64,000 bases of DNA from Sipunculus nudus. Taxonomy: Eukaryota > Annelida > Sipuncula > Golfingiida > Sipunculidae. Numbering within the stretch: the stretch's first letter is position 1; every line of letters begins with the position of its first letter. This document shows, piece after piece, positions 1 through 64,000 of the stretch. The stretch lies in contig CM049313.1 of assembly GCA_026874595.1 (NCBI GenBank), positions 18,659,508-18,723,507 on the forward strand, written 5' to 3'. A model generated the notes under the pieces. It did no database searches. It was not told the DNA's origin and worked only from the letters and a program-made list of their open reading frames with translations. A program made the position numbers and the translations under genes.

Positions 1-256
1 ACCAAAACATATGCTCCATAATATCTTACGGCAGTGTAGAAAATTATTTTTGTGAGGGATATTTTGTCTTCTGTGTATAAAGGGATTGTCTCGTGATATC
101 AGAACGACACATTAAAGCATTTTTTGCGAAAACTGATCCGCCGTCTGACCAATATCCATACAGAAATCTTATGACTACGACTGTTTAGATCAAAAAAGTT
201 AAATGTAAAGTGGCAGTGACTACTGAAAAAGTTTTCAGTATTTTGAACAAGGTAAG

Positions 257-577
257 ATGTCACAGATACTTAGCCATACCAAATTTCAGGCCAATCCATC
301 CATTCTTGCTCTGAAAGTCCAAATGGACCTAAGATCTCCGGTCATGTCAAATGTCAGGCCAATCCATTCAGTTACGCTGAGATATCCAAATAAGGGGGCA
401 TGGGCAAATTTAAGCTCAAAGTCAAATTTTCTTCTGGTCGGGAAGAATGAAAACAGTAATGAAAACACGTTTTTTATAAGAAGATTATGCTGTTACAGTA
501 ACTGTAGCCCTGATTTTTTATTTACCTACTGGGATTACACGGGGTCAGTTATCGTCCGATTAATGGAAAACTATTAA
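257..577 (+). other. Open frame, no recognised product; 1-830 otherwise featureless
   Basis: A 106-codon frame lies here without any recognisable domain. Within it the 13-mer caggccaatccat occurs twice (near 288 and 357) in similar surroundings, suggesting a short diverged direct repeat of about 70 bp. I do not support it as a gene. Nothing else was seen from 1 to 830. Confidence 0.25.
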
Positions 578-830
578 GTGGTCAACAAATACGCGAGAGT
601 GCAGGCTGACAGGAGCTTTCAACCTGCATCAACTGTCATTACAGGCTGACCAATGACCGACAGAACACTTCATTTCAAAGGTTAACTTGTGGCTTTCATG
701 AAATACACATAGGAAGCTGAGTAGTCACTTTGTGTCCCAGACATGCGGGTCTTCAATTGTTTACAAGAAATGTCCCAATCCACTCTTGATCCTGCCAGCC
801 ACGGCCGTTATATGCGTATATATACGTATG

Positions 831-881
<51 letters not shown>
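831..881. repeat. (AT)n microsatellite
   Basis: About 25 uninterrupted AT dinucleotides, preceded by the related string tatgcgtatatatacgtatg. Confidence 0.97.
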
Positions 882-882
<1 letters not shown>

Positions 883-1049
883 TTAATGAAGAGATCGCCT
901 CCAAAGAATGGTGCAGCATCTTCCTGTGTAACTTGTGTTGATATGAATGGTGAGCTGTATTGTGTTTGAGACTTAGTAAATTTTTCTGGTGACACGTCTA
1001 TCTTACACTCCTAACTTAGCAATTAATATGCACAGCAGTCTTTCCACAT

Positions 1050-1254
1050 CCCCTTCGTTTAAACCGCTGCTTTGCTTAGCAAGCTTTTCAAAGATCTCCA
1101 CAATAATCATACTAACCAGGGCGGGTTGTCGCGGATTTAAAACTTGGGAGTTGGATGCAAAATACGACATCATGCTCTAATTGGCCTCATCAAGCCCTGG
1201 TGGTGAAACCCGGAGAAGCTTGCTTTAAAAGCAGCGGTTAAAACGAAGGAGTTC
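1050..1254. mobile_element. Fold-back or MITE-like element with about 35-bp inverted ends
   Basis: The left end (ccttcgtttaaaccgctgc, then tttgcttagcaagctt) is matched in reverse complement by the right end (aagcttgctttaaaagcag, then cggttaaaacgaagg). The arms are about 35 bp with a few mismatches and one small gap. A second inner pairing (aaccagggc near 1115 with gccctggtg near 1193) would extend the hairpin. No transposase is present and no target-site duplication is obvious. Confidence 0.7.
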
Positions 1255-1984
1255 TGGAATGACCGTAGTGTATAACCTCCGCTTGAGTAGTGTACGTACA
1301 TCTCAACTCTCTCACAGTCATATTAATAAATCAACAATTTGTTGTATTATATGCCGTGTCACATGCGCAAGACATTTATATATTCCTTTCTTTTCGCAGA
1401 TTCCCTGCCATATTAAGGACTCGTTTGTTACTCAAATATACGTCGACATATAACCTCTTGTTTTTGAAGTCATTGATCGACTTCACTAGGACCCTGTATG
1501 GTTATTTGTTATTGGAAAAAATATTATTAACAGCATTCAGACATCTGTAGCTTAAAACTCTCATATATAATAAAGTTGGAATCTACATCAATTCTGGTTA
1601 AATTTTTTTCCATGTCCAAATGTGACACAGGTGTTTTCTGTTTAACCTTTTGTATGAAACCATCTGTTCAAGATGTTAAACAGGTTTACTCAGCGTGTTG
1701 GAATGAAATGTAAAATCGCTTGACATAAGGTCAGGCCGAGTGTTGCCAATATATAATCTCTAGTCTCCAGGAAAACACGTCATTTGTGACTGAGCCAGCC
1801 ACCTAATCTAATTACAGCGTAATAGTGGTCCAGCCTTTAGGCTGAAGACTACATCCTGGCTGCGGAACACAGGGTGTCCATCTTTGCTCTCCATTATAGA
1901 TTATCCGTGTTGGTTTCATCACTTCTGTTTTACTCATTCGCGATGTTAAGAGAACAGTGGGGGCTAGGAAATCACATCTGACGA

Positions 1985-2415
1985 CACCCTGCCAAAAAAA
2001 TATTTTTTTTTTGTAAAAATAAAATTTCTTGGCAAGATAACTTTTCTTCGGACAAGAAATCTTCGAGAAAATTTATCTTAATTTTCTTGGACAAGATATA
2101 TTGTCTTGTCAGAAGAAATATTTTCTTGACCAGTGTAACACAAAATATTCTTACTGACTCCCAAGAAAATATTTTTTGTCATAAGATTTTTTTCTGATAG
2201 AAAGAAATTCATCTTTGTTAAGTGCAAGCACATGCACCATGTGGATGCGTGATATTATTTCTTGCTATATCATTTAATTTCTGATAGCAAGCAAATTTTC
2301 TTATTAGAAAAAATAATCTTCTTTTCTATAACAAAAGAAAAATGTTCTTGCACAAGATATTTTCCTTATAGTAAGAAATTATAGGGAGTTGGGCAAGAAA
2401 ATTTATCTTTTATTT
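1985..2415. repeat. AAGAA/TTCTT-rich degenerate palindromic block
   Basis: The motifs ttcttg, caagaaa and caagata recur many times on both strands, often joined as aagaaaattt/atctt. The stretch can fold on itself throughout. A small non-matching island (gtgcaagcacatgcaccatg) sits in the middle. It resembles a degenerate satellite or a fold-back transposon remnant rather than simple AT-rich DNA. Confidence 0.55.
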
Positions 2416-2419
2416 TTGT

Positions 2420-3720
2420 CACTGCAATTATTGAGGCGTAATATGGAATTAAGAAATGGGGTGGCGGGAATGCAGCGTTCCTTAATGAACTGTGCTGAGA
2501 AACTAAGTTGGTCATGTTAATTAACTGGTCAGGACTACTGAACTAATGTTTACCTTGTGTGGCCTCCCTGGTTTGAGAACACTAGTGTCTTTGATAGATA
2601 CTGATGTACCCCCAAGGCAACAACACACTCTCATTCAACTGAATTTTTTGTCAAAGCCTGGCCACTCGAAGCGCGCGATAAAACCCTTGGAAGACAAACA
2701 ATGAAACCAGCGGAGTACACATTGACGTCACATGTCCACACTACAGAAGGCATCACCCAAACGCTTTCAAGCCATTCAAGTAAATGTATCCTATAAAGAT
2801 TTCTGTAGGGCAAAACGCTTTAATATCAATATTGGGCATGAGTTTTTGGACAGATCGGTTATATGGTTTGGAACAATAACATGAACAACTTGACATTTGC
2901 ATGGACTCGTTTTCCTTCAGAGCAGGCCGGAGGGAAGAAAAGAATAAAATCAGTATGCTACCATCTGTTATGGGAGCTAGTATTTCTGGTTTGAGCCAGG
3001 TGTGCTCTTGAGCCTAAATTCCCGAGCACCCTAAGATATTATCGATCCATATAACAACCTGTTTTGGCTCGTGTACTATGTCAGATCTCTGCATTCAGAA
3101 TTTTTACCCATGCAAACAGATTCTGTCGCTTAGAGAAATATACACCACAGAAAAACACTTATGTTCCCAAATAAATCAATTTAAAATACTGCATGAATAT
3201 GAATGCACATGCGTGTGTGTCATTTCTGATATATCTCTGAGGTATTTGTTTGGGGCTGCTGCTTAGTTCTTGTGATAATGTGAAACCTAATTTTTTATTT
3301 AATTTCAATTTTAGCTCGAACTTTCGTTCGTTGCTTTCTTAAATTTAATCAGTAGTGGGCAGATGGAATTTCACAGTCTGAATATGTTAAATTTGGTAAA
3401 TATCTCACGTTTGAAAACACGTTTGGTCCACCACGTCCACATAAAACCCAATTACAATGCATGTTGAAAGATCATCGATTGCTTCAGTTAATTTGCTTAA
3501 GGCCAGCTATAAAGGGAGCTATGACAAACACTTCTTGGTAATTACTGCATTGATCATTCTCGAATTTTACATCTTAGCGTCAAAAATTATACTTTAATAG
3601 TTTTCCCTGAGAGGTAACGCAATGCTCATGTTCAAAGCATTTAAATAAATCGATACCGTGCGAAAAATATAATTTTTGCTGATGCCATTTGCGAAACATA
3701 CAATTGGGACGTGACTTTTT
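2420..3720. other. Unique intergenic or intronic DNA
   Basis: Only frames of about 60 codons on either strand and no splice-bounded conserved motif were seen. No repeat family was recognised. Confidence 0.5.
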
Positions 3721-3724
3721 TTGT

Positions 3725-4060
3725 TTTTTTGTTTTTAATCTGATGACACATACTTTATAATTTATAGTTCATTATTGTTGTTACATTAGTGTAATAATAA
3801 TTATTATTTATATAATGATAATATTTATTATTATTGTATTATTATTATTCGTTTTTATTATTATTAATATGTGTTGTTTTTTTTTATAAATCCGATGACA
3901 CATACTTTTAATTAAATTTTAATTTAATTTTTACATTATTGTTGTTTCATTAGTGTAATAATTGTTATTATTAATATAATAATAATATTTATTATTATTA
4001 TATTATTATTATACATTTCTATTATTATTAATATTCCTTGTCCCTTTATAACAAAATAAA
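3725..4060. repeat. Tandem duplication (about 152 bp) in AT-rich trinucleotide DNA
   Basis: The sequence gatgacacatacttt at 3742 recurs at 3894, and both are followed by cattattgttgt, a cattagtgtaataat motif and tta/ata trinucleotide runs. The block is a two-copy tandem duplication overlaid with (TTA)n expansions. Confidence 0.75.
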
Positions 4061-6660
4061 GTATTCATTTTTAATATTCAGCGTCCCTGTCGACTTGTGG
4101 AAGAAATAAATCTCAGGAATTATAAAAACATCAGGGCCTTCATAAAGCAGTTGTGATCATTCATAAAACAGTCTTCACAGAATGACACGGGCCTAGAGAA
4201 CAGCCTCCACAGAAAGTCGTGTCAACTCCTTGTCTGCCTTCAACAGACTCAAGCTAATCGAGTCAAGCAAGGCTTGAGACCCTGTGTTATTGACAAGCTA
4301 CGGCATGCATTGAATACCCCAAGGATTTAGTGGAAGGTCCCTTCTCAGTCTTAACATTCCTTGTAGGGTCCATCTTGACGGGCTTACTGACTTAAATCTC
4401 TCGTAGACATGATTACGGGCGCCGCTAGATACCGCAGCGCATAGGTGTAAGTATGGAGAGATAGTAGATCGTGGTGTCTATGTCTGTTAATACGTCACGG
4501 CGGTACCTCGCTATGACCAGGACGTTAGACATCCCATAAAGCCTTCAGTATCATAAGGAGACTCTGTCCTCATGAATGTGCTGATCACGCAGTTTTTAGA
4601 TGCTCTCCGCGTGAACCTTGCTGCCTGATTTATTCTGCCTTATGTACTTATTTTTTATTGTTTCTTCAGTCATGGCATTTCATTGGTTAATGAATGATAA
4701 AGCATATTTATCCAATCAAAAGGCGCGACTCAAGGTGCACATTTTAGAAACGCACCCGATAGCTGTTTGCCAAACTAATACGCACACCTGCAAGAATATA
4801 ACACTTTAATAGCCATATGTTTATAAAGAGCAGTCCAGGATAGGTTTTTTTTGCGTCTGCATCAATGCTCATTTATATTACCCGCCCACCTCAGAGGTGG
4901 AATTAACAAATTCCATTTAAACCCCATTCAAACCGCCATACGATTCCATATTCTGTACCTATGAGTTTAAAACAGATATTACCTGTCAAATATATATTCT
5001 TGATAAATATACATACTTGAATTTTTAACAGATAAAAAATGATATGCTCCGACTTATATAAAAAGGGAGATGTTTAATCACTCCGAAAGGAAAGTACGGC
5101 CGCAAATATACAGCAAAAGTCAACCCAACGACCACCTCAGTGACATGACCACTCCGCTGGAAAGACCATTTAATTTCCGTCCTTTTTCCCTCCACCTATC
5201 CCCGTGTGATCAATAACGGGCCATTTTCAAGCAAACCAGAATCGATTTTGTAAACAATGTATAAATGAATTGGTATTATTTACTGTTGTAATGAAACTAT
5301 TCACCGATACCCTGACAACTTGTCCCAGCTACACAAACCCAGTAACATCCACGAACTAATTAACCCACCCATGACAATGTCTATATCCGGTCAAAATTGA
5401 CTCTATGCTCATGTATTAATTGTTTTATGTTTCCCCTTGTGTCAGTATTTATGTCTTTTGTTGTCGTGTAGGCCAGAGTACGGCAATTAAAAACAACATG
5501 CCTTTTTCAGATTGAGGACGATTCTAATAAAAACGCCCTGGATACTGTACTCTTTGAAGAGCCTCTCCCGGACCTAGCATACTTGACAGACAGAGCAAAT
5601 CAACTTAACTATCTTTCTACTAAAGAAAGTCTAATGTATTCCTCGTCTCTCCATGGGAATTGTATTAATACATCATGAAGCAGGCCGGCACGTAATATCG
5701 ACACATTCTTTATCAATCCCGGCCTGCCTCCGAGCCAAGTCTCTTCGTAACACATTATGAAGTAAATGAACCATACAGTTTCAGCCGCTCCCGCCAAGTC
5801 TTTCATCCCCACTAAGGCCAATTTAATGAATCTCTGGCTTTTCTCTTAATGCTCATTAAGAAATAAGTCAATCACTTATTGGCAGGGAACGTATGATTAT
5901 ACGTAATATCTCCTCCTCCAACCTGATGATATCCGATAATGGAATAAAAATGATTTATGAAATCCAATATTCTTCATTAAAGATGGCAGGATTCCTACTG
6001 CCAAAAACTAGTGAATAAACCTGTTATCTACTTCTAGCAGTTCAAAGAAGGTTATGGGTTGGTAATATACTGGAGTAGATTTGTGTCTTGATGCTCTCAT
6101 TTATAATAATTTGCAGCATTTCTTTATTTTTGCATCCCAAGGCCATGCAGAGTCGAAGCTGGCATATTTTAACTTACCTTAGGATTCATCCAGGCAGAGA
6201 TTCTTCGGAGTTTCTCGAAATCACTTAAAACTTTCAAGGATTTCAACTTCCACTTGACTTCCATAAGGTCAAAACCATAGTTTGTGAATTAAGAATCCAT
6301 TATCCTATTAGGCCTAATTCTTTCTCTGTTGTGGCTATTAAAATTTAATTAATAACATTATTAAAACTACACTCAAACAAATTAAATATACCCACCCTTT
6401 TATCCTTTTTCACCTATGGTTTGGTTATTATACTTATGAGTTTTTTTTATATTTTTTGCTTACCATGGTAGTTCATCTGAGTGGTCTGTAAGGCATAAGT
6501 TGGGAACATCTTGACTTGATTACATTTTGACTTTACTCTTGTTCAAAATTACACTCTACATTAAATGTATTATATATATAATCCTACTGGTATTGTGCTT
6601 TTTAACAAGTCAATTTAAGGTTTTCCTCTGTCTTCATCTTCATCTTCTTTTTTTTTTCTT
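4061..6660. other. No gene seen
   Basis: Mixed-composition DNA. The 70-codon minus-strand frame at 5609-5821 and the 63-codon plus-strand frame at 4618-4809 show no domain or homology I can name. A poly-T run near 6650 is the only low-complexity feature. Confidence 0.5.
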
Positions 6661-6689
6661 GAAATGGCTCTGTATATGTATATAGAATA

Positions 6690-6775
6690 ACACGGAAGAG
6701 TCAGGACTGTGGTTCGATTCTGATCACCACGATTCACCAAGATCTTCCAAATGCAAAACTGCTTAAGGCTGCTAT
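6690..6775 (+). repeat. Possible tRNA-like SINE fragment
   Basis: The sequence gtggttcgattctgatcaccac contains a good RNA polymerase III B box (ggttcgattc, 6711-6720) inside a short inverted repeat (gtggt/accac) like a T arm. A convincing A box was not found upstream, so this is at most a fragment. Confidence 0.35.
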
Positions 6776-7485
6776 GATGTGTGAAGCACCGACCAAGATA
6801 ATAATATTTTATTTGCTCTGGAGTTTTCCTAGAATACTGCTAATTGTTTATTACCATTTATTTACAACTCGGCGTCTTCATGGATAGAATTCAAGATTTT
6901 ATGGCCTACCGTGTACAAAACTTCAAAGAATAACTAGCAGGTGGACGGAAGTACTGTATTTTGCATCCTAAAACTGCAGCTTATTAATCCAGATACCTGC
7001 TTTGAATCGGTTTGTTTATTTTGCTGTTACATTAAAGTGGGGTTAATTTTCTACACTTTAAACTGATATATAACAAGAATGAATATGATAGAAGGATGTT
7101 TCTTAATATTGTGTTCTACTGCATACTTTAATTACAAGATTATGCGTCATCAGGAATCTTATTTGAAATAAATGTGTCTTCTAGCTTACATTCTGCAGCG
7201 AGACTTGAATAATTCCAGTTTTAACTTTTGTTTATAAGATCGGTTTGTGTTTAATCGGTGGACCTGCAGTTTTTAAATCAGAGTTAATCATGGATATTGA
7301 AGCTGACGAAACGTGCTCGGGTTTATTGCAGATCCGTCGAATCTTCCTCCTGTTTTCTCTTACGTTCCACTAATAGAATGTGATAAATGACAAAAAAAGC
7401 CCGCCAGATAAATTAGACCGCTAGGAAAGTCTCATTAGACAGAATCATTTACACTAGATAGCAAATGAAGCGTCATTAGAATTAA

Positions 7486-7677
7486 TTATCATAAGATTGA
7501 AGGTCAGCCAATAAGAAACATGATAATTGAAACAATTACCATAAGGCTGGAGGTCAGCCAATAAGAAAACATGATTCTTGAGACGATTACCATAAGGTCG
7601 TAGGTCAGCCAATAAGAAAACTCGACACTTGAGACGATTACAAAAAGGTAAATGGACAGCCAAAACGAAAACATAAC
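7486..7677. repeat. 51-bp tandem repeat, about 3.5 copies
   Basis: The phrase aggtcagccaataagaaa occurs at 7501, 7551 and 7602, with a degraded fourth copy near 7654. Each is followed by an attgagac-like and a gattaccataagg segment. The period is 50-51 bp. This repeat produces the overlapping minus-strand frames at 7454-7707. Confidence 0.88.
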
Positions 7678-7827
7678 TGGCTCATCATCACTCAATGATG
7701 GGGGCACAAATCCTTACTGCCAGAAAAAAGGTCACATATCTTATGTTGTTTTTGATATCCCAGTATTATTGACCATCAATATATATTTGTGAGGTTATTT
7801 ATTGACTATCACGGATATTTTAAACGT

Positions 7828-7905
7828 ATTATATAATATTATATATATATATATTATATTATATATATACATATTATGTATATGTATTTAATATATATAT
7901 ATATA

Positions 7906-7951
<46 letters not shown>
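7828..7951. repeat. Compound AT-rich microsatellite
   Basis: Runs of (AT)n broken by aatatta and tgtatatg segments, including several long self-complementary stretches. Confidence 0.9.
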
Positions 7952-10030
7952 AAGATTATACGTAGATTTTGTTAGAATGACATCTTGTATTAAAGTAGAT
8001 GCTGCCACACAACTGGAGTATCATAGATGACAGCAGAGAAAATTGCATTTAATGGCTACACAAGGTAGATTTTGCGGTCTGCTTAATTTTTTTTCGGTTT
8101 TTAATCTTTTTATCTATTTCTTTTTAAACTGGTATGATCATCAGATTTGTTAAGTAATTTTACTACTAGAACAGAGTCGACGTTATAGAAACAAACCAAG
8201 GGCAGATGACAAATCTGGATTTATTAAGTGAAAATTCAATCAAAAACAGGAAAAACATTCACCACATATATCGCATTAAATACGCCTTATCATTCATCAT
8301 ATTTAACAGAATATCAAAATTGCTTGTAAATATAATGGACACAACTTTCTTATTTTTATTTAGCTTAGCCTCATTTTAGAAAAATCTAAAATCTGCTTCA
8401 CGCGGTTTTATCTGTCGTCGCGCAGCTTTGCATGTTATACCAAGTGTATCAATGCCCGAGCTGGAGCCTGTATGTAACTGTATATAGACACTCTTCTAAG
8501 ATCACGTCCCTTGACTGCGCGTGTTGCTTGATCCATCGTGCCCCGGCTCGTCGTATAATATAATAAGATTGATAATGTCCTGAGGATATTTACTATTTTA
8601 GGCATATGATGTATCCCTCTGGTGGGAGATAACAGAACAAATCCATTAGTTGGCGGTCATACGTCAATGTATGACACATGATGGATGTACATAGTCTGAG
8701 CGAGGAATAAGAAATCCAAAATTTAAATAGATAACTACTGCTGCCCCCAGATTGAAGTATATATGTTAAATGATAAAGGCTGTTTATATGCAGGTTCACA
8801 CTTAATCATTCATATCTGCTTAATTTTCTTGCTGGTGGTAATTTGCGACTAACTTAAGTTGTTTCAAATCGAACTGGTTCCCCGCTTCGAGGACGAGTGA
8901 CCGCTGTTATTGGATATGTGATTTAGCTGGTGGTAAAATTGTGGGTTTATGTTATACACGGAGTACGCAGAACGGGATAGATGATCTCGGCATGGAGTGT
9001 CATATCACGGCTTCCCGGGATGTTAAAACCCGTAATGCCAAATACCAAAGTCACAAAGGCCTTAGCCAATCATTTTACCAGTTTTTTTTCACCAGAACAA
9101 CCTCGGCGCCTTCAATACTGGCATGGTTTGTGATTGGATTTAATTAGGCCACTGGTTGTGCGGCGTGTGTCCATCGCATAATTAATCGTCCGATTAATTC
9201 CCAGAGGTTTGAATGGAAGGGGAAATGATCATGCTTGTTGAGTAGCAATCGATTTCATTTCTTCTTTTTTTGTTTTGTAGCAGATATTATACCTGTGCCA
9301 GCTTATGCTTGGCGGTCTAACAGTTTGCAAGGACCTGCTTGCTGAGATAGATTGTAGTTGGTCGGACTTGGGAGGCTGGACCGCGCGGCTGGGTCTGTAG
9401 CGACGATAATTGATAAAGTACAATATTTCCTCTTTTCATCAATCTTGATTTATCACGGTTACTGCCTTTCCCTATAAGACTGGGCCGACCCTTATTTGAT
9501 TTTTATACCACCTTGTTCGGGAGGGGGGGCTTCCGTTAGTGGTACACATACATACAGCGCTCATACCAAATACTGCTTGGCGTTATCCCGAGGTACCAGA
9601 ATAATGAACACACCTGCGCAAAAAGATAAAGGTGACAATCTACTTTTACAGTTGGCATCGAAGGTGCAAAACAAACTAACGAACGAAAGCAATATATTAT
9701 CAATAATATGCTGCGATACTTTATTTATTACGAATCGTCCACAAACAACAAATATTTAGACTTGAGATATTTATTAGTCACAGGGAAGTGAATAATGTAT
9801 AAGTACTTAATTCTGTCCGTTCACATAGTAAGTCAATTATATTTTAGTGTCGCGATGACCTCATTTTAATACAGGTGATTGATGTAGTTGCTATACTTGA
9901 ATATAAAATACGTTTTTATGCAGTTCCATTAAAATTACACATATCTTCATATTACTGATGGGCAGATGACGTCGTAATGATAAATACCTCGGTGTTTTAC
10001 AAAGACCGTGTACTCAAACTAGAAATCTAC
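7952..10030. other. No gene seen
   Basis: Short frames only, the longest being 87 codons at 9496-9759 (+) and 68 codons at 8941-9147 (+). Their translations do not resemble any family I know and they lack splice-site or codon-use support. Confidence 0.5.
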
Positions 10031-10315
10031 ATTCTAATGAATGCAAGCCTCCGTCATGTTCACTCATTATGCCCATATTCCCAGGTTCAATCGTGCATCA
10101 GTGACTGGCCGTTTGTAAATATACCTTGATAACCATCTTTAATCCAGATCATGTGCCGAACCCACACCAAAATCCAATCGGTTCTTCATTGGCCCATTCC
10201 CTATATATTTCATGACATTCCATTCATGATTACGTGGGTTATGTTGTGAACAAACACACATACAAACTCACAAACACACACACGGGGATAACGCATACCC
10301 ACCTGGCGGAAGCAA
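10031..10315 (+). mobile_element. Dispersed repeat with RTE-like 3' tail, copy A
   Basis: Starts attctaatgaatgcaagcct and ends acctggcggaagcaa. It shares order and wording with 12481-12833 and 22053-22385: a gtgcatcagtgactg region, gatcatgtgcc, ttcattggcccattccc, catgacattcc, a gagttatgttgtgaacaaaca-like stretch with a CA-rich run, then the cctggcgga end. The tail resembles 3' ends of RTE-type non-LTR retrotransposons and their non-autonomous partners. That family name is from memory. Confidence 0.7.
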
Positions 10316-10674
10316 TAAACAGACGGTTTTGTAGGTAAACATCGGGCAAGCGTTGACCAGCCTATCCTTTCACCCCAGGGGCAGCACATAAAGACTTGAA
10401 CAGGAAGGCTTCAGTCTGCCCGTGGCTGCTACTGGCCTCGCACTCTCACAGACTAGCACTGCTGGTCCGTATGTGCACCAGGGATTTAATCAGCGAAAGC
10501 GCTCAGTGATAATTATCTCTCCAAAAAGCAAGCCTCAAGCCAAGCAATCGTCAGATAGGTAGCGGAGTCAAATGTCTGCGCTGGTTCTACCATACTGGAT
10601 CAAGTGTAGGGAGACAAATAACCTCAATAATGAATCGTGTAACACACAGTCGCTTTCATAATGTGTGTGTGATT

Positions 10675-11400
10675 CTTTATTTAAGGATTTTTGATATAAA
10701 GAATGAGAATTATTATACATATTTTATTTTTAAGGATTTGTGATATTGAAAAATGTGATTTATGATATATTTTATATTTAATTATTTGTGATATTAAAAA
10801 TGAGAATTATTATACATATTTTATTTTCAAGGATTTATGGTATTAACAATGAGAGTTATAATACATATTTTATATTTAAGGATTTGTGATATTAAAAATA
10901 AGAATTATTATACATATATTATTTTCAAGGATTTATGATATTAACAATGAGAGTTATAATACATATTTTATATTTAAGGATTTGTGATATTAAAAATGAG
11001 AATTATAATACATATTTCATATTTAAGGATTTGTGATATTAAAAATGATAATCATAATATATTTTATTTTCAAGGATTTGTGTTATTTAAAAAGAGGATT
11101 ATTATACACATTTTTTTTCAAGGATTAATTGATATATTAAAATGAGAATTATAATACATATTTTATATTTAAGGATTTGTGATATCAAAAAATGAGAATT
11201 ATAATACATATTTTATATTTAAGGATTTGTGATATTAAAATGAGAATTATGAATATTACATATTTTATAATAAAGGATTTGTGATATTAAAAAATGAGAA
11301 TTATAATACATATTTTATATTTAAGGATTTTTTTTATATCAAACATGAGAATTATAAATAATACATATTTTATAATAAAGGCTTTGTGATATTAGAGGAG
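10675..11400 (+). repeat. 49-bp AT-rich minisatellite, about 15 copies
   Basis: The unit reads approximately aaggatttgtgatattaa, then aaatgagaattataata, then catattttatattt. Copies vary by small indels and by ttattttcaagg versus ttatatttaagg, which alternate in part and suggest a two-unit (about 98-bp) higher-order period. Confidence 0.95.
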
Positions 11401-11507
11401 AAATACAATACAGTAACGTGTTGGAATTCAGCCTGGGTGTGTAGTACTAAAGTAACGTTATACCCGCGCTTTACATGGAGGTTGCAATTTTAATTACTTA
11501 TTATACA

Positions 11508-11852
11508 AATTCGCAAATATCGGCATCTTGCATATCCAACCGACCCTATTTGTCATCAGTGGTAAAACTGAAAGCATATTTTCTCGAAAAAAAATATTCA
11601 TGCGGGTTTTTCTCTATCAGTTTCCTTCAAGGGTCCGACAAGCAAGCATAAACAGACAAGTGTGTATACAATGGATATAAATTCGCAAATATCAGCATCT
11701 TGCATAGCCAACCGACCCTATTTGTCATCAGTGGTAAAATTGAGAGCATATTTTCTCGAAAGAAATATTCATACGGGTTTTTCTCTATCAGTTTCCTTTA
11801 ATGGTCTGACAAGCAAGCATAAACATACAAGTGTGTATACAATGAATTTTCT
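11508..11852 (+). repeat. 172-bp tandem duplication
   Basis: The segment beginning attcgcaaatat at 11509 recurs at 11681 and ends with caagtgtgtatacaatg in both. The copies differ by scattered substitutions (for example aaactgaaagc versus aaattgagagc), so the event is not recent. The 88-codon frame at 11662-11928 lies mostly in the second copy and is not supported as a gene. Confidence 0.93.
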
Positions 11853-12024
11853 TTATATTCGCACAGGTTATAATTCGCCATATTTACGTGAAGGTTACAA
11901 TAGGGAAAAAGAAAACATTCGTGAATAGAAAGTCCATAAGTCATTAAGACAATGGCCACACTAGCTACCCCGCCTCTTTTGACAGGTGTGTTAAAAGAAC
12001 ACCACCAGCTAACTCTTTAGATCG

Positions 12025-12199
12025 GACTAAGCACGTATTCATGACTATTATAACATAACTTAATTCTAACTAAGCACGTATTCATGACTATTATTACATA
12101 AGTTAATTCTAACTATAAGGACGTATTCATGACTATTATAACATAAGTTAATTCTAACTATAAGGACGTATTCATGACTATTATAACATAATTTAATTA
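12025..12199 (+). repeat. 45-bp tandem repeat, 4 copies
   Basis: The unit acgtattcatgactattata followed by acataagttaattctaact is repeated four times with minor changes. It generates the repeated NSHEYVLIVRINLC peptide on the minus strand, which is a repeat artefact. Confidence 0.92.
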
Positions 12200-12480
12200 T
12201 ATGTGTGTGTAGATCTATCATGGTTATATAACCCAATATACATAATATAACGAGAACAAGCATTATATGATAATTATTATCATATTTATAAATAAATGGC
12301 ATATAATATGTGAGAGCGCAAAAAATAATTCCTCGCATAATACTTGTGAATCATCCCGTAACATCAGAATATTGCGGGTAGCACTACTCAATTCTGGTCG
12401 AGGAACGCACAAGGGTATGGTTAACACCTGGGTAAAGATTTGCGCTACCGTTGTGTATCTAAATACATAACTGGAAACTG

Positions 12481-12833
12481 CATTATAAGGAATGCATTCG
12501 TCCGCCATGGAGGGGGTTCCTATTGAGGTAGGTTCCCTAAACCGGGTTCGGTTCATATTTCGAGGTTCATTCGTGCATAAATGACTGTACGTTTTGAATA
12601 TTTATTGATGACGGTTCTGAATCCAGATCATGTACCAGGTCCACACCGAAATTTAATCGATTCTTATTTGGTCCATTTTCGATATGACCTAAACATTTCA
12701 TGACATTCCGTTCATGATTGCATGAGGTATGAATTGAAAAAAAATGAACACACGAACAACCACCCACCCCCCACCCCCCAACACACACACGCAAACATAC
12801 ACGAATGCAGATGAACGCATACCCTCCTGGGGC
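12481..12833 (+). mobile_element. Dispersed repeat with RTE-like 3' tail, copy B
   Basis: Starts cattataaggaatgcattcg and ends cataccctcctgg. It is collinear with the copies at 10031 and 22053 but has a longer 5' part (gccatggagggggttcc) and a C-rich interruption (ccacccacccccc) in the CA-rich section. Confidence 0.72.
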
Positions 12834-13346
12834 ATTAATTAGTAATAATATGGTAATTAATCATTAACCTAGAATAACTAAAGATAAATTTGTATTTGCT
12901 TTCTTGGCAGCAATATCCTATACACTTGTAAGATTATTGAATCGGCTGAAGTAGACCTATCGACTCCTGATGGTGATTCCGCTAATAAAAGTTGACATTC
13001 AGGAGACTCAACAGGGCGCACAGATGATCAGTGGTTCTTATAATAAGCCATGGGCTGAAACTTTTAACGCTGGTCTGTATCCACAGACAGCCGGGACAGA
13101 CAACTGCAGGGCGTGTGCTATTCTCGGCATATTACCAAAAGTGATTTATAAAATATTAACACCACGAAGAACTAGGCCGCGGAATAATCTGGCCTAATGC
13201 TTTGCTCCGTTCTGGCAAAGAACTAAAAATAGTAAGATTATTGCACTGGTGTCTCCTAATTAGGTTCCTCTGTCTTTCAGTTGTTACTACGAAAAAAATT
13301 AAGGCTTTTAAGTAAAGTTATAAATGTTAAACTGATCAGTATATCA

Positions 13347-13350
<4 letters not shown>

Positions 13351-13412
<62 letters not shown>
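13351..13412. repeat. (TC)n microsatellite
   Basis: About 31 uninterrupted TC units, a long polypurine/polypyrimidine tract able to form triplex DNA. Nothing gene-like was seen around it from 12840 to 14060. Confidence 0.97.
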
Positions 13413-13417
<5 letters not shown>

Positions 13418-14099
13418 TCGTTGGTATTCGATTTTTATTGAAATTTGTTTGAAACTCGCATGAACAAGACTGGACCTGTACGTGCCACTGTTTGATAAGA
13501 TATCGCGTTAGTCTCTGTTTCATGAGATATTTAGATATGTAAGAGTGTATGTAGTATTATTTGGTCTGTATTTATTTTATCGTTAACAGAAGTTTGCACG
13601 TAACAGGAAAATTTACCTGAGTGTGCCTGCTGAAATAAATCAATAGAGATTTGGACCGAGCCCGAATTTAACCAAAATCGGACTAAGTGACAACAGGAAC
13701 ATGTTTTCACATAAACACATTTATTTTTAAGGGAAAATTGAAGTGACAAATATAACCAGCGTTATCAACGGTATTTGTTCGCCGGTCTGTTTGTTATTTG
13801 CTTTTTGTTTGTTTACTTTTTTGTTTAGATATCTAAACAAGTTATTTGTGGATCAGTGAAAATTTTCGATAAATCCTGATACACAATAGAATTTCAGATG
13901 TGACCCAGTTTTTACAGAATCAGAGTTGTGTAAGAGCCAGCTATTCACCTATCATTTCCATACAATTTATGTGATGGTTGACTTGCCCTTGGTCCCTATT
14001 AAAGGTGTCTATTCACATACTTTTTGAAAAAGATTTTATGTGATTTCTGGCTACATCTGTATAATTTAGATGCTCTAAGAGTAATTTGATCGTGAAAAG

Positions 14100-14420
14100 T
14101 TCTTAGAAGGCCTTCGTGAAGGAAGTGTGAACTTGTTTATCAGCAACATGTTTGTATACACGGCAATGTTGACAAATTGGGAAAACATGTAACCTAAGGT
14201 GGTAGGTTGCAAAAATGCGGAGGTAGAAAGGTTACTTGTTTCAAAACGCCAATTGCAAAGTTCTGGCTTCTCTGACGTGCTGCCAGATGCCTTTGTTGAA
14301 TTTGTTTTGATTATTTTGATGGGCCCCGAATAATATAAGCACGTTGATATAAACAAAACAAGCAGGTTATGTGCAGTGTTATCCACGTTTTCCCGCCTAT
14401 TTTTATGAAAGCTCCAAGGT
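14100..14420 (+). mobile_element. Tandem SINE-like pair, first copy
   Basis: This block and 14520-14820 share a common layout: a cttgtttatc start, a ttaggtggttgca-like A-box candidate (here taaggtggtaggttgc), a gaaaggtcac/tagttcc B-box-like segment (here gaaaggttacttgtttc), then gccagatg, ttggattattttg, taaacaaaac and ttttatgaaag. The copies are strongly diverged. The tRNA-like head suggests an old tRNA-derived SINE, but the B box is degenerate. Confidence 0.5.
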
Positions 14421-14519
14421 ATTGTCTTTAGTTTATAAAGGTCAGATAGGTGATTGGGCTCCTTTAATGAAGTCTATGTAATTCCTATTAAGAAATGTTT
14501 TGCCTCTGTGACTGATGTA

Positions 14520-14820
14520 TGAGCTTGTTTATCTACAGGTTGTTAGTAAACAAAGCAATTTTTACCCAAAAAAAATCAAGCAACCTTAGGTGGTTGCATG
14601 GTTGCATATGTGTGGAAGTTGAAAGGTCACTAGTTCCAAAACACAATTGTTTCTCTAGTTCGTCTGATTTACCACCAGATGTCCTTGTTGTATGTGCTTG
14701 GATTATTTTGGCGCCCCCCACCTGTTATAAACACATGGGTATAAACAAAACGAACAGCCTGTGTGCGGTATGATCGGTATCTCCTTGTATATTTTCATAA
14801 AAGGTTCAAGGAAAATAGTT
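14520..14820 (+). mobile_element. Tandem SINE-like pair, second copy
   Basis: Its minus-strand translation (KIIQAHTTRTSGG) visibly parallels that of the first copy (KIIKTNSTKASGS), showing common ancestry rather than chance. The A-box candidate is taggtggttgc near 14588 and the B-box candidate ggtcactagttcc near 14625. Spacing is compatible with a tRNA-derived head. Confidence 0.5.
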
Positions 14821-15577
14821 TTTGTTAATATCGAAATAGGCCCCTTCAAGCCTGTTTGCATGTTTGTCCGTCTGTCAGTGTGTAAGTTATCTCTAATTAT
14901 TGCTTGTTGATTTCAGTGATTTTTGCATGCCGGTTACTGGTGAGACAGGGTAGGGTAGATAGACTTTTGAATTGATCCTCATTTTTTTTTTATTTCATCT
15001 ATCATAGATATAATTGTGTTTGCGGATGTCTGTGATCTCTGAGTACGGTTATCGAGTATAGGACGTATGTGATACACGGAGACCTGTATCTGTATGCCAT
15101 GGGATCTAACGCCACCTTGCGGAACATTATTCCAGTAAAGTACAGAGGGATGGCTCAAATTTCATCATAACATTGATAGAAGATAGTGTAACACGTTGTC
15201 CATTAGTTGTTAGCTATATATTAGCTCATATATATCAGAACAGGCTAAATTGTATATCTATTTGTCTCTCGTGTATTGTTTTTCATAATTACACAGTGAC
15301 TATAAAAACTTTATCTAGTATTAAGTGTAAATACTCGCGTGTTGCACCAAGGTTGGTCCACGTCACACGTGGCTGTTTTGACCAAGTCGGTGGCTACATA
15401 AGGTTTGCCTTTTCTCTATTGATCTGGTTTTCTGTATTCATGGGGGCTTGGGACAGGTTAGTTTATAGGCTTCTGGCCCCGCTCCAGATCGATTTGATTG
15501 CGCAATGCTGCGGCCCAAAGCTGCCAGTGACAGCAGGCTCGTTCAGGCGACCGTGACGTACAGGCGTTGCCAGGGCT

Positions 15578-15594
15578 CCCCCCCCCCCCCCCCC
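15578..15594. repeat. Poly-C tract
   Basis: Seventeen C residues in a row. The 127-codon frame at 15173-15556 just upstream has no recognisable domain, and no splice-bounded motif was seen from 14870 to 16010. Confidence 0.9.
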
Positions 15595-16013
15595 AACCCA
15601 CCAGAAAATTCACTTCAGTCGGGCCGATTCCCCGTCGCCTGACAGCTTTCATCCTTAAGATATATCGGATACATTTATTTACTCACATATTATTATCTGA
15701 CAGGGTGTGGATGTAATAATAACTTATCAGCTCTTTAATGTGCCCAACCAAGTGCTGTACTTTTAATTAATAATGAGGATTGCGCAGAATTAAGTGATTA
15801 GAAATTTTCAAAATATTTAATGTATTAAATAAATTTTATTTCCAAATCAATGTAAATAGTGGTGTTTTTCATTTCATACGTGTTTTTTTTTCACTGGGTC
15901 AAAATTGAATTTTTCCGCATAAAAAAAATTGACAAATGATAATGGACCGCCATTGAATCAACTGAAAATGGATAACAGCAAGTGCAAAAGTTACGTACAG
16001 ATTTGATTATTGA

Positions 16014-16060
<47 letters not shown>

Positions 16061-16160
16061 GTAATAATAATTATTATTATTTAATAATAATATAATAATT
16101 ATAATACTGGTTCCTGCTGTCATTATTATTAGTAGTAGTTAATAGAAGTAGAGTAGTAGT
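16014..16160. repeat. (AAT)n microsatellite with AT and AGT extension
   Basis: About 14 uninterrupted AAT units are followed by attattattt/aataataat inverted runs and a short gtagtagt run. Confidence 0.93.
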
Positions 16161-16479
16161 AGAATGTATATATATTATATTAATGGAATGAGGTTCATAA
16201 AACAAGACCTAAGTGATATGATATTGCATATTAATGACCTAATGCTGTCAGTTCACTCCAACATGTGATCACTTCTGACTATGGACACTGCAGGTTTTGT
16301 GTCGAACTTCGTTAAAACTCTTGAAAATCATGTTCCGAGTCATTTAAATGAACAAATCTTCCGGGCAAGCGTTTCAGTAAAAAAAAATACCCCTTCACCT
16401 CTCGTGGTATTAACTTTAAATGTTAAGCTTTCTCAAAAAACGGATATAGGATCTTGCAAGGAAAGGTCACGAAGGTAGG

Positions 16480-16678
16480 CAAATGTGCCGGAAGTGCAAC
16501 TGGAAGTGTGCCGGAAGTGCAAGTGTAACTCTCGAATGTAGGAGTACAGAAAGGAAGACAGGTTGAGATGCAAAATCCGGCGCTGCTTTTCGGTATTATT
16601 ATAAGCATATCTTATTCATTCCCGAGATTTTTTGGTCGCAAGAAAGGCCCCCCCTCCCCACCTCTTTATCCGCCCCCG
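16480..16678 (-). mobile_element. MITE-like copy related to 41857-42070
   Basis: Shares with the 41857 element the phrases gtgtgccggaa, a gaatgtaggag/gcatgtagaat region, gagatgcaaaatccggcgctgct versus gagacgcagagtccggcgatgct, cggtattat/cggtgttaa, and an end in tatccgcccccg versus aatccgtccctg. The left terminal repeat was not found. A 22-bp direct repeat (gtgccggaagtgcaa) lies at the left part. Strand is arbitrary. Confidence 0.6.
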
Positions 16679-18685
16679 CTCTCGTTGGATCATAAATCAC
16701 GTAGTATCGCCAGACCTTTGGAAATCAACAGGTCTAATGTATAATGTATAAATAACAAGTGTCTTGGGTTACACTGATATAGCCATTATCGCCTGTCATC
16801 GTTCTGTACCTTGGGAAAGGTTAAACATTTTTTTTTACTGTTTTTCCCTCTTCCAGCAGCTCCTGCCGTAAAACACCTGTCAAACCTGCCAGCCTCCTAT
16901 TACGTCATCAAATGGATCCGTTTTTAAAACCCAATGTTGGAAAATTTCTTCACCTTTTTATTGATACAAGAATACTCAAATTTATTATTTGGTAAAATGT
17001 ATTCAAATTTAATTTTTTATATCAGTTCATTTCAGGGTAGCCAGGCTGGCTTGGGAAACCTCATCTGTGGATTGATTTATATTGCCAAGTAATGTTGTGC
17101 CATTAATTATTCATGGAACACTTGCATAAATTACGTTAACGATGCCGATCTTTTTGGGCGAGTCATGCCCATGGAAATACCCGGAGACCTTCGAGGACAG
17201 ACAATATCTTATCCACGCGATAGGGTTAACTAATGTTCGAACGGTTTTGTATTGTTGTCCATGGAAATATTGTCCTGTAATTTATCAGAACTTCCAAATA
17301 TGGACACATTCAATTTCATATGTTCAACACTTCAGCTACAGAATCCAAAATTGTAGCTACTGACTGCGTGGTCGTAAAACATAGTCCCTATTTTATGGAA
17401 TATTATTTCCGTTCGTCCGTACATCTGTCGGCCCGCATGTTAAGAGGATACAAACTGTGATCATAAGACCTAGAAATGTATATATGATACATTTCTCCAG
17501 TATGAATTGTGTTCATAAGACCAAGAAATGTATAACCTCTAAAAATGCAGGTTATGATGAAGTCGCATTACAAAATGAAATAAAATTATTTAAATATATT
17601 CTCAAACTATAGGACATAGCTTTATTCTTAGCGTATTAAAAATCTGTAAACTTTTCAAAACTCTCAAAGTGACTGACCCTATTATTATTATTATCATTAT
17701 TATTTATGTTGAACGTTAACAGGGTAATTTCCTATTAAAGACACCCCAGCCTTGTATAAATATATACGGGTACACCTCCAACTTGGCTGCAAAATACCCT
17801 GCGGCCATAGCCCATATTTTGCACTCATTGAGCCCCTCCTAATCTTATTTCCTGGTCAATACGCGGACAGAAGGCTCTCTGTACACTGGGGATTACTAAG
17901 CTGTCATGTATCCGGCCGTCCCGGTTGTCCTAGTACAAGAGGATTATTACACAGGAGATGAGGCTGAAATCACCACCCCGGGATGCAACTAGCTCAGATG
18001 TACCTCAGGTGGTTGATTTTAATTAGCGGCTTCATTAGATGTCCATCAATGTATATCTAATTATGAAAGCCATATGCTAAGGACAAATTGTCTAAATAAT
18101 AGAGCGCTGTGTTTGGGGATTAACGAGGGTGGGGCACGGGGTGGTGAGATAGACCATGCCTCTACACTGTCTGCTAGTGTATTTCCGGAACACCTGTTTT
18201 TCTTCTGTTTGCATATAAATGTTAAAAGTTTGCCTTCTTTTTACCTGTATAGTTTCAACCTTTGCCTACTGTCAAAAGGGCTTTCATATATTGATTCAGT
18301 TAAAATCCCTGTGTCAATATGGCAAGGGCAAACCTTCTCTTATCAATTACTTAACTATGTACACATGTAAATCTGACGTATAAACGATAAATTCAAACAA
18401 AAACACAGCATAGTAATATTCTTAGTGTATATTACCACCATACGCACATGATCACCGATATCACGGCGTCCAGCTCGCACGACGTAATAATGCTGATTGC
18501 CGTAAATTATCCTTGGTGGACCTGAGGACGCTGAAAAACTTGTACCCGTATATAAGACAGCCGCCCTTCTTTGCCAAATATTTTTAGGATAAAATTTATT
18601 GTCCTGTACACGAGCAAGTACAGTGAGTATATAGGACACAGTATAATTTCTAAACTTTGCATCCTTTTTCATGTAAATATCAAAC
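16679..18685. other. No gene seen
   Basis: A 98-codon frame (18074-18370, +) and a 119-codon frame (18355-18714, -) overlap here in opposite directions. Neither shows a family signature. The minus frame runs into the degenerate repeat at 18690. Confidence 0.45.
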
Positions 18686-18689
18686 CTTG

Positions 18690-18905
18690 GATCCTCTTTG
18701 CTTGTACATTTCATAATTTTTTTTTCCTGGTTGCTTGTACGTTTCCGGGTTGCCTCCTGTTTGCTTGTACATTTCCAAACTTTGCCTCCCGTTAGTTTCA
18801 GTCACTCCAAGACCTTTCTTTTTTCCTAGTACATTTCCAAGCCCTTTCCGCTTCTTTGCCGGTATATCTTCCAGACCTCGTCTCGTGATTCCTAGACCCT
18901 TTATA
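18690..18905. repeat. Degenerate tandem repeat of about 30-35 bp
   Basis: Variants of tttgcttgtacatttcc occur about six times (for example 18700, 18730, 18762, 18828), separated by short pyrimidine-rich stretches. The minus-strand translation shows it as ETYKQ/EMYKQ periodicity. Confidence 0.75.
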
Positions 18906-19154
18906 TATTGTAACTTCCTGGATTTCACTTTGAACACAGAGGAACTGTTAATAATCTCAGAATGCCATGTGTTTTATCAAATAGTGAAAGCTAAGTCCCT
19001 GGAGATATTGTGAATAAATCATCCTGTCGCCGGAAACCTTGGGCCTGTATTGATGTTGTAACCCGCTATCCTTAACCTTTTTTAAATTATAAACATCTGA
19101 CATATTTTAATCGATAGTCTAAACAGTTCCATATGGGTATACTGCGGTTGGTTG

Positions 19155-19440
19155 CATATTCGCGGGGTAATTTTATTTCGCGAGTTTCAGTTTGTAGGTG
19201 CTCACGGGGGTTCATTTTTCGCGATCTCACTATATAGTTCACAGAGATCTCCATTATATTGTATGATATCAGTCTGTCAGTTTTCGACATTTAACAATAT
19301 AGGCATGAAAAATTAACGTACATAGTATGCTTATGAGACTAGGGTATAAATGAATGTAATCTATACAGACTGGGAATCCTATTCACGAAGGTTTTAATTT
19401 CGCGATAAGTTCCATATCGCGACTATCGCGAAATTTAAAC
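19155..19440. mobile_element. TTTCGCGA-bearing palindromic element remnant
   Basis: A perfect 12-bp inverted repeat, aatttcgcgata (19396-19407) with tatcgcgaaatt (19424-19435), flanks a spacer that itself holds atatcgcgac. Similar tttcgcgag and tttttcgcgatc motifs occur at 19176-19232. CpG-rich CGCGAAA words are rare elsewhere in this window, so the cluster stands out as one element or several nested copies. Confidence 0.55.
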
Positions 19441-19499
19441 CCTCGCGAGCAAAATGCCAACCACGGTATATAAGCACAGGAAAATTCCGTTGACGTTAT

Positions 19500-19660
19500 T
19501 CTCAGAAGCGAATCCAGACCCCACCCCCTTTTACAGCCGCCGAAACCTTTTTATTAAGGTTTCAGGACCTTTTCGAGACCTAGGGAGATTTTTATATAAG
19601 CTTTGTCATAAGTCCTCCAGGCTTTGCCCCCCTTTTCCTAAATCCTCGATCCGCCCCTGG
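19500..19660. mobile_element. Possible terminal fragment of a CAGGGGCGGAT-type MITE
   Basis: The right edge ctaaatcctcgatccgcccctgg is the reverse complement of an end starting ccaggggcggat, the same terminal word as the 41857 element. The left end was not found and the interior is not clearly alike. Confidence 0.4.
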
Positions 19661-20704
19661 TTATATGTTTCAACAGCTCTAACGGCATAAATTAGTTGAG
19701 GCTATTGGTTTATGATAACTATTCTGTGTGCGTTACAGACATATTTCTTCTCGGGCTTCCTCTCAGCAAATAAATCCCCAAAGACTTTTCAAAAATCAAC
19801 ACAGAACACGTAATGGCCATTAGATATTCAGGTCACGTGATTGTTCCTGCTGGCCTGTCTAAGCTATTCCATTGCTGCCCTACTGTATATACAGCTTCCG
19901 GTATCTGACCGCACGGATTCTCTTCTCATAAGTAATATAATCCCGACAGGTAGTATGTTTTTTTGCCATATCATATTATTTACTTTTTTCAACGTACATA
20001 TCTCTCTCTAGCACCATAGTCCGTTTCATCCCCTCATGTCCACCTGTTTTTTGCTATGAAAATTTTTATTAGGTACATTTCAAGGGAAACAATTATAGTG
20101 TAGAGGAGAGGATTACAGAACCTAATTTTCAACAAGGTAACAAAATTCCTACCTTATGCTTTATTAGAGTAACAGAATTTTCTAAAATATGAGAAATAAG
20201 TCTACATTTTACAACATATCAGACCCACTTATGGCGGTCAAGGTCATTGGTCTCATGCAAAAACAGCCTCAACTGACAGCTGCTGATTGGATGATTTCAT
20301 GTAAACACTCTAAAAAATATAACCAGCTAAAAAAAAAGATGGCTACTTATGGAGAGACACACCATATCTGCCAGATCATGATAAAGAGACTTAAATGTAG
20401 TGAAACTTAAACGGGGAATTTATTGTAAAATTCTTAACTGCTATATTAGGTTGTCCCTTCCATATGTTGTTTTCCTGGAAAATATTGAAAAATATAACCT
20501 TTTAAGTAAATCATCTACAAAAAAACAGGTGGACAGCAGGTGGTGAAATTGACTATAGTAAAAGGCAACATAAAATGTTTATAGAAATTTACATTGCCTT
20601 CCGTTACTGAAGTAATGAAAGCAGAATTATTCTTAGCTGCAAACCAGTAGCCAAATGATAAAAAAATCAACTGCTTTATTCAGGGACTTACGCTCACACA
20701 TACA

Positions 20705-20707
<3 letters not shown>

Positions 20708-20745
<38 letters not shown>
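20708..20745. repeat. (AT)n microsatellite
   Basis: About 19 AT units. No gene was seen between 19661 and 22050. The 73-codon frame at 20189-20410 shows no known domain. Confidence 0.95.
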
Positions 20746-20748
<3 letters not shown>

Positions 20749-22052
20749 TGAATAAAATGTACCGATGTAAATTATAATATATTAACTTGAATCACACCTG
20801 TAAATAAGGCAATCAATAAAACTAAACAATAAAAACAATTTTTCCTGCAGCTCCCTCACATGTACCGATCCTACCGATATTTCCGCCCGGCAAAAATCTG
20901 CCGCTAAATCGGTTGATGGGAGGTCGCCTTTGCTCCAATCTGTAAGCCCTATATCCCACCAACGACATCTGGAAAAGCTGCGTACATTTAGGCAAAAGAA
21001 GGCATGTTTATAGCTTAGTTCATTTTAATTATTGAAGTACCTCTGCCAAGATATGTGTTTTTATACCTAGGATAAACTGCTAATTAGATCCGTGGGAGTG
21101 CTTTTTTTTCGCATAATCCGAGGCACCAGGAAGAGTTGTTTTCCGTCAACCTGCTAAAACTGAAATCAACAATAAGACCTGCGTGCGTCCCTCTGTCAGC
21201 AACGTAGCTTCCGGCCCTATCTCACCTTCTTTCCGGTATGAAATTTTCATCCCCGTTTATAGTAATTACATCAAGTGAAACAGAGCAGTCTTAGCTGGGC
21301 TACCTGTGGTGACTAGTCAATAACCACAACGTGCTGGTTTATTTCAATAATACTCGGGCATTGCCTTCTACATCATTTCACATAGCTACCTTTTTTCTAC
21401 GGCCATTCGACTCAAGATCAGCTGAGAGCTATGATTAAATGTTAAAAAAAGCGAACGCCTATTAACCGGATGTATTTATCATGCTTCATATTTATCATCC
21501 TTCAATGTATTGAATGTTATATACACGCTACTATTAAATTCAGTGCCCTCCCACTTCTCTGTATTAATAAAAAAAAAAGCAACAAATATACAAACTAATC
21601 AATATTTTGTTTTAAGATAATCCTTTCTGTTTAAGGTGAAATGCTCATCAGCGGAAATGCTATTGTCAAAGTTGTCATAGAATCAATTCTTCTACCAAGA
21701 CTTAGAATTACGGCACAAAACATTTGTTGGCACAAGTTCATCCGTTTTTAAAGACAGTCTTGTACAGCTTTGAATTGTTTATTGTTATGTGCTTTTCTGT
21801 GGCACAAATGGCAGTATGCCGATCTTTTATATAGATTTCTTTCACGGAGCAGTATTCTCATTTGTAACAATAGAGCTTCGTTGTCCATGCGTTGCTAAAA
21901 TACCCCCCCAGCCTATACAGTTGAGTATAGATCGAAACTTTGAATAAAACCAGCCTAAACGTTTATGCCTTTATCTGTTTGTATTTTAATATATTTATTT
22001 GAAGGACTTCCAGAAAACAAAACGTCGTTGTCCCATTGTAAGCTCGAAAACT

Positions 22053-22385
22053 TCATTCTAAGGAATGCAAGCCTCCGCCATGGGGGGGGGTCCCTAAAGT
22101 GGGATGCTCCAATTGCCGTCTTTGTATTCACCTCAACGGACCGTACTTCCAGACTAATTCGTGAATAAGTGACTATACATTTGTGAATATTCTGTAATGA
22201 CGTTTCTGAATAAGGATCATGTGCCGGATCCGCACCAAATTAAAATCGATTCTTCACTGGCCCATTCCCGAAATGCCCTAAAAATTTCTTGACATTCCGC
22301 TCATGACTGCGTGAGTTATGTTGTGAACAAACACTCAAACACACACATGAACAAGGATGGTCGCATATCCTCCTGGCGGACGCAA
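22053..22385 (+). mobile_element. Dispersed repeat with RTE-like 3' tail, copy C
   Basis: Starts cattctaaggaatgcaagcc and ends tcctcctggcggacgcaa. It is the most complete-looking copy. The left-end word tccgcca and the right-end word tggcgga are reverse complements, so short inverted ends are possible. It has a poly-G run after gccatgg (22081 on) and a CA-rich stretch near the 3' end. Confidence 0.72.
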
Positions 22386-22389
22386 CTTA

Positions 22390-24216
22390 CAACAAAGAAT
22401 ATGTAAAAGTTCGACAATAATATTAAATTAATGTATATACCCAACAGGGATCGTTATACTTTGAAAGTATCACCTTTTCAAAGGAAAGGCATTAATACAG
22501 GTTTGCCTTTCCGCAAAAAAAAATATGCATTTCCGCTTAATATGCATCCTACCATCATATCAAACTTATCAAATTCATACTTCGCTCAGTGTAAACCTGA
22601 TTCTGCCATCTTACATGTCATCCTATATGCAGACTTGCATGCTAAAAGAACTGAATGTTTTCAATAATAACATTGTTATATCAGAAATATGTCAGTGCAG
22701 TGAAAAAAAAACCCAGGAAAATATAGGAGATCAGGGGCTAAATGCCGGAGAGTTTAAGAAATTTTGGACCTTCTATACAGGAAAATATAGGAAATATAAG
22801 GAGTCGGTTAAGACCACCTGTAAAATATTTCATTTTTTGTGTCATGTTTGTTAGTACTTATCAGCTGCTTATGTGAAAAACATCTAGGTATTCATCTTTC
22901 CAACGGATTGATACAAAATAAAAAATGTCTTTCCGTGCACGAGTTTGCCTGTCTGAGACAGGCGGGAAGGCGTTATTACGACCCCGCCCAACAAGCGCCC
23001 CCGGGCACTATACGTTTGAGTATATAACGTTTCCGGTCCCTAAAGACAACCACCACCACCCCTTAAAGCCTGGATTTGCCCAATTTTGAATGAATGACTA
23101 ACCCTGTGCTGACATGCAAGATCGGTAAACCAACGATGTCCAGTTCGAATAACATATTCGTGTTCTTTATTTGAACAGGAATATATAATTTATGTGATTA
23201 ATCATGCAAAGGAACGGGCACTTAGGATTGCTGCGATGAGCAGCTCGTCAGACAGCACAGAATCAAGAGATGGGCGCTTATTAGATAAATACGGTATATA
23301 TATATATATCGTAAACGTTAGTTGTCCTGTACAACAGAGATAGATATAAATATACTGATAGGTAAACGTATGATACAAAAAATAAATATGTTAAATCCCA
23401 CACACACACAAATAACCAAAAGGTCTTATTCGCAAACACACATACTATCTTAAACCACCTGGTTTAATTATTATCTGTATATTCTCAGGTGATTTAGCAC
23501 ATATTACATCAGCTCTAAACGAGTTCATATATGTCGTCCAATTTACATTTATAATTTAACGGTTTATTCTTTCAATATGGCCTGTGTTTCATGTAGCAGA
23601 CTATTCTAAATTCATATACCCTTGAAAATGAATGTCTCGGCCCCTATGACTTAGCGACGTGGCGTGTAACAGCTTTCACGATCCCCGGCCAGACAGGGCA
23701 GATTCCAGCCCGGTTTATATTGTCGTTGTCATGTCGGAACAGGGCGGGCTATCAGCAGCAAACATCAGGCCTTCATCTCACCGGGGTTGGTGTCCGTCTT
23801 ACAGTCGGATTAGACTACAGACCTATTCAGATGTAGCCCTCCATAAGTAATCCCCAGACCCCTTAACACTGGAGGCCTCAGACTCGTGAGGAGTATATGG
23901 ACACGACCAGTTTAATCTAGGAAAGAGGTCCCAAATATTTGTCTGGCCCGGTGAATTGGTTAGAAACTTACAGTTGACGCTTATCATACCGACGGGGACT
24001 TCTCTATGCCATTTGTAACGTATTTGGTGTTGTTGCTGTAACAAAGATTCTATATGTGTCAATACGTTGGAACTGCTTATCAGAAATCAAGACTCAGTGC
24101 TTGACAGGGACCAAGAAAGTGGTCATTTTAACAATGGTGGTCTCGTTTTCCGGGTCGTCGTCAGGAGGGATCTTTGAATTACATTATATTTTACATTTTG
24201 TCTTTGCCCTGTTAGT

Positions 24217-24220
<4 letters not shown>
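22390..24220. other. No gene seen
   Basis: Frames of 60-110 codons only. A short (TA)n run lies near 23295 and a CA-rich stretch at 23400-23413. Two overlapping plus frames at 22431-22854 are AT-driven and unrecognised. Confidence 0.45.

Positions 24221-24287
<67 letters not shown>
24221..24287. repeat. (AT)n microsatellite
   Basis: About 33 AT units, followed at 24305 by a (TG)n run and at 24341 by a (CA)n run that could pair with it. The 127-codon frame at 24056-24439 spans this microsatellite (IYIYIY run) and is an artefact. Confidence 0.96.
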
Positions 24288-24288
<1 letters not shown>

Positions 24289-24452
24289 TTTATTTCATCA
24301 TATATGTGTGTGTGTATGTATGCATGTACTAATACTCGTACACACACACACGACTGTCTTCGGGTTCAACAAAAAAAGACTTAATGTACCGTATTGGTGG
24401 TCGTGTTATAGAGGGAATACAAACCAAAAGGCGACATAAAACCCCGTATTTA

Positions 24453-24515
24453 TAGGTTGAGGGCCATGTTACCAGGTCGGTCGTCATGTGTTGTCATGTT
24501 ACCAGGGTGATAGTC
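24453..24515. repeat. Short tandem duplication, two copies
   Basis: ccatgttaccaggtcggtcgt is followed by a near copy tcatgttaccagggtgatagt about 35 bp on. Confidence 0.6.
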
Positions 24516-24519
24516 AAAG

Positions 24520-26540
24520 CGTTATTGTTGATGTCATTGAGCGGGGTGGCACCATATTTAATATTTTATGTTTAATGTTATTTATTCAATTGTATGAAGG
24601 AGTTGAATATATATCGAATAATAATATATACACATAACATGTGAAATATATACGACTCAGCTATAGGTATAAGGTAGATTGCACCTACGCGTGAACCTGA
24701 AAAAATTACCCGGATGTTTAATCAAGAATAATACTGTGTCGGTACGCGTTTATTTAACCTGTCTTTGTCCTGGTTTTGTGTTTATCTTTCTGTCCTGTTT
24801 AACAGACAAAAAAGGGGTTATTCCGGCTGATCAGATTAAAGTCAGAGTTGTTCATCTCGTAAAAATATTCATATGACGTCAGCCGAAAGTTGTACTCAAT
24901 TTGATGACGTATTACCCGGCATATTAGTATTGTTTCAGCCAATGATGTTATACGCCATTTTGCAGTAAATAAACGAGCCTTTTGATAGAGCTATTTGTTC
25001 CACGATTATAAAAGTACATAAAATAAAGAGTAATATACTGGACATCGGCCGGATTAACGGTCCATAAATATAAAACTACTCCAGTTTAATCCGTTTCAGT
25101 TGATGTTTGATTGCCGACCCTATACTTTGTTCTTCAAGTTTCTTGTGAATAATCAGAGAACACGAACCAAATAAAAGCTATTTGATGATGGTATTTATTC
25201 AGGCCATTGGTACTTTATTGTATTATCAACGTCCCAATTTAAGTTTATTGTTCATATATGGGTCATGGCGACTCGGGGAAGATTACCAATTCTACGCTTT
25301 AATGGCGACTTTACAATTGATCCAAAGCAACGTATGGCTAATCTAATCTTTGATTCCAAGGAAAAGTAATATCAAATTGAACATCTGTTCCCGTTTCCGC
25401 AGACATTATCACAGATAGTGGTATAAGTTTTTGACATACTTTATACTTAAAGCCATCTTTTATCAAACGGGAGACAATTTTCCAATTTAAGAACTTTCAA
25501 TAAGACCTTGTTTACACGGTTCCTGTTTGGTATTGTTTTGTCCCGTATTACTGGTCCCGTAGTCTTTTGCAGCTGGCAAACACAAATAACTAGCTTTCAT
25601 TTTCTTCTATACGCTGCCATACTTGAACAGATGGCAAATTAATTCAGAATAGAGCAACAAATAGTTTCCGTATAAACATAAATCCGTAATGATTATGTAA
25701 CAGCATACAAACCTACAGATAAAATATCTATTAAAACTGCTTGTATGTAAAAACTAAAACGAACTGTCGTTACTCAGGCCAAGGGCCATTGGCAATGATA
25801 CATAGCAATATCAGGATTCAGCTGTACAGCTAAATTTTAATATTATAATCCTTGTAGTGTCTAGGCTTCGGTATCCAATCAAGGACAAGGCGAGGAACAG
25901 CCTGGAACGTGTTAAATTGTATACCCGGCAAAGTGCATCCGTTTTTTGATAGACCTCCTAACACGGCGCTATTACGATTTCTTTTATTCACAAGATGTGC
26001 TAAGATTTCCTAAAGGGAGCCTGTTCCGATATCTAATGTCTTTCAACTAAAGGTAATCCCCTGAACCTTTCATAAAAATAACCCGATCCCACGGTACACA
26101 TGCTATTTGTTTTGTTTATATCCACATGTTTTTTAACTTATGGGGGCCCGAGAAAGAAAAATCCAAACCTTTTCCACAAGGACATCTGGCGGCCAATCCT
26201 ATGAAGTTTTGCAAATGGCATTTTGCAACTATTGACCTGTTAACTTTCGCCCATATACAATTAGCCATATAGTTTTTCTGTTTATCAAAATGGGCACATG
26301 TGCCGTGTTTATTAATATCAAACTCATACATCTGTCACAGAGGAATCATAAGAACGTTTGTTACCAGAAACCGCCTACAGTTCAGTAATACAGTCACCAA
26401 CAGTCCACATATTAATTTAGTGTTGACGTGATATAGGACAAAGTTTGGGTAAGTAAATATGAATCAGTCTGTAATATTCAAATATTAAACAGGCATGTTA
26501 TAACAGGCCATTACAGCTTGCAGCATAGCATTACAGACTA
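24520..26540. other. No gene seen
   Basis: AT-rich DNA with frames up to 71 codons (26116-26331, -). No family or repeat was recognised. Confidence 0.45.
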
Positions 26541-26554
26541 CAGCATACTAAAAC

Positions 26555-26710
26555 AGGGCCTGACGAGGGGTATAACTCTCGGCTGTCTCCGCTGGCGACC
26601 CGGGTTCGATCCCCGGCGTGGCTATGAGAGTGGGTTGTAGTTGCCTGTCCAAGACCGGTGGTTTTCTCAAGGTTCTCTGGTTTTCTCCACTTATACAGTC
26701 TACCAAACCC
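26555..26710 (+). mobile_element. tRNA-derived SINE remnant
   Basis: Contains a full B box in T-arm context (cccgggttcgatccccgg, 26599-26616), followed by a body phrase gagtgggttgtagttgcctg, then tccaagaccggtggttttctc and ttctctggttttctcc. The last part resembles the ctccgggtactccggtttcctcc central domain known from several animal SINEs (from memory). An A box is not convincing, so the 5' end may be lost. Confidence 0.6.
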
Positions 26711-26719
26711 TATAATCTG

Positions 26720-27540
26720 AGCCATGGAGTGTGCCGCGATTAGTAATAATAACGATACGTAAAATCAATGTAAAATGAATAAATTAATTTTATTTTTCAA
26801 CATAGCAGACCGCTGATACTATAGGTGGTGCTATGTTGTTTTTCGTCTTTCACGAATAGAATTTGGTGCCAAAACGCGTTTTGTATCTCGGAGTAACCCC
26901 AAGACAAAACCCGCACTAGTCACCTGCCATGGCGGGTTACGACATTTGTAATTATCTGAAGGCCATTTTCGTTTACAGATCACGACAGCACAAACCAAAT
27001 CAGCATGGCAAATCCCGCCGTGTCGAATCAAGCTTAACAGATCAATACAACTCATCCATATATAAAGCAGCATGCCTCATAATAACTACAACCTTTCAAA
27101 CATTTGTATGAATTGGTAAAATTGCAATGATTTAGGAAACGAAAGACTAAATATAAAGTCATGTAACAACAGCTGGATGGAGATTAATTTCTGTAAAATG
27201 ATGGGTTTCCCTTTTAACTTACCTCTTATATCAATAATTCAATTCATTTGGCATCCAGCGGATATAACCCATCTTTTAGGTCACGCATCCGGGGACCGTA
27301 AATTAATGGAAAAAATAAACTGATATTTTTCTAATATCCTTTGGGAATGGTATTCAAATCCTGACCGACACGCGCACATAGATCTATAATGTTAGATACT
27401 TGGTTCGTTACAACTTTTATGGAACATTTGGGTAATAAGCGTGGCATCTACATCAAGCAATCATTCATTATTAAATGTGGGATGAGGCAGCCACTAACGC
27501 AATATTACCTTGGTTGTTAGTCGGGTAAAGGGGGCCTCTC
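26720..27540. other. No gene seen
   Basis: The 80-codon minus frame and 60-codon plus frame at 26831-27111 overlap in opposite directions and show no domain. Confidence 0.45.
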
Positions 27541-27554
27541 AACCAGTCTAAGCA

Positions 27555-27790
27555 CGTCTACCCAGTAATGCCCCCTGGCGGACTACAGCATTTAGTCAAG
27601 TCCGCTAATAGGACACAACCGCGGAAGCGTGCTGAGGATACCAGATATAGTTTATTGCATATCCTGTTTTATGGCTTCATTACATCACTCCGTCCGCTGT
27701 CTCCGCCGAGGTTAATGCTCGGGTAAATGCCCAGATTTAGGACAGCTGAAGTAAATTGGGATGGAGAACGGCACATGGGGCTGCAGGAAC
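27555..27790 (+). repeat. Flanking block of the 63-bp array, copy 1
   Basis: Begins cccagtaatgccccctggcg and continues through gtccgctaataggacacaac, cggaagcgtgc, atatcctgttttatggcttc and gctcgggtaaatgcccag to gagaacggcac. It is repeated with about 90 percent identity by eye at 29768-29995, and its tail again near 30555-30620. Confidence 0.88.
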
Positions 27791-29035
27791 AGGCCTTTTC
27801 TTGTTCATTTCTGCTACAGAGCAAATCTGGTTCATGGTTTTACTCGCGGATCAAGCTTTCTCTTGGTCATGTCTGCTACAGAGCAAATCTGGTTCCATGG
27901 TTTAACCCGGGGATCAAGCTTTCTCTTGGTCATGTCTGCTACAGAGCAAATCTGATTCCATGGTTTAACCCGGGGATCAAACTTTCTCTTGGTCTTGTCC
28001 GCTACATAGCAAATCTGACTCATGATTTTACCCGGGGAACAAGTATTTTTTTGGTCATGTCCGCTACAAAGCAAATCTGTCTCATGGTTTTACCCGCGGA
28101 TCAAACTTTCTCTTGGTCTTGTCCGCTACATAGCAAATCTGGTTCCATGGTTTTACCAAGGGATCAAGCTTTCTCTTGGTCATTTCAGCTACATAGCAAA
28201 TCTGGTTCTATGGTTTTACCTGCGGATCAAGCTTTCTCTTGGTCTTGTCTGCTACAAAGCAAATCTGTCTTATGGTTTTACCCGCGGATCAAACTTTCTC
28301 TTGGTCTTGTCCGCTACATAGCAAATCTGGTTCCATGGTTTTACCAAGGGATCAAGCTTTCTCTTGGTCATTTCAGCTACATAGCAAATCTGGTTCTATG
28401 GTTTTACCTGCGGATCAAGCTTTCTCTTGGTCTTGTCTGCTACATAGCAAATCTGGTTTCATGGTTTACCCGCGGATCAAACTTTCTCATGGTCTTGTCC
28501 GCTACATAGCATATCTGGTTCCATGGTTTTACCAAGGGATCAAGCTTTCTCTTGGTCTTGTCCGCTACATAGCAAATCTGGCTCATGGTTTTACCCGCGG
28601 ATCAAACTTTCTCTTGGTCTTGTCCGCTACATAGCAAATCTGGTTCCATGGTTTTACCAAGGGATCAAGCTTTCTCTTGGTCTTTTCAGCTACATAGCAA
28701 ATCTGGTTCTATGCTTTTACCTGCGGATCAAGCTTTCTCTTGGTCATGTCTGCTACATAGCAAATCTGGTTTCATGGTTTACCCGCGGATCAAGCTTTCT
28801 CTTGGTCATGTCTGCTACATAACAAATCTGATTCCATGGTTTTACCCGGGGATCAAGAGCTTTCTCTTGGTCATGTCTACTACATAGTAAATCTGGTTCC
28901 CACGTTTTACCTAGGGATCAAGCTTTCTCTTGGTCATTTCAGCTACATAGGAAATCTGGTTCTATGGTTATACCCGGGGATCAAGCTTTCTTTTGTTCAT
29001 GTCTGATACAGAGTCGGCCTGGTCAAGTAGTAAAT
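27790..29035 (+). repeat. 63-bp minisatellite, homogeneous core, about 20 copies
   Basis: The unit is about 62-63 bp: tttctcttggtcatgtctgc, tacatagcaaatctggttcc, atggttttacccgcggatca, agc. Variants alternate in the segment after gtttta (cccgcggatc, ccaagggatc, cctgcggatc) in a repeating order, showing three- to four-unit higher-order structure (for example 28086-28270 repeats at 28270-28450). The 260-codon frame at 27727-28509 exists because the unit is near a multiple of three. It is not supported as a protein. Confidence 0.95.
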
Positions 29036-29767
29036 CATGAGGTTAACATACTTTAAGCCATGTCTGACACTGATAGTAAATCTGTATCCATTGATTTAAC
29101 CGGTGATAAAGCTTTCTTTTGTTCATATCTGATACATATTCTGATTTCTGAGTTTGCCGGAAGATAAAGACATATTTTGCTATGTCTTGTACATAGGGAT
29201 TTTGATTCTGTTGTTTGACTTTGTTCAAGTTTTTTTGTCCATGTTTTGTTCAGAGTCACTCTTAACCCGTGGTAATCCGGAGGATAAAGCTTTTTTGGCC
29301 ATGTCGGGTACATAATTACTCGGCTTCCATGATTTTGCCGGATAATAAAGATCTCCTTCTTTTGTCAAGTCTGGTACATAGTAATAGTCACTTTGAATCC
29401 TTGTTTCGTTTGGGGAGCAAGCCTTCTTTAGTTCATGTCTTGTACATAGTCACTCTGAATTCCTGGTTACCCAGATGATAAACCTTTCTTTTGAGCATTT
29501 CTGGTAAATAGTAATTCTATTGTTGTTCTCTCTGTTGTTTTACACATGGGCCAAGCATTCTCTTGCCATGTATGGTACATAATAATTATGATTCCGTCGT
29601 TGCCCCTTCGGAGCAAACTTTCATCTGTTCATGTATGGCACTCTCATTCTGTAATATCCCGGTAGACAACGAATTCTTTTGATTGTTCTTGGTACAGAGT
29701 TCATATGTTTTTGTAGTTACACATGGTGAAGGATATCTATGTTATGTCTGGTACATGGCAATTCTGA
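29036..29767 (+). repeat. Diverged part of the 63-bp minisatellite
   Basis: Degenerate units keep the gtctggtacatag and gataaagctttcttt phrases at roughly 60-bp spacing but with many substitutions and indels, as expected for old array edges. Confidence 0.8.
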
Positions 29768-29995
29768 TTACCCTGTAATGCCCCCTCGCGGACTTTAACA
29801 TTTAGCCAAAGTCCGCTAATAGGACACAATCGCGGAAGCGTGCATAGGATACCAGATATGGTTTATTGCATATCCTGTTTTATGGCTTCATTACATCACC
29901 TCGTCCGCTGTCTCCGCCGAAGTTAATGCTCGGGTAAATGCCCAGATTTAGGACAACTCAAGTAAACTTGGATGGACAGTCATGTGTCTAGAGGA
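29768..29995 (+). repeat. Flanking block of the 63-bp array, copy 2
   Basis: Collinear with 27555-27790, sharing gcggaagcgtgc, ggataccagatat, tttattgcatatcctg and gttaatgctcgggtaaatgc. The offset is about 2.2 kb, so block plus array form a higher-order unit of that size. Confidence 0.88.
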
Positions 29996-30690
29996 ACAGA
30001 ATTTCTCTTGGTCATATCTGCTACATTTCAAACCATGTCGCATGGTTTTACCAGCGGATAAGATTTACTTTTGTCCATACCTGACACAGTTTCCGATTAT
30101 TATTTTTTTTTTTTTTTTGAAGATAAATCTTCTTTTTGCCATGTCCTGTTTATTAATTCTGATTCTGCCGTTTTTTTATGGTGGGGGAAAGGTTTCTCTT
30201 CGTCATGTCTGGTACATAGCTAATCTGTTTCCATGGTTTTAGCTCGGATCAAGCTTTCTTTCGTTCATGTCTGATACATAGTATTTTTGCTTTCCGGGTT
30301 AACCGAATGATAAAGCGTATTTTGGTCATGTCTTGTACATAGGGATTTTGATTCTGCAGGGGTTTTTTTTCATGATAAAGCTTTCTTTTGTTCATATCTG
30401 GTACATGATAATTCTGAATGTGTAGTTTTAGTATGGGATCAAGTGTTCTTTTGGTCATGTCTGGCTAATAGGTATATTGGTTCTGTAGTTAAAACTAGGG
30501 ATAAAGGTTTCTCTTGTTTATGTCTGGTACACTATGTTTCACCGGGTGATAAAGGGGCAGATTAGGACAGGTCCACTAAAACAGGATGGAGAACGGCACA
30601 TCGGGTTGGATGAACAGGCTTTGTTTTCGTCATGTCTGGTGCGGAGTCACTTTGATTCATTGATTATACCCGAAGTGTGACGTAGAATTA
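29996..30690 (+). repeat. Second diverged 63-bp array segment
   Basis: Units with gtcatgtctggtacata and gataaagctttctttt continue to about 30550. A partial third copy of the flanking block follows (gcagattaggacaggtcc ... ggagaacggcacat). Confidence 0.8.
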
Positions 30691-30791
30691 CTCTTATTCC
30701 GAAGTTTACCCGCTATGTCCTGCTGAATTTCGTAAGGGAAGCTTCACATCTACGCCAAACTGTAATTCTTAACAAATCAATTTTGCCAGCT

Positions 30792-30793
<2 letters not shown>

Positions 30794-30855
<62 letters not shown>
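30794..30855. repeat. (AT)n microsatellite
   Basis: About 30 AT units. Confidence 0.96.
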
Positions 30856-30856
<1 letters not shown>

Positions 30857-31137
30857 AGTGGTGTGCCAATTTTTCTATTGTATTGATGATTGATAATTTT
30901 TTCATATGATCGATCAAACCGATTGCATCATAAAGTTTATGTATGCACATCCAAGGAAATCATATTATCCTAATGAAATATTCTTATTCTGTAAGAGATA
31001 TAAAACAGCGAACAGCATAAAAACATCAGTCGTTATCTTTTAATCATCGAACACGATTAAACAAACGAAACCTACCACTAATACATATATTTAAATTAAA
31101 ATTATATATATACATATATGGAAATGGTATACACAGA

Positions 31138-31222
31138 AACATCAGTTCACTGCCGGTATGAATCGAACCCACGATTTTCCGATTTCTGGTCGGCTGCTGG
31201 CTAATGGCTTAAGATGGTGTGC
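31138..31222 (-). mobile_element. tRNA-derived SINE head
   Basis: On the minus strand an A-box-like tagccagcag is followed by an anticodon-arm-like ccga/ccagaaa/tcgg hairpin and a B box gggttcgattc (31159-31170). The spacing is slightly shorter than in a true tRNA, and the flanks do not form an acceptor stem. An (AT)n run abuts the 5' side. Confidence 0.6.
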
Positions 31223-31223
31223 G

Positions 31224-31290
<67 letters not shown>
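31224..31290. repeat. (TA)n microsatellite
   Basis: About 33 units with one interrupting tg, directly upstream (minus-strand sense) of the SINE-like head. Confidence 0.96.
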
Positions 31291-31293
<3 letters not shown>

Positions 31294-31819
31294 GAACATG
31301 AAGGCCTTTCCGTATTAATTTGCACGATCTATGCGCCACACGTTTATATTATCGTGATGATGAATAAAGCCCTTATATAGAAGCAGCTGTTTTTTCCGAT
31401 GCGGGATGTTCAGCAGAGTGTCAGCCTGTTACTGTTAGACATGGGAACAGTTGCTCGAGGCGTGGATGGGAATACGTTTTTACCGGATTTCTATGTATGT
31501 ATCTTTCCATTTTTGCAGCAATCAGTCAAAGTTTGGAGACACTTTTGAGCTCAGCAAAGGCACTTCCACGTGAGAATCAATACTCGGTGCAGTTAATGAA
31601 GACAGTAGTCTGACTTAATGTCCCGTTTACAACAGAGAGGCTTCCAGGAGACCGGGCCAAACAAAACACACCCCGAGCTTCATCAAGATGTATTGCCTTT
31701 TGATAGTGCCCTGTTGTCGTTAAGAAGAAGAAACCGGTTCATGTTGACCGAGAGTTCGGTGATTATTAACTCTCACTGGTTCTCATACAAGGCCGAGCTA
31801 GAGACGCTGGCTGACTGAC

Positions 31820-31857
31820 GCCGGCACTAGGTCCCAGCCGGCACTAGGTCCCAGGGT
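31820..31857 (+). repeat. Exact 18-bp tandem duplication
   Basis: The phrase gccggcactaggtcccag is present twice in direct succession. No gene was seen around it (31291-32120). Confidence 0.8.
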
Positions 31858-32124
31858 TGCAGTCTCGCCATAGTGCTGCATTTTACACTTCATATCTCAC
31901 ACACGTACAGTCAAATAGCAGATTTCTTATCGATATATGTGTGTGAAACTTTCAACGGATAGTTTTGTAGGCTGTGCATATTAAAGTAGAGCGTCGTTTA
32001 TCCGAACAGCTGTTCCGATACGCGATCGTTCGGATTAATGATTTTGCGTGAGATACATCTTTTTTAAATTACTTGAATTTGGGATATATGCTGTTGGAAT
32101 ATATACTAGTGCTTAATTTGTGAT

Positions 32125-34260
32125 ATTTAAGAATGATCAATCTAGCTGTCAAAATACATCGGTACTGGTTGTAATGCTATGATCCATCCAGCTGTCACAA
32201 CATGTTTGCATTCATGGTAATGTCATTATCTATCCAGCTCTCACCACATGTTTGCATTTATGGTAATACCATGATCCATCTAGCTGTCACAACATGTTTG
32301 TATTAATGGTGATACCATGATCCATCCAGCTGTCACAAAACACTTGTATTTACGGTAATGCCATGATCTATCCAGCTCTCACAACATGTTTTTATGCATG
32401 GCAATGCTATGATCTATCCAGCTGTCACAACATGTTTGTATTCATGGTGATATCATGATCTATCCAGCTGTCTCAAAAGGTTTTTATGCATGGCAATGCT
32501 ATCATCTATCCAGCTGTCACAACATGTTTGTATTCATGGTAATGTCATGATCTATCCAGCTCTCACAACATGTTTGTATATCATGGTAATCCACGGTCTA
32601 TCCAACTGTCTGAACACGCTTGTTTTTACGGTAATGTCATAATCTATCCAGCAATTACAAAATGTTTTTATTCATGGTAATGCCATGATCCAACCAGCTC
32701 TCACAACATGTTTTATATTCATGGTAATGTCATGATCCATCCAGCTGTCACAACATGTTTTATATTCATGGTAATGTCATGATCCATCCAGCTGTCACAA
32801 CATGTTTTATATTCATGGTAATGTCATGATCCAACCAGCTGTCACAACATGTTTTATATTCATGGTAATGTCTTGATCTATCCAGCTGTCACAACATGTT
32901 TTATATTCATGGAAATATCATGATCCATCCAGCTGTAACAACATGTTTTAAATTCATGGTAATGTCATAATCCATCCAGCTGTCACAACATGTTTTATAT
33001 TCATGGTAATGTCATAATCCATCCAGCTGTCACAACATGTTTTATATTCATGGTAATGTCATGATCCATCCAGCTGTCACAACATGTTTTATATTCATGG
33101 TAATGTCATGATCCATCCAGCTGTCACAACATGTTTTATATTCATGGTAATGTCATGATCAATCCAGCTGTCACAACATGTTTTATATTCATGGTAATGT
33201 CATGATCCATCCAGCTGTCACAACATGTTTTATATTCATGGTAATGTCATGATCCATCCAGCTGTCACAACATGTTTTATATTCATGGTAATGTCATGAT
33301 CCATCCAGCTGTCACAACATGTTTTATATTGATGGTAATGTCCTGATCCATCCAGCTGTCACAACATGTTTTATATTCATGGTAATGTCTTGATCCATCC
33401 AGCTGTCACAACATGTTTTATATTCATGGTAATGTCATGATCCATCCAGCTGTCACAACTTGTTTTATATTCATGGTAATGTCATGATCCATCCAGCTGT
33501 CACAACATGTTTTATATTCATGGAAATGTCATGATCCATTCAGCTGTCACAACATGTTTTATATTTATGGTAATGTCTTGATCCATCCAGCTGTCACAAC
33601 ATGTTTGTATTCATGGTAACGTCATGATCCATCCAGCTGTCACAACATGTTTTTATGCATGGCAATGCTATGATCTATCCAGCTGTCACAACATGTTTGT
33701 ATTCATGGTAATGTCATGATCTATCCAGCTCTCACAACATGTTTGTATATCATGGTAATCCACGGTCTATCCAACTGTCTGAACACGCTTGTTTTTACGG
33801 TAATGTCATGATCTATCCAGCAATTACAAAATGTTTTTATTCATGGTAATGTCATGATCCATCCAGCTCTCACAACATGTTTTATATTCATGGTAATGTC
33901 ATGATCCATCCAGCTGTCACAACATGTTTTATATTCTTGGTAATGTCATGATCCATCCAGCTGTCACAACATGTTTTATATTCATGGTAATGTCATGATC
34001 AATCCAGCTGTCACAACATGTTTTATATTCATGGTAATGTCATGATCCATCCAGCTGTCACAATATGTTTTATATTTATGGTAATGTCATGATCCATCCA
34101 GCTGTCACAACATGTTTTATATTCATGGTAATGTCACAATCCATCCAGCTGTCACAACATGTTTTATATTCATGGTAATGTCATGATCCATCCAGCTGTC
34201 ACAACATGTTTTTATTAATGGTAATGTCATGATCCATCCAGCTGTCACAGCACACCAACA
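32125..34260 (+). repeat. 47-bp minisatellite, about 45 copies
   Basis: The core unit is catgatccatccagctgtca, caacatgttttatattcatg, gtaatgt. The centre of each half is highly uniform, with diverged units at both ends. A marked irregular segment (tttttatgcatggcaatgct through ggtctatccaactgtctg and cagcaattacaaaatg) occurs at 32481 and again at 33650, so the array contains a 1169-bp duplicated higher-order block. Each unit carries one CAGCTG hexamer. There are no unique spacers. Confidence 0.96.
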
Positions 34261-35370
34261 TTTTATTGTAATGTCATTTACCTTTTTATTACAATGTCAC
34301 CATTCAAACATATTCCTGGAAATATCGTGATACATCCATTTTTTGGGGGATGAACACATCCGTATCCGTGGTAATAACATGATGAAACAACATGTCACAA
34401 ACGATTCAGGTAATACCTTTATCCAGCTATTACTTTGATTTTATCTTAAATTGAAACTGGGCTATGCGTTTTATGATGAAATGGCTTATGACTGAAATTA
34501 AGATAATCCTGATGGAACGGATCGGCTTAAACGGTCTTAACTCGGTCTTTTCATGAATAATGGATCTGATATTTAACGTTTTCTTAGTGACATTTTCTTT
34601 TAAAAAGTTAGTTGTACTCCCCTTTCGCCCGTGAAAAGGATGTCCCGGTTTTCATGTTAATGTATTTTATGACCATTACTCGTGATTTCTAATATCCAGT
34701 ATTTACAACGTTGGCTGCAGAAAATACACTAACTTAAATGGTTTGCCCATGACGTTATTCTTATCTCACTTTTTTTCAGCCAATTAGCTCTTGCCGCTGT
34801 TTTCATTTATCTTTTTCATGTCTCGTTAGAAAGAAAATTGGCTTATAAACAAGACTTTCTTTTGCAAGATTCTATTACAGGCGACAGGCAAACATTATTA
34901 CTTGTCCAAATGAAACAACAGTCAAAGCCGTTTTAGTTCAGGAAATGATTTTTAAGGCTAATGACAATCAAAGAAAGCGTAAATGTTTTGTCAGGTGTTC
35001 GAAAATGGGTGCCGAGCGATATTGGCGGGCTTCCAGACAGATCTGATCAGATTTGACATTAGTCACGTGGTATACACATTAAAAGAGTAGCCGAGACTCG
35101 ACGTTCACGGGTAATAAAGACAAATCATATGGCTGACTCCATCACTTATCTACCAACAATAATAACAGCGTGGAATAGGATTTCACCCAAAGGCCATCGT
35201 TACATCAAAACAGTTGTTAGGGAATAAACGGCCAAATGTAGAGCTAATATGATTGTTTTAGGCCTAATAATGCAGAGTTACATAGACTTGTTTGGTCTGG
35301 CTCCCGCGAGGCTTTGCCTTTTGATACAGCTATCAAAATGGTCTAGGACTGCGGATGCTATCAGATCAGG
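34261..35370. other. No gene seen
   Basis: AT-rich unique DNA after the array. The 64-codon frame at 35249-35443 ends in the TC-rich run and is unsupported. Confidence 0.45.
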
Positions 35371-35382
35371 TAACATACCATA

Positions 35383-35388
35383 TCTCTA

Positions 35389-35420
<32 letters not shown>
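35383..35420. repeat. (TC)n run
   Basis: An interrupted TC microsatellite (tctctctctctctctttctc). Confidence 0.85.
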
Positions 35421-35563
35421 CAAAATACTCTCTTCCCAATTAATGCTATTTGGTTATTTTGAAATAATAAAGACTACATAGATTTTGGAATTCGATTATT
35501 TAATGACCTACAGTTAAAAAAACTTCGACATCAATAAATCGACCTCGACATTTTATCATCATA

Positions 35564-35569
35564 TATATT

Positions 35570-35600
<31 letters not shown>

Positions 35601-35640
35601 TTATTATTATTTTTTTTTATTATTATTATCATTATTATTT
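35564..35640. repeat. (AAT)n / (ATT)n self-complementary run
   Basis: taataataat on the left pairs with attattatta on the right around a poly-T core, forming a long AT hairpin. Confidence 0.85.
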
Positions 35641-35867
35641 AACGGTGTAAAATGAATATCCTTGGAGGAAACAAATTTTTGCAAACAGAAACCACGAATA
35701 AATCATTTGATATTATAAATCAATCTAATTTAGTTTTCACCCTATTATCCTCTTATTTTTTGTTTTTTTCATATATTTAATGCGTTATTTATATACACTT
35801 CACTGATACTAATCAGAATATAGAAATGATTTTATTAGAAAATGCTCCATGTGTAAGCTTAATTCAG

Positions 35868-35900
35868 CCTCCGCCGGTATGGCATGGAGCGGAGGCTTTT
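35868..35900. repeat. Short inverted repeat agcctccg/cggaggct
   Basis: Eight-base perfect arms around cggtatggcatggag. The left word is shared with the 5' part of the dispersed repeat at 22053, so it could be a scrap of that family. Confidence 0.45.
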
Positions 35901-35909
35901 AGGGGTTGA

Positions 35910-38797
35910 TGACCACACTTCTATATTGATATTTGGGTCAACATTTTTGGAGGAAGGGTTTTGTCTGGTTTACCGAATGTAAAACACCAGTGACGGGATT
36001 TTTTAGACGGCTATTAGTCTCAGGGAACAGTTCAACCTCCACGGGGAAAGATGTATTGGAGCAAATGACATTTATACTTAATAAATCTTCTGTGGGGAGA
36101 CCGGTGACATATATGCATCGGATATTTATTTTGACCTTGGCCTAATTTTAAAGGTCGGGACCCCGGGGGGGGCTTCTTACGATCGATGCACGGATGCAGA
36201 CCACCAGTTTTAATATCTGTTTCTGAAGGAAGGGAGGAGGCGACTTAATAGGGAAAAGAGCAGGTATTTTTTGGGAGGAATTGTTTGTTCTGGGTTCTAC
36301 CGTCCTTTATGGTATTTGCTTTGGTTCATTTACAGTTTCTTGTTTGGGGTAAACGCCACGTTACGATGAGCAGCGTGTATTGTTCTAAATTTCTATAAGT
36401 GTCCCTCGTGGGCCCTTTGTCAGAAACCTCCCTGATTAGTGACACAAGTGAGCACCAATTGTCACCGGGCGGTCCGGGAGCATGAGACACCGCGGCCAGG
36501 GAACAGCTCCATACATTATACCCGTGAGGACACATTATAAGATAATCAGCCTTTTGTGAGCGTTAACAACAGGTTACGAGCCGATCCATCCCGGGATCTC
36601 GTCACATGGATCCATGTTATACCTGGTAATTGTATGTCCTCAATAGATGTCTGACATAGCCTGCACTCAAAAGTTCTGGTATTAATAGCGGAATCTTCAA
36701 CATTCATAACAGAATCAATGGTGTCACAGACGTACCACTACACTATTGTCTTGCTGGTCAATGTCGTCACAACAAAACGAAAATATTATGTAGCTCTGCG
36801 GGAAAAATGTCGACAAATGGTGGGATACATTAGACATCTTTTATATGTGCCCTTCTGCTGCTTTTGTTTGCCACCTCCTGAATTTAATCTTTACAATGAT
36901 AGTTTTAGGTTGTCACGAAGGTACAGAGGACTAATTTTGGTAACATCGCGACCTGGTTTGTGTAGAGTTTGATGGAATCTTCTAATTCCAGGTCTAAAAA
37001 AGTCAAGTTAACTTTTCTCCGGCATGCTGCTATAAATCATAACAAACAAGACTAGTTTATCCATAGAAAATTTCAAAAGTTATAAAAAGAATTCATACAT
37101 TGTTGCCATAGTGTATTCTCCTAAAATATAACACAATAGTAACAAATTACAAACTCTGGCTGTATATTGTTATTTATGTCATATTAATTACTCATTGTAC
37201 AATGAGTTTATGTCAGTAATCACTTCGTGTTACCTCCTGTGACAGCTGTACCCATGAAAATATCATGGGTAAAATAATATATAATCATAAATTAATTTAT
37301 TTAACAAAGATCAGTTTTAAACAAGGCTTTGAAGAGATGATCAGAGATTGTCTGTACAAAGCTTACTGACACTGACAGAGGATATTCACTGTTTCTTATT
37401 GTGATTATCTTTGATTCCGACCCAGAAGTCCAAATAGACAAGTAACCGTACTCCTTTAGAGATAAAGGCGTATAAATGCTTTATTAGTGAACACTGCAGG
37501 AAACGCGCACGGCATAAAATTGATCTGGTGCAGAACTTTCCAGAATGAAAGAGGGCCCTCTCATAAATGGCCGGGTGTATACGTACAGTTTATTACATAG
37601 CGTAAAAGACTTGTATGATGTAATAACTGAAAAGAAATTACTCTCCCGGTCACAAAACAATGCTGACTGACAGTGTCAGGCAAGGTTTGTTCACTGAGCC
37701 CATTATTACCTAGTTTATGTGAGGGGAATAAACTCGGACATGTTGAGCAGATAATCTTATCCGGTACACGGTTTACGGTACAGACAGGCCAAGAAGATTT
37801 TTTTTTTATAATGAGGCCGGATACTTTGATATAGAGTCAATTCAGATCCAGAGGTTGATGCTGTAGTTTTAATATAAATAACTAAAGACATAAGGTCTGT
37901 TAATGATAGTGGCCGCTTGCCACAATGCCAAAACAGACAGGAGACTTTGACGGTGCATCAAACAGACCTGTACTATGTCATCTTTTCTTTCTTTAATACA
38001 GTGGGCACATAATCATTTGGCAACTTACGGCGCCAAGTAAATCCCGGTGGGAGCTACAAGAAGAAACAAAACTAACGAAACATTGTTAGCAACATATGAA
38101 AAAGGTAATGGAAACGGATATTTGTGGGACCGCGGCTATTATTGCTTCCAATAACACCCATTCTATTGATTATTCTGAGGCCTGTGTGGTATTTTCAGCA
38201 GCAACCTTGAGTCATTTGCAACCGCCATGTCCGGTGACCTGAAGGGGAGTTTCGGGCTTCCAAGTCACCTTCACTGTGCTCGGGTCATTCTCCTTCCAAT
38301 CATATCGATCGGATAAAAAATATATTTCCCCGCACCGACAACACACGTAAAGTCACTGTCATCAGTTTTCATAATCTATATTGTAGACAACGTTTATGTA
38401 GCAATGACTTTGCATCCTATAAATGGTTATATAAGCGGTCAGCATAATAAAACCGCTAATGTAATGACAAAATAGTCGTCCGTTCATTATGTTCCGTTTT
38501 TTTTCCTGCACTAGCACACCCACTGGCAATTATATAACCAAATTGTAGGAAAGATAAATCTTTCTCAAATATTATCATTTCTCGTTCCAACATAGGTTGG
38601 TTCTAGCAATCATCTGTAACATTTTATCTTTTGACATTAGCAGTAAAATATATGGCCGGTCTGACACTTAATGAAATATTGAATCAAAACGTCTTAAGCT
38701 TGTAATTACGATTATCTGGTAAATGTCACCTGATGCGGCAAAATGACATCTTGCATTGAAGATGGTGTTGAAGATACAAATAGCGTACCACTCTATA

Positions 38798-38800
<3 letters not shown>
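35910..38800. other. No gene seen
   Basis: Frames of 69-84 codons without domains. A 9-bp perfect inverted repeat, tacccatga/tcatgggta, lies at 37249-37271. Confidence 0.45.

Positions 38801-38801
<1 letters not shown>

Positions 38802-38851
<50 letters not shown>
38802..38851. repeat. (AT)n microsatellite
   Basis: About 24 AT units followed by taataataataa. Confidence 0.95.
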
Positions 38852-38856
<5 letters not shown>

Positions 38857-38869
38857 AATAATAACTTTA

Positions 38870-39940
38870 TTATATCCTAATGTCTTCATTATGTTATGTT
38901 GTCAAGAATATCGTTTCTCTATAATATTATTTATTTCCAAAATACAATATAATTTCTCTGAGGAAATAATGGTTCTGGTTAAGGAGGTGCTTGTGTTATT
39001 TTCTCATATCAGCTTAATGTCACTTAATGAACTGCCCAAAATATATTGCTAATAACACTTGGCCGTTATCGGAGGAATTTTTTAACACTGACATTATTTT
39101 AACACTGCACATTGTTCTGTTTTCGCAACCAAACCCCGGTTCCCATGTCCCACCTTGGTTCGTCTAATTTTAATGCAAATAAAACATGTACGACATGTAT
39201 AGATACTAGTTCAAGATACTTTCCATACAGTATGACCCGTGACCTTCTCTCTTCCTATCACCTGATTGGTTAAACAACCTGATGCATAATTCATTATATC
39301 GAGACCAAAGACCTGATCACTGAATAATGGGCTAGCTAGAGTGAAGAATGTGATCTTGTGAAGACGGTTAACTTTGTACCCAGCGCACTCAATATTATAC
39401 CGTATTAAATCCTAAATCATTGCTCCTAGCATTGATTTTCAATCACTCATTTTCTATATGATCATTTTCATTAAATTATGGTCTGTGCAACCACAGTCAA
39501 TTTAATCAATAACGCAACTACTGTAAGCACTGGGGATTTATTGCAATATAGTTAATACTAAAGCCATAGTTTGGACTTGGGTTGAAAGGCACGTGTGCGT
39601 CACCATGGTAGGCATTATGACGTCACAGTTGTAACAACAAATTTTAAGCCTGCTCCTGAAAGTGTTATTGCCACAGGCTCCTGGTATCATTTAAACATAA
39701 CCTGGCGTAAAAACAACCTTACATTTTACATTATTAAACAATCTGAACATATGTCTCTTCCGTATCCTTGGAAACTGGTGAAATTATCTGGTCTCAGCAC
39801 GAAACAATTAGTTCATACTCTCGCCGATGCTATCCCTGTTTCTTGTTCTTTGAGCGGTTTAATTGAAAATGGTACTTTTTCTGTGAAACATTATTTCCCC
39901 CTTCTCTTTCCCGAATATGATTGTTAACTCCTGGTCAATT
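38870..39940. other. No supported gene; a 110-codon open frame is present
   Basis: The frame at 39595-39927 (+) translates without a recognisable domain, signal peptide or membrane segment and has no evident splice partner. It is the least repeat-driven long frame in the window and could be checked against transcripts, but I do not call it a gene. Confidence 0.3.
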
Positions 39941-39964
39941 CACGCAAGGAATGAAACAAGGGAT

Positions 39965-40030
39965 AGGACATAACGTTTTACTGCAAAGCGGAAGGTCCCT
40001 GGTTCGAATCCCACCACTTCCTCGAAGGCA
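39965..40030 (+). mobile_element. tRNA-like fragment, SINE remnant or tRNA pseudogene
   Basis: ctgcaaagcggaaggtccct followed by ggttcgaatccc (B box, 40001-40012) resembles the anticodon loop, variable loop and T arm of a tRNA with anticodon TGC. The D arm and acceptor stem are not recognisable. Confidence 0.45.
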
Positions 40031-40039
40031 AAATCTATT

Positions 40040-41850
40040 CTCCATTCCACTACCACTGTCCACCTGTTTTTTTGTGATAATTTTTTTAATGCACTAAAGC
40101 TTATCTGTATTTACCTCAGAGGCGATCGTGGAGATTATCTTAGAGCAAAGCAGTACTCTTCCATGTAACGATTCCATATAATTAGAAATGACGCCATTGT
40201 TTTTTGAGCTCCTTCTAAACAAGTCAACACCGTCCCTGCGTCGCAAAGTAAATGTTAATTTCATACTAATTTAAATCTTCAGAAATCGCGACATTACCTC
40301 CTTTAATAAAAGTTCATTTTAAATGAAAATTAGGTGAATAAGGGTATTGGAAGAGAATATAGATCTATGCAATCTCGGAGATGCGCTCTGATGCCTTCAC
40401 GACAGGTTATGACTTTTGGCTTAATTATTAGCCACGTGCATATAAAACTCTGCAGTCCAGAAAGCTTAACAAAAACCATCATTCTTATTGTGTAATCATG
40501 ATTATCATCATTCAGTCAGTGCGATCTACATACTCAAAGAAATAATTGGGTTAACAATTTCTTTAAGGGAAACAAAACAAGAAAAAAATGTAATAAAACT
40601 AATCATACCCATTACCAGATACTTGTGGTCATACCACGTGATACAATTGTCTTAGACACCAAAAACATTGCTTGTTTATGTCAATGCTAAATTTTCAACA
40701 TCAAGAGACCACTTACGTCAAATAAATCTAACATAATTAAATTGTCGGCAGCCTAGAGGTTTTTGAGTGCTCTGTTAATCTCTCACCGTGATTCACTGGT
40801 TCTAGTTTATTCTGGGTGGCCAAACATTCTTGGTTGGTCGGTAAAGTAGGAATTTGTTTGTTTTTACACATGTACCATTGAATGAACTCGGGTTCCGTCA
40901 GCTGCGATAACCATTTGAAAGAAGCGGCAGTAATGAACATCTTTGACATGTCTGTTTGCAAACACAACCGCGTAGTAATACGCAATTAAAGCCTCAGGTG
41001 CGAACGAGATAAACAAATCGCAGTTAATCTGCTGGTGAAAACTAGCATGAACGATTTCCCCTGTCACTAAACTCTAGCAGAAACCTGTCTGCTTATAAAT
41101 ATTTACTCTTGGTGTACAAAAACACATGGCGTTCACTTTTATCCAATTCCTGTGATGATTCCAGACACTAAGTCACACCATGCCGTTATTTTAATTTCCT
41201 TTTGCTGTGATCAAAGTACTTCATATTTTACGAGATCCGCAGAATAGAGCCAAACCAGGACTCAAAGCTAGCCGGCGCCATAAGGTTTGTTCCTCGACAG
41301 TAAATTATGATCGCTAAATCTGCAATAGTCAATTCTACTCCCGCATCCAGCCTTCACAACACAACTACATGCTAATATATGTAACACTGGATAAAATTGA
41401 GTCTTCATAAAAGTAAATGTATCGTTCTAGCGTGCTAGACAACTATTATGATTATTAAATTAGATGGAGTTGTCCCCAGAGCTGTCTGCTTATTTCTTAA
41501 CCATAAATCTTAATGTATCGGACAAACCTTGGTTGGAAAATCGATTTTACGATGAAAGAATTAATTAAATTCTGAAGCCAATCCAGATTTATATGGAGGA
41601 CCACGATCATTTTTTTTTTCTCGTTTTAACATCTGCTTTTAAGAATTTTTTTTATCTGGCACTGCCAACCTGTGCAAGAATTAAGTATTATCTAGGTACA
41701 TGTTGTTTGGCAAGGAAAGTCGGGACCTGTAATTAACCCCCCGTGTTGGGAGTAGGCGCTCTCTATTTGTCTCTATTTTAGCTTTTTGTCCATCAGGAGT
41801 TGGCCTATTATTTGTTCTTTAATACATATGTTTTGACTATTCCTTTTATT
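40040..41850. other. No gene seen
   Basis: Two overlapping minus frames of 82 and 67 codons (40737-41067) have no recognisable domain. Confidence 0.45.
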
Positions 41851-41856
41851 CGTAAA

Positions 41857-42070
41857 CAGGGGCGGATGGAGAATTTTATAACATGGGGCGGGCTCAGCAA
41901 CCTGGCCTAGGTGAAATGTGTGCCGGAATTGCTAGCAAATTTTAAACACAACCCTTGCATGTAGAATATAAGAAAGAAAACGGTACGAGACGCAGAGTCC
42001 GGCGATGCTCTCGGTGTTAAGCGTGTATTTTTCTATTGCGTCCCCTGTGCCGCTTCTAAATCCGTCCCTG
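41857..42070. mobile_element. 214-bp MITE with about 16-bp terminal inverted repeats
   Basis: The left end caggggcggatggagaa pairs with the right end ttctaaatccgtccctg (reverse complement cagggacggatttagaa). The interior has no coding capacity. It is related to the copy at 16480-16678. The CAGGGGCGGAT terminus recalls hAT-derived MITEs (from memory). No clear 8-bp target-site duplication is visible, so the copy may be old or rearranged. Confidence 0.7.
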
Positions 42071-42074
42071 CAAG

Positions 42075-44830
42075 TGTGAAAGAACTACCTACATTTGACA
42101 TTCCCCTGTACCATATGCAGGCAGGCACTCCGTCCATTTGTCTTACGGTACAGTCTGGCTACAAAATAACATTTAGAACTCGCAACTGCAATTTTATTTA
42201 TTTCCCCCCTACTCCATGCCCTTCTCTATTTTGCGGTCACTCCACAATATTGTACCCCTTCTACCCAGCCCCCTTAAGACCTTTAGTTTGATCAATATAT
42301 TGCCAATCACGCGGGAAATTGAAGAGAAGTGCTTATATACAACAGACGTTGGGACGTTCTATTGTAGTCTATTTTTATTGTCTGAGCTAGGTAAATTGGA
42401 GGACTATTGATGTTGATTGGAAAAGTCATTGTCAAATCCCGTTACCAGATCGGGTTGGCCGAGGAGTAACATTAGCAAAGGGTACAAGGGTCTAAAATAA
42501 GTAAGGTAAGACCAAACTGTACTCTTGATGCGTCCAAATGGTCCTTAAAGTGCACCTGGTCGCGTTTCATCGATGGGAGTCCGGTCATGTTCCAGTTGTA
42601 GAGAGAGGTTTAGCACGCCAACTGAAGGGAGTGTCATTGTTATTTATAACCAATAAGCTGTATACGGTGGCACTAACGACCGTCTGGCGTGACGCTACTC
42701 TGCTCACCCAAACATCAGCCATCACAATGGCTCGCTTCTTGCTTCATCTTGCTCCTTAAGTCAACCCAGTCCACCGATTTTTTCATCTGTAGTTTGATGA
42801 ACAGCTCATATACCTCTTGCGACTCCATATGCGTGCTGGTGTGTTTGGAGGTTATATTGACTTAAAAAAAGACCAGCGTCAGTGTTTGTGGTACCTGGTA
42901 GGTATGAGCATTTCATAAGCAAATGTTCCTATTAAAAAGATCGTCTTTATCTCCAGATGCATTTCTTTTTAGGATTTTTTTCTTCATTTTTATTGTTAAT
43001 CAGATAATTATATCAATATTTACATTGTTTTTTTCCTAGAACAGATTAGTTTTGTGTTTACCTTGTTTTTTTACTTTTATAATTATGGAAGCCATGCAGA
43101 TTCAATATTTTTTGTCAATGTCATTTTCTGGAACTTCTTTAATAGCGATGATTTTTATTTATAATTCTTATAGCTGCTGAAGCATTGCACCGAAAATGAG
43201 ACTTTCCTTTAATAGTCTTGAACTTACCACGGTGTTTAATCCTGCTATAAACATTTGCATGAACAGTAAAACAATTAATCAATCAATAACAGACAAAAGT
43301 GTATAAAAAAACACTATATTAGGTTCGATGTATCAGTTTTGCCAATTGTCTTAATGACTTATGATATGTATCGTTTGACAAGTTTCGAATATACTCAAAA
43401 AAATTACATTAAATATTCTTAAAACCACAGGTATAGGGTTTACTCTGTTTCCGTGTATTACCGTCCGCATACTTAGTCCACAGGCCGTCATAAGAAATTA
43501 CATCCCTATTTTAAGTATGATTTGTTACTATGTGTACTGAAGGTGGCATCTCTTAATTCAAAATCAGTCAAAAAGTCATTTAAAATGAATATTAGATATT
43601 TTTACCCTGCTGCCGTGTTTTTGTTGATAGTACATGTAGTTATGAAATTCATATAAGTTTTCTTATGATATTTTAATCATTAAAAAATTTTATTGAAAAA
43701 ATGCGCTATGATACACCAAGTACCACTTAGTCACGTTTGAAGTGGGCTAATATTTAACTACATGAAACTATCTCACACTTTTTTTTTATTTCCTCTCCCA
43801 CGTGCCTTTCCTGTATAAAAATTAAATTTTATCTTTTTCAATTGATTGAAATGTGGACTTCTTATTTTAAGCATGGCGAAGAGAGAAAAAATTCAGATAT
43901 TGTCATGAAGTTTATATAAGGCTACTAATTAGTGATTTGCTGTTACTTGCTTAAAATAGCGCACCTTACAAACATTTGAATTTTTAAATATCTTAAAATA
44001 TCATATAAGAATGAATGTAAATTTCTCAAATATTTATACCACAAAAACAACACTATACTAGGTTTAAACTTATGAACATTTTATGGACGTCTAATATGAA
44101 TTTAAAACAACTTTTTAATATTAAATGAAGAGTTATTTGCCAGGATTGCTACCCTATGTGCGCATCATCCGCCATATTGGACCGCATCGAACTGGATCGG
44201 AGAGCCAGCCATTCAGGCGAATTACAGATTGGGAAACACGGACAAAAACCTAACAGAGCCCCAGGGATAGGTCACAAGGTGCAGTTTCATTATATAACGG
44301 TAATACCCAAAACCTGCTGAAGCAATTCTCCAGTCGAAAGAAATATTTTTTTAAATCAGTGTGCGCCGAGTTCCAGCTCATTAACTATGTAGTGACGTGA
44401 CCCATGGTTTTGCATGGTGGCCGCATAAAGTTGAGTGGACTGCAAACGTGATTTTAGGTATTTTCACTGCATTGGGTTAAAATATGATTCAAACTATCGT
44501 TTAATCGAAACAGAAAGTAGTTTAAAACATCTACATCATCATGTTTGAACACTAGATGGCGCTCAGATGCAAAAGCTGTAATTACCGTAAATGACAATTA
44601 CCTTGTTTCAAGGTACTACATTTAAAAATGTTCGTGTAATAATTTGCATAAATATATTACGGCTCTCGGTGTCAGCGCATGCTTCTTGAGTTAATGCCTT
44701 GGTCTATGAGGGGACATTTAGTTAAAGCACACTTACATCAAGGTGACATGATCCAGCCATCAGTAAATTACCGTATGACCTAACGTCACTTGAGTAATAC
44801 TCGAAGAACCAACACGAGCAGACTAACTAT
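42075..44830. other. No gene seen
   Basis: Strongly AT-rich from about 42900 to 44150. Three plus-strand frames of 64-73 codons at 42076-42759 show no domain. Confidence 0.45.
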
Positions 44831-44840
44831 GGAATGGAGC

Positions 44841-44855
44841 GGGGGGGGGGGGGGG
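44841..44855. repeat. Poly-G tract
   Basis: Fifteen G residues in a row on the plus strand. Confidence 0.9.
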
Positions 44856-45339
44856 CAATGGTATACTTTGACGCGATTAATGTAACATTGATAAACGTTC
44901 ACACTAATAAACCAAAACAAGTGAGTCAGATGGCCATCTAGACTCGGGCTGATTTGGCTGTGCACTTAAGTTGATGACATTTACACTCAGAGCGGCAGTC
45001 CTCCCTGAAGACAGTGCTGGTAGAGTGCTGTTGAAGCGGAGAGAATCCTGCCAATCCAGTGCTTAACCAGCGTTTGTCCTTGACTCTGCAGATCCAGCCC
45101 GCATCTGGTTTATCCTTGGTGAACTGGATGAGTCGTGTGTGATGGCCAGTCGTCCTCGGCACCTAGGTACGGTTTGATCCACCTGAATCGATGAGGTACG
45201 GACAGATGGTTGCTGACTTGGGGCTTCATTAGCTGCCCAATAGCCTCCATCTCTCCGCAACCTGCCGGGTAACGACATCCGGCTCTGTGTACCAGTCGTC
45301 CCTTCCACCGTTATTTGAACACATGGTGGCTACACGTAG

Positions 45340-45960
45340 CCCTTATTAAAACACCTGCTTGCCTTGTCCCTGATTCATATACCAAACCTACTTGACCTGT
45401 CCCTTATTCACGTACCTGCTTGCCTTGTCCCTGATCCATGTACCGTAATTACTTGACTTGTCCCTGATTCACATACCGTAATTACTTGACTTGTCCCTTG
45501 TTCACGTACCGTAATTACTTGACATGTCCCTGATTCACGTACCTATTTGACTTTTCTCTGATTTAAGTACCTACTTGTCTCTGATTTACGTTCCTGCTTG
45601 CCTTGTCCCTGATTCATATACTATACCAACTTGACCTGTCCCTTATTCACGTACCAACGTGCCTTGTCCCTGATTAACATACCATAATTTTCTTTAACTT
45701 CTCTCTATTCACGTAGATACTTGACTTGTCTCTGATTCACGTACCGTAATTACTTGACTTGTCCCTGATTCACGTACCGTAATTACTTGACTTGTCCCTG
45801 ATTCACGTACCGTAATTACTTGACATGTCCCTGATTCACTTACGTGCTTGCCTTGTCCCTGATTCACGTACCGTAATAACTTGACATGTCCCTGATTCAC
45901 TTACGTGCTTGCCTTGTCCCTTATCCGCATACCTGCTTGCCTTGCCTTGTACCTCTTTCC
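45340..45960 (+). repeat. 33-bp minisatellite, about 19 copies
   Basis: The core unit cttgacttgtccctgattca is followed by cgtaccgtaatta. Two length classes are present: 33-bp units with the gtaatta tail and shorter 27-28-bp units without it. Edges are diverged. The minus-strand frame ESGTSQVITVR is a product of the repeat. Confidence 0.93.
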
Positions 45961-45964
45961 CTTA

Positions 45965-47035
45965 TCCCTGATTCATAGTTACTCCCAGCGAATATCTGCG
46001 GACCTGGTCAGTCATTGGTTCCATGTCAAAATAATTCTCCCGGTCTACTTATGTTGCATGTCAAATCAGGAACATTTGAAAATATTTTATGGTATTTTCA
46101 AGTTCTAGTTTCCATAACTTCTCCTTTGCCTCTTGTATAAAGCAAACAGCTACAGACCAAATAATAACACAGGTAAGGAGAGAAGTTATGAGATGTAGCA
46201 TTCGCCCTGTCGTATTAATGATGGGGATTAAAGCAATTAATCAGCATTAATTAATATGTGTCAATGAAAATGGACAGAGTTGACTTTTGTCTGTCCACAT
46301 CTGTTCAAGTAAGGTTTCACGGATCTATTAATAGATTATTATGACATATTTATTCGATTTAAATATTCATTAAGATTTTAATATTCAAATCATATGTAAA
46401 ACTTTATTTTGATAAACACACTGTTGACTATACACACTGTACGCGAGGATTTTGATGCGATTTTATTCCAAAGTCACAATACGCACTTTTGTGCGTTTTA
46501 TCTGGGTTGGCTTGTTTAAGAACACGTGATAATTCTATTTACTTGCTTTAAGGACCTAGCAGATCAATTCATTATCGATTTTTTTATGAATACTATACAT
46601 CTGTTGATCTATATTGATTGTGTTTTAACATTCTCTGACAGTTCATGAAGGTCATAAAGATGTTTCTTATATTTTGCAAAACTGTGACGAAATAAGGGTT
46701 GCTGGCCTTTGTGCAGGTTTAACGTTAAATTATGATAGCTGACGGGACTTTCTGAACAATGGACATGGAGAGGTCACAGTCTCGAGCCTGGACCTGCAGT
46801 CTGAGAGTGTGCGACAAAGTATGGCCACTGAAGATTTGTTTTGTGATGTTTAAATGACTACACTAATCCACGTTTCATGCATAGAAAACACAAAAGAATT
46901 ATTCGTCATACAATCCATTATTGCATTTTTTTTCTGGTCACATGTGCGACTAGGAATTTACATGCCAGTGTCAAGATTATATAAAGCGGACCGTGCATGG
47001 AAATGAATATATAACATACATTTCAATAATTCAAG
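45965..47035. other. No gene seen
   Basis: AT-rich unique DNA. A perfect ttaatcagcattaattaat stretch near 46235 is the only local symmetry noted. Confidence 0.4.
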
Positions 47036-47041
47036 GGGAAA

Positions 47042-47078
47042 CCCCCCCCCCCCCCCCCCGGGCTCCCCCCCCCCCCCT
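47042..47078. repeat. Double poly-C tract
   Basis: A run of 18 C, then gggct, then a run of 13 C, then ttcgccc. The minus strand is correspondingly G-rich. Such tracts can form i-motif and G-quadruplex structures. The 126-codon minus frame at 46958-47338 crosses it (GGGGG runs) and is not credible as a gene. Confidence 0.93.
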
Positions 47079-48114
47079 TCGCCCGCCGCTTCCTCTGCAA
47101 CCGTTGTAGAGCTGTCTCTAGCCGCATAAATGCTGCCAACATCCATTTTAATTAACTTCGTCAAATTGTTGAAGCCCCTAAAAATAATACGTGGTTTAAT
47201 GATTAGTGGTTCGTTACCACAACTGTACTGTATTGAGCTGAGTATTGCGAACTGGCCCTGAAAAGAAACGGTTAGTGGTCTATTCATTCTATTCTTTAGG
47301 AGCCGCAGCCTTGGTTTTATGAACAGAGCATACCGCAATTCTGCACAATGACCAGTTGCGCTTCGGTATTTATAGCGCTTTAGCAGCAGACAGGGAAATA
47401 CCCGACGGTTTTATCAAGATAAAGTCGTTATTACCGACCTTACTGCCGTTTATCTCCGTACGGGCCGGCCTCTTGGGAATAAAGACACAATAGGTTTCTT
47501 TTCTGTCTGCTAAGCTGAGAAATTGTTTAGTGTCACAATACTCTCACTTCATCCAAAACGAGGCGTTTAAACCAAGTCGCTCCCAGCGACGAATTTTTTG
47601 CCCATGCCGCTTGAAGGAACCTCTATTATAGGACACTCCCCGCCAGGTGGTGCCAACACGCCGGGTTCAGTGTACATTGTTAGCTACCCTGGATATTTTT
47701 TTCGAAAAAGGACATCCTATCTCTGTCTTATAGGACACGTCATTTTCTACATCAACACTCGCTTGGAGCCACTAGCTATTGATTGTGCCTGGCGAGCTCA
47801 CTGTTCGTGTTGGTCCTCCAATTTGGTCTGGTGCCGTTGATCACTGTGGGGTTGTTCAGACACGCTCCATAGGATACAAGCTTTATACATTATTCGCTCT
47901 CGCCACCTGTACGTGTATATATAAAACAATCCTTTAATTCACTAATTCCATATTAACTAGAAATTTAGCAAATGATGTCAATTTTTATATGTTACGTAAT
48001 ATCTTTGAATTTTATCTAAGCTATTCCCCAAAAGGCTCAACTATCAAACCTATTTGTCGGTGTTTCCATATGCGCAATTATACGTATATGCGTTAAACTC
48101 GCTTATATGATATT

Positions 48115-48396
48115 GTAAATGTGGTGTTTCAATGTGTCCGTCAGCGTATATATGCGTATGTGCGTGATATTCGCCAAAGGAGTGATTATCGCGCAAAGGA
48201 TTCAGGATAAAATGACGTCACTTCACCCTCTTTTTGATGAAGACCTGCTAGCTCCACATTGTTCACAATATATACGTCTGCCAGTTCACGCATATATACG
48301 AGCACATGGAAACACAGCTAGTTTTACGCATATACGCACATACGCATATGCGCGTACATTAAAACAGCATGATGTATGGAATGTTTTATAGCCCTG
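48115..48396. mobile_element. Fold-back element with alternating-base inverted arms
   Basis: The left arm gcgtatatatgcgtatgtgcgt (about 48145-48166) pairs with the right arm acgcacatacgcatatgcgc (about 48334-48353). Outer words tgtttcaatgt and acattaaaaca extend the pairing. Further tacgtatatgcg and cgcatatatacg words lie just outside and between. The arms are almost perfectly alternating purine-pyrimidine, so left-handed DNA is possible. The 90-codon frame at 48119-48391 spans the element and has no known domain. Confidence 0.65.
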
Positions 48397-48710
48397 TGTA
48401 TATTTATTTTAAAACTCATATTTTTTACTTCATTAGTAATGCAACATTAAGTCACAGGATAAAAGGGTATTTGGGTTTGATTTTAATAATGCAATGATGC
48501 TGGTGATGTTCCTGATGACGGTGATTATGAAAACGGTTTTGATAACTGAAGTGATTATAGTTAAGATGCTCATGATAATGGTGATGAAGCTGATAATGAT
48601 GATGGTTACATTAGTGCTGATGTAGTTAGTACAGTGCTCGCAATAATTATAGCAGTCATAAAAAGGAATAACAACATTTAAATAATGATAATAATAAATA
48701 TTATTAATAT

Positions 48711-48766
48711 CAGTAGTAGTAGTAGTACAAGAATAAATATTATTATTAATAATAGTAGTAGAAGTA

Positions 48767-48802
<36 letters not shown>

Positions 48803-48803
48803 T
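48711..48803. repeat. (AGT)n microsatellite
   Basis: Runs of AGT/AGTAGA units interrupted by an attattaat block. The minus strand reads as poly-leucine in an 86-codon spurious frame. Confidence 0.93.
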
Positions 48804-48809
48804 AGCTAT

Positions 48810-49490
48810 ATTTATGTTATTTTTCATGTAAACAGTCTGTTCTTGACTTTTTGAATTGGTGATATTTGATTTTTTATATGTCAGTATATTGCGATACGCG
48901 ATTAGCATATTGTGTATCGCAGTGACACTTTTTCCCATCAGTACTTTCGATATCTTGTGACTGTATCTGATTTATGTAGTAACAATTAGGTTTCTGTTCC
49001 AAATTTAGACATCTGAATAGACTTGGTGAAAAGCTGAACGTGAAAGCCGTGCCTAGGACACGCCTCAGATCGTTCACTGGAAAATGTCCAAGTTGGACAC
49101 GACAGACCAAATGATCAAAGGCCCGCTTAGTGTATTATTGGTACCAAAGAAGTCCTGAACAATGTCATAATAATTATTAATAATATATTTATATTCTTTG
49201 CTTCCATCCTGTGATAACTGCAACAAGAAAAAAAAAGTGTCAAGTGAACAGTATTATGACCTAAGAACGACAGCCTTGTGATGTGTTGCACGGCTTTGAT
49301 TATGCGCACCTTCTATTTCAGCCTCCACACAGGGAAATGATTTATTAGGGCATATCCTTGACATTCATAGATAAATCCTGTGTGGAAAACGCTCTTTCCC
49401 TCTCTGTGTGAAACCAAGGTCCGGAGTTCTCTTATTCCCAAGTTATTTACACGTGTAAGGCCTAAATAAAACATGTTAAATATGTTTTTG
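48810..49490. other. Unique DNA between the AGT repeat and the HCN array
   Basis: No coding motif. A frame for the expected preceding HCN exon end (HPYSDF) was looked for by eye and not seen here. Confidence 0.4.
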
Positions 49491-49506
49491 TTACAGGTTT
49501 CACTCT

Positions 49507-51296
49507 GACCTGTTCATGTTAATCATTTTGATATATACTTATCCTGCTAAAACCTATTTGTGTTAATAATGTCGGATTGCATCTTTTCAGGTTTAATTGG
49601 GACCAGTGCATGTTAATTATTTTGACTTGCACTGGCACCTGTTTATATTAATGATGTTGACGTTTCCCTAGTTCCAAGTTTTACTGGGGACTGTTCATGT
49701 TGATCATGTTGACCTGTACTTGTTTCAGGTTTTACTGGGACCTGTTCATGTTAATTATGTTGACTTGTACTTGTATCAGGTTTTAAATAAACCTGTTCAT
49801 GTTAATCATGTTGACTTGTACTTGTTTCAGGTTTTACTAGGACCTGTTCATGTTAATCATGTTGACGTGTACTTGTTTCAGGTTTTACTGGGCCCTGTTC
49901 ATGTTGATCATGTTGACGTGTACTTGTTTCAGGTTTTACTGGGACCTGTTCATGTTAATCATGTTGACCTGTACTTGTTTCAGGTTTTCCTGGGACCTGT
50001 TCATGTTAATCATGTTGACTTGTACTTGTTTCAGGTTTGACTGGGACCTGTTCATGTTAATCATGTTGACGTGTACTTGTTTCAGGGTTTACTGGGACCT
50101 GTTCATGTTAATCATGTTGACCTGTACTTGTTTTAGGTTTTCCTGGGACCTGTTCATGTTAATCATGTTGACTTGTACTTGTTTCAGGTTTTACTGGACC
50201 CTGTTTATGTTCATCATGTTGACGTTTACTTGTTTGAGGTGTTACTGGGACCTGTTCATGTTAATCATGTTGACGTGTATTTGTTTCAGGTTTTACTGGG
50301 ACCTGTTCATGTTAATCATGTTGACGTGTATTTGTTTCAGGTTTTACTGGGACCTGTTCATGTTAATCATGTTGACGTGTATTTGTTTCAGGTTTTACTG
50401 GGACCTGTTCATGTTAATCATTTTGATATATACTTATCCTGCTAAAACCTATTTGTGTTAATAATGTCGGATTGCATCTTTTCAGGTTTAATTGGGACCA
50501 GTGCATGTTAATTATTTTGACTTGCACTGGCACCTGTTTATATTAATGATGTTGACGTTTCCCTAGTTCCAAGTTTTACTGGGGACTGTTCATGTTGATC
50601 ATGTTGACCTGTACTTGTTTCAGGTTTTACTGGGACCTGTTCATGTTAATTATGTTGACTTGTACTTGTATCAGGTTTTAAATAAACCTGTTCATGTTAA
50701 TCATGTTGACTTGTACTTGTTTCAGGTTTTACTAGGACCTGTTCATGTTAATCATGTTGACGTGTACTTGTTTCAGGTTTTACTGGGCCCTGTTCATGTT
50801 GATCATGTTGACGTGTACTTGTTTCAGGTTTTACTGGGACCTGTTCATGTTAATCATGTTGACCTGTACTTGTTTCAGGTTTTCCTGGGACCTGTTCATG
50901 TTAATCATGTTGACTTGTACTTGTTTCAGGTTTGACTGGGACCTGTTCATGTTAATCATGTTGACGTGTACTTGTTTCAGGGTTTACTGGGACCTGTTCA
51001 TGTTAATCATGTTGACCTGTACTTGTTTTAGGTTTTCCTGGGACCTGTTCATGTTAATCATGTTGACTTGTACTTGTTTCAGGTTTTACTGGACCCTGTT
51101 TATGTTCATCATGTTGACGTTTACTTGTTTGAGGTGTTACTGGGACCTGTTCATGTTAATCATGTTGACGTGTATTTGTTCCAGGTTTTACTGGGACCTG
51201 TTCATGTTAATCATGTTGACGTGTATTTGTTTCAGGTTTTACTGGGACCTGTTCATGTTAATCATGTTGACGTGTATTTGTTTCAGGTTTTACTGG
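49507..51296 (+). repeat. 895-bp segmental tandem duplication within the HCN array
   Basis: Bases 49507-50401 recur as 50402-51296 at a constant offset of 895 bp. The copies share irregular landmarks: the diverged stretch starting gacctgttcatgttaatcat followed by tttgatatatacttatcc, the unit with tttaaataaacctg, and the unit with tttgaggtgtta. One base difference was seen (t at 50286, c at 51181). This implies a very recent duplication or a haplotype or assembly effect. Confidence 0.92.
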
Positions 51297-51814
51297 GACC
51301 TGTTCATGTTAATCATGTTGACGTGTACTTGTTTCAGGTTTTACTGGGGCCTGTTCATGTTAATCATGCTGACGTGTAGTTGTTTCAGGGTTTACTGGGA
51401 TATGTTCATGTTAATCATGTTGACGGTACTTGTTTCAGGTTTTACTGGGACCTGTTCATGTTAATAATGTTGACGTGTATTTGTTTCAGGTGTTACTGGG
51501 ACCTGTTCATGTTAATCATGTTGACGTATATTTGTTCCAAGTTTTACTGGGACCTGTTCATGTTAATCATGTTGACGTGTACTTGTTTCAGGTTTTACTG
51601 GGACCTGTTCATGTTAATCATGTTGACGTAAGGTGTTACTGGGACCTGTTCATGTTAATCATGCTGACGTGTACTTGTTTCAGAATTTACTGGGACATGT
51701 TCATGTTAATCATGTTGACGTGTATTTGTTTCAGGTTTTACTGGGACCTGTTAATGTTAATCATGCTGACGTGTACTTGTTTTAGGTTTTACTGGGACCT
51801 GTTCATGTTAATCA

Positions 51815-51836
51815 TGTTGATGTGTACTTGTTTCAG
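51815..51836 (+). other. 3' splice site of the HCN exon
   Basis: The sequence ends in gtacttgtttcag directly before the coding frame. A ttgat at 51818-51822 and a ttaat further upstream fit the loose branch-point pattern YTNAY. The pyrimidine tract is short and broken by purines, so the site is moderate rather than strong. Almost the same sequence precedes most of the 51-bp repeats upstream, so this site must compete with many look-alikes. The choice of this acceptor rests on where HCN homology begins, because the family motif FR/FYWD crosses this boundary. Confidence 0.8.
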
Positions 51837-52000
51837 GTTTTACTGGGACCTGTTCATGTTAATCATGCTGATCGCCAACCTCATCATCCTTCCCATCGCC
51901 ATTTCCTTCTTTAACGACGAGCTAAGTCCACGCTGGATCGTGTTCAACACCATGTCGGACACAGTCTTTCTTCTTGATCTCATCATCAACTTCAGAACAG
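51837..52000 (+). CDS. HCN: Internal exon of an HCN (Ih) channel gene, S1-S2 region
   Basis: This exon encodes part of a hyperpolarization-activated cyclic nucleotide-gated cation channel, a plasma-membrane tetramer that carries the pacemaker Ih current. The translation starts [11 protein letters not shown] (start of S1), continues through [11 protein letters not shown] (end of S1) and the S1-S2 loop NDELSPRW, then [18 protein letters not shown] (S2), ending at FRTG. FYWDL, SDTxFLxDLIxNF and NFRTG are HCN signatures and separate it from CNG and EAG channels. The acceptor ttgtttcag ends at 51836 and the donor gtaagaa starts at 52001. The exon begins with the third base of an Arg codon (AG/G) and ends with the first base of the FRTG glycine codon (phases 2 and 1). 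It is 164 nt; the matching vertebrate exon is, from memory, much longer, so the intron after FRTG may be lineage-specific. S3-S6, the GYG pore and the cyclic-nucleotide domain were not found in the window. The first 35 nt are shared with the 51-bp minisatellite upstream. Confidence 0.93.
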
Positions 52001-52009
52001 GTAAGAATC
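52001..52009 (+). other. 5' splice donor of the HCN exon
   Basis: ACAG/gtaagaatc matches the metazoan donor consensus MAG/GTRAGT at nearly every position. It falls just after the conserved NFRTG motif. Downstream translation ([10 protein letters not shown]...) has no HCN similarity, which supports exon termination here. Confidence 0.85.
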
Positions 52010-52265
52010 GCAGTCACATATTTAGTAATAAACACACTACTGCCTCCTACCGGCATATTTCTACATTTATTTTTTTTCGAGTTTAATTTGATAAATTAAG
52101 CCTTATATTTGCACCTGGAATTCTATTTTGACCTTGACCTTATTCCTAGAGCCGTACATTCCAGGGCCGAACCCTATTATCGCTCAGTTGCGGGCATCGG
52201 GGGTTGGGTTTCCAGTAACCGCTTGGCTTTTGCAACAGCTGGTTGTTATTTATCATTAATCTTAA
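52010..52265 (+). other. Start of the intron downstream of the HCN exon
   Basis: No coding similarity after the donor. The overlapping 218-codon frame (51430-52086) simply runs through the donor to a stop at 52084. Confidence 0.6.
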
Positions 52266-52269
52266 TTAT

Positions 52270-52402
52270 ACAGTTTGATGGGCCGTCTTCCGACCATACA
52301 TACCGGCTGATCGGCCGTCTGTCCGTACATACCTACCAGTTGATGGGCCGTCTGTCCGTACATACAGACCGGCTGATGAGCAGCCTGTCCGTGTATGTGG
52401 AC
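52270..52402 (+). repeat. About 33-bp tandem repeat, four copies
   Basis: The unit accggctgatgggccgtctg with tccgtacatac recurs four times (gatgggccgtcttccg, gatcggccgtctgtccg, gatgggccgtctgtccg, gatgagcagcctgtccg). Confidence 0.9.
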
Positions 52403-52409
52403 TTGGGTT

Positions 52410-53030
52410 TTTTTTTATTATTATTCTAAGTATCCACATACTTGTAGTTATCATATTATTTCACAATTCTTTCTTCGTACCTTTATTATACACAACTATC
52501 GAACCTAGCGCAATTCGTTTTATAAATGGCAATGTGCCATGAAAAACAGGTACACTTTATATACTTGGTACATATTTTTCATGAGGCATAGTCATTTTTT
52601 TAACAACTTGCCTGAAAGAAAAAAGTACATTTATGTATTTTTTTGCACAACATCGTTTAGAACAACAAATAGTGACCCGGGAAATTGGCTACAGGCGATT
52701 TATCTAAGCTTTCGATGGGATGGCCAATTGCTAAATGAAATGTTGGCTGCAGTGTCGCCAATTTTCTCATTTATGGTCGCTTAAATCTGACGGGACACAA
52801 TTAAAAAGTACTGAATCTGATCCAAATACCCCGGCATGAAAATATAAGAAGCCATTACACACTCATCAGTGTCCAAACAAACAGCAGTAGATCTTTCGAT
52901 TTTTAAAAGTTATTCTAAATCTGCGGGAGTACAAGACGGCGATGCTGCAGAATTATTTACAGGAGCATATTAAACAACTACGACTTTGCAACTAGACGGT
53001 TAGATTCCTATCATTGCATCTTAATCCGTC
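52410..53030. other. No gene seen
   Basis: An 81-codon frame at 52539-52784 and a short open stretch LREYKTAMLQNYLQEHIKQL (near 52920-52980) were read. Neither matches the expected next HCN residues (ILDPxxI, SSIPxDYIF). Confidence 0.4.
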
Positions 53031-53690
53031 GGAAAATTTTCCGTCGTCGGCCAATGATCCGTCCGACAACGGTTGTCAAACGTATCCTTCCGGGCACCAT
53101 TTGACAACTTAATAAGCGGAATGGAATTCAAGAGATCCGGAGGTTAGCCGCCGATTAATCCCTCCGTCACCAGCGGCTTAGGGTTTTAAATGATATTGTA
53201 ACTAAGTGCGTGGAATTCGTGCGGGTTAATCCCTCCACCGTGCCCAGAGAGTTAGGGACGAAGTGACATGGAATGTTGACGGTAAGCGGGATTAACCCTG
53301 CCTGATCATTTTGCCACCGTTGGATATGAAACCACATGAAAATATAACTACCCGAATGAGATTCGGGTGATGCCCGGGGGTTATCCCCGATTGATACTTC
53401 CGTCGCCATTGCATTATGGAACTTCAGCAGAATTTAACTTACTGAACGATTTCTGGCGGTGCCCGGGGTTAACCCCGTTTAATCATCTCTCAGTCACCAA
53501 CGGGTTAGAAAATGACAATGAAAACACAGCATTTCCTAATTGGCCAGATAGGGCCTACTTCTTACGCCGGAGAGACCAAACTTAACATAGTTATGGAATA
53601 AGTGACAATATGCTGAAATGATAAGAATTTTGGCGATGCATTGGATAAGTCTCCGACTGATTCCGTCGTCAAAAATAGGTCTATTGACAT
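53030..53690. repeat. Degenerate GC-richer tandem repeat, about 65-90 bp period
   Basis: The phrase cggggttaaccccgattaat, followed by cctccgtcacc, recurs in varied form near 53141, 53221, 53286, 53371 and 53460, with weaker traces near 53030 and 53640. The inner word ggggttaacccc is palindromic. The block is more GC-rich than its surroundings. Confidence 0.65.
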
Positions 53691-53699
53691 TTTGTTAGG

Positions 53700-54770
53700 A
53701 AACAAAAATGAACAAACGCACACAACAAACAAAGAAGCATGATTTGTGTAAGAATATCTATACAACCAAACAAAATAAACATGGAAATGACATGGTTTTA
53801 TAAAAAAAAAAATCGCAATGTCTTGGAGCAGGTTTGGAGTCTGTTTTGATTTTGCAGATTACATTTCCACTGCATTCGCCGAAACTATAGATACGCACCT
53901 ACAGAATTTGTTTAATACAGTAAACAAACATTAAGTTCAGATAAATAGGAACTGTATAAGGCATGGGTTATTTAAGGACCTTGTGTGCGCCGAGCTATGA
54001 GAAGAGTAGTATATGGTTTAACAGCAATCAATCTGCGTACATTGTCAAAGCAAGAATACTCTCCGGGGGACTCGTGAACTTGGACGGTCTGGCACCGTCA
54101 GTTCTTTGGCAGATAGATATATGAGTGTAGCGTTTAACGTCGATTGATTTCATATGTTTAACGGTGACGCTCATGCGGTCGGTCGCCCTTGGTACTTTAA
54201 ATCCAAGCCCGACTACGGTCCTGCTACGATGTCCGTTACTTAGCAACGGCTACGTCACCTCGGCCCCGGACGACATAAAAGTGACTGTAAAAATTGATAG
54301 GAAATGTTTGTTTTATTTATGGTTACATTGTCATACAGGACCCGGCGTTCCTGGCTCTGGTAATGTTCCAATAGCTGAATGCCACCTGTCCGGGAACACA
54401 GGGTTTAAGTACGTGTCCCTGCCAAGCTCCTGGTAGGCCGATCACAGTTAAAAGACGAGCAAGATAAAAGAAGGCTTTCTCTGGATAATTATTCCCAATC
54501 GCACTACACTTATCACTGTGCTCAACTAGGGTTCTTTAAGCTCAGAGTTTCATGTTTCGAATCTTTATTTTCTTCCCTTGGGAACCAGGAATACTATAAA
54601 GGCCACGTACAATTCTCGTTTTAGCCCTCAACATTGCATCAAGTTCACCTGCGCTCTAAATAAATCACCTTAGCTGATTCGGATATCGTTTGTCAATCCA
54701 GTCGGAAATTTTTAAATGTTCGTGTAAACTGAACTATAACGTTCATATATGTAATAAACGGACGTGTAAT
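53700..54770. other. No gene seen
   Basis: Opposite overlapping frames of 72 and 90 codons at 54028-54436, without domains. Confidence 0.4.
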
Positions 54771-54772
54771 AA

Positions 54773-54774
<2 letters not shown>

Positions 54775-54827
<53 letters not shown>
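54775..54827. repeat. (AT)n microsatellite
   Basis: About 26 AT units. Confidence 0.96.
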
Positions 54828-54829
<2 letters not shown>

Positions 54830-57475
54830 CGTCACTCTTTATGTATGCCTATATAACTTTGCCTATATGAGGGTATTGTAATATTAAGTGAATGGTTATA
54901 GACCAAACCAGAACATCTTTGAAATATCTTATTTGTATAATTTCATAAGATAGATTTCTGCGCTATGATCAGCTGCTGACGATGGGGGCTGCGATTCATT
55001 TTATTTAATAGAGAACTGGACACCCGCGCAGGATGCGCTTTCTTCGCAAATGGCTTCTTGTTATATCGACAGATGAAGTCAAACTTATATAATCTCTCCT
55101 CTATATATTAAAAATATCCAAAATCCTATGATAAGGTGAAAAGATGAAATCTACTTATGGTGCCAAGTGTCTGAAACTTTTATTATCGCTCCAATCAGTA
55201 ACATTACTACAACTCTGATGCTCATTTAAAAATGATCCGTGAAAAACAGGAGCCGCGATTCCCTAGAATAATTTAATTAAAGTGGCCTGACTGATGGATA
55301 TCAAACCTCTTTATGTAAAGCTAAAAACGTTATATCGACCTCACTTTAAGTGTGTACACAAACCGTGGCGGACGTATAGATCTTTCAGCCCCGACGATTA
55401 AGATACGAACTTTGTTAACTAATTTTACTAATTAAACCTTACTTGTGCTCTTTTATATCAACAATCTATGTTTTGATCACTCTGACGTTTCCAAAAATGC
55501 TATCAGGTATCTAAAATACTCCTAGGAAACACGGCAATCCAAGAATTCCATATGGAGCGTCCAAGGCAACAAAACGGTGCGTCTGGTGTTATAAAAACCC
55601 GCTGACTCAGCAGATTAGTAGTTAGCTGTGGTCAAAAGCCAGTGCAAGGATGCACACGATAATGTCTAGACATTATGATATTAGACATTAGACATCTTGA
55701 TAAACCTTACTAGGTATAGGCAGAGTGTGTACATGTATGCAAACAGCACAGAACACCATTTACATACACACAACACGTGGTAAAGGCCTGATATTACACG
55801 GGGGTCGCGGGATCAAGCATTAAATAGGTTTGTGTTTACACGGACGGGCACTGGTACTATTACAACGCGCTTTCATCCAGACAACCCAAAGAGACCTGGC
55901 AATCACAAAGTCGCCTTTACTGAAGCATTAGCCCCTTCAGCCCGGGACTGCTGTTAGCTTCCGGGAATCTCCACAGACCCACCCCAGTACGCGGCAATAT
56001 CAGCATGCTGCCCTGTTCGGTTTTATTTCTAACAGTCACACGTGCTACTCAACGTCGCCCCAAGCTCGCAGATAAGGACCAATTTGACCTGTCTTCTCTC
56101 GGCTCCAGTACAGTGATGTACGACTCGGTACATTCCTGGCATTACAAAAGAAAATGCCCTTGATCCCGCTTTGTTTATTATTTTCCGTTTCATTAACCCG
56201 TATTCACCTAGTCTTTGGTGATTGTTTTATGAAAATCCTTTAAGTACCAAATACTACTGCAAAACTACTATAACATAATTTTTTGACACTCAGTTTATAT
56301 ATCTCTCAATGGTTGGAGAATTTCCTATTATTTGCCAGCCGGATGTCCTCATGCGCCTTTGGTCGTCTTGGTTACAGTTTTCACCGTCTGCCATACAAAA
56401 TCCGATTATGTTTTAGTTGTTTTTGTATGTGCTTACTACTATAAGGTTTCTTAATTTAAGAAAACTAATCCTTTTTCCTAACTACTCTGACAAGCATAAT
56501 TAATTGTGTGGCTCTCATTGTTTTAATTAAGTTCCTGTATCACTTTTACTTTGCAACTCACCTCTTGTACAGCGTTTCTGATTTTACACTGTTCTCCAGA
56601 ACAGAGTGGGAATAAGGAAACAAAAGTTAGCTTAGTATATCATGGAACTATTTATATGTGGATCTAGTTTGCAAGAGATGCATCTGTAATCTGTACTGAA
56701 TATGTAAACCTGATATCACAGACGTTACATTGTGTCCTGCTTAAGACTCAAGAAAAGCAAACACACAGACACTTTCACGCAGCAATCTTATTCACTCTCA
56801 TACATGAGATTAATAGTTTTAATTTTCACATTTCGTTTTTCTTGCTCCTCGAAATTTTTTCAATAAGGCTTTACTTTCTCAAAATTTATATATAACATAG
56901 CCATCTGTCTGTTATTAACGTCCACCTGAATGCATGTCGAGTTATCGTTACCTGTGTGACCATGAATGTTTCTGTGTACACAGCAGTCATGAAAATGACA
57001 TGACGCAGACAGTATGGACACCGAAAAACCATATGCCTCACGTCTCAATTGATTTAACAGCGCCCGCAAGAGGGCGCGCCAACCCGCGTGCCATAAGCAG
57101 GCTCACGGAGCACGCAATATTAACTTGAAATGGGAGATCTGGTGATTCACTTTCCCCTGCTGGTTTTGGAAGCTCGTATCCTTACTCAAATAGTGCTCTG
57201 ACTTTACATCTCTAACTACAGCTACATTAAACAGCTAGGGATCACAAGAGACCGACTTTATTCGGCCGTAACAGAACAACCCGAGGCTGGCATGCCACTC
57301 ACAGACACTGGGTGATACTATATGACGTCACCGGGTCATCCCACTGGCCCCCTTACGTTAACGTGTTTAATCGATTGACACATTAAGGAGCGCATAGAAA
57401 CACTCAAACATCTGGCCGTTAAAAAAAATGTACATTATTTATTGTTGCGTTTCTGTCAATGCTAGTGAACGAATA
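54830..57475. other. No gene seen
   Basis: Mixed DNA with a perfect 18-bp palindrome at 55659-55676 (ataatgtctagacattat), followed at once by two more tagacatta-like words. Confidence 0.45.
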
Positions 57476-57477
57476 TT

Positions 57478-57478
<1 letters not shown>

Positions 57479-57509
<31 letters not shown>
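57479..57509. repeat. Poly-C plus (CT)n run
   Basis: Nine or more C followed by about 11 CT units. Confidence 0.9.
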
Positions 57510-57514
57510 ATAGG

Positions 57515-59730
57515 TATTTTAACATATGATCAATTTCAGCCAAACCTGTCTGACCAGCATACTGACCTTTACTTTAAGTAGTGCGTCAGGTCCGAACCAA
57601 CTGTTGTACTACAGGGTATGAACAGAATTGTGCACAAAGACATTACTACTTTTTACATATTTTCTTTCGGTAATATCGAATTTATGTCTATAGCAAATCA
57701 CACTATCGTCGTCAATTTTGCATGCATTGTTTCAGATAAGCGTCATTTTAATTTATGCTCAGGTTATTATGATCGGTATATATTCCATATATGGAAGTCA
57801 AATCCGATCGTGGCCGTTACGTTTGGGTTTATATATCAACATGACTGTAGTAGCAATTCATGGTTGTCACTCAACCCCTCTTTGGCAACGGCTCAACATT
57901 GCCCAATTTTGGACTCGCAGTTTCGGGAACGATGCCAAGTGTGTCCTAAGGGGGCTATTTTCAATATTTCCCCGTTAATCCTGAGACTTAATTTACAGAG
58001 GGGCTAACCGGGTGAACCTGCTTGTCCATCTGTCGTATTTCGTATGAACTTATATAAGCTTTAAATTCAAAATAATGAAGGGTAATATACTAATAGGCTT
58101 GTATTATACAATATATTTAAACTGCCATGTCAAAGCTTCACATGTAAAGGATACCGTTTGTACTCATGACTGTGTGTTCTCTCCTGACCCAGTTACAAAT
58201 ATCGGAATACATTCATGGGACAGAGCATGTAACTTTACAACGTGCATACCTTGAATATACATTAATATGACAGAGCCATAGGATCCAAAGTCAGGGCCGT
58301 TTAGCTGTGTCTTTAGCGCTTTGATTTGTGAACCAGAACTTGGTGGGAATACAAGAGGGTCCCTTATTCACCTGTCACATTAGTACATCAAAAGGGAGAT
58401 ATTGTTTATTCGCTTAGATAATTGATTAGTTTGCTCGGTCATAATTTTACATTACTCTCCGTGTTGGAAACAGTTTGAAAGTTTAGGTCAGATGTTTTAA
58501 GTGCTATGATCAGTTAACCGTAACCTTACAATTTATACTGGACTCTCATATTTGCCTTTGACATTTATTTATTATTACATCTAGAGTCTACGTTTTCTAT
58601 TCGCCTGAATAATTCATTAGTTCGCGCATTCATAATTTTATACTGCTTACGGGAATTATAGGCATACTCTGGCAGTTTAAAGTCGGATATACGTAAATAC
58701 TGACTGGCCCACGCAAGAGCAACCACGGTACATTCGAGGCACTATCACAAAAGCTTTGTATACCAAATGAAGGCCGGCTATCAACCCTATTTGCCTCCTC
58801 CCTTTGAATGGGCACTTTTTGCAGTGGTACAGGCAGATACAAGCAATCGGTAACAAACAGCTTTGGCTCCAATTCACTTAATATTTAACCTTTCTTCAGA
58901 ACGAGAAAAAAATTACTACACAGAGTTCAATCACTGCGGGCAGATTTGAGCAGATTTGTGCGCCATGTGTGTGGTACACGCGTGTAAGGTTGTTCATCTA
59001 TATACTGGGTAAACACGTAGTCATATCAATGTTTCCCCTTTGTATGTGTAGAGATTACCAAAAGCAAGTACCTTTTTTCCTGCAGTTAACTTTATGATTG
59101 TAAAAAAATTGAACATGGTTTAACAAAATTTATAGAATAATATAGAATTATGAAGATTCACGAGAACTTTAATATAGGTGGAACATTGTATCTACATCCC
59201 ATAGGCCAACACTTTGTTTTGACACTTTGTTTTTTGTTGGTTTTTTTGGTTTTTTTTACTTTACCTGTGTCCTGAATCCTTTCTGACAAGAGTCAAGACA
59301 GCGCGGATGAATTTTAAGGGCTCTTCGAATATCTTTAGGAAAGAGCGTTCCTTTGAATGACCGCTAGGGAGGCAGTGTAAAAATATAAAATACCCCCTTA
59401 ATGTTATTCAACTAGTTTAGTCTTCAGGTTTTGTCGGGTTCACAGCAAAAGTACAAGCACACGTGAATTCCATGCATTCTTGGAACATTTCAATCCCGGA
59501 AGACCCTTTACGTTAAGAGCTGAGGGGCGCTCAGATCCATAGATTCGAACTCCCGTAATCCTGGCGCGGTGGAAAGACACCCAGTAACAAAAAATGCCGT
59601 GTTTTGACACCTTTTACTGAAAGAAAAAAGGAGCTATTTGTTAATCAACATATAAGTGGAAACATGTTTGAAGTACCCGACGCGATTTTCTAGCTCTTTA
59701 ATTATCACGTTGAACCAAAGGACTATCAGT
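57515..59730. other. No supported gene; a 129-codon open frame is present
   Basis: The frame at 57618-58007 (+) and an overlapping 86-codon frame in another phase show no domain. Searching by eye for HCN S3-S4 residues (WFxxDxxSS, RxxRFxK) gave nothing. Confidence 0.35.
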
Positions 59731-59735
59731 ATAGT

Positions 59736-59889
59736 GTTACGAAGACAAATTGTTCAGGGGAAAACATTGGTCCGATACCGGATTCAAACCCATGTGGGTG
59801 GCTCACAAGTCAGGCGTACCAACCACTTCGCTAGAAAAGCAAGCTTCTCTAGCGAGACAGTTCGGTCCGCTTTTATGTCACCCCGTAAC
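59736..59889 (-). mobile_element. tRNA-His-like SINE, copy 1
   Basis: On the minus strand: tagcgaagtggttggtacgc (a near-perfect A box, TRGCNNAGTGGTTNGNACGC), then cctgacttgtgagccac (anticodon arm with GTG), then gggtttgaatccgg (B box). This matches the layout of tRNA-His. A hairpin, tcgctagaga/tttctagcga, lies directly upstream and overlaps the A box. The ends are gttac and gtaac on the plus strand. Plus-strand phrase order is gaagacaaattgttcagggg ... cagttcggtccgcttttat ... ccccgtaac. Confidence 0.75.
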
Positions 59890-60010
59890 ACACCCCTCTT
59901 AAGAGCGTTCTGCTATCAGAACAAGACTAATTATCCCAGGGGGTCACACTTTGGTGACCTTATACCCTGGGCCACAAAGTTTACCGTCACATTGGACAAG
60001 CCCCAATTTT

Positions 60011-60152
60011 GTTTCGAAGACAAATTATCCAGGGGAAAACACTAGGCCGATCCGGGATTCGAACCCGTGTCGGTGGCGTACAAGTCCGGCTTCGCTAGAA
60101 AAGCAAGCTTTCTAGCGAGACAGTTCGGTCCGCTTTTATTTCACCCCGTAAC
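60011..60152 (-). mobile_element. tRNA-His-like SINE, copy 2
   Basis: The same orientation and ends as copy 1, about 120 bp away. The hairpin arms are perfect here (tcgctagaaa/tttctagcga, 10 bp). A deletion removes part of the D arm (ctagcgaagccggacttgt), but the B box is better (gggttcgaatcccgg). It shares caggggaaaacac/at and cagttcggtccgcttttatt with copy 1. Confidence 0.75.
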
Positions 60153-60330
60153 AATAGTATGTTTCGGCTAAACAGTAACAACCATTTCAAAATCGAATAC
60201 ACCTTTCGGCCATTTTTGTGATTTAAAGCTAAATTGCTGCATTCTTTTGTTTTATCTATAGGAGAAATCCTACACTGGAATGGCCGTAATATAGCAAACT
60301 TATGTGACGTTTATATTGCATCAGTCTAAA

Positions 60331-60395
60331 AAAAGATAAGATTAGATCAGATAAGATATACTTTATTAATCCCTGCAAAGGAAATTACATTGTAT
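60331..60395 (-). mobile_element. LINE-like 3' end
   Basis: On the minus strand, gggattaataaagtatatct continues into tatctgatctaatcttatc, a degraded TTATC/ATCTT tail. The phrase actttattaatcc(c), a purine-rich stretch, then gaaattacattg is typical of 3' ends of animal non-LTR elements (from memory). No reverse transcriptase is present, so it is 5'-truncated. Confidence 0.45.
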
Positions 60396-60399
60396 CCAT

Positions 60400-61255
60400 T
60401 AAAACGTCCTCTTATCAGTTCAGCTATTATGCGAATGTACCTCTGCCGCCACAAACATGAAAGCCAATAATAATGTTTCAATGTCCTCTAACTAGAGATT
60501 ATTGATATAGCTGAATAAGCCAAATACTGATATTTTTTATTTCATGGTATTTCTGAGTAGGATATTTAAATCCCTTCCCCTAACATTTTCCTTTTCCGGA
60601 GCTGTGGTTCAAATTATCGTTAGCTAATGGTTGTTTCGACAATTAATGGATGATGTCATGCAAATAAACCCTACAACTCCGTGGCAACAGTGACAAGTGC
60701 GATCTCTCATATGAATCCAGTGCCGCGACACGGAAAGACGGAGTTTTAATTCGGCAACACAGAAACAATAAATAAATGTTCTTTTAAAACTGCTCAAGTA
60801 ACGACACACAAAACTGTAATGTCATAATATCTTTTGTGTTTATTTTGTTCATGTAAATATTTCGATTTCACATATCGAATCCAAAGATGTAATAGTGATA
60901 TTAAATTTTATGCATATCACCTAATTCTACTTTAACCTTCGTTATCAGTGGACTTAACTGGAGCCACCCAATATCCGCCCCACAACAGGAATTTTCTGGT
61001 TGTTTGTGTGCAGTACACTTGACCAGGACATTAAGAGATCCCCACGCCTCTCCCTTACTCTCCTTCTACATGCTTACGTTGACGGGAGATATTAGTATGA
61101 GCAAATATTGCAATTCAATTAAACAAATAGCGTTCTGCTGTTTTATTTTTATGAACAGGCAAGTATGAGAAATTGCCGGAAATACCCTGATTTAAGAAAG
61201 TGTTGAAGTTTTAATTCAGGAATTTCAGGACATTTTACATCAGATACATATAATA
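60400..61255. other. No gene seen
   Basis: AT-rich DNA. A 61-codon minus frame at 60624-60809 has no domain. Confidence 0.4.
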
Positions 61256-61257
61256 AT

Positions 61258-61261
<4 letters not shown>

Positions 61262-61312
<51 letters not shown>
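61262..61312. repeat. (TA)n microsatellite
   Basis: About 25 units preceded by aataataata. Confidence 0.96.
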
Positions 61313-61313
<1 letters not shown>

Positions 61314-61319
61314 CCCTTG

Positions 61320-64000
61320 AAACCGGTTGTACCTCCAGCTAATCTTAGGCAATATCCTTTGAAGCCACCCTTATGCTTTAACTAGTGTTTTGCACAAAAC
61401 TCTTTAAGCAATCTGATTCGTTCATATCTTTCTACGTGTAATAATATTTTACATATCATGGAAAAATACCAGGAAAAACCCGGTTTAGCATTTTATTCTT
61501 TCTTTTTTTTTATTTGCTTATATTCATGAAGAATATATATGTAAAGGTATTTCTTATTAATTCATTATTTCTCAACAAAGCTCAAAACATAGTTAAATAT
61601 ATTCATTGCACTTGTACTATAAAATTACAAGTGAATTACCTGTTATTGTATTTTATGATATGTAATAAAAGTTGCCTTGTTAAAGCATGTTTTGTTGCCC
61701 TTTCACGGATGAGTCCCAAGCAATTCCATCTTCAAAGAGAAATCTAGAGCTGGCACTTTTATGAATAAGCCTATATTTACTCTAACGGTTAAACAAATAC
61801 AAATCATGCCTTAGTTATTTGGTACTCCAACACATATGGTTAAAAACCATGTTTGAAAATCTTAAATCCCTATATGTCAGCATGAAACTATCAATAATAA
61901 TTAAATATGTAAATATGTTGAATATTTTTTTCCTTGTGCCGTTGTTTTTATTGTTTACTGACACGCCTTTTTTGCAGTCAACCAGAATAAAAGGTTCAGA
62001 GACAGCTAGCAGTCATGGTCAGGCCCATCCATGCTTTCATTAAAAACAAGTCTCACTCTAAGGGTACTTTTTTTAGGAATAAGTGGGTGTGAAATTGACA
62101 TTTTGCGACCGTGTTTAGAACTGGTGTGTGAAATGTGACATAAACAAGCTGTGGTATTGAAGTGCCATTCTGCGATAGTTGTTAAACATGGTATGGAGTA
62201 TATATTTTCTCCGATTTTTTATTGAGGTTTGACAATTGTATTAATGACGCACACCTAACGTGATTATGATGCATGCCAATTACTTAATGAGAATTATTTG
62301 TATAGGAAATATACCCGTTTCAAATACCAAATTACAAATAGTTATTAGGAATAAATCTGTGCAGAATGAAAAATTGTGAAATTTAGAAATAATATACGAA
62401 GTTTGATTGTTCAGGTATAGCAGGAAATATTTAAAGGAAATTTTAGAACTGTGCACACATGTAATTAAGCGGTCATGTCACTGTTACCAGGAACTTTAGT
62501 CCAGTCATGTAATTCATAGCTGAATTTGTTTGACATAACTATGTAACAGTTTATGACAGTGTGTACATTTCTCAGGATATAATCTTTCAGTAAATAGTTG
62601 TATTGAAGTCGATGTTTTCTTATATTCAAATTACTTCAGTATTAACATTTTTAGTGAATTATTAATGAGAATATGACAAATTATATCTAATTATTACAGG
62701 AACAGAACAAAGTTAAAAATCCACACAAGAGCCAGTTAGATGGTACATATTATAACTGCAGATTTACAACTGCACCATTAACAGCTGCACAACTAGTGGT
62801 CAACTGCACATCAAAATATACCCTGAGGTATAGATATTCATATTTTATACATAAGAAATGCAGAGTATCTGAATAGTTTTAAACATTGCCGAGTGGGGCA
62901 TGTACTGGTATGATGCGCATCCATATTTTCACTGATCACAAGACGATGATGTTAAAGCTTGAAATGCTAAAGGAACAACTACTTTCAAAATGTCTCTAAT
63001 GAGAACCATGGAAAATGCATGTGGTGTTATCTGAACAAAATGCGATGGCAATAAAGACAAACAAGTTTGAAAGTCTTGAATAACCGTACAATCATACTCA
63101 GATAAGTTGTCCATGAGAAGGGCCGAACGACAAAACATAGCAAGTGTATACAAATTAACTAAAAAAAATACATGGAAATCGGTCATCGACCTATTCACTT
63201 GAGTAGTTTGGTTCTTTCATTGGGTCACTTGTGTTTCCGTTCGATTCCCCTTTGTTCTTGAAGTAAACCGCTTTGCATCACATCCCGGGGCATTGAAATT
63301 CGCCCCTTGCAAGCAGACTGGAACCAACAGAGCGTGAACGAATCGAACCACTGGCTTGACTGGTTTGGACTGATTGGAGGATCAACCAAATATAGGTGAC
63401 TAAGCCGTTTCCCCGGAAGTGATTTGCGGACGCAAAACATAGGAGCGGCTGAACCGAAAATAGCACCATGGATCTTTTTTAAAATCCTCTGCTAAGAGCA
63501 TGCGACGGAGCCGTTGCCTTTGAAACTGGAACCCAGCATTATTGATAATCTGCACGGCCATCGCTTAGCTATCAACAGGACTGGAGCCACAATAAAAGGC
63601 AACCGGCAACTATACTGCATCTTTCCTGACATGGCGGACCCACTACATTTAGGGCTTAGCTTCAGTTATCGGCAGTTCTAATCAGTAATGTAATTTGTAA
63701 CCCTGGTGGAGGCCGTTCTTAATCCGTGCAAGTTGATATATGTTTCAATACATTAATTAGGGTGTTGCTGAGCGCTCTCCGAGTCTAAATAAATATTTAT
63801 TGGTCTTTCTGCAAGGTGGTACTGACACGACGGTATGTTCGGTGGTTTTTTAAGTAACAGCCCAGGAAAACAAGTCAATCTGAATAACCATGGCATCACT
63901 TAACATTCCAGGGTGTCTTTGACACCGAAGAGAATTGTTGATGTATTTCTGTTTTTGCTAAAAATATTCTTATGCTCGTAACATATCAACCGGAAATGCC
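61320..64000. other. No gene seen
   Basis: Frames of 63-89 codons on both strands (for example 62929-63198 and 63225-63440, -) lack domains. A B-box-like word (ccagtggttcgattcg on the minus strand near 63340) occurs without an A box. Confidence 0.4.

Follow-up and report, generated by a model that had tools for sequence, protein, structure and literature searches.

A 51-bp minisatellite spanning the acceptor between intron 1 and exon 2 in an HCN channel gene of Sipunculus nudus: a probably neutral mirage of a kind that recurs in the genome

What happens to a gene when one of its splice acceptors has been copied dozens of times directly in front of the exon that it serves? This question is raised by an HCN channel gene of Sipunculus nudus, in which a 51-bp minisatellite runs up to the exon that starts with S1. 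We analysed a window of 64,000 nucleotides around this locus (GenBank assembly GCA_026874595.1, contig CM049313.1, positions 18,659,508 to 18,723,507 of the forward strand), and all positions given below are those of the window. The features of the locus are collected in Table 1.

The repeat unit of the array consists of GTTTTACTGGGACCTGTTCATGTTAATCATGTTGA followed by CGTGTACTTGTTTCAG. The first part, 35 nt long, is identical to the start of HCN exon 2 at 34 positions, and the second, 16 nt long, is identical to the real end of HCN intron 1 at 15 positions. Thus, the composition of the unit that an earlier note on this DNA had proposed (intron end plus exon start) holds, and alignment of all units to the exon start showed that they are related to it. 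The wraparound parse gave 47 units from 49497 to 51836, followed by the exon copy at 51837; the 46 copies counted in that note were therefore right within one. The wraparound alignment itself begins at 49469, both edges of the array are in register with the 51-bp unit, and the overlapping TRF rows have scores of 1268, 2123 and 3246, far above chance. When a query of two units was compared with the genome, at least 21 matches were found, all those listed lying inside the HCN array or its exon copy. Near-canonical units make up 39 of the 47, while the other eight (units 2-5 and 20-23) are degenerate. Units 3-5 show 14-19 differences from the consensus over 51 nt, and the core units (6-19 and 38-48) show 0-6, with the exception of unit 44, which is 41 nt long. 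The TAA stop codon of the 41-nt unit at 51592..51632 is the one that is hit from the upstream acceptor copies nearby.

Table 1 Features of the HCN array and its surroundings (positions in the window).
Feature	Positions	Strand	Basis or remark
Left array edge, diverged 16-nt intron end TATGTTTTTGTTACAG	49481..49496	+	11/16 identical to CGTGTACTTGTTTCAG
Direct duplication, first copy	49494..50421	+	Second copy 50389-51316, overlapping; 895 bp apart
51-bp minisatellite, 47 units (each with 35 nt of exon start and 16 nt of intron end)	49497..51836	+	TRF, wraparound alignment
Degenerate units near the 5' edge	49541..49677	+	Duplicated at 50436-50572; 14-19 differences from consensus
41-nt unit with a 10-nt deletion	51592..51632	+	Contains TAA stop and GTAAG donor-like word (GACGTAAGG, 6/9)
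Last four units	51633..51836	+	Acceptors 51633, 51684, 51735, 51786
Real last 16 nt of HCN intron 1 (TGTGTACTTGTTTCAG)	51821..51836	+	Sequence comparison with units
First 35 nt of HCN exon 2, carried by the units	51837..51871	+	Wraparound alignment
HCN exon 2 (from the start of S1), 164 nt	51837..52000	+	Best HCN match E 8e-19; donor CAG|GTAAGA

The gene around the array reads as an intact HCN gene. The translation of 51838-51999 aligns with HCN channels over 54 of 54 residues, and the exon 2 donor agrees with the donor consensus at 8 of 9 positions. HCN exon 1 ends in AAT TTT AG, before GTAGGT; when exons 1-4 are joined via the acceptor at 51837, the product stays in frame, contains no stop codon and reads ...NFRTGIIADN.... 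By homology, 51837 would be the working acceptor of HCN exon 2, which agrees with the view of the earlier note that the array ends in the real junction. A tblastn search of the whole window with an HCN protein query returned exon 2 and the array, plus weak matches, only. In the 1.43-Gb genome (153 contigs), an HCN query gave 27 matches; those near the window on its contig are all on one strand, with an N-terminal exon 92 kb upstream and downstream exons that cover nearly all of the remaining query. Because these neighbouring exons lie outside the window, intron 1 would span ~92 kb. Two long matches on contig C10 have better E-values, yet they show 30-31% identity, compared with 59-67% for the best exons of the gene in the window. 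The other matches in the genome were taken as related channels, and the gene in the window is likely the sole HCN gene of the genome. Pfam scanning of the read-through + strand translation of 39,601-49,502 and 52,001-61,902 gave no matches, and neither did a PDB scan of 52,001-64,000, both scans having been run without a positive control. A second array is present in the HCN gene (L047; 40 bp x 3.7), which is purely intronic and runs up to the acceptor of an exon that comes later in the gene.

Splice signals are dense in the array, but on the acceptor side alone. Counting the exon along with the 47 units, there are 48 unit starts, of which 41 are preceded by AG, and 40 of these 41 are decoys; AG|GT is present at 37. 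Hence, the dozens of near-identical acceptors that the earlier note had seen in front of the exon are indeed there. YAG sites with at least 12 pyrimidines among 20 nucleotides number 41 in the array (the real one included), versus a mean of 16.65 in the background, which comprised 20 windows, each of the array's length. In contrast, donors matching at least 7 of the 9 consensus positions number none in the array and 3.95 on average per background window; the strongest array donors reach 6/9, and the CAG|GTTTTA at the unit junctions reaches 5/9. The string from -14 to +3 of the real acceptor recurs identically in 16 of the 47 units, while that from -20 to +3 is identical in none and has at most one difference in 6. 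The real acceptor has no local advantage over the decoys. A recursive splice site combines an acceptor with a strong donor that follows directly (AG|GTRAGT); no such combination was found in the array, where donors do not exceed 6/9 and the unit junction scores 5/9. That AG is kept at 41 of the 48 unit starts might point to maintenance, but homogenisation explains it equally well. Among 25 independent units, the consensus AG is altered in one (unit 42), and so few events do not support a claim of selection on AG.

In the exon-derived part of the 25 independent units, the distinct changes were 6 synonymous, 14 nonsynonymous and 3 stop changes, close to the neutral fractions expected for them (0.19, 0.74 and 0.07, respectively). 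Therefore, the units do not look maintained as protein-coding sequence. The distance of a unit to the exon sequence rises away from the exon (rho 0.66, P 1e-4 over 29 units; rho 0.47, P 0.017 when the 25 core units are taken by themselves). Measured against the array consensus instead, distance did not change clearly along the array (rho 0.36, P 0.054 over 29 units; rho 0.17, P 0.43 in the core), and adjacent units were no more alike than random pairs (4.26 vs 4.21 differences), so that these two comparisons point to no particular mode of array growth. A stretch of 928 bp recurs at a distance of 895 bp with 4 mismatches (49501, 49505, 49506 and 50286), so that the array appears to have nearly doubled recently, and this near-identical duplication fits a recent change of length. 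The same four differences in 928 positions could also be the mark of an assembly artefact, producing the whole array or a part of it such as this near-perfect duplication. We give this explanation very little credence, because 2.3 kb is within the reach of long reads, the units differ among themselves and the host contig is 80.9 Mb long. Misassembly of the entire array is unlikely; for the exact extent of the duplication it is somewhat less so.

On this basis, we consider it probable that the HCN array is a neutral, self-sealing mirage that was seeded by a tandem duplication across the intron 1/exon 2 acceptor, "mirage" being the name given in lancelet genes to a minisatellite across an exon-intron boundary (PMC3087553, in the passages cited here). 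In an HCN gene that looks intact, a 51-bp segment astride the acceptor between intron 1 and exon 2 would have been duplicated in tandem, yielding the layout intron-[intron end, exon start]n-exon. In such a layout, the copy that adjoins the body of the exon would always be complete (intron end, AG, exon), and the duplication would seal itself. As a consequence, the gene would keep working, the decoy copies would be spliced out with the intron, and selection would have little to act on as long as splicing goes to the exon-proximal acceptor. Later growth would have occurred by duplication of single units and of several units at once, including the recent event at the 895-bp distance, while the intron-side edge of the array may have escaped homogenisation and then decayed. 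Correct splicing would most likely be achieved via exon definition, which would favour 51837 because an exon of normal size, 164 nt, is formed only between this acceptor and the donor at 52001, and because the array holds no good donor to compete; use of a decoy would stretch exon 2 from 164 to at least 215 nt. The branch point of the real acceptor would necessarily lie in the exon-descended repeat, unless it is inside the 16 intron-derived nucleotides, and is probably found in repeat-derived, formerly exonic sequence (TTGAT/TTAATC). Branch-point-like words, as the earlier note had stated, are present in the array. Neutrality of the array, choice of the exon-proximal acceptor and use of this branch point are what we infer from the sequence.

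A different outcome would be expected if the decoys were used. Of the 40 AG-bearing decoys, 36 run into a stop codon before the exon 2 donor, while the four nearest the exon (51633, 51684, 51735 and 51786) stay in the HCN frame and would add 68, 51, 34 and 17 residues, respectively, ahead of S1. Some decoys might accordingly be active, either as these last four acceptors giving in-frame isoforms or through stochastic splicing at dual-specific AG|GT sites as in the polyubiquitin gene UBC. The four decoys in frame and the AG|GT at 37 of 48 unit starts speak for such use, and so does the report that AGGT sites of dual specificity are generally weak and that introns spliced through them are enriched in tandem-repeat genes (PMC10809524, in the part cited here). 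We nevertheless regard it as unlikely, because the unit junctions match the donor consensus poorly, no stronger donor exists in the array and the units lack coding constraint. Furthermore, the in-frame decoy at 51633 is preceded by AAG and has no good pyrimidine tract, and doubling the start of a transmembrane helix would hardly be harmless. The isoforms in question would repeat the start of S1, with one to four additional copies of 17 residues. A unit length divisible by three, such as the 51 bp found here, is what an isoform would need if it were selected or tolerated.

The out-of-frame decoys lead to another proposal, namely that some use of upstream acceptors exposes stop codons and triggers transcript decay, with array length tuning HCN expression. 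Although it can draw on the high proportion of decoys that end in a stop and on the dense acceptor-like sites, we find this very unlikely: the resulting exons, of at least 409 nt, would still need the donor of the normal 164-nt exon, and the units bear no sign of selection. Competition or regulation by decoys, which the earlier note had put forward among several effects, is thus not borne out by the weak donors, the near-neutral changes and the many stop codons of the array. The array may have a regulatory role, but nothing observed here supports one, and of the effects suggested in that note, a tolerated burden comes nearest to our reading of the array as a neutral mirage.

Another question is whether a mirage of this type also occurs at other exons of the genome. 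To this end, 139 other exon matches were examined, which came from family searches and not from a random sample: 9 from this HCN gene, 11 from HCN relatives, 47 of 74 from myosin and 72 of 74 from kinesin. The donor side could be viewed in 99 of them, and 40 were sampled with acceptor flanks alone; for those 40 loci only, a BLAST self-comparison was added to TRF. Flank lengths vary among the samples, and one kinesin match was split across two retrieved stretches (L137 and L142). Exon boundaries at these loci are placed by homology and splice consensus, and the exon portions given below as "about" were estimated by eye or simple overlay.

Clear boundary-spanning tandem repeats were found at 6 of the 139 exon matches, or at 8 when weaker ones are included. 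Four of the clear cases are on the acceptor side, in a myosin exon (L053; about 82 bp x 5.8, with about 26 nt of exon) and in three kinesin exons (L176, 61 bp x 8.6, with 32 nt of exon; L185, 72 bp x 5.4, with 32 nt; and L220, 31 bp x 12, with about 16 nt). The other two are on the donor side of myosin exons (L213, 36 bp x 10.3, with about 14 nt of exon; L229, 83 bp x 1.9, with about 51 nt). The weak cases comprise a diverged repeat on the acceptor side (L181) and one on the donor side with about 7 nt of exon (L235). Three further loci were inspected and left uncounted: L222, L224 and the kinesin locus L153, where a 17-bp acceptor-like array without exon sequence stops about 24 nt short of the real acceptor. 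A constant contribution of about 32 nt from the exon had seemed a clue to the mechanism (35 nt in HCN, 32 nt in L176 and L185), but was undone by the portions of about 16, 14 and 51 nt at other loci. In addition, 19 ABC-transporter matches on small contigs were taken as bacterial and left unused, and the COX1 matches inspected in the assembly are bacterial.

These additional loci also bear on the alternatives discussed above. In 4 of the 6 clear cases, the unit is not a multiple of three (61, 82, 31 and 83 bp), and use of their copies would shift the frame, which speaks against active decoys. The presence of similar arrays in unrelated genes argues against a role in tuning HCN expression, and the presence of other mirages with other sequence in the same assembly argues against an artefact. 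Minisatellites (period of at least 20 and score of at least 80) cover 8.3% of the window outside the HCN array; over the 123 sampled loci, which total 190 kb, their share is 4.3% with the mirages counted in. With such cover, boundary-spanning arrays at a few per cent of exons need no special targeting, the comparison of the two frequencies being a rough one within one genome and without a neutral model. These results suggest that mirages are an outcome to be met in a minisatellite-rich genome whenever a tandem duplication crosses a boundary.

What, then, is the significance of the array? The arrangement had been called unusual in the earlier note; this does not hold in the sense of a new kind, since mirages have been published in lancelets (PMC3087553 and PMC3902484, in the passages cited here) and 6-8 of 139 exon matches carry such repeats here. 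The HCN array does have many more copies than the published globin mirages, while its kind is common in this genome. Its 40 decoys, of which many share the local sequence of the real acceptor, make it a natural experiment in splice-site choice, and the HCN gene still reads intact despite these decoys ahead of a conserved channel exon. More than the single array, it is the recurrence throughout the genome, together with the clean test of splice-site choice on offer, that gives the finding its interest. It raises the questions of how exon-proximal sites beat identical decoys and how often such arrays become introns or protein segments. A bolder reading, which seems to us rather improbable, is that boundary duplication is ongoing genome-wide (at several per cent of exons) and builds AG|GT ladders, some of which, the HCN ladder included, are used at a low level. 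If this were true, such use would yield S1 variants with 1-4 extra 17-residue copies, and the ladders would supply material from which introns could slide or be gained outside the chordates.

Finally, the array, which we take to be a neutral mirage, can be compared with known systems, each in the parts of the sources cited here. In UBC, tandem dual-specific AGGT splice sites delimit coding ubiquitin monomers (PMC10809524). The HCN array resembles it in having AG|GT at unit boundaries (37 of 48) and a unit length that is a multiple of three; unlike UBC, however, its units lie upstream of the acceptor, have weak donors and are free of coding constraint, and in-frame constrained coding units were not found in it (changes of 6/14/3; stop codons downstream of 36 of 40 decoys). 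Human internal tandem repeats meet exon-intron boundaries in segmental duplications (PMC2812944), and in Drosophila introns have been gained via tandem duplication of proto-splice sites (PMC2891723). In both cases, as here, repeats or duplications meet a splice boundary or proto-splice site and are able to alter gene structure; in contrast to the changed structures and new introns there, the HCN exon 1/exon 2 junction lies where the HCN alignment expects it.

The closest counterparts are the lancelet mirages. These have been described in the globin genes BflGb6 and BflGb9 (PMC3087553) and in Adh3, with 10-72 bp units and somatic instability (as cited in PMC3087553); troponin C is named as another, and PGBD5 repeats are likened to mirages (PMC3902484). 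In the open-licence literature, we found no animal group besides lancelets under this name. The further cases at several per cent of the sampled exons, on both exon sides, suggest that mirages are perhaps not just a lancelet feature. By sequence alone, the host would be placed, with little certainty, outside the lancelets and perhaps among lophotrochozoans: a muscle myosin fragment scored best against 3i5f, 2ec6, 2os8, 1dfk and similar molluscan chains from squid and scallop (193 to 190.8 bits), a narrow lead over arthropod and vertebrate chains (190.1 bits for the first vertebrate one). The GFP family gave no match, and neither did molluscan haemocyanin, although neither negative is proof of absence. 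The BflGb6 mirage has units of 150-160 bp, six in one haplotype and three in the other (PMC3087553), unlike the 47 units of 51 bp in the HCN array. The Adh3 data and globin RT-PCR suggest that regular splicing is unharmed by lancelet mirages (PMC3087553; PMC3902484). Like these, the HCN array is a minisatellite-like tandem repeat; its unit contains both sides of the boundary, 16 nt of intron and 35 nt of exon; it is contiguous with the genuine boundary, exon 2 following at 51837; and many but not all of its units keep splice signals (AG at 41 and AG|GT at 37 of 48 unit starts). Moreover, its interior is homogenised and its edge excluded, as reported for lancelets (PMC3087553), and, as in lancelets, acceptor-side as well as donor-side cases are present in the S. 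nudus genome. Judged by its sequence, the HCN array is a mirage, with all five of the structural features that were checked found in it.

Besides the focal HCN array, mirages, that is, minisatellites whose unit spans an exon-intron boundary and which are contiguous with the genuine boundary, were found at kinesin and myosin exons of the same assembly (G000; L-numbers denote individual stretches examined around exon matches). On the acceptor side, the 61-bp unit at one kinesin exon (L176) consists of 29 nt of intron end and 32 nt of exon, with a match of 93%, and the 72-bp unit at the kinesin P-loop exon (L185) of 40 nt of intron and 32 nt of exon; here, the array copies shown carry seven or eight mismatches to the exon over the 32 exon-derived positions. 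Another kinesin unit (L220) includes about 16 nt of exon, its array extending past the edge of the examined stretch, and the myosin unit at L053 comprises the acceptor and about 26 nt of an exon that starts at L053:3939. The diverged array at L181, listed apart as a weak case, is probably an old mirage.

Tandem repeats at or near HCN, myosin and kinesin exons (positions local to each stretch)
Feature	Position	Assembly coordinates	Strand	Unit x copies
Kinesin mirage	L176 179-705	G000:C5:1721600-1722500	reverse	61 bp x 8.6
Kinesin P-loop exon mirage	L185 1-392	G000:C14:445730-446558	reverse	72 bp x 5.4
Kinesin mirage	L220 1-370	G000:C12:42581739-42582633	reverse	31 bp x 12
Diverged array meeting kinesin exon start	L181:111-364	G000:C3:73321518-73322340		60 bp x 4.2
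Myosin mirage	L053:3488-3964	G000:C9:5930000-5939900		about 82 bp x 5.8
Myosin mirage, donor side	L213 587-958	G000:C7:52358434-52359391	reverse	36 bp x 10.3
Myosin exon, donor-side repeat	L229:537-692			83-bp duplication, 1.9 copies
Myosin exon, donor-side repeat around CAG|GTAAAA	L235 623-916		reverse	30 bp x 9.8
Large minisatellite, focal HCN intron	window 32171-34249			47 bp x 44.6
Large minisatellite, focal HCN intron	window 27795-29010			63 bp x 19.4
Large minisatellite, focal HCN intron	window 10678-11394			49 bp x 14.4
Myosin intron array	L052:4294-6776	G000:C2:52515000-52524500		337 bp x 7.4
Pyrimidine-rich intronic array, focal HCN gene	L047:1819-1965	G000:C8:18792500-18798500		40 bp x 3.7
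Acceptor-like array near kinesin exon	L153:284-712	G000:C13:59087910-59088810		17-bp units

On the donor side, the L213 unit joins about 14 nt of myosin exon end to a GTCAGT donor, and this array also runs beyond the examined stretch. The duplication at L229 takes in about 51 nt of myosin exon; L235 is the other weak case.

Some intronic arrays lie close to exons. The L047 array stops at the acceptor of a later HCN exon, and the L052 array begins about 83 nt downstream of an exon match. At L153, which is not counted as a mirage, every unit resembles an acceptor (TTCTACAG), and the long array stops about 24 nt upstream of the kinesin exon's real acceptor.

Within this animal assembly, several contigs look bacterial (C60-C62, C66, C72, C74, C75, C89, C123 and others). 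Nine cytochrome oxidase genes, all much alike, lie on them; a 58% identity between one of these and an Oligoflexia relative suggests associated bacteria or contamination.

Two similar exons in tandem encode the HCN channel S5 region (L044:1625-1825 and 2655-2792) and look like mutually exclusive alternatives. At G000:C2:44848559-44852248, several successive matches fall on one stretch of the myosin head, as expected for the mutually exclusive exons of a muscle myosin gene.
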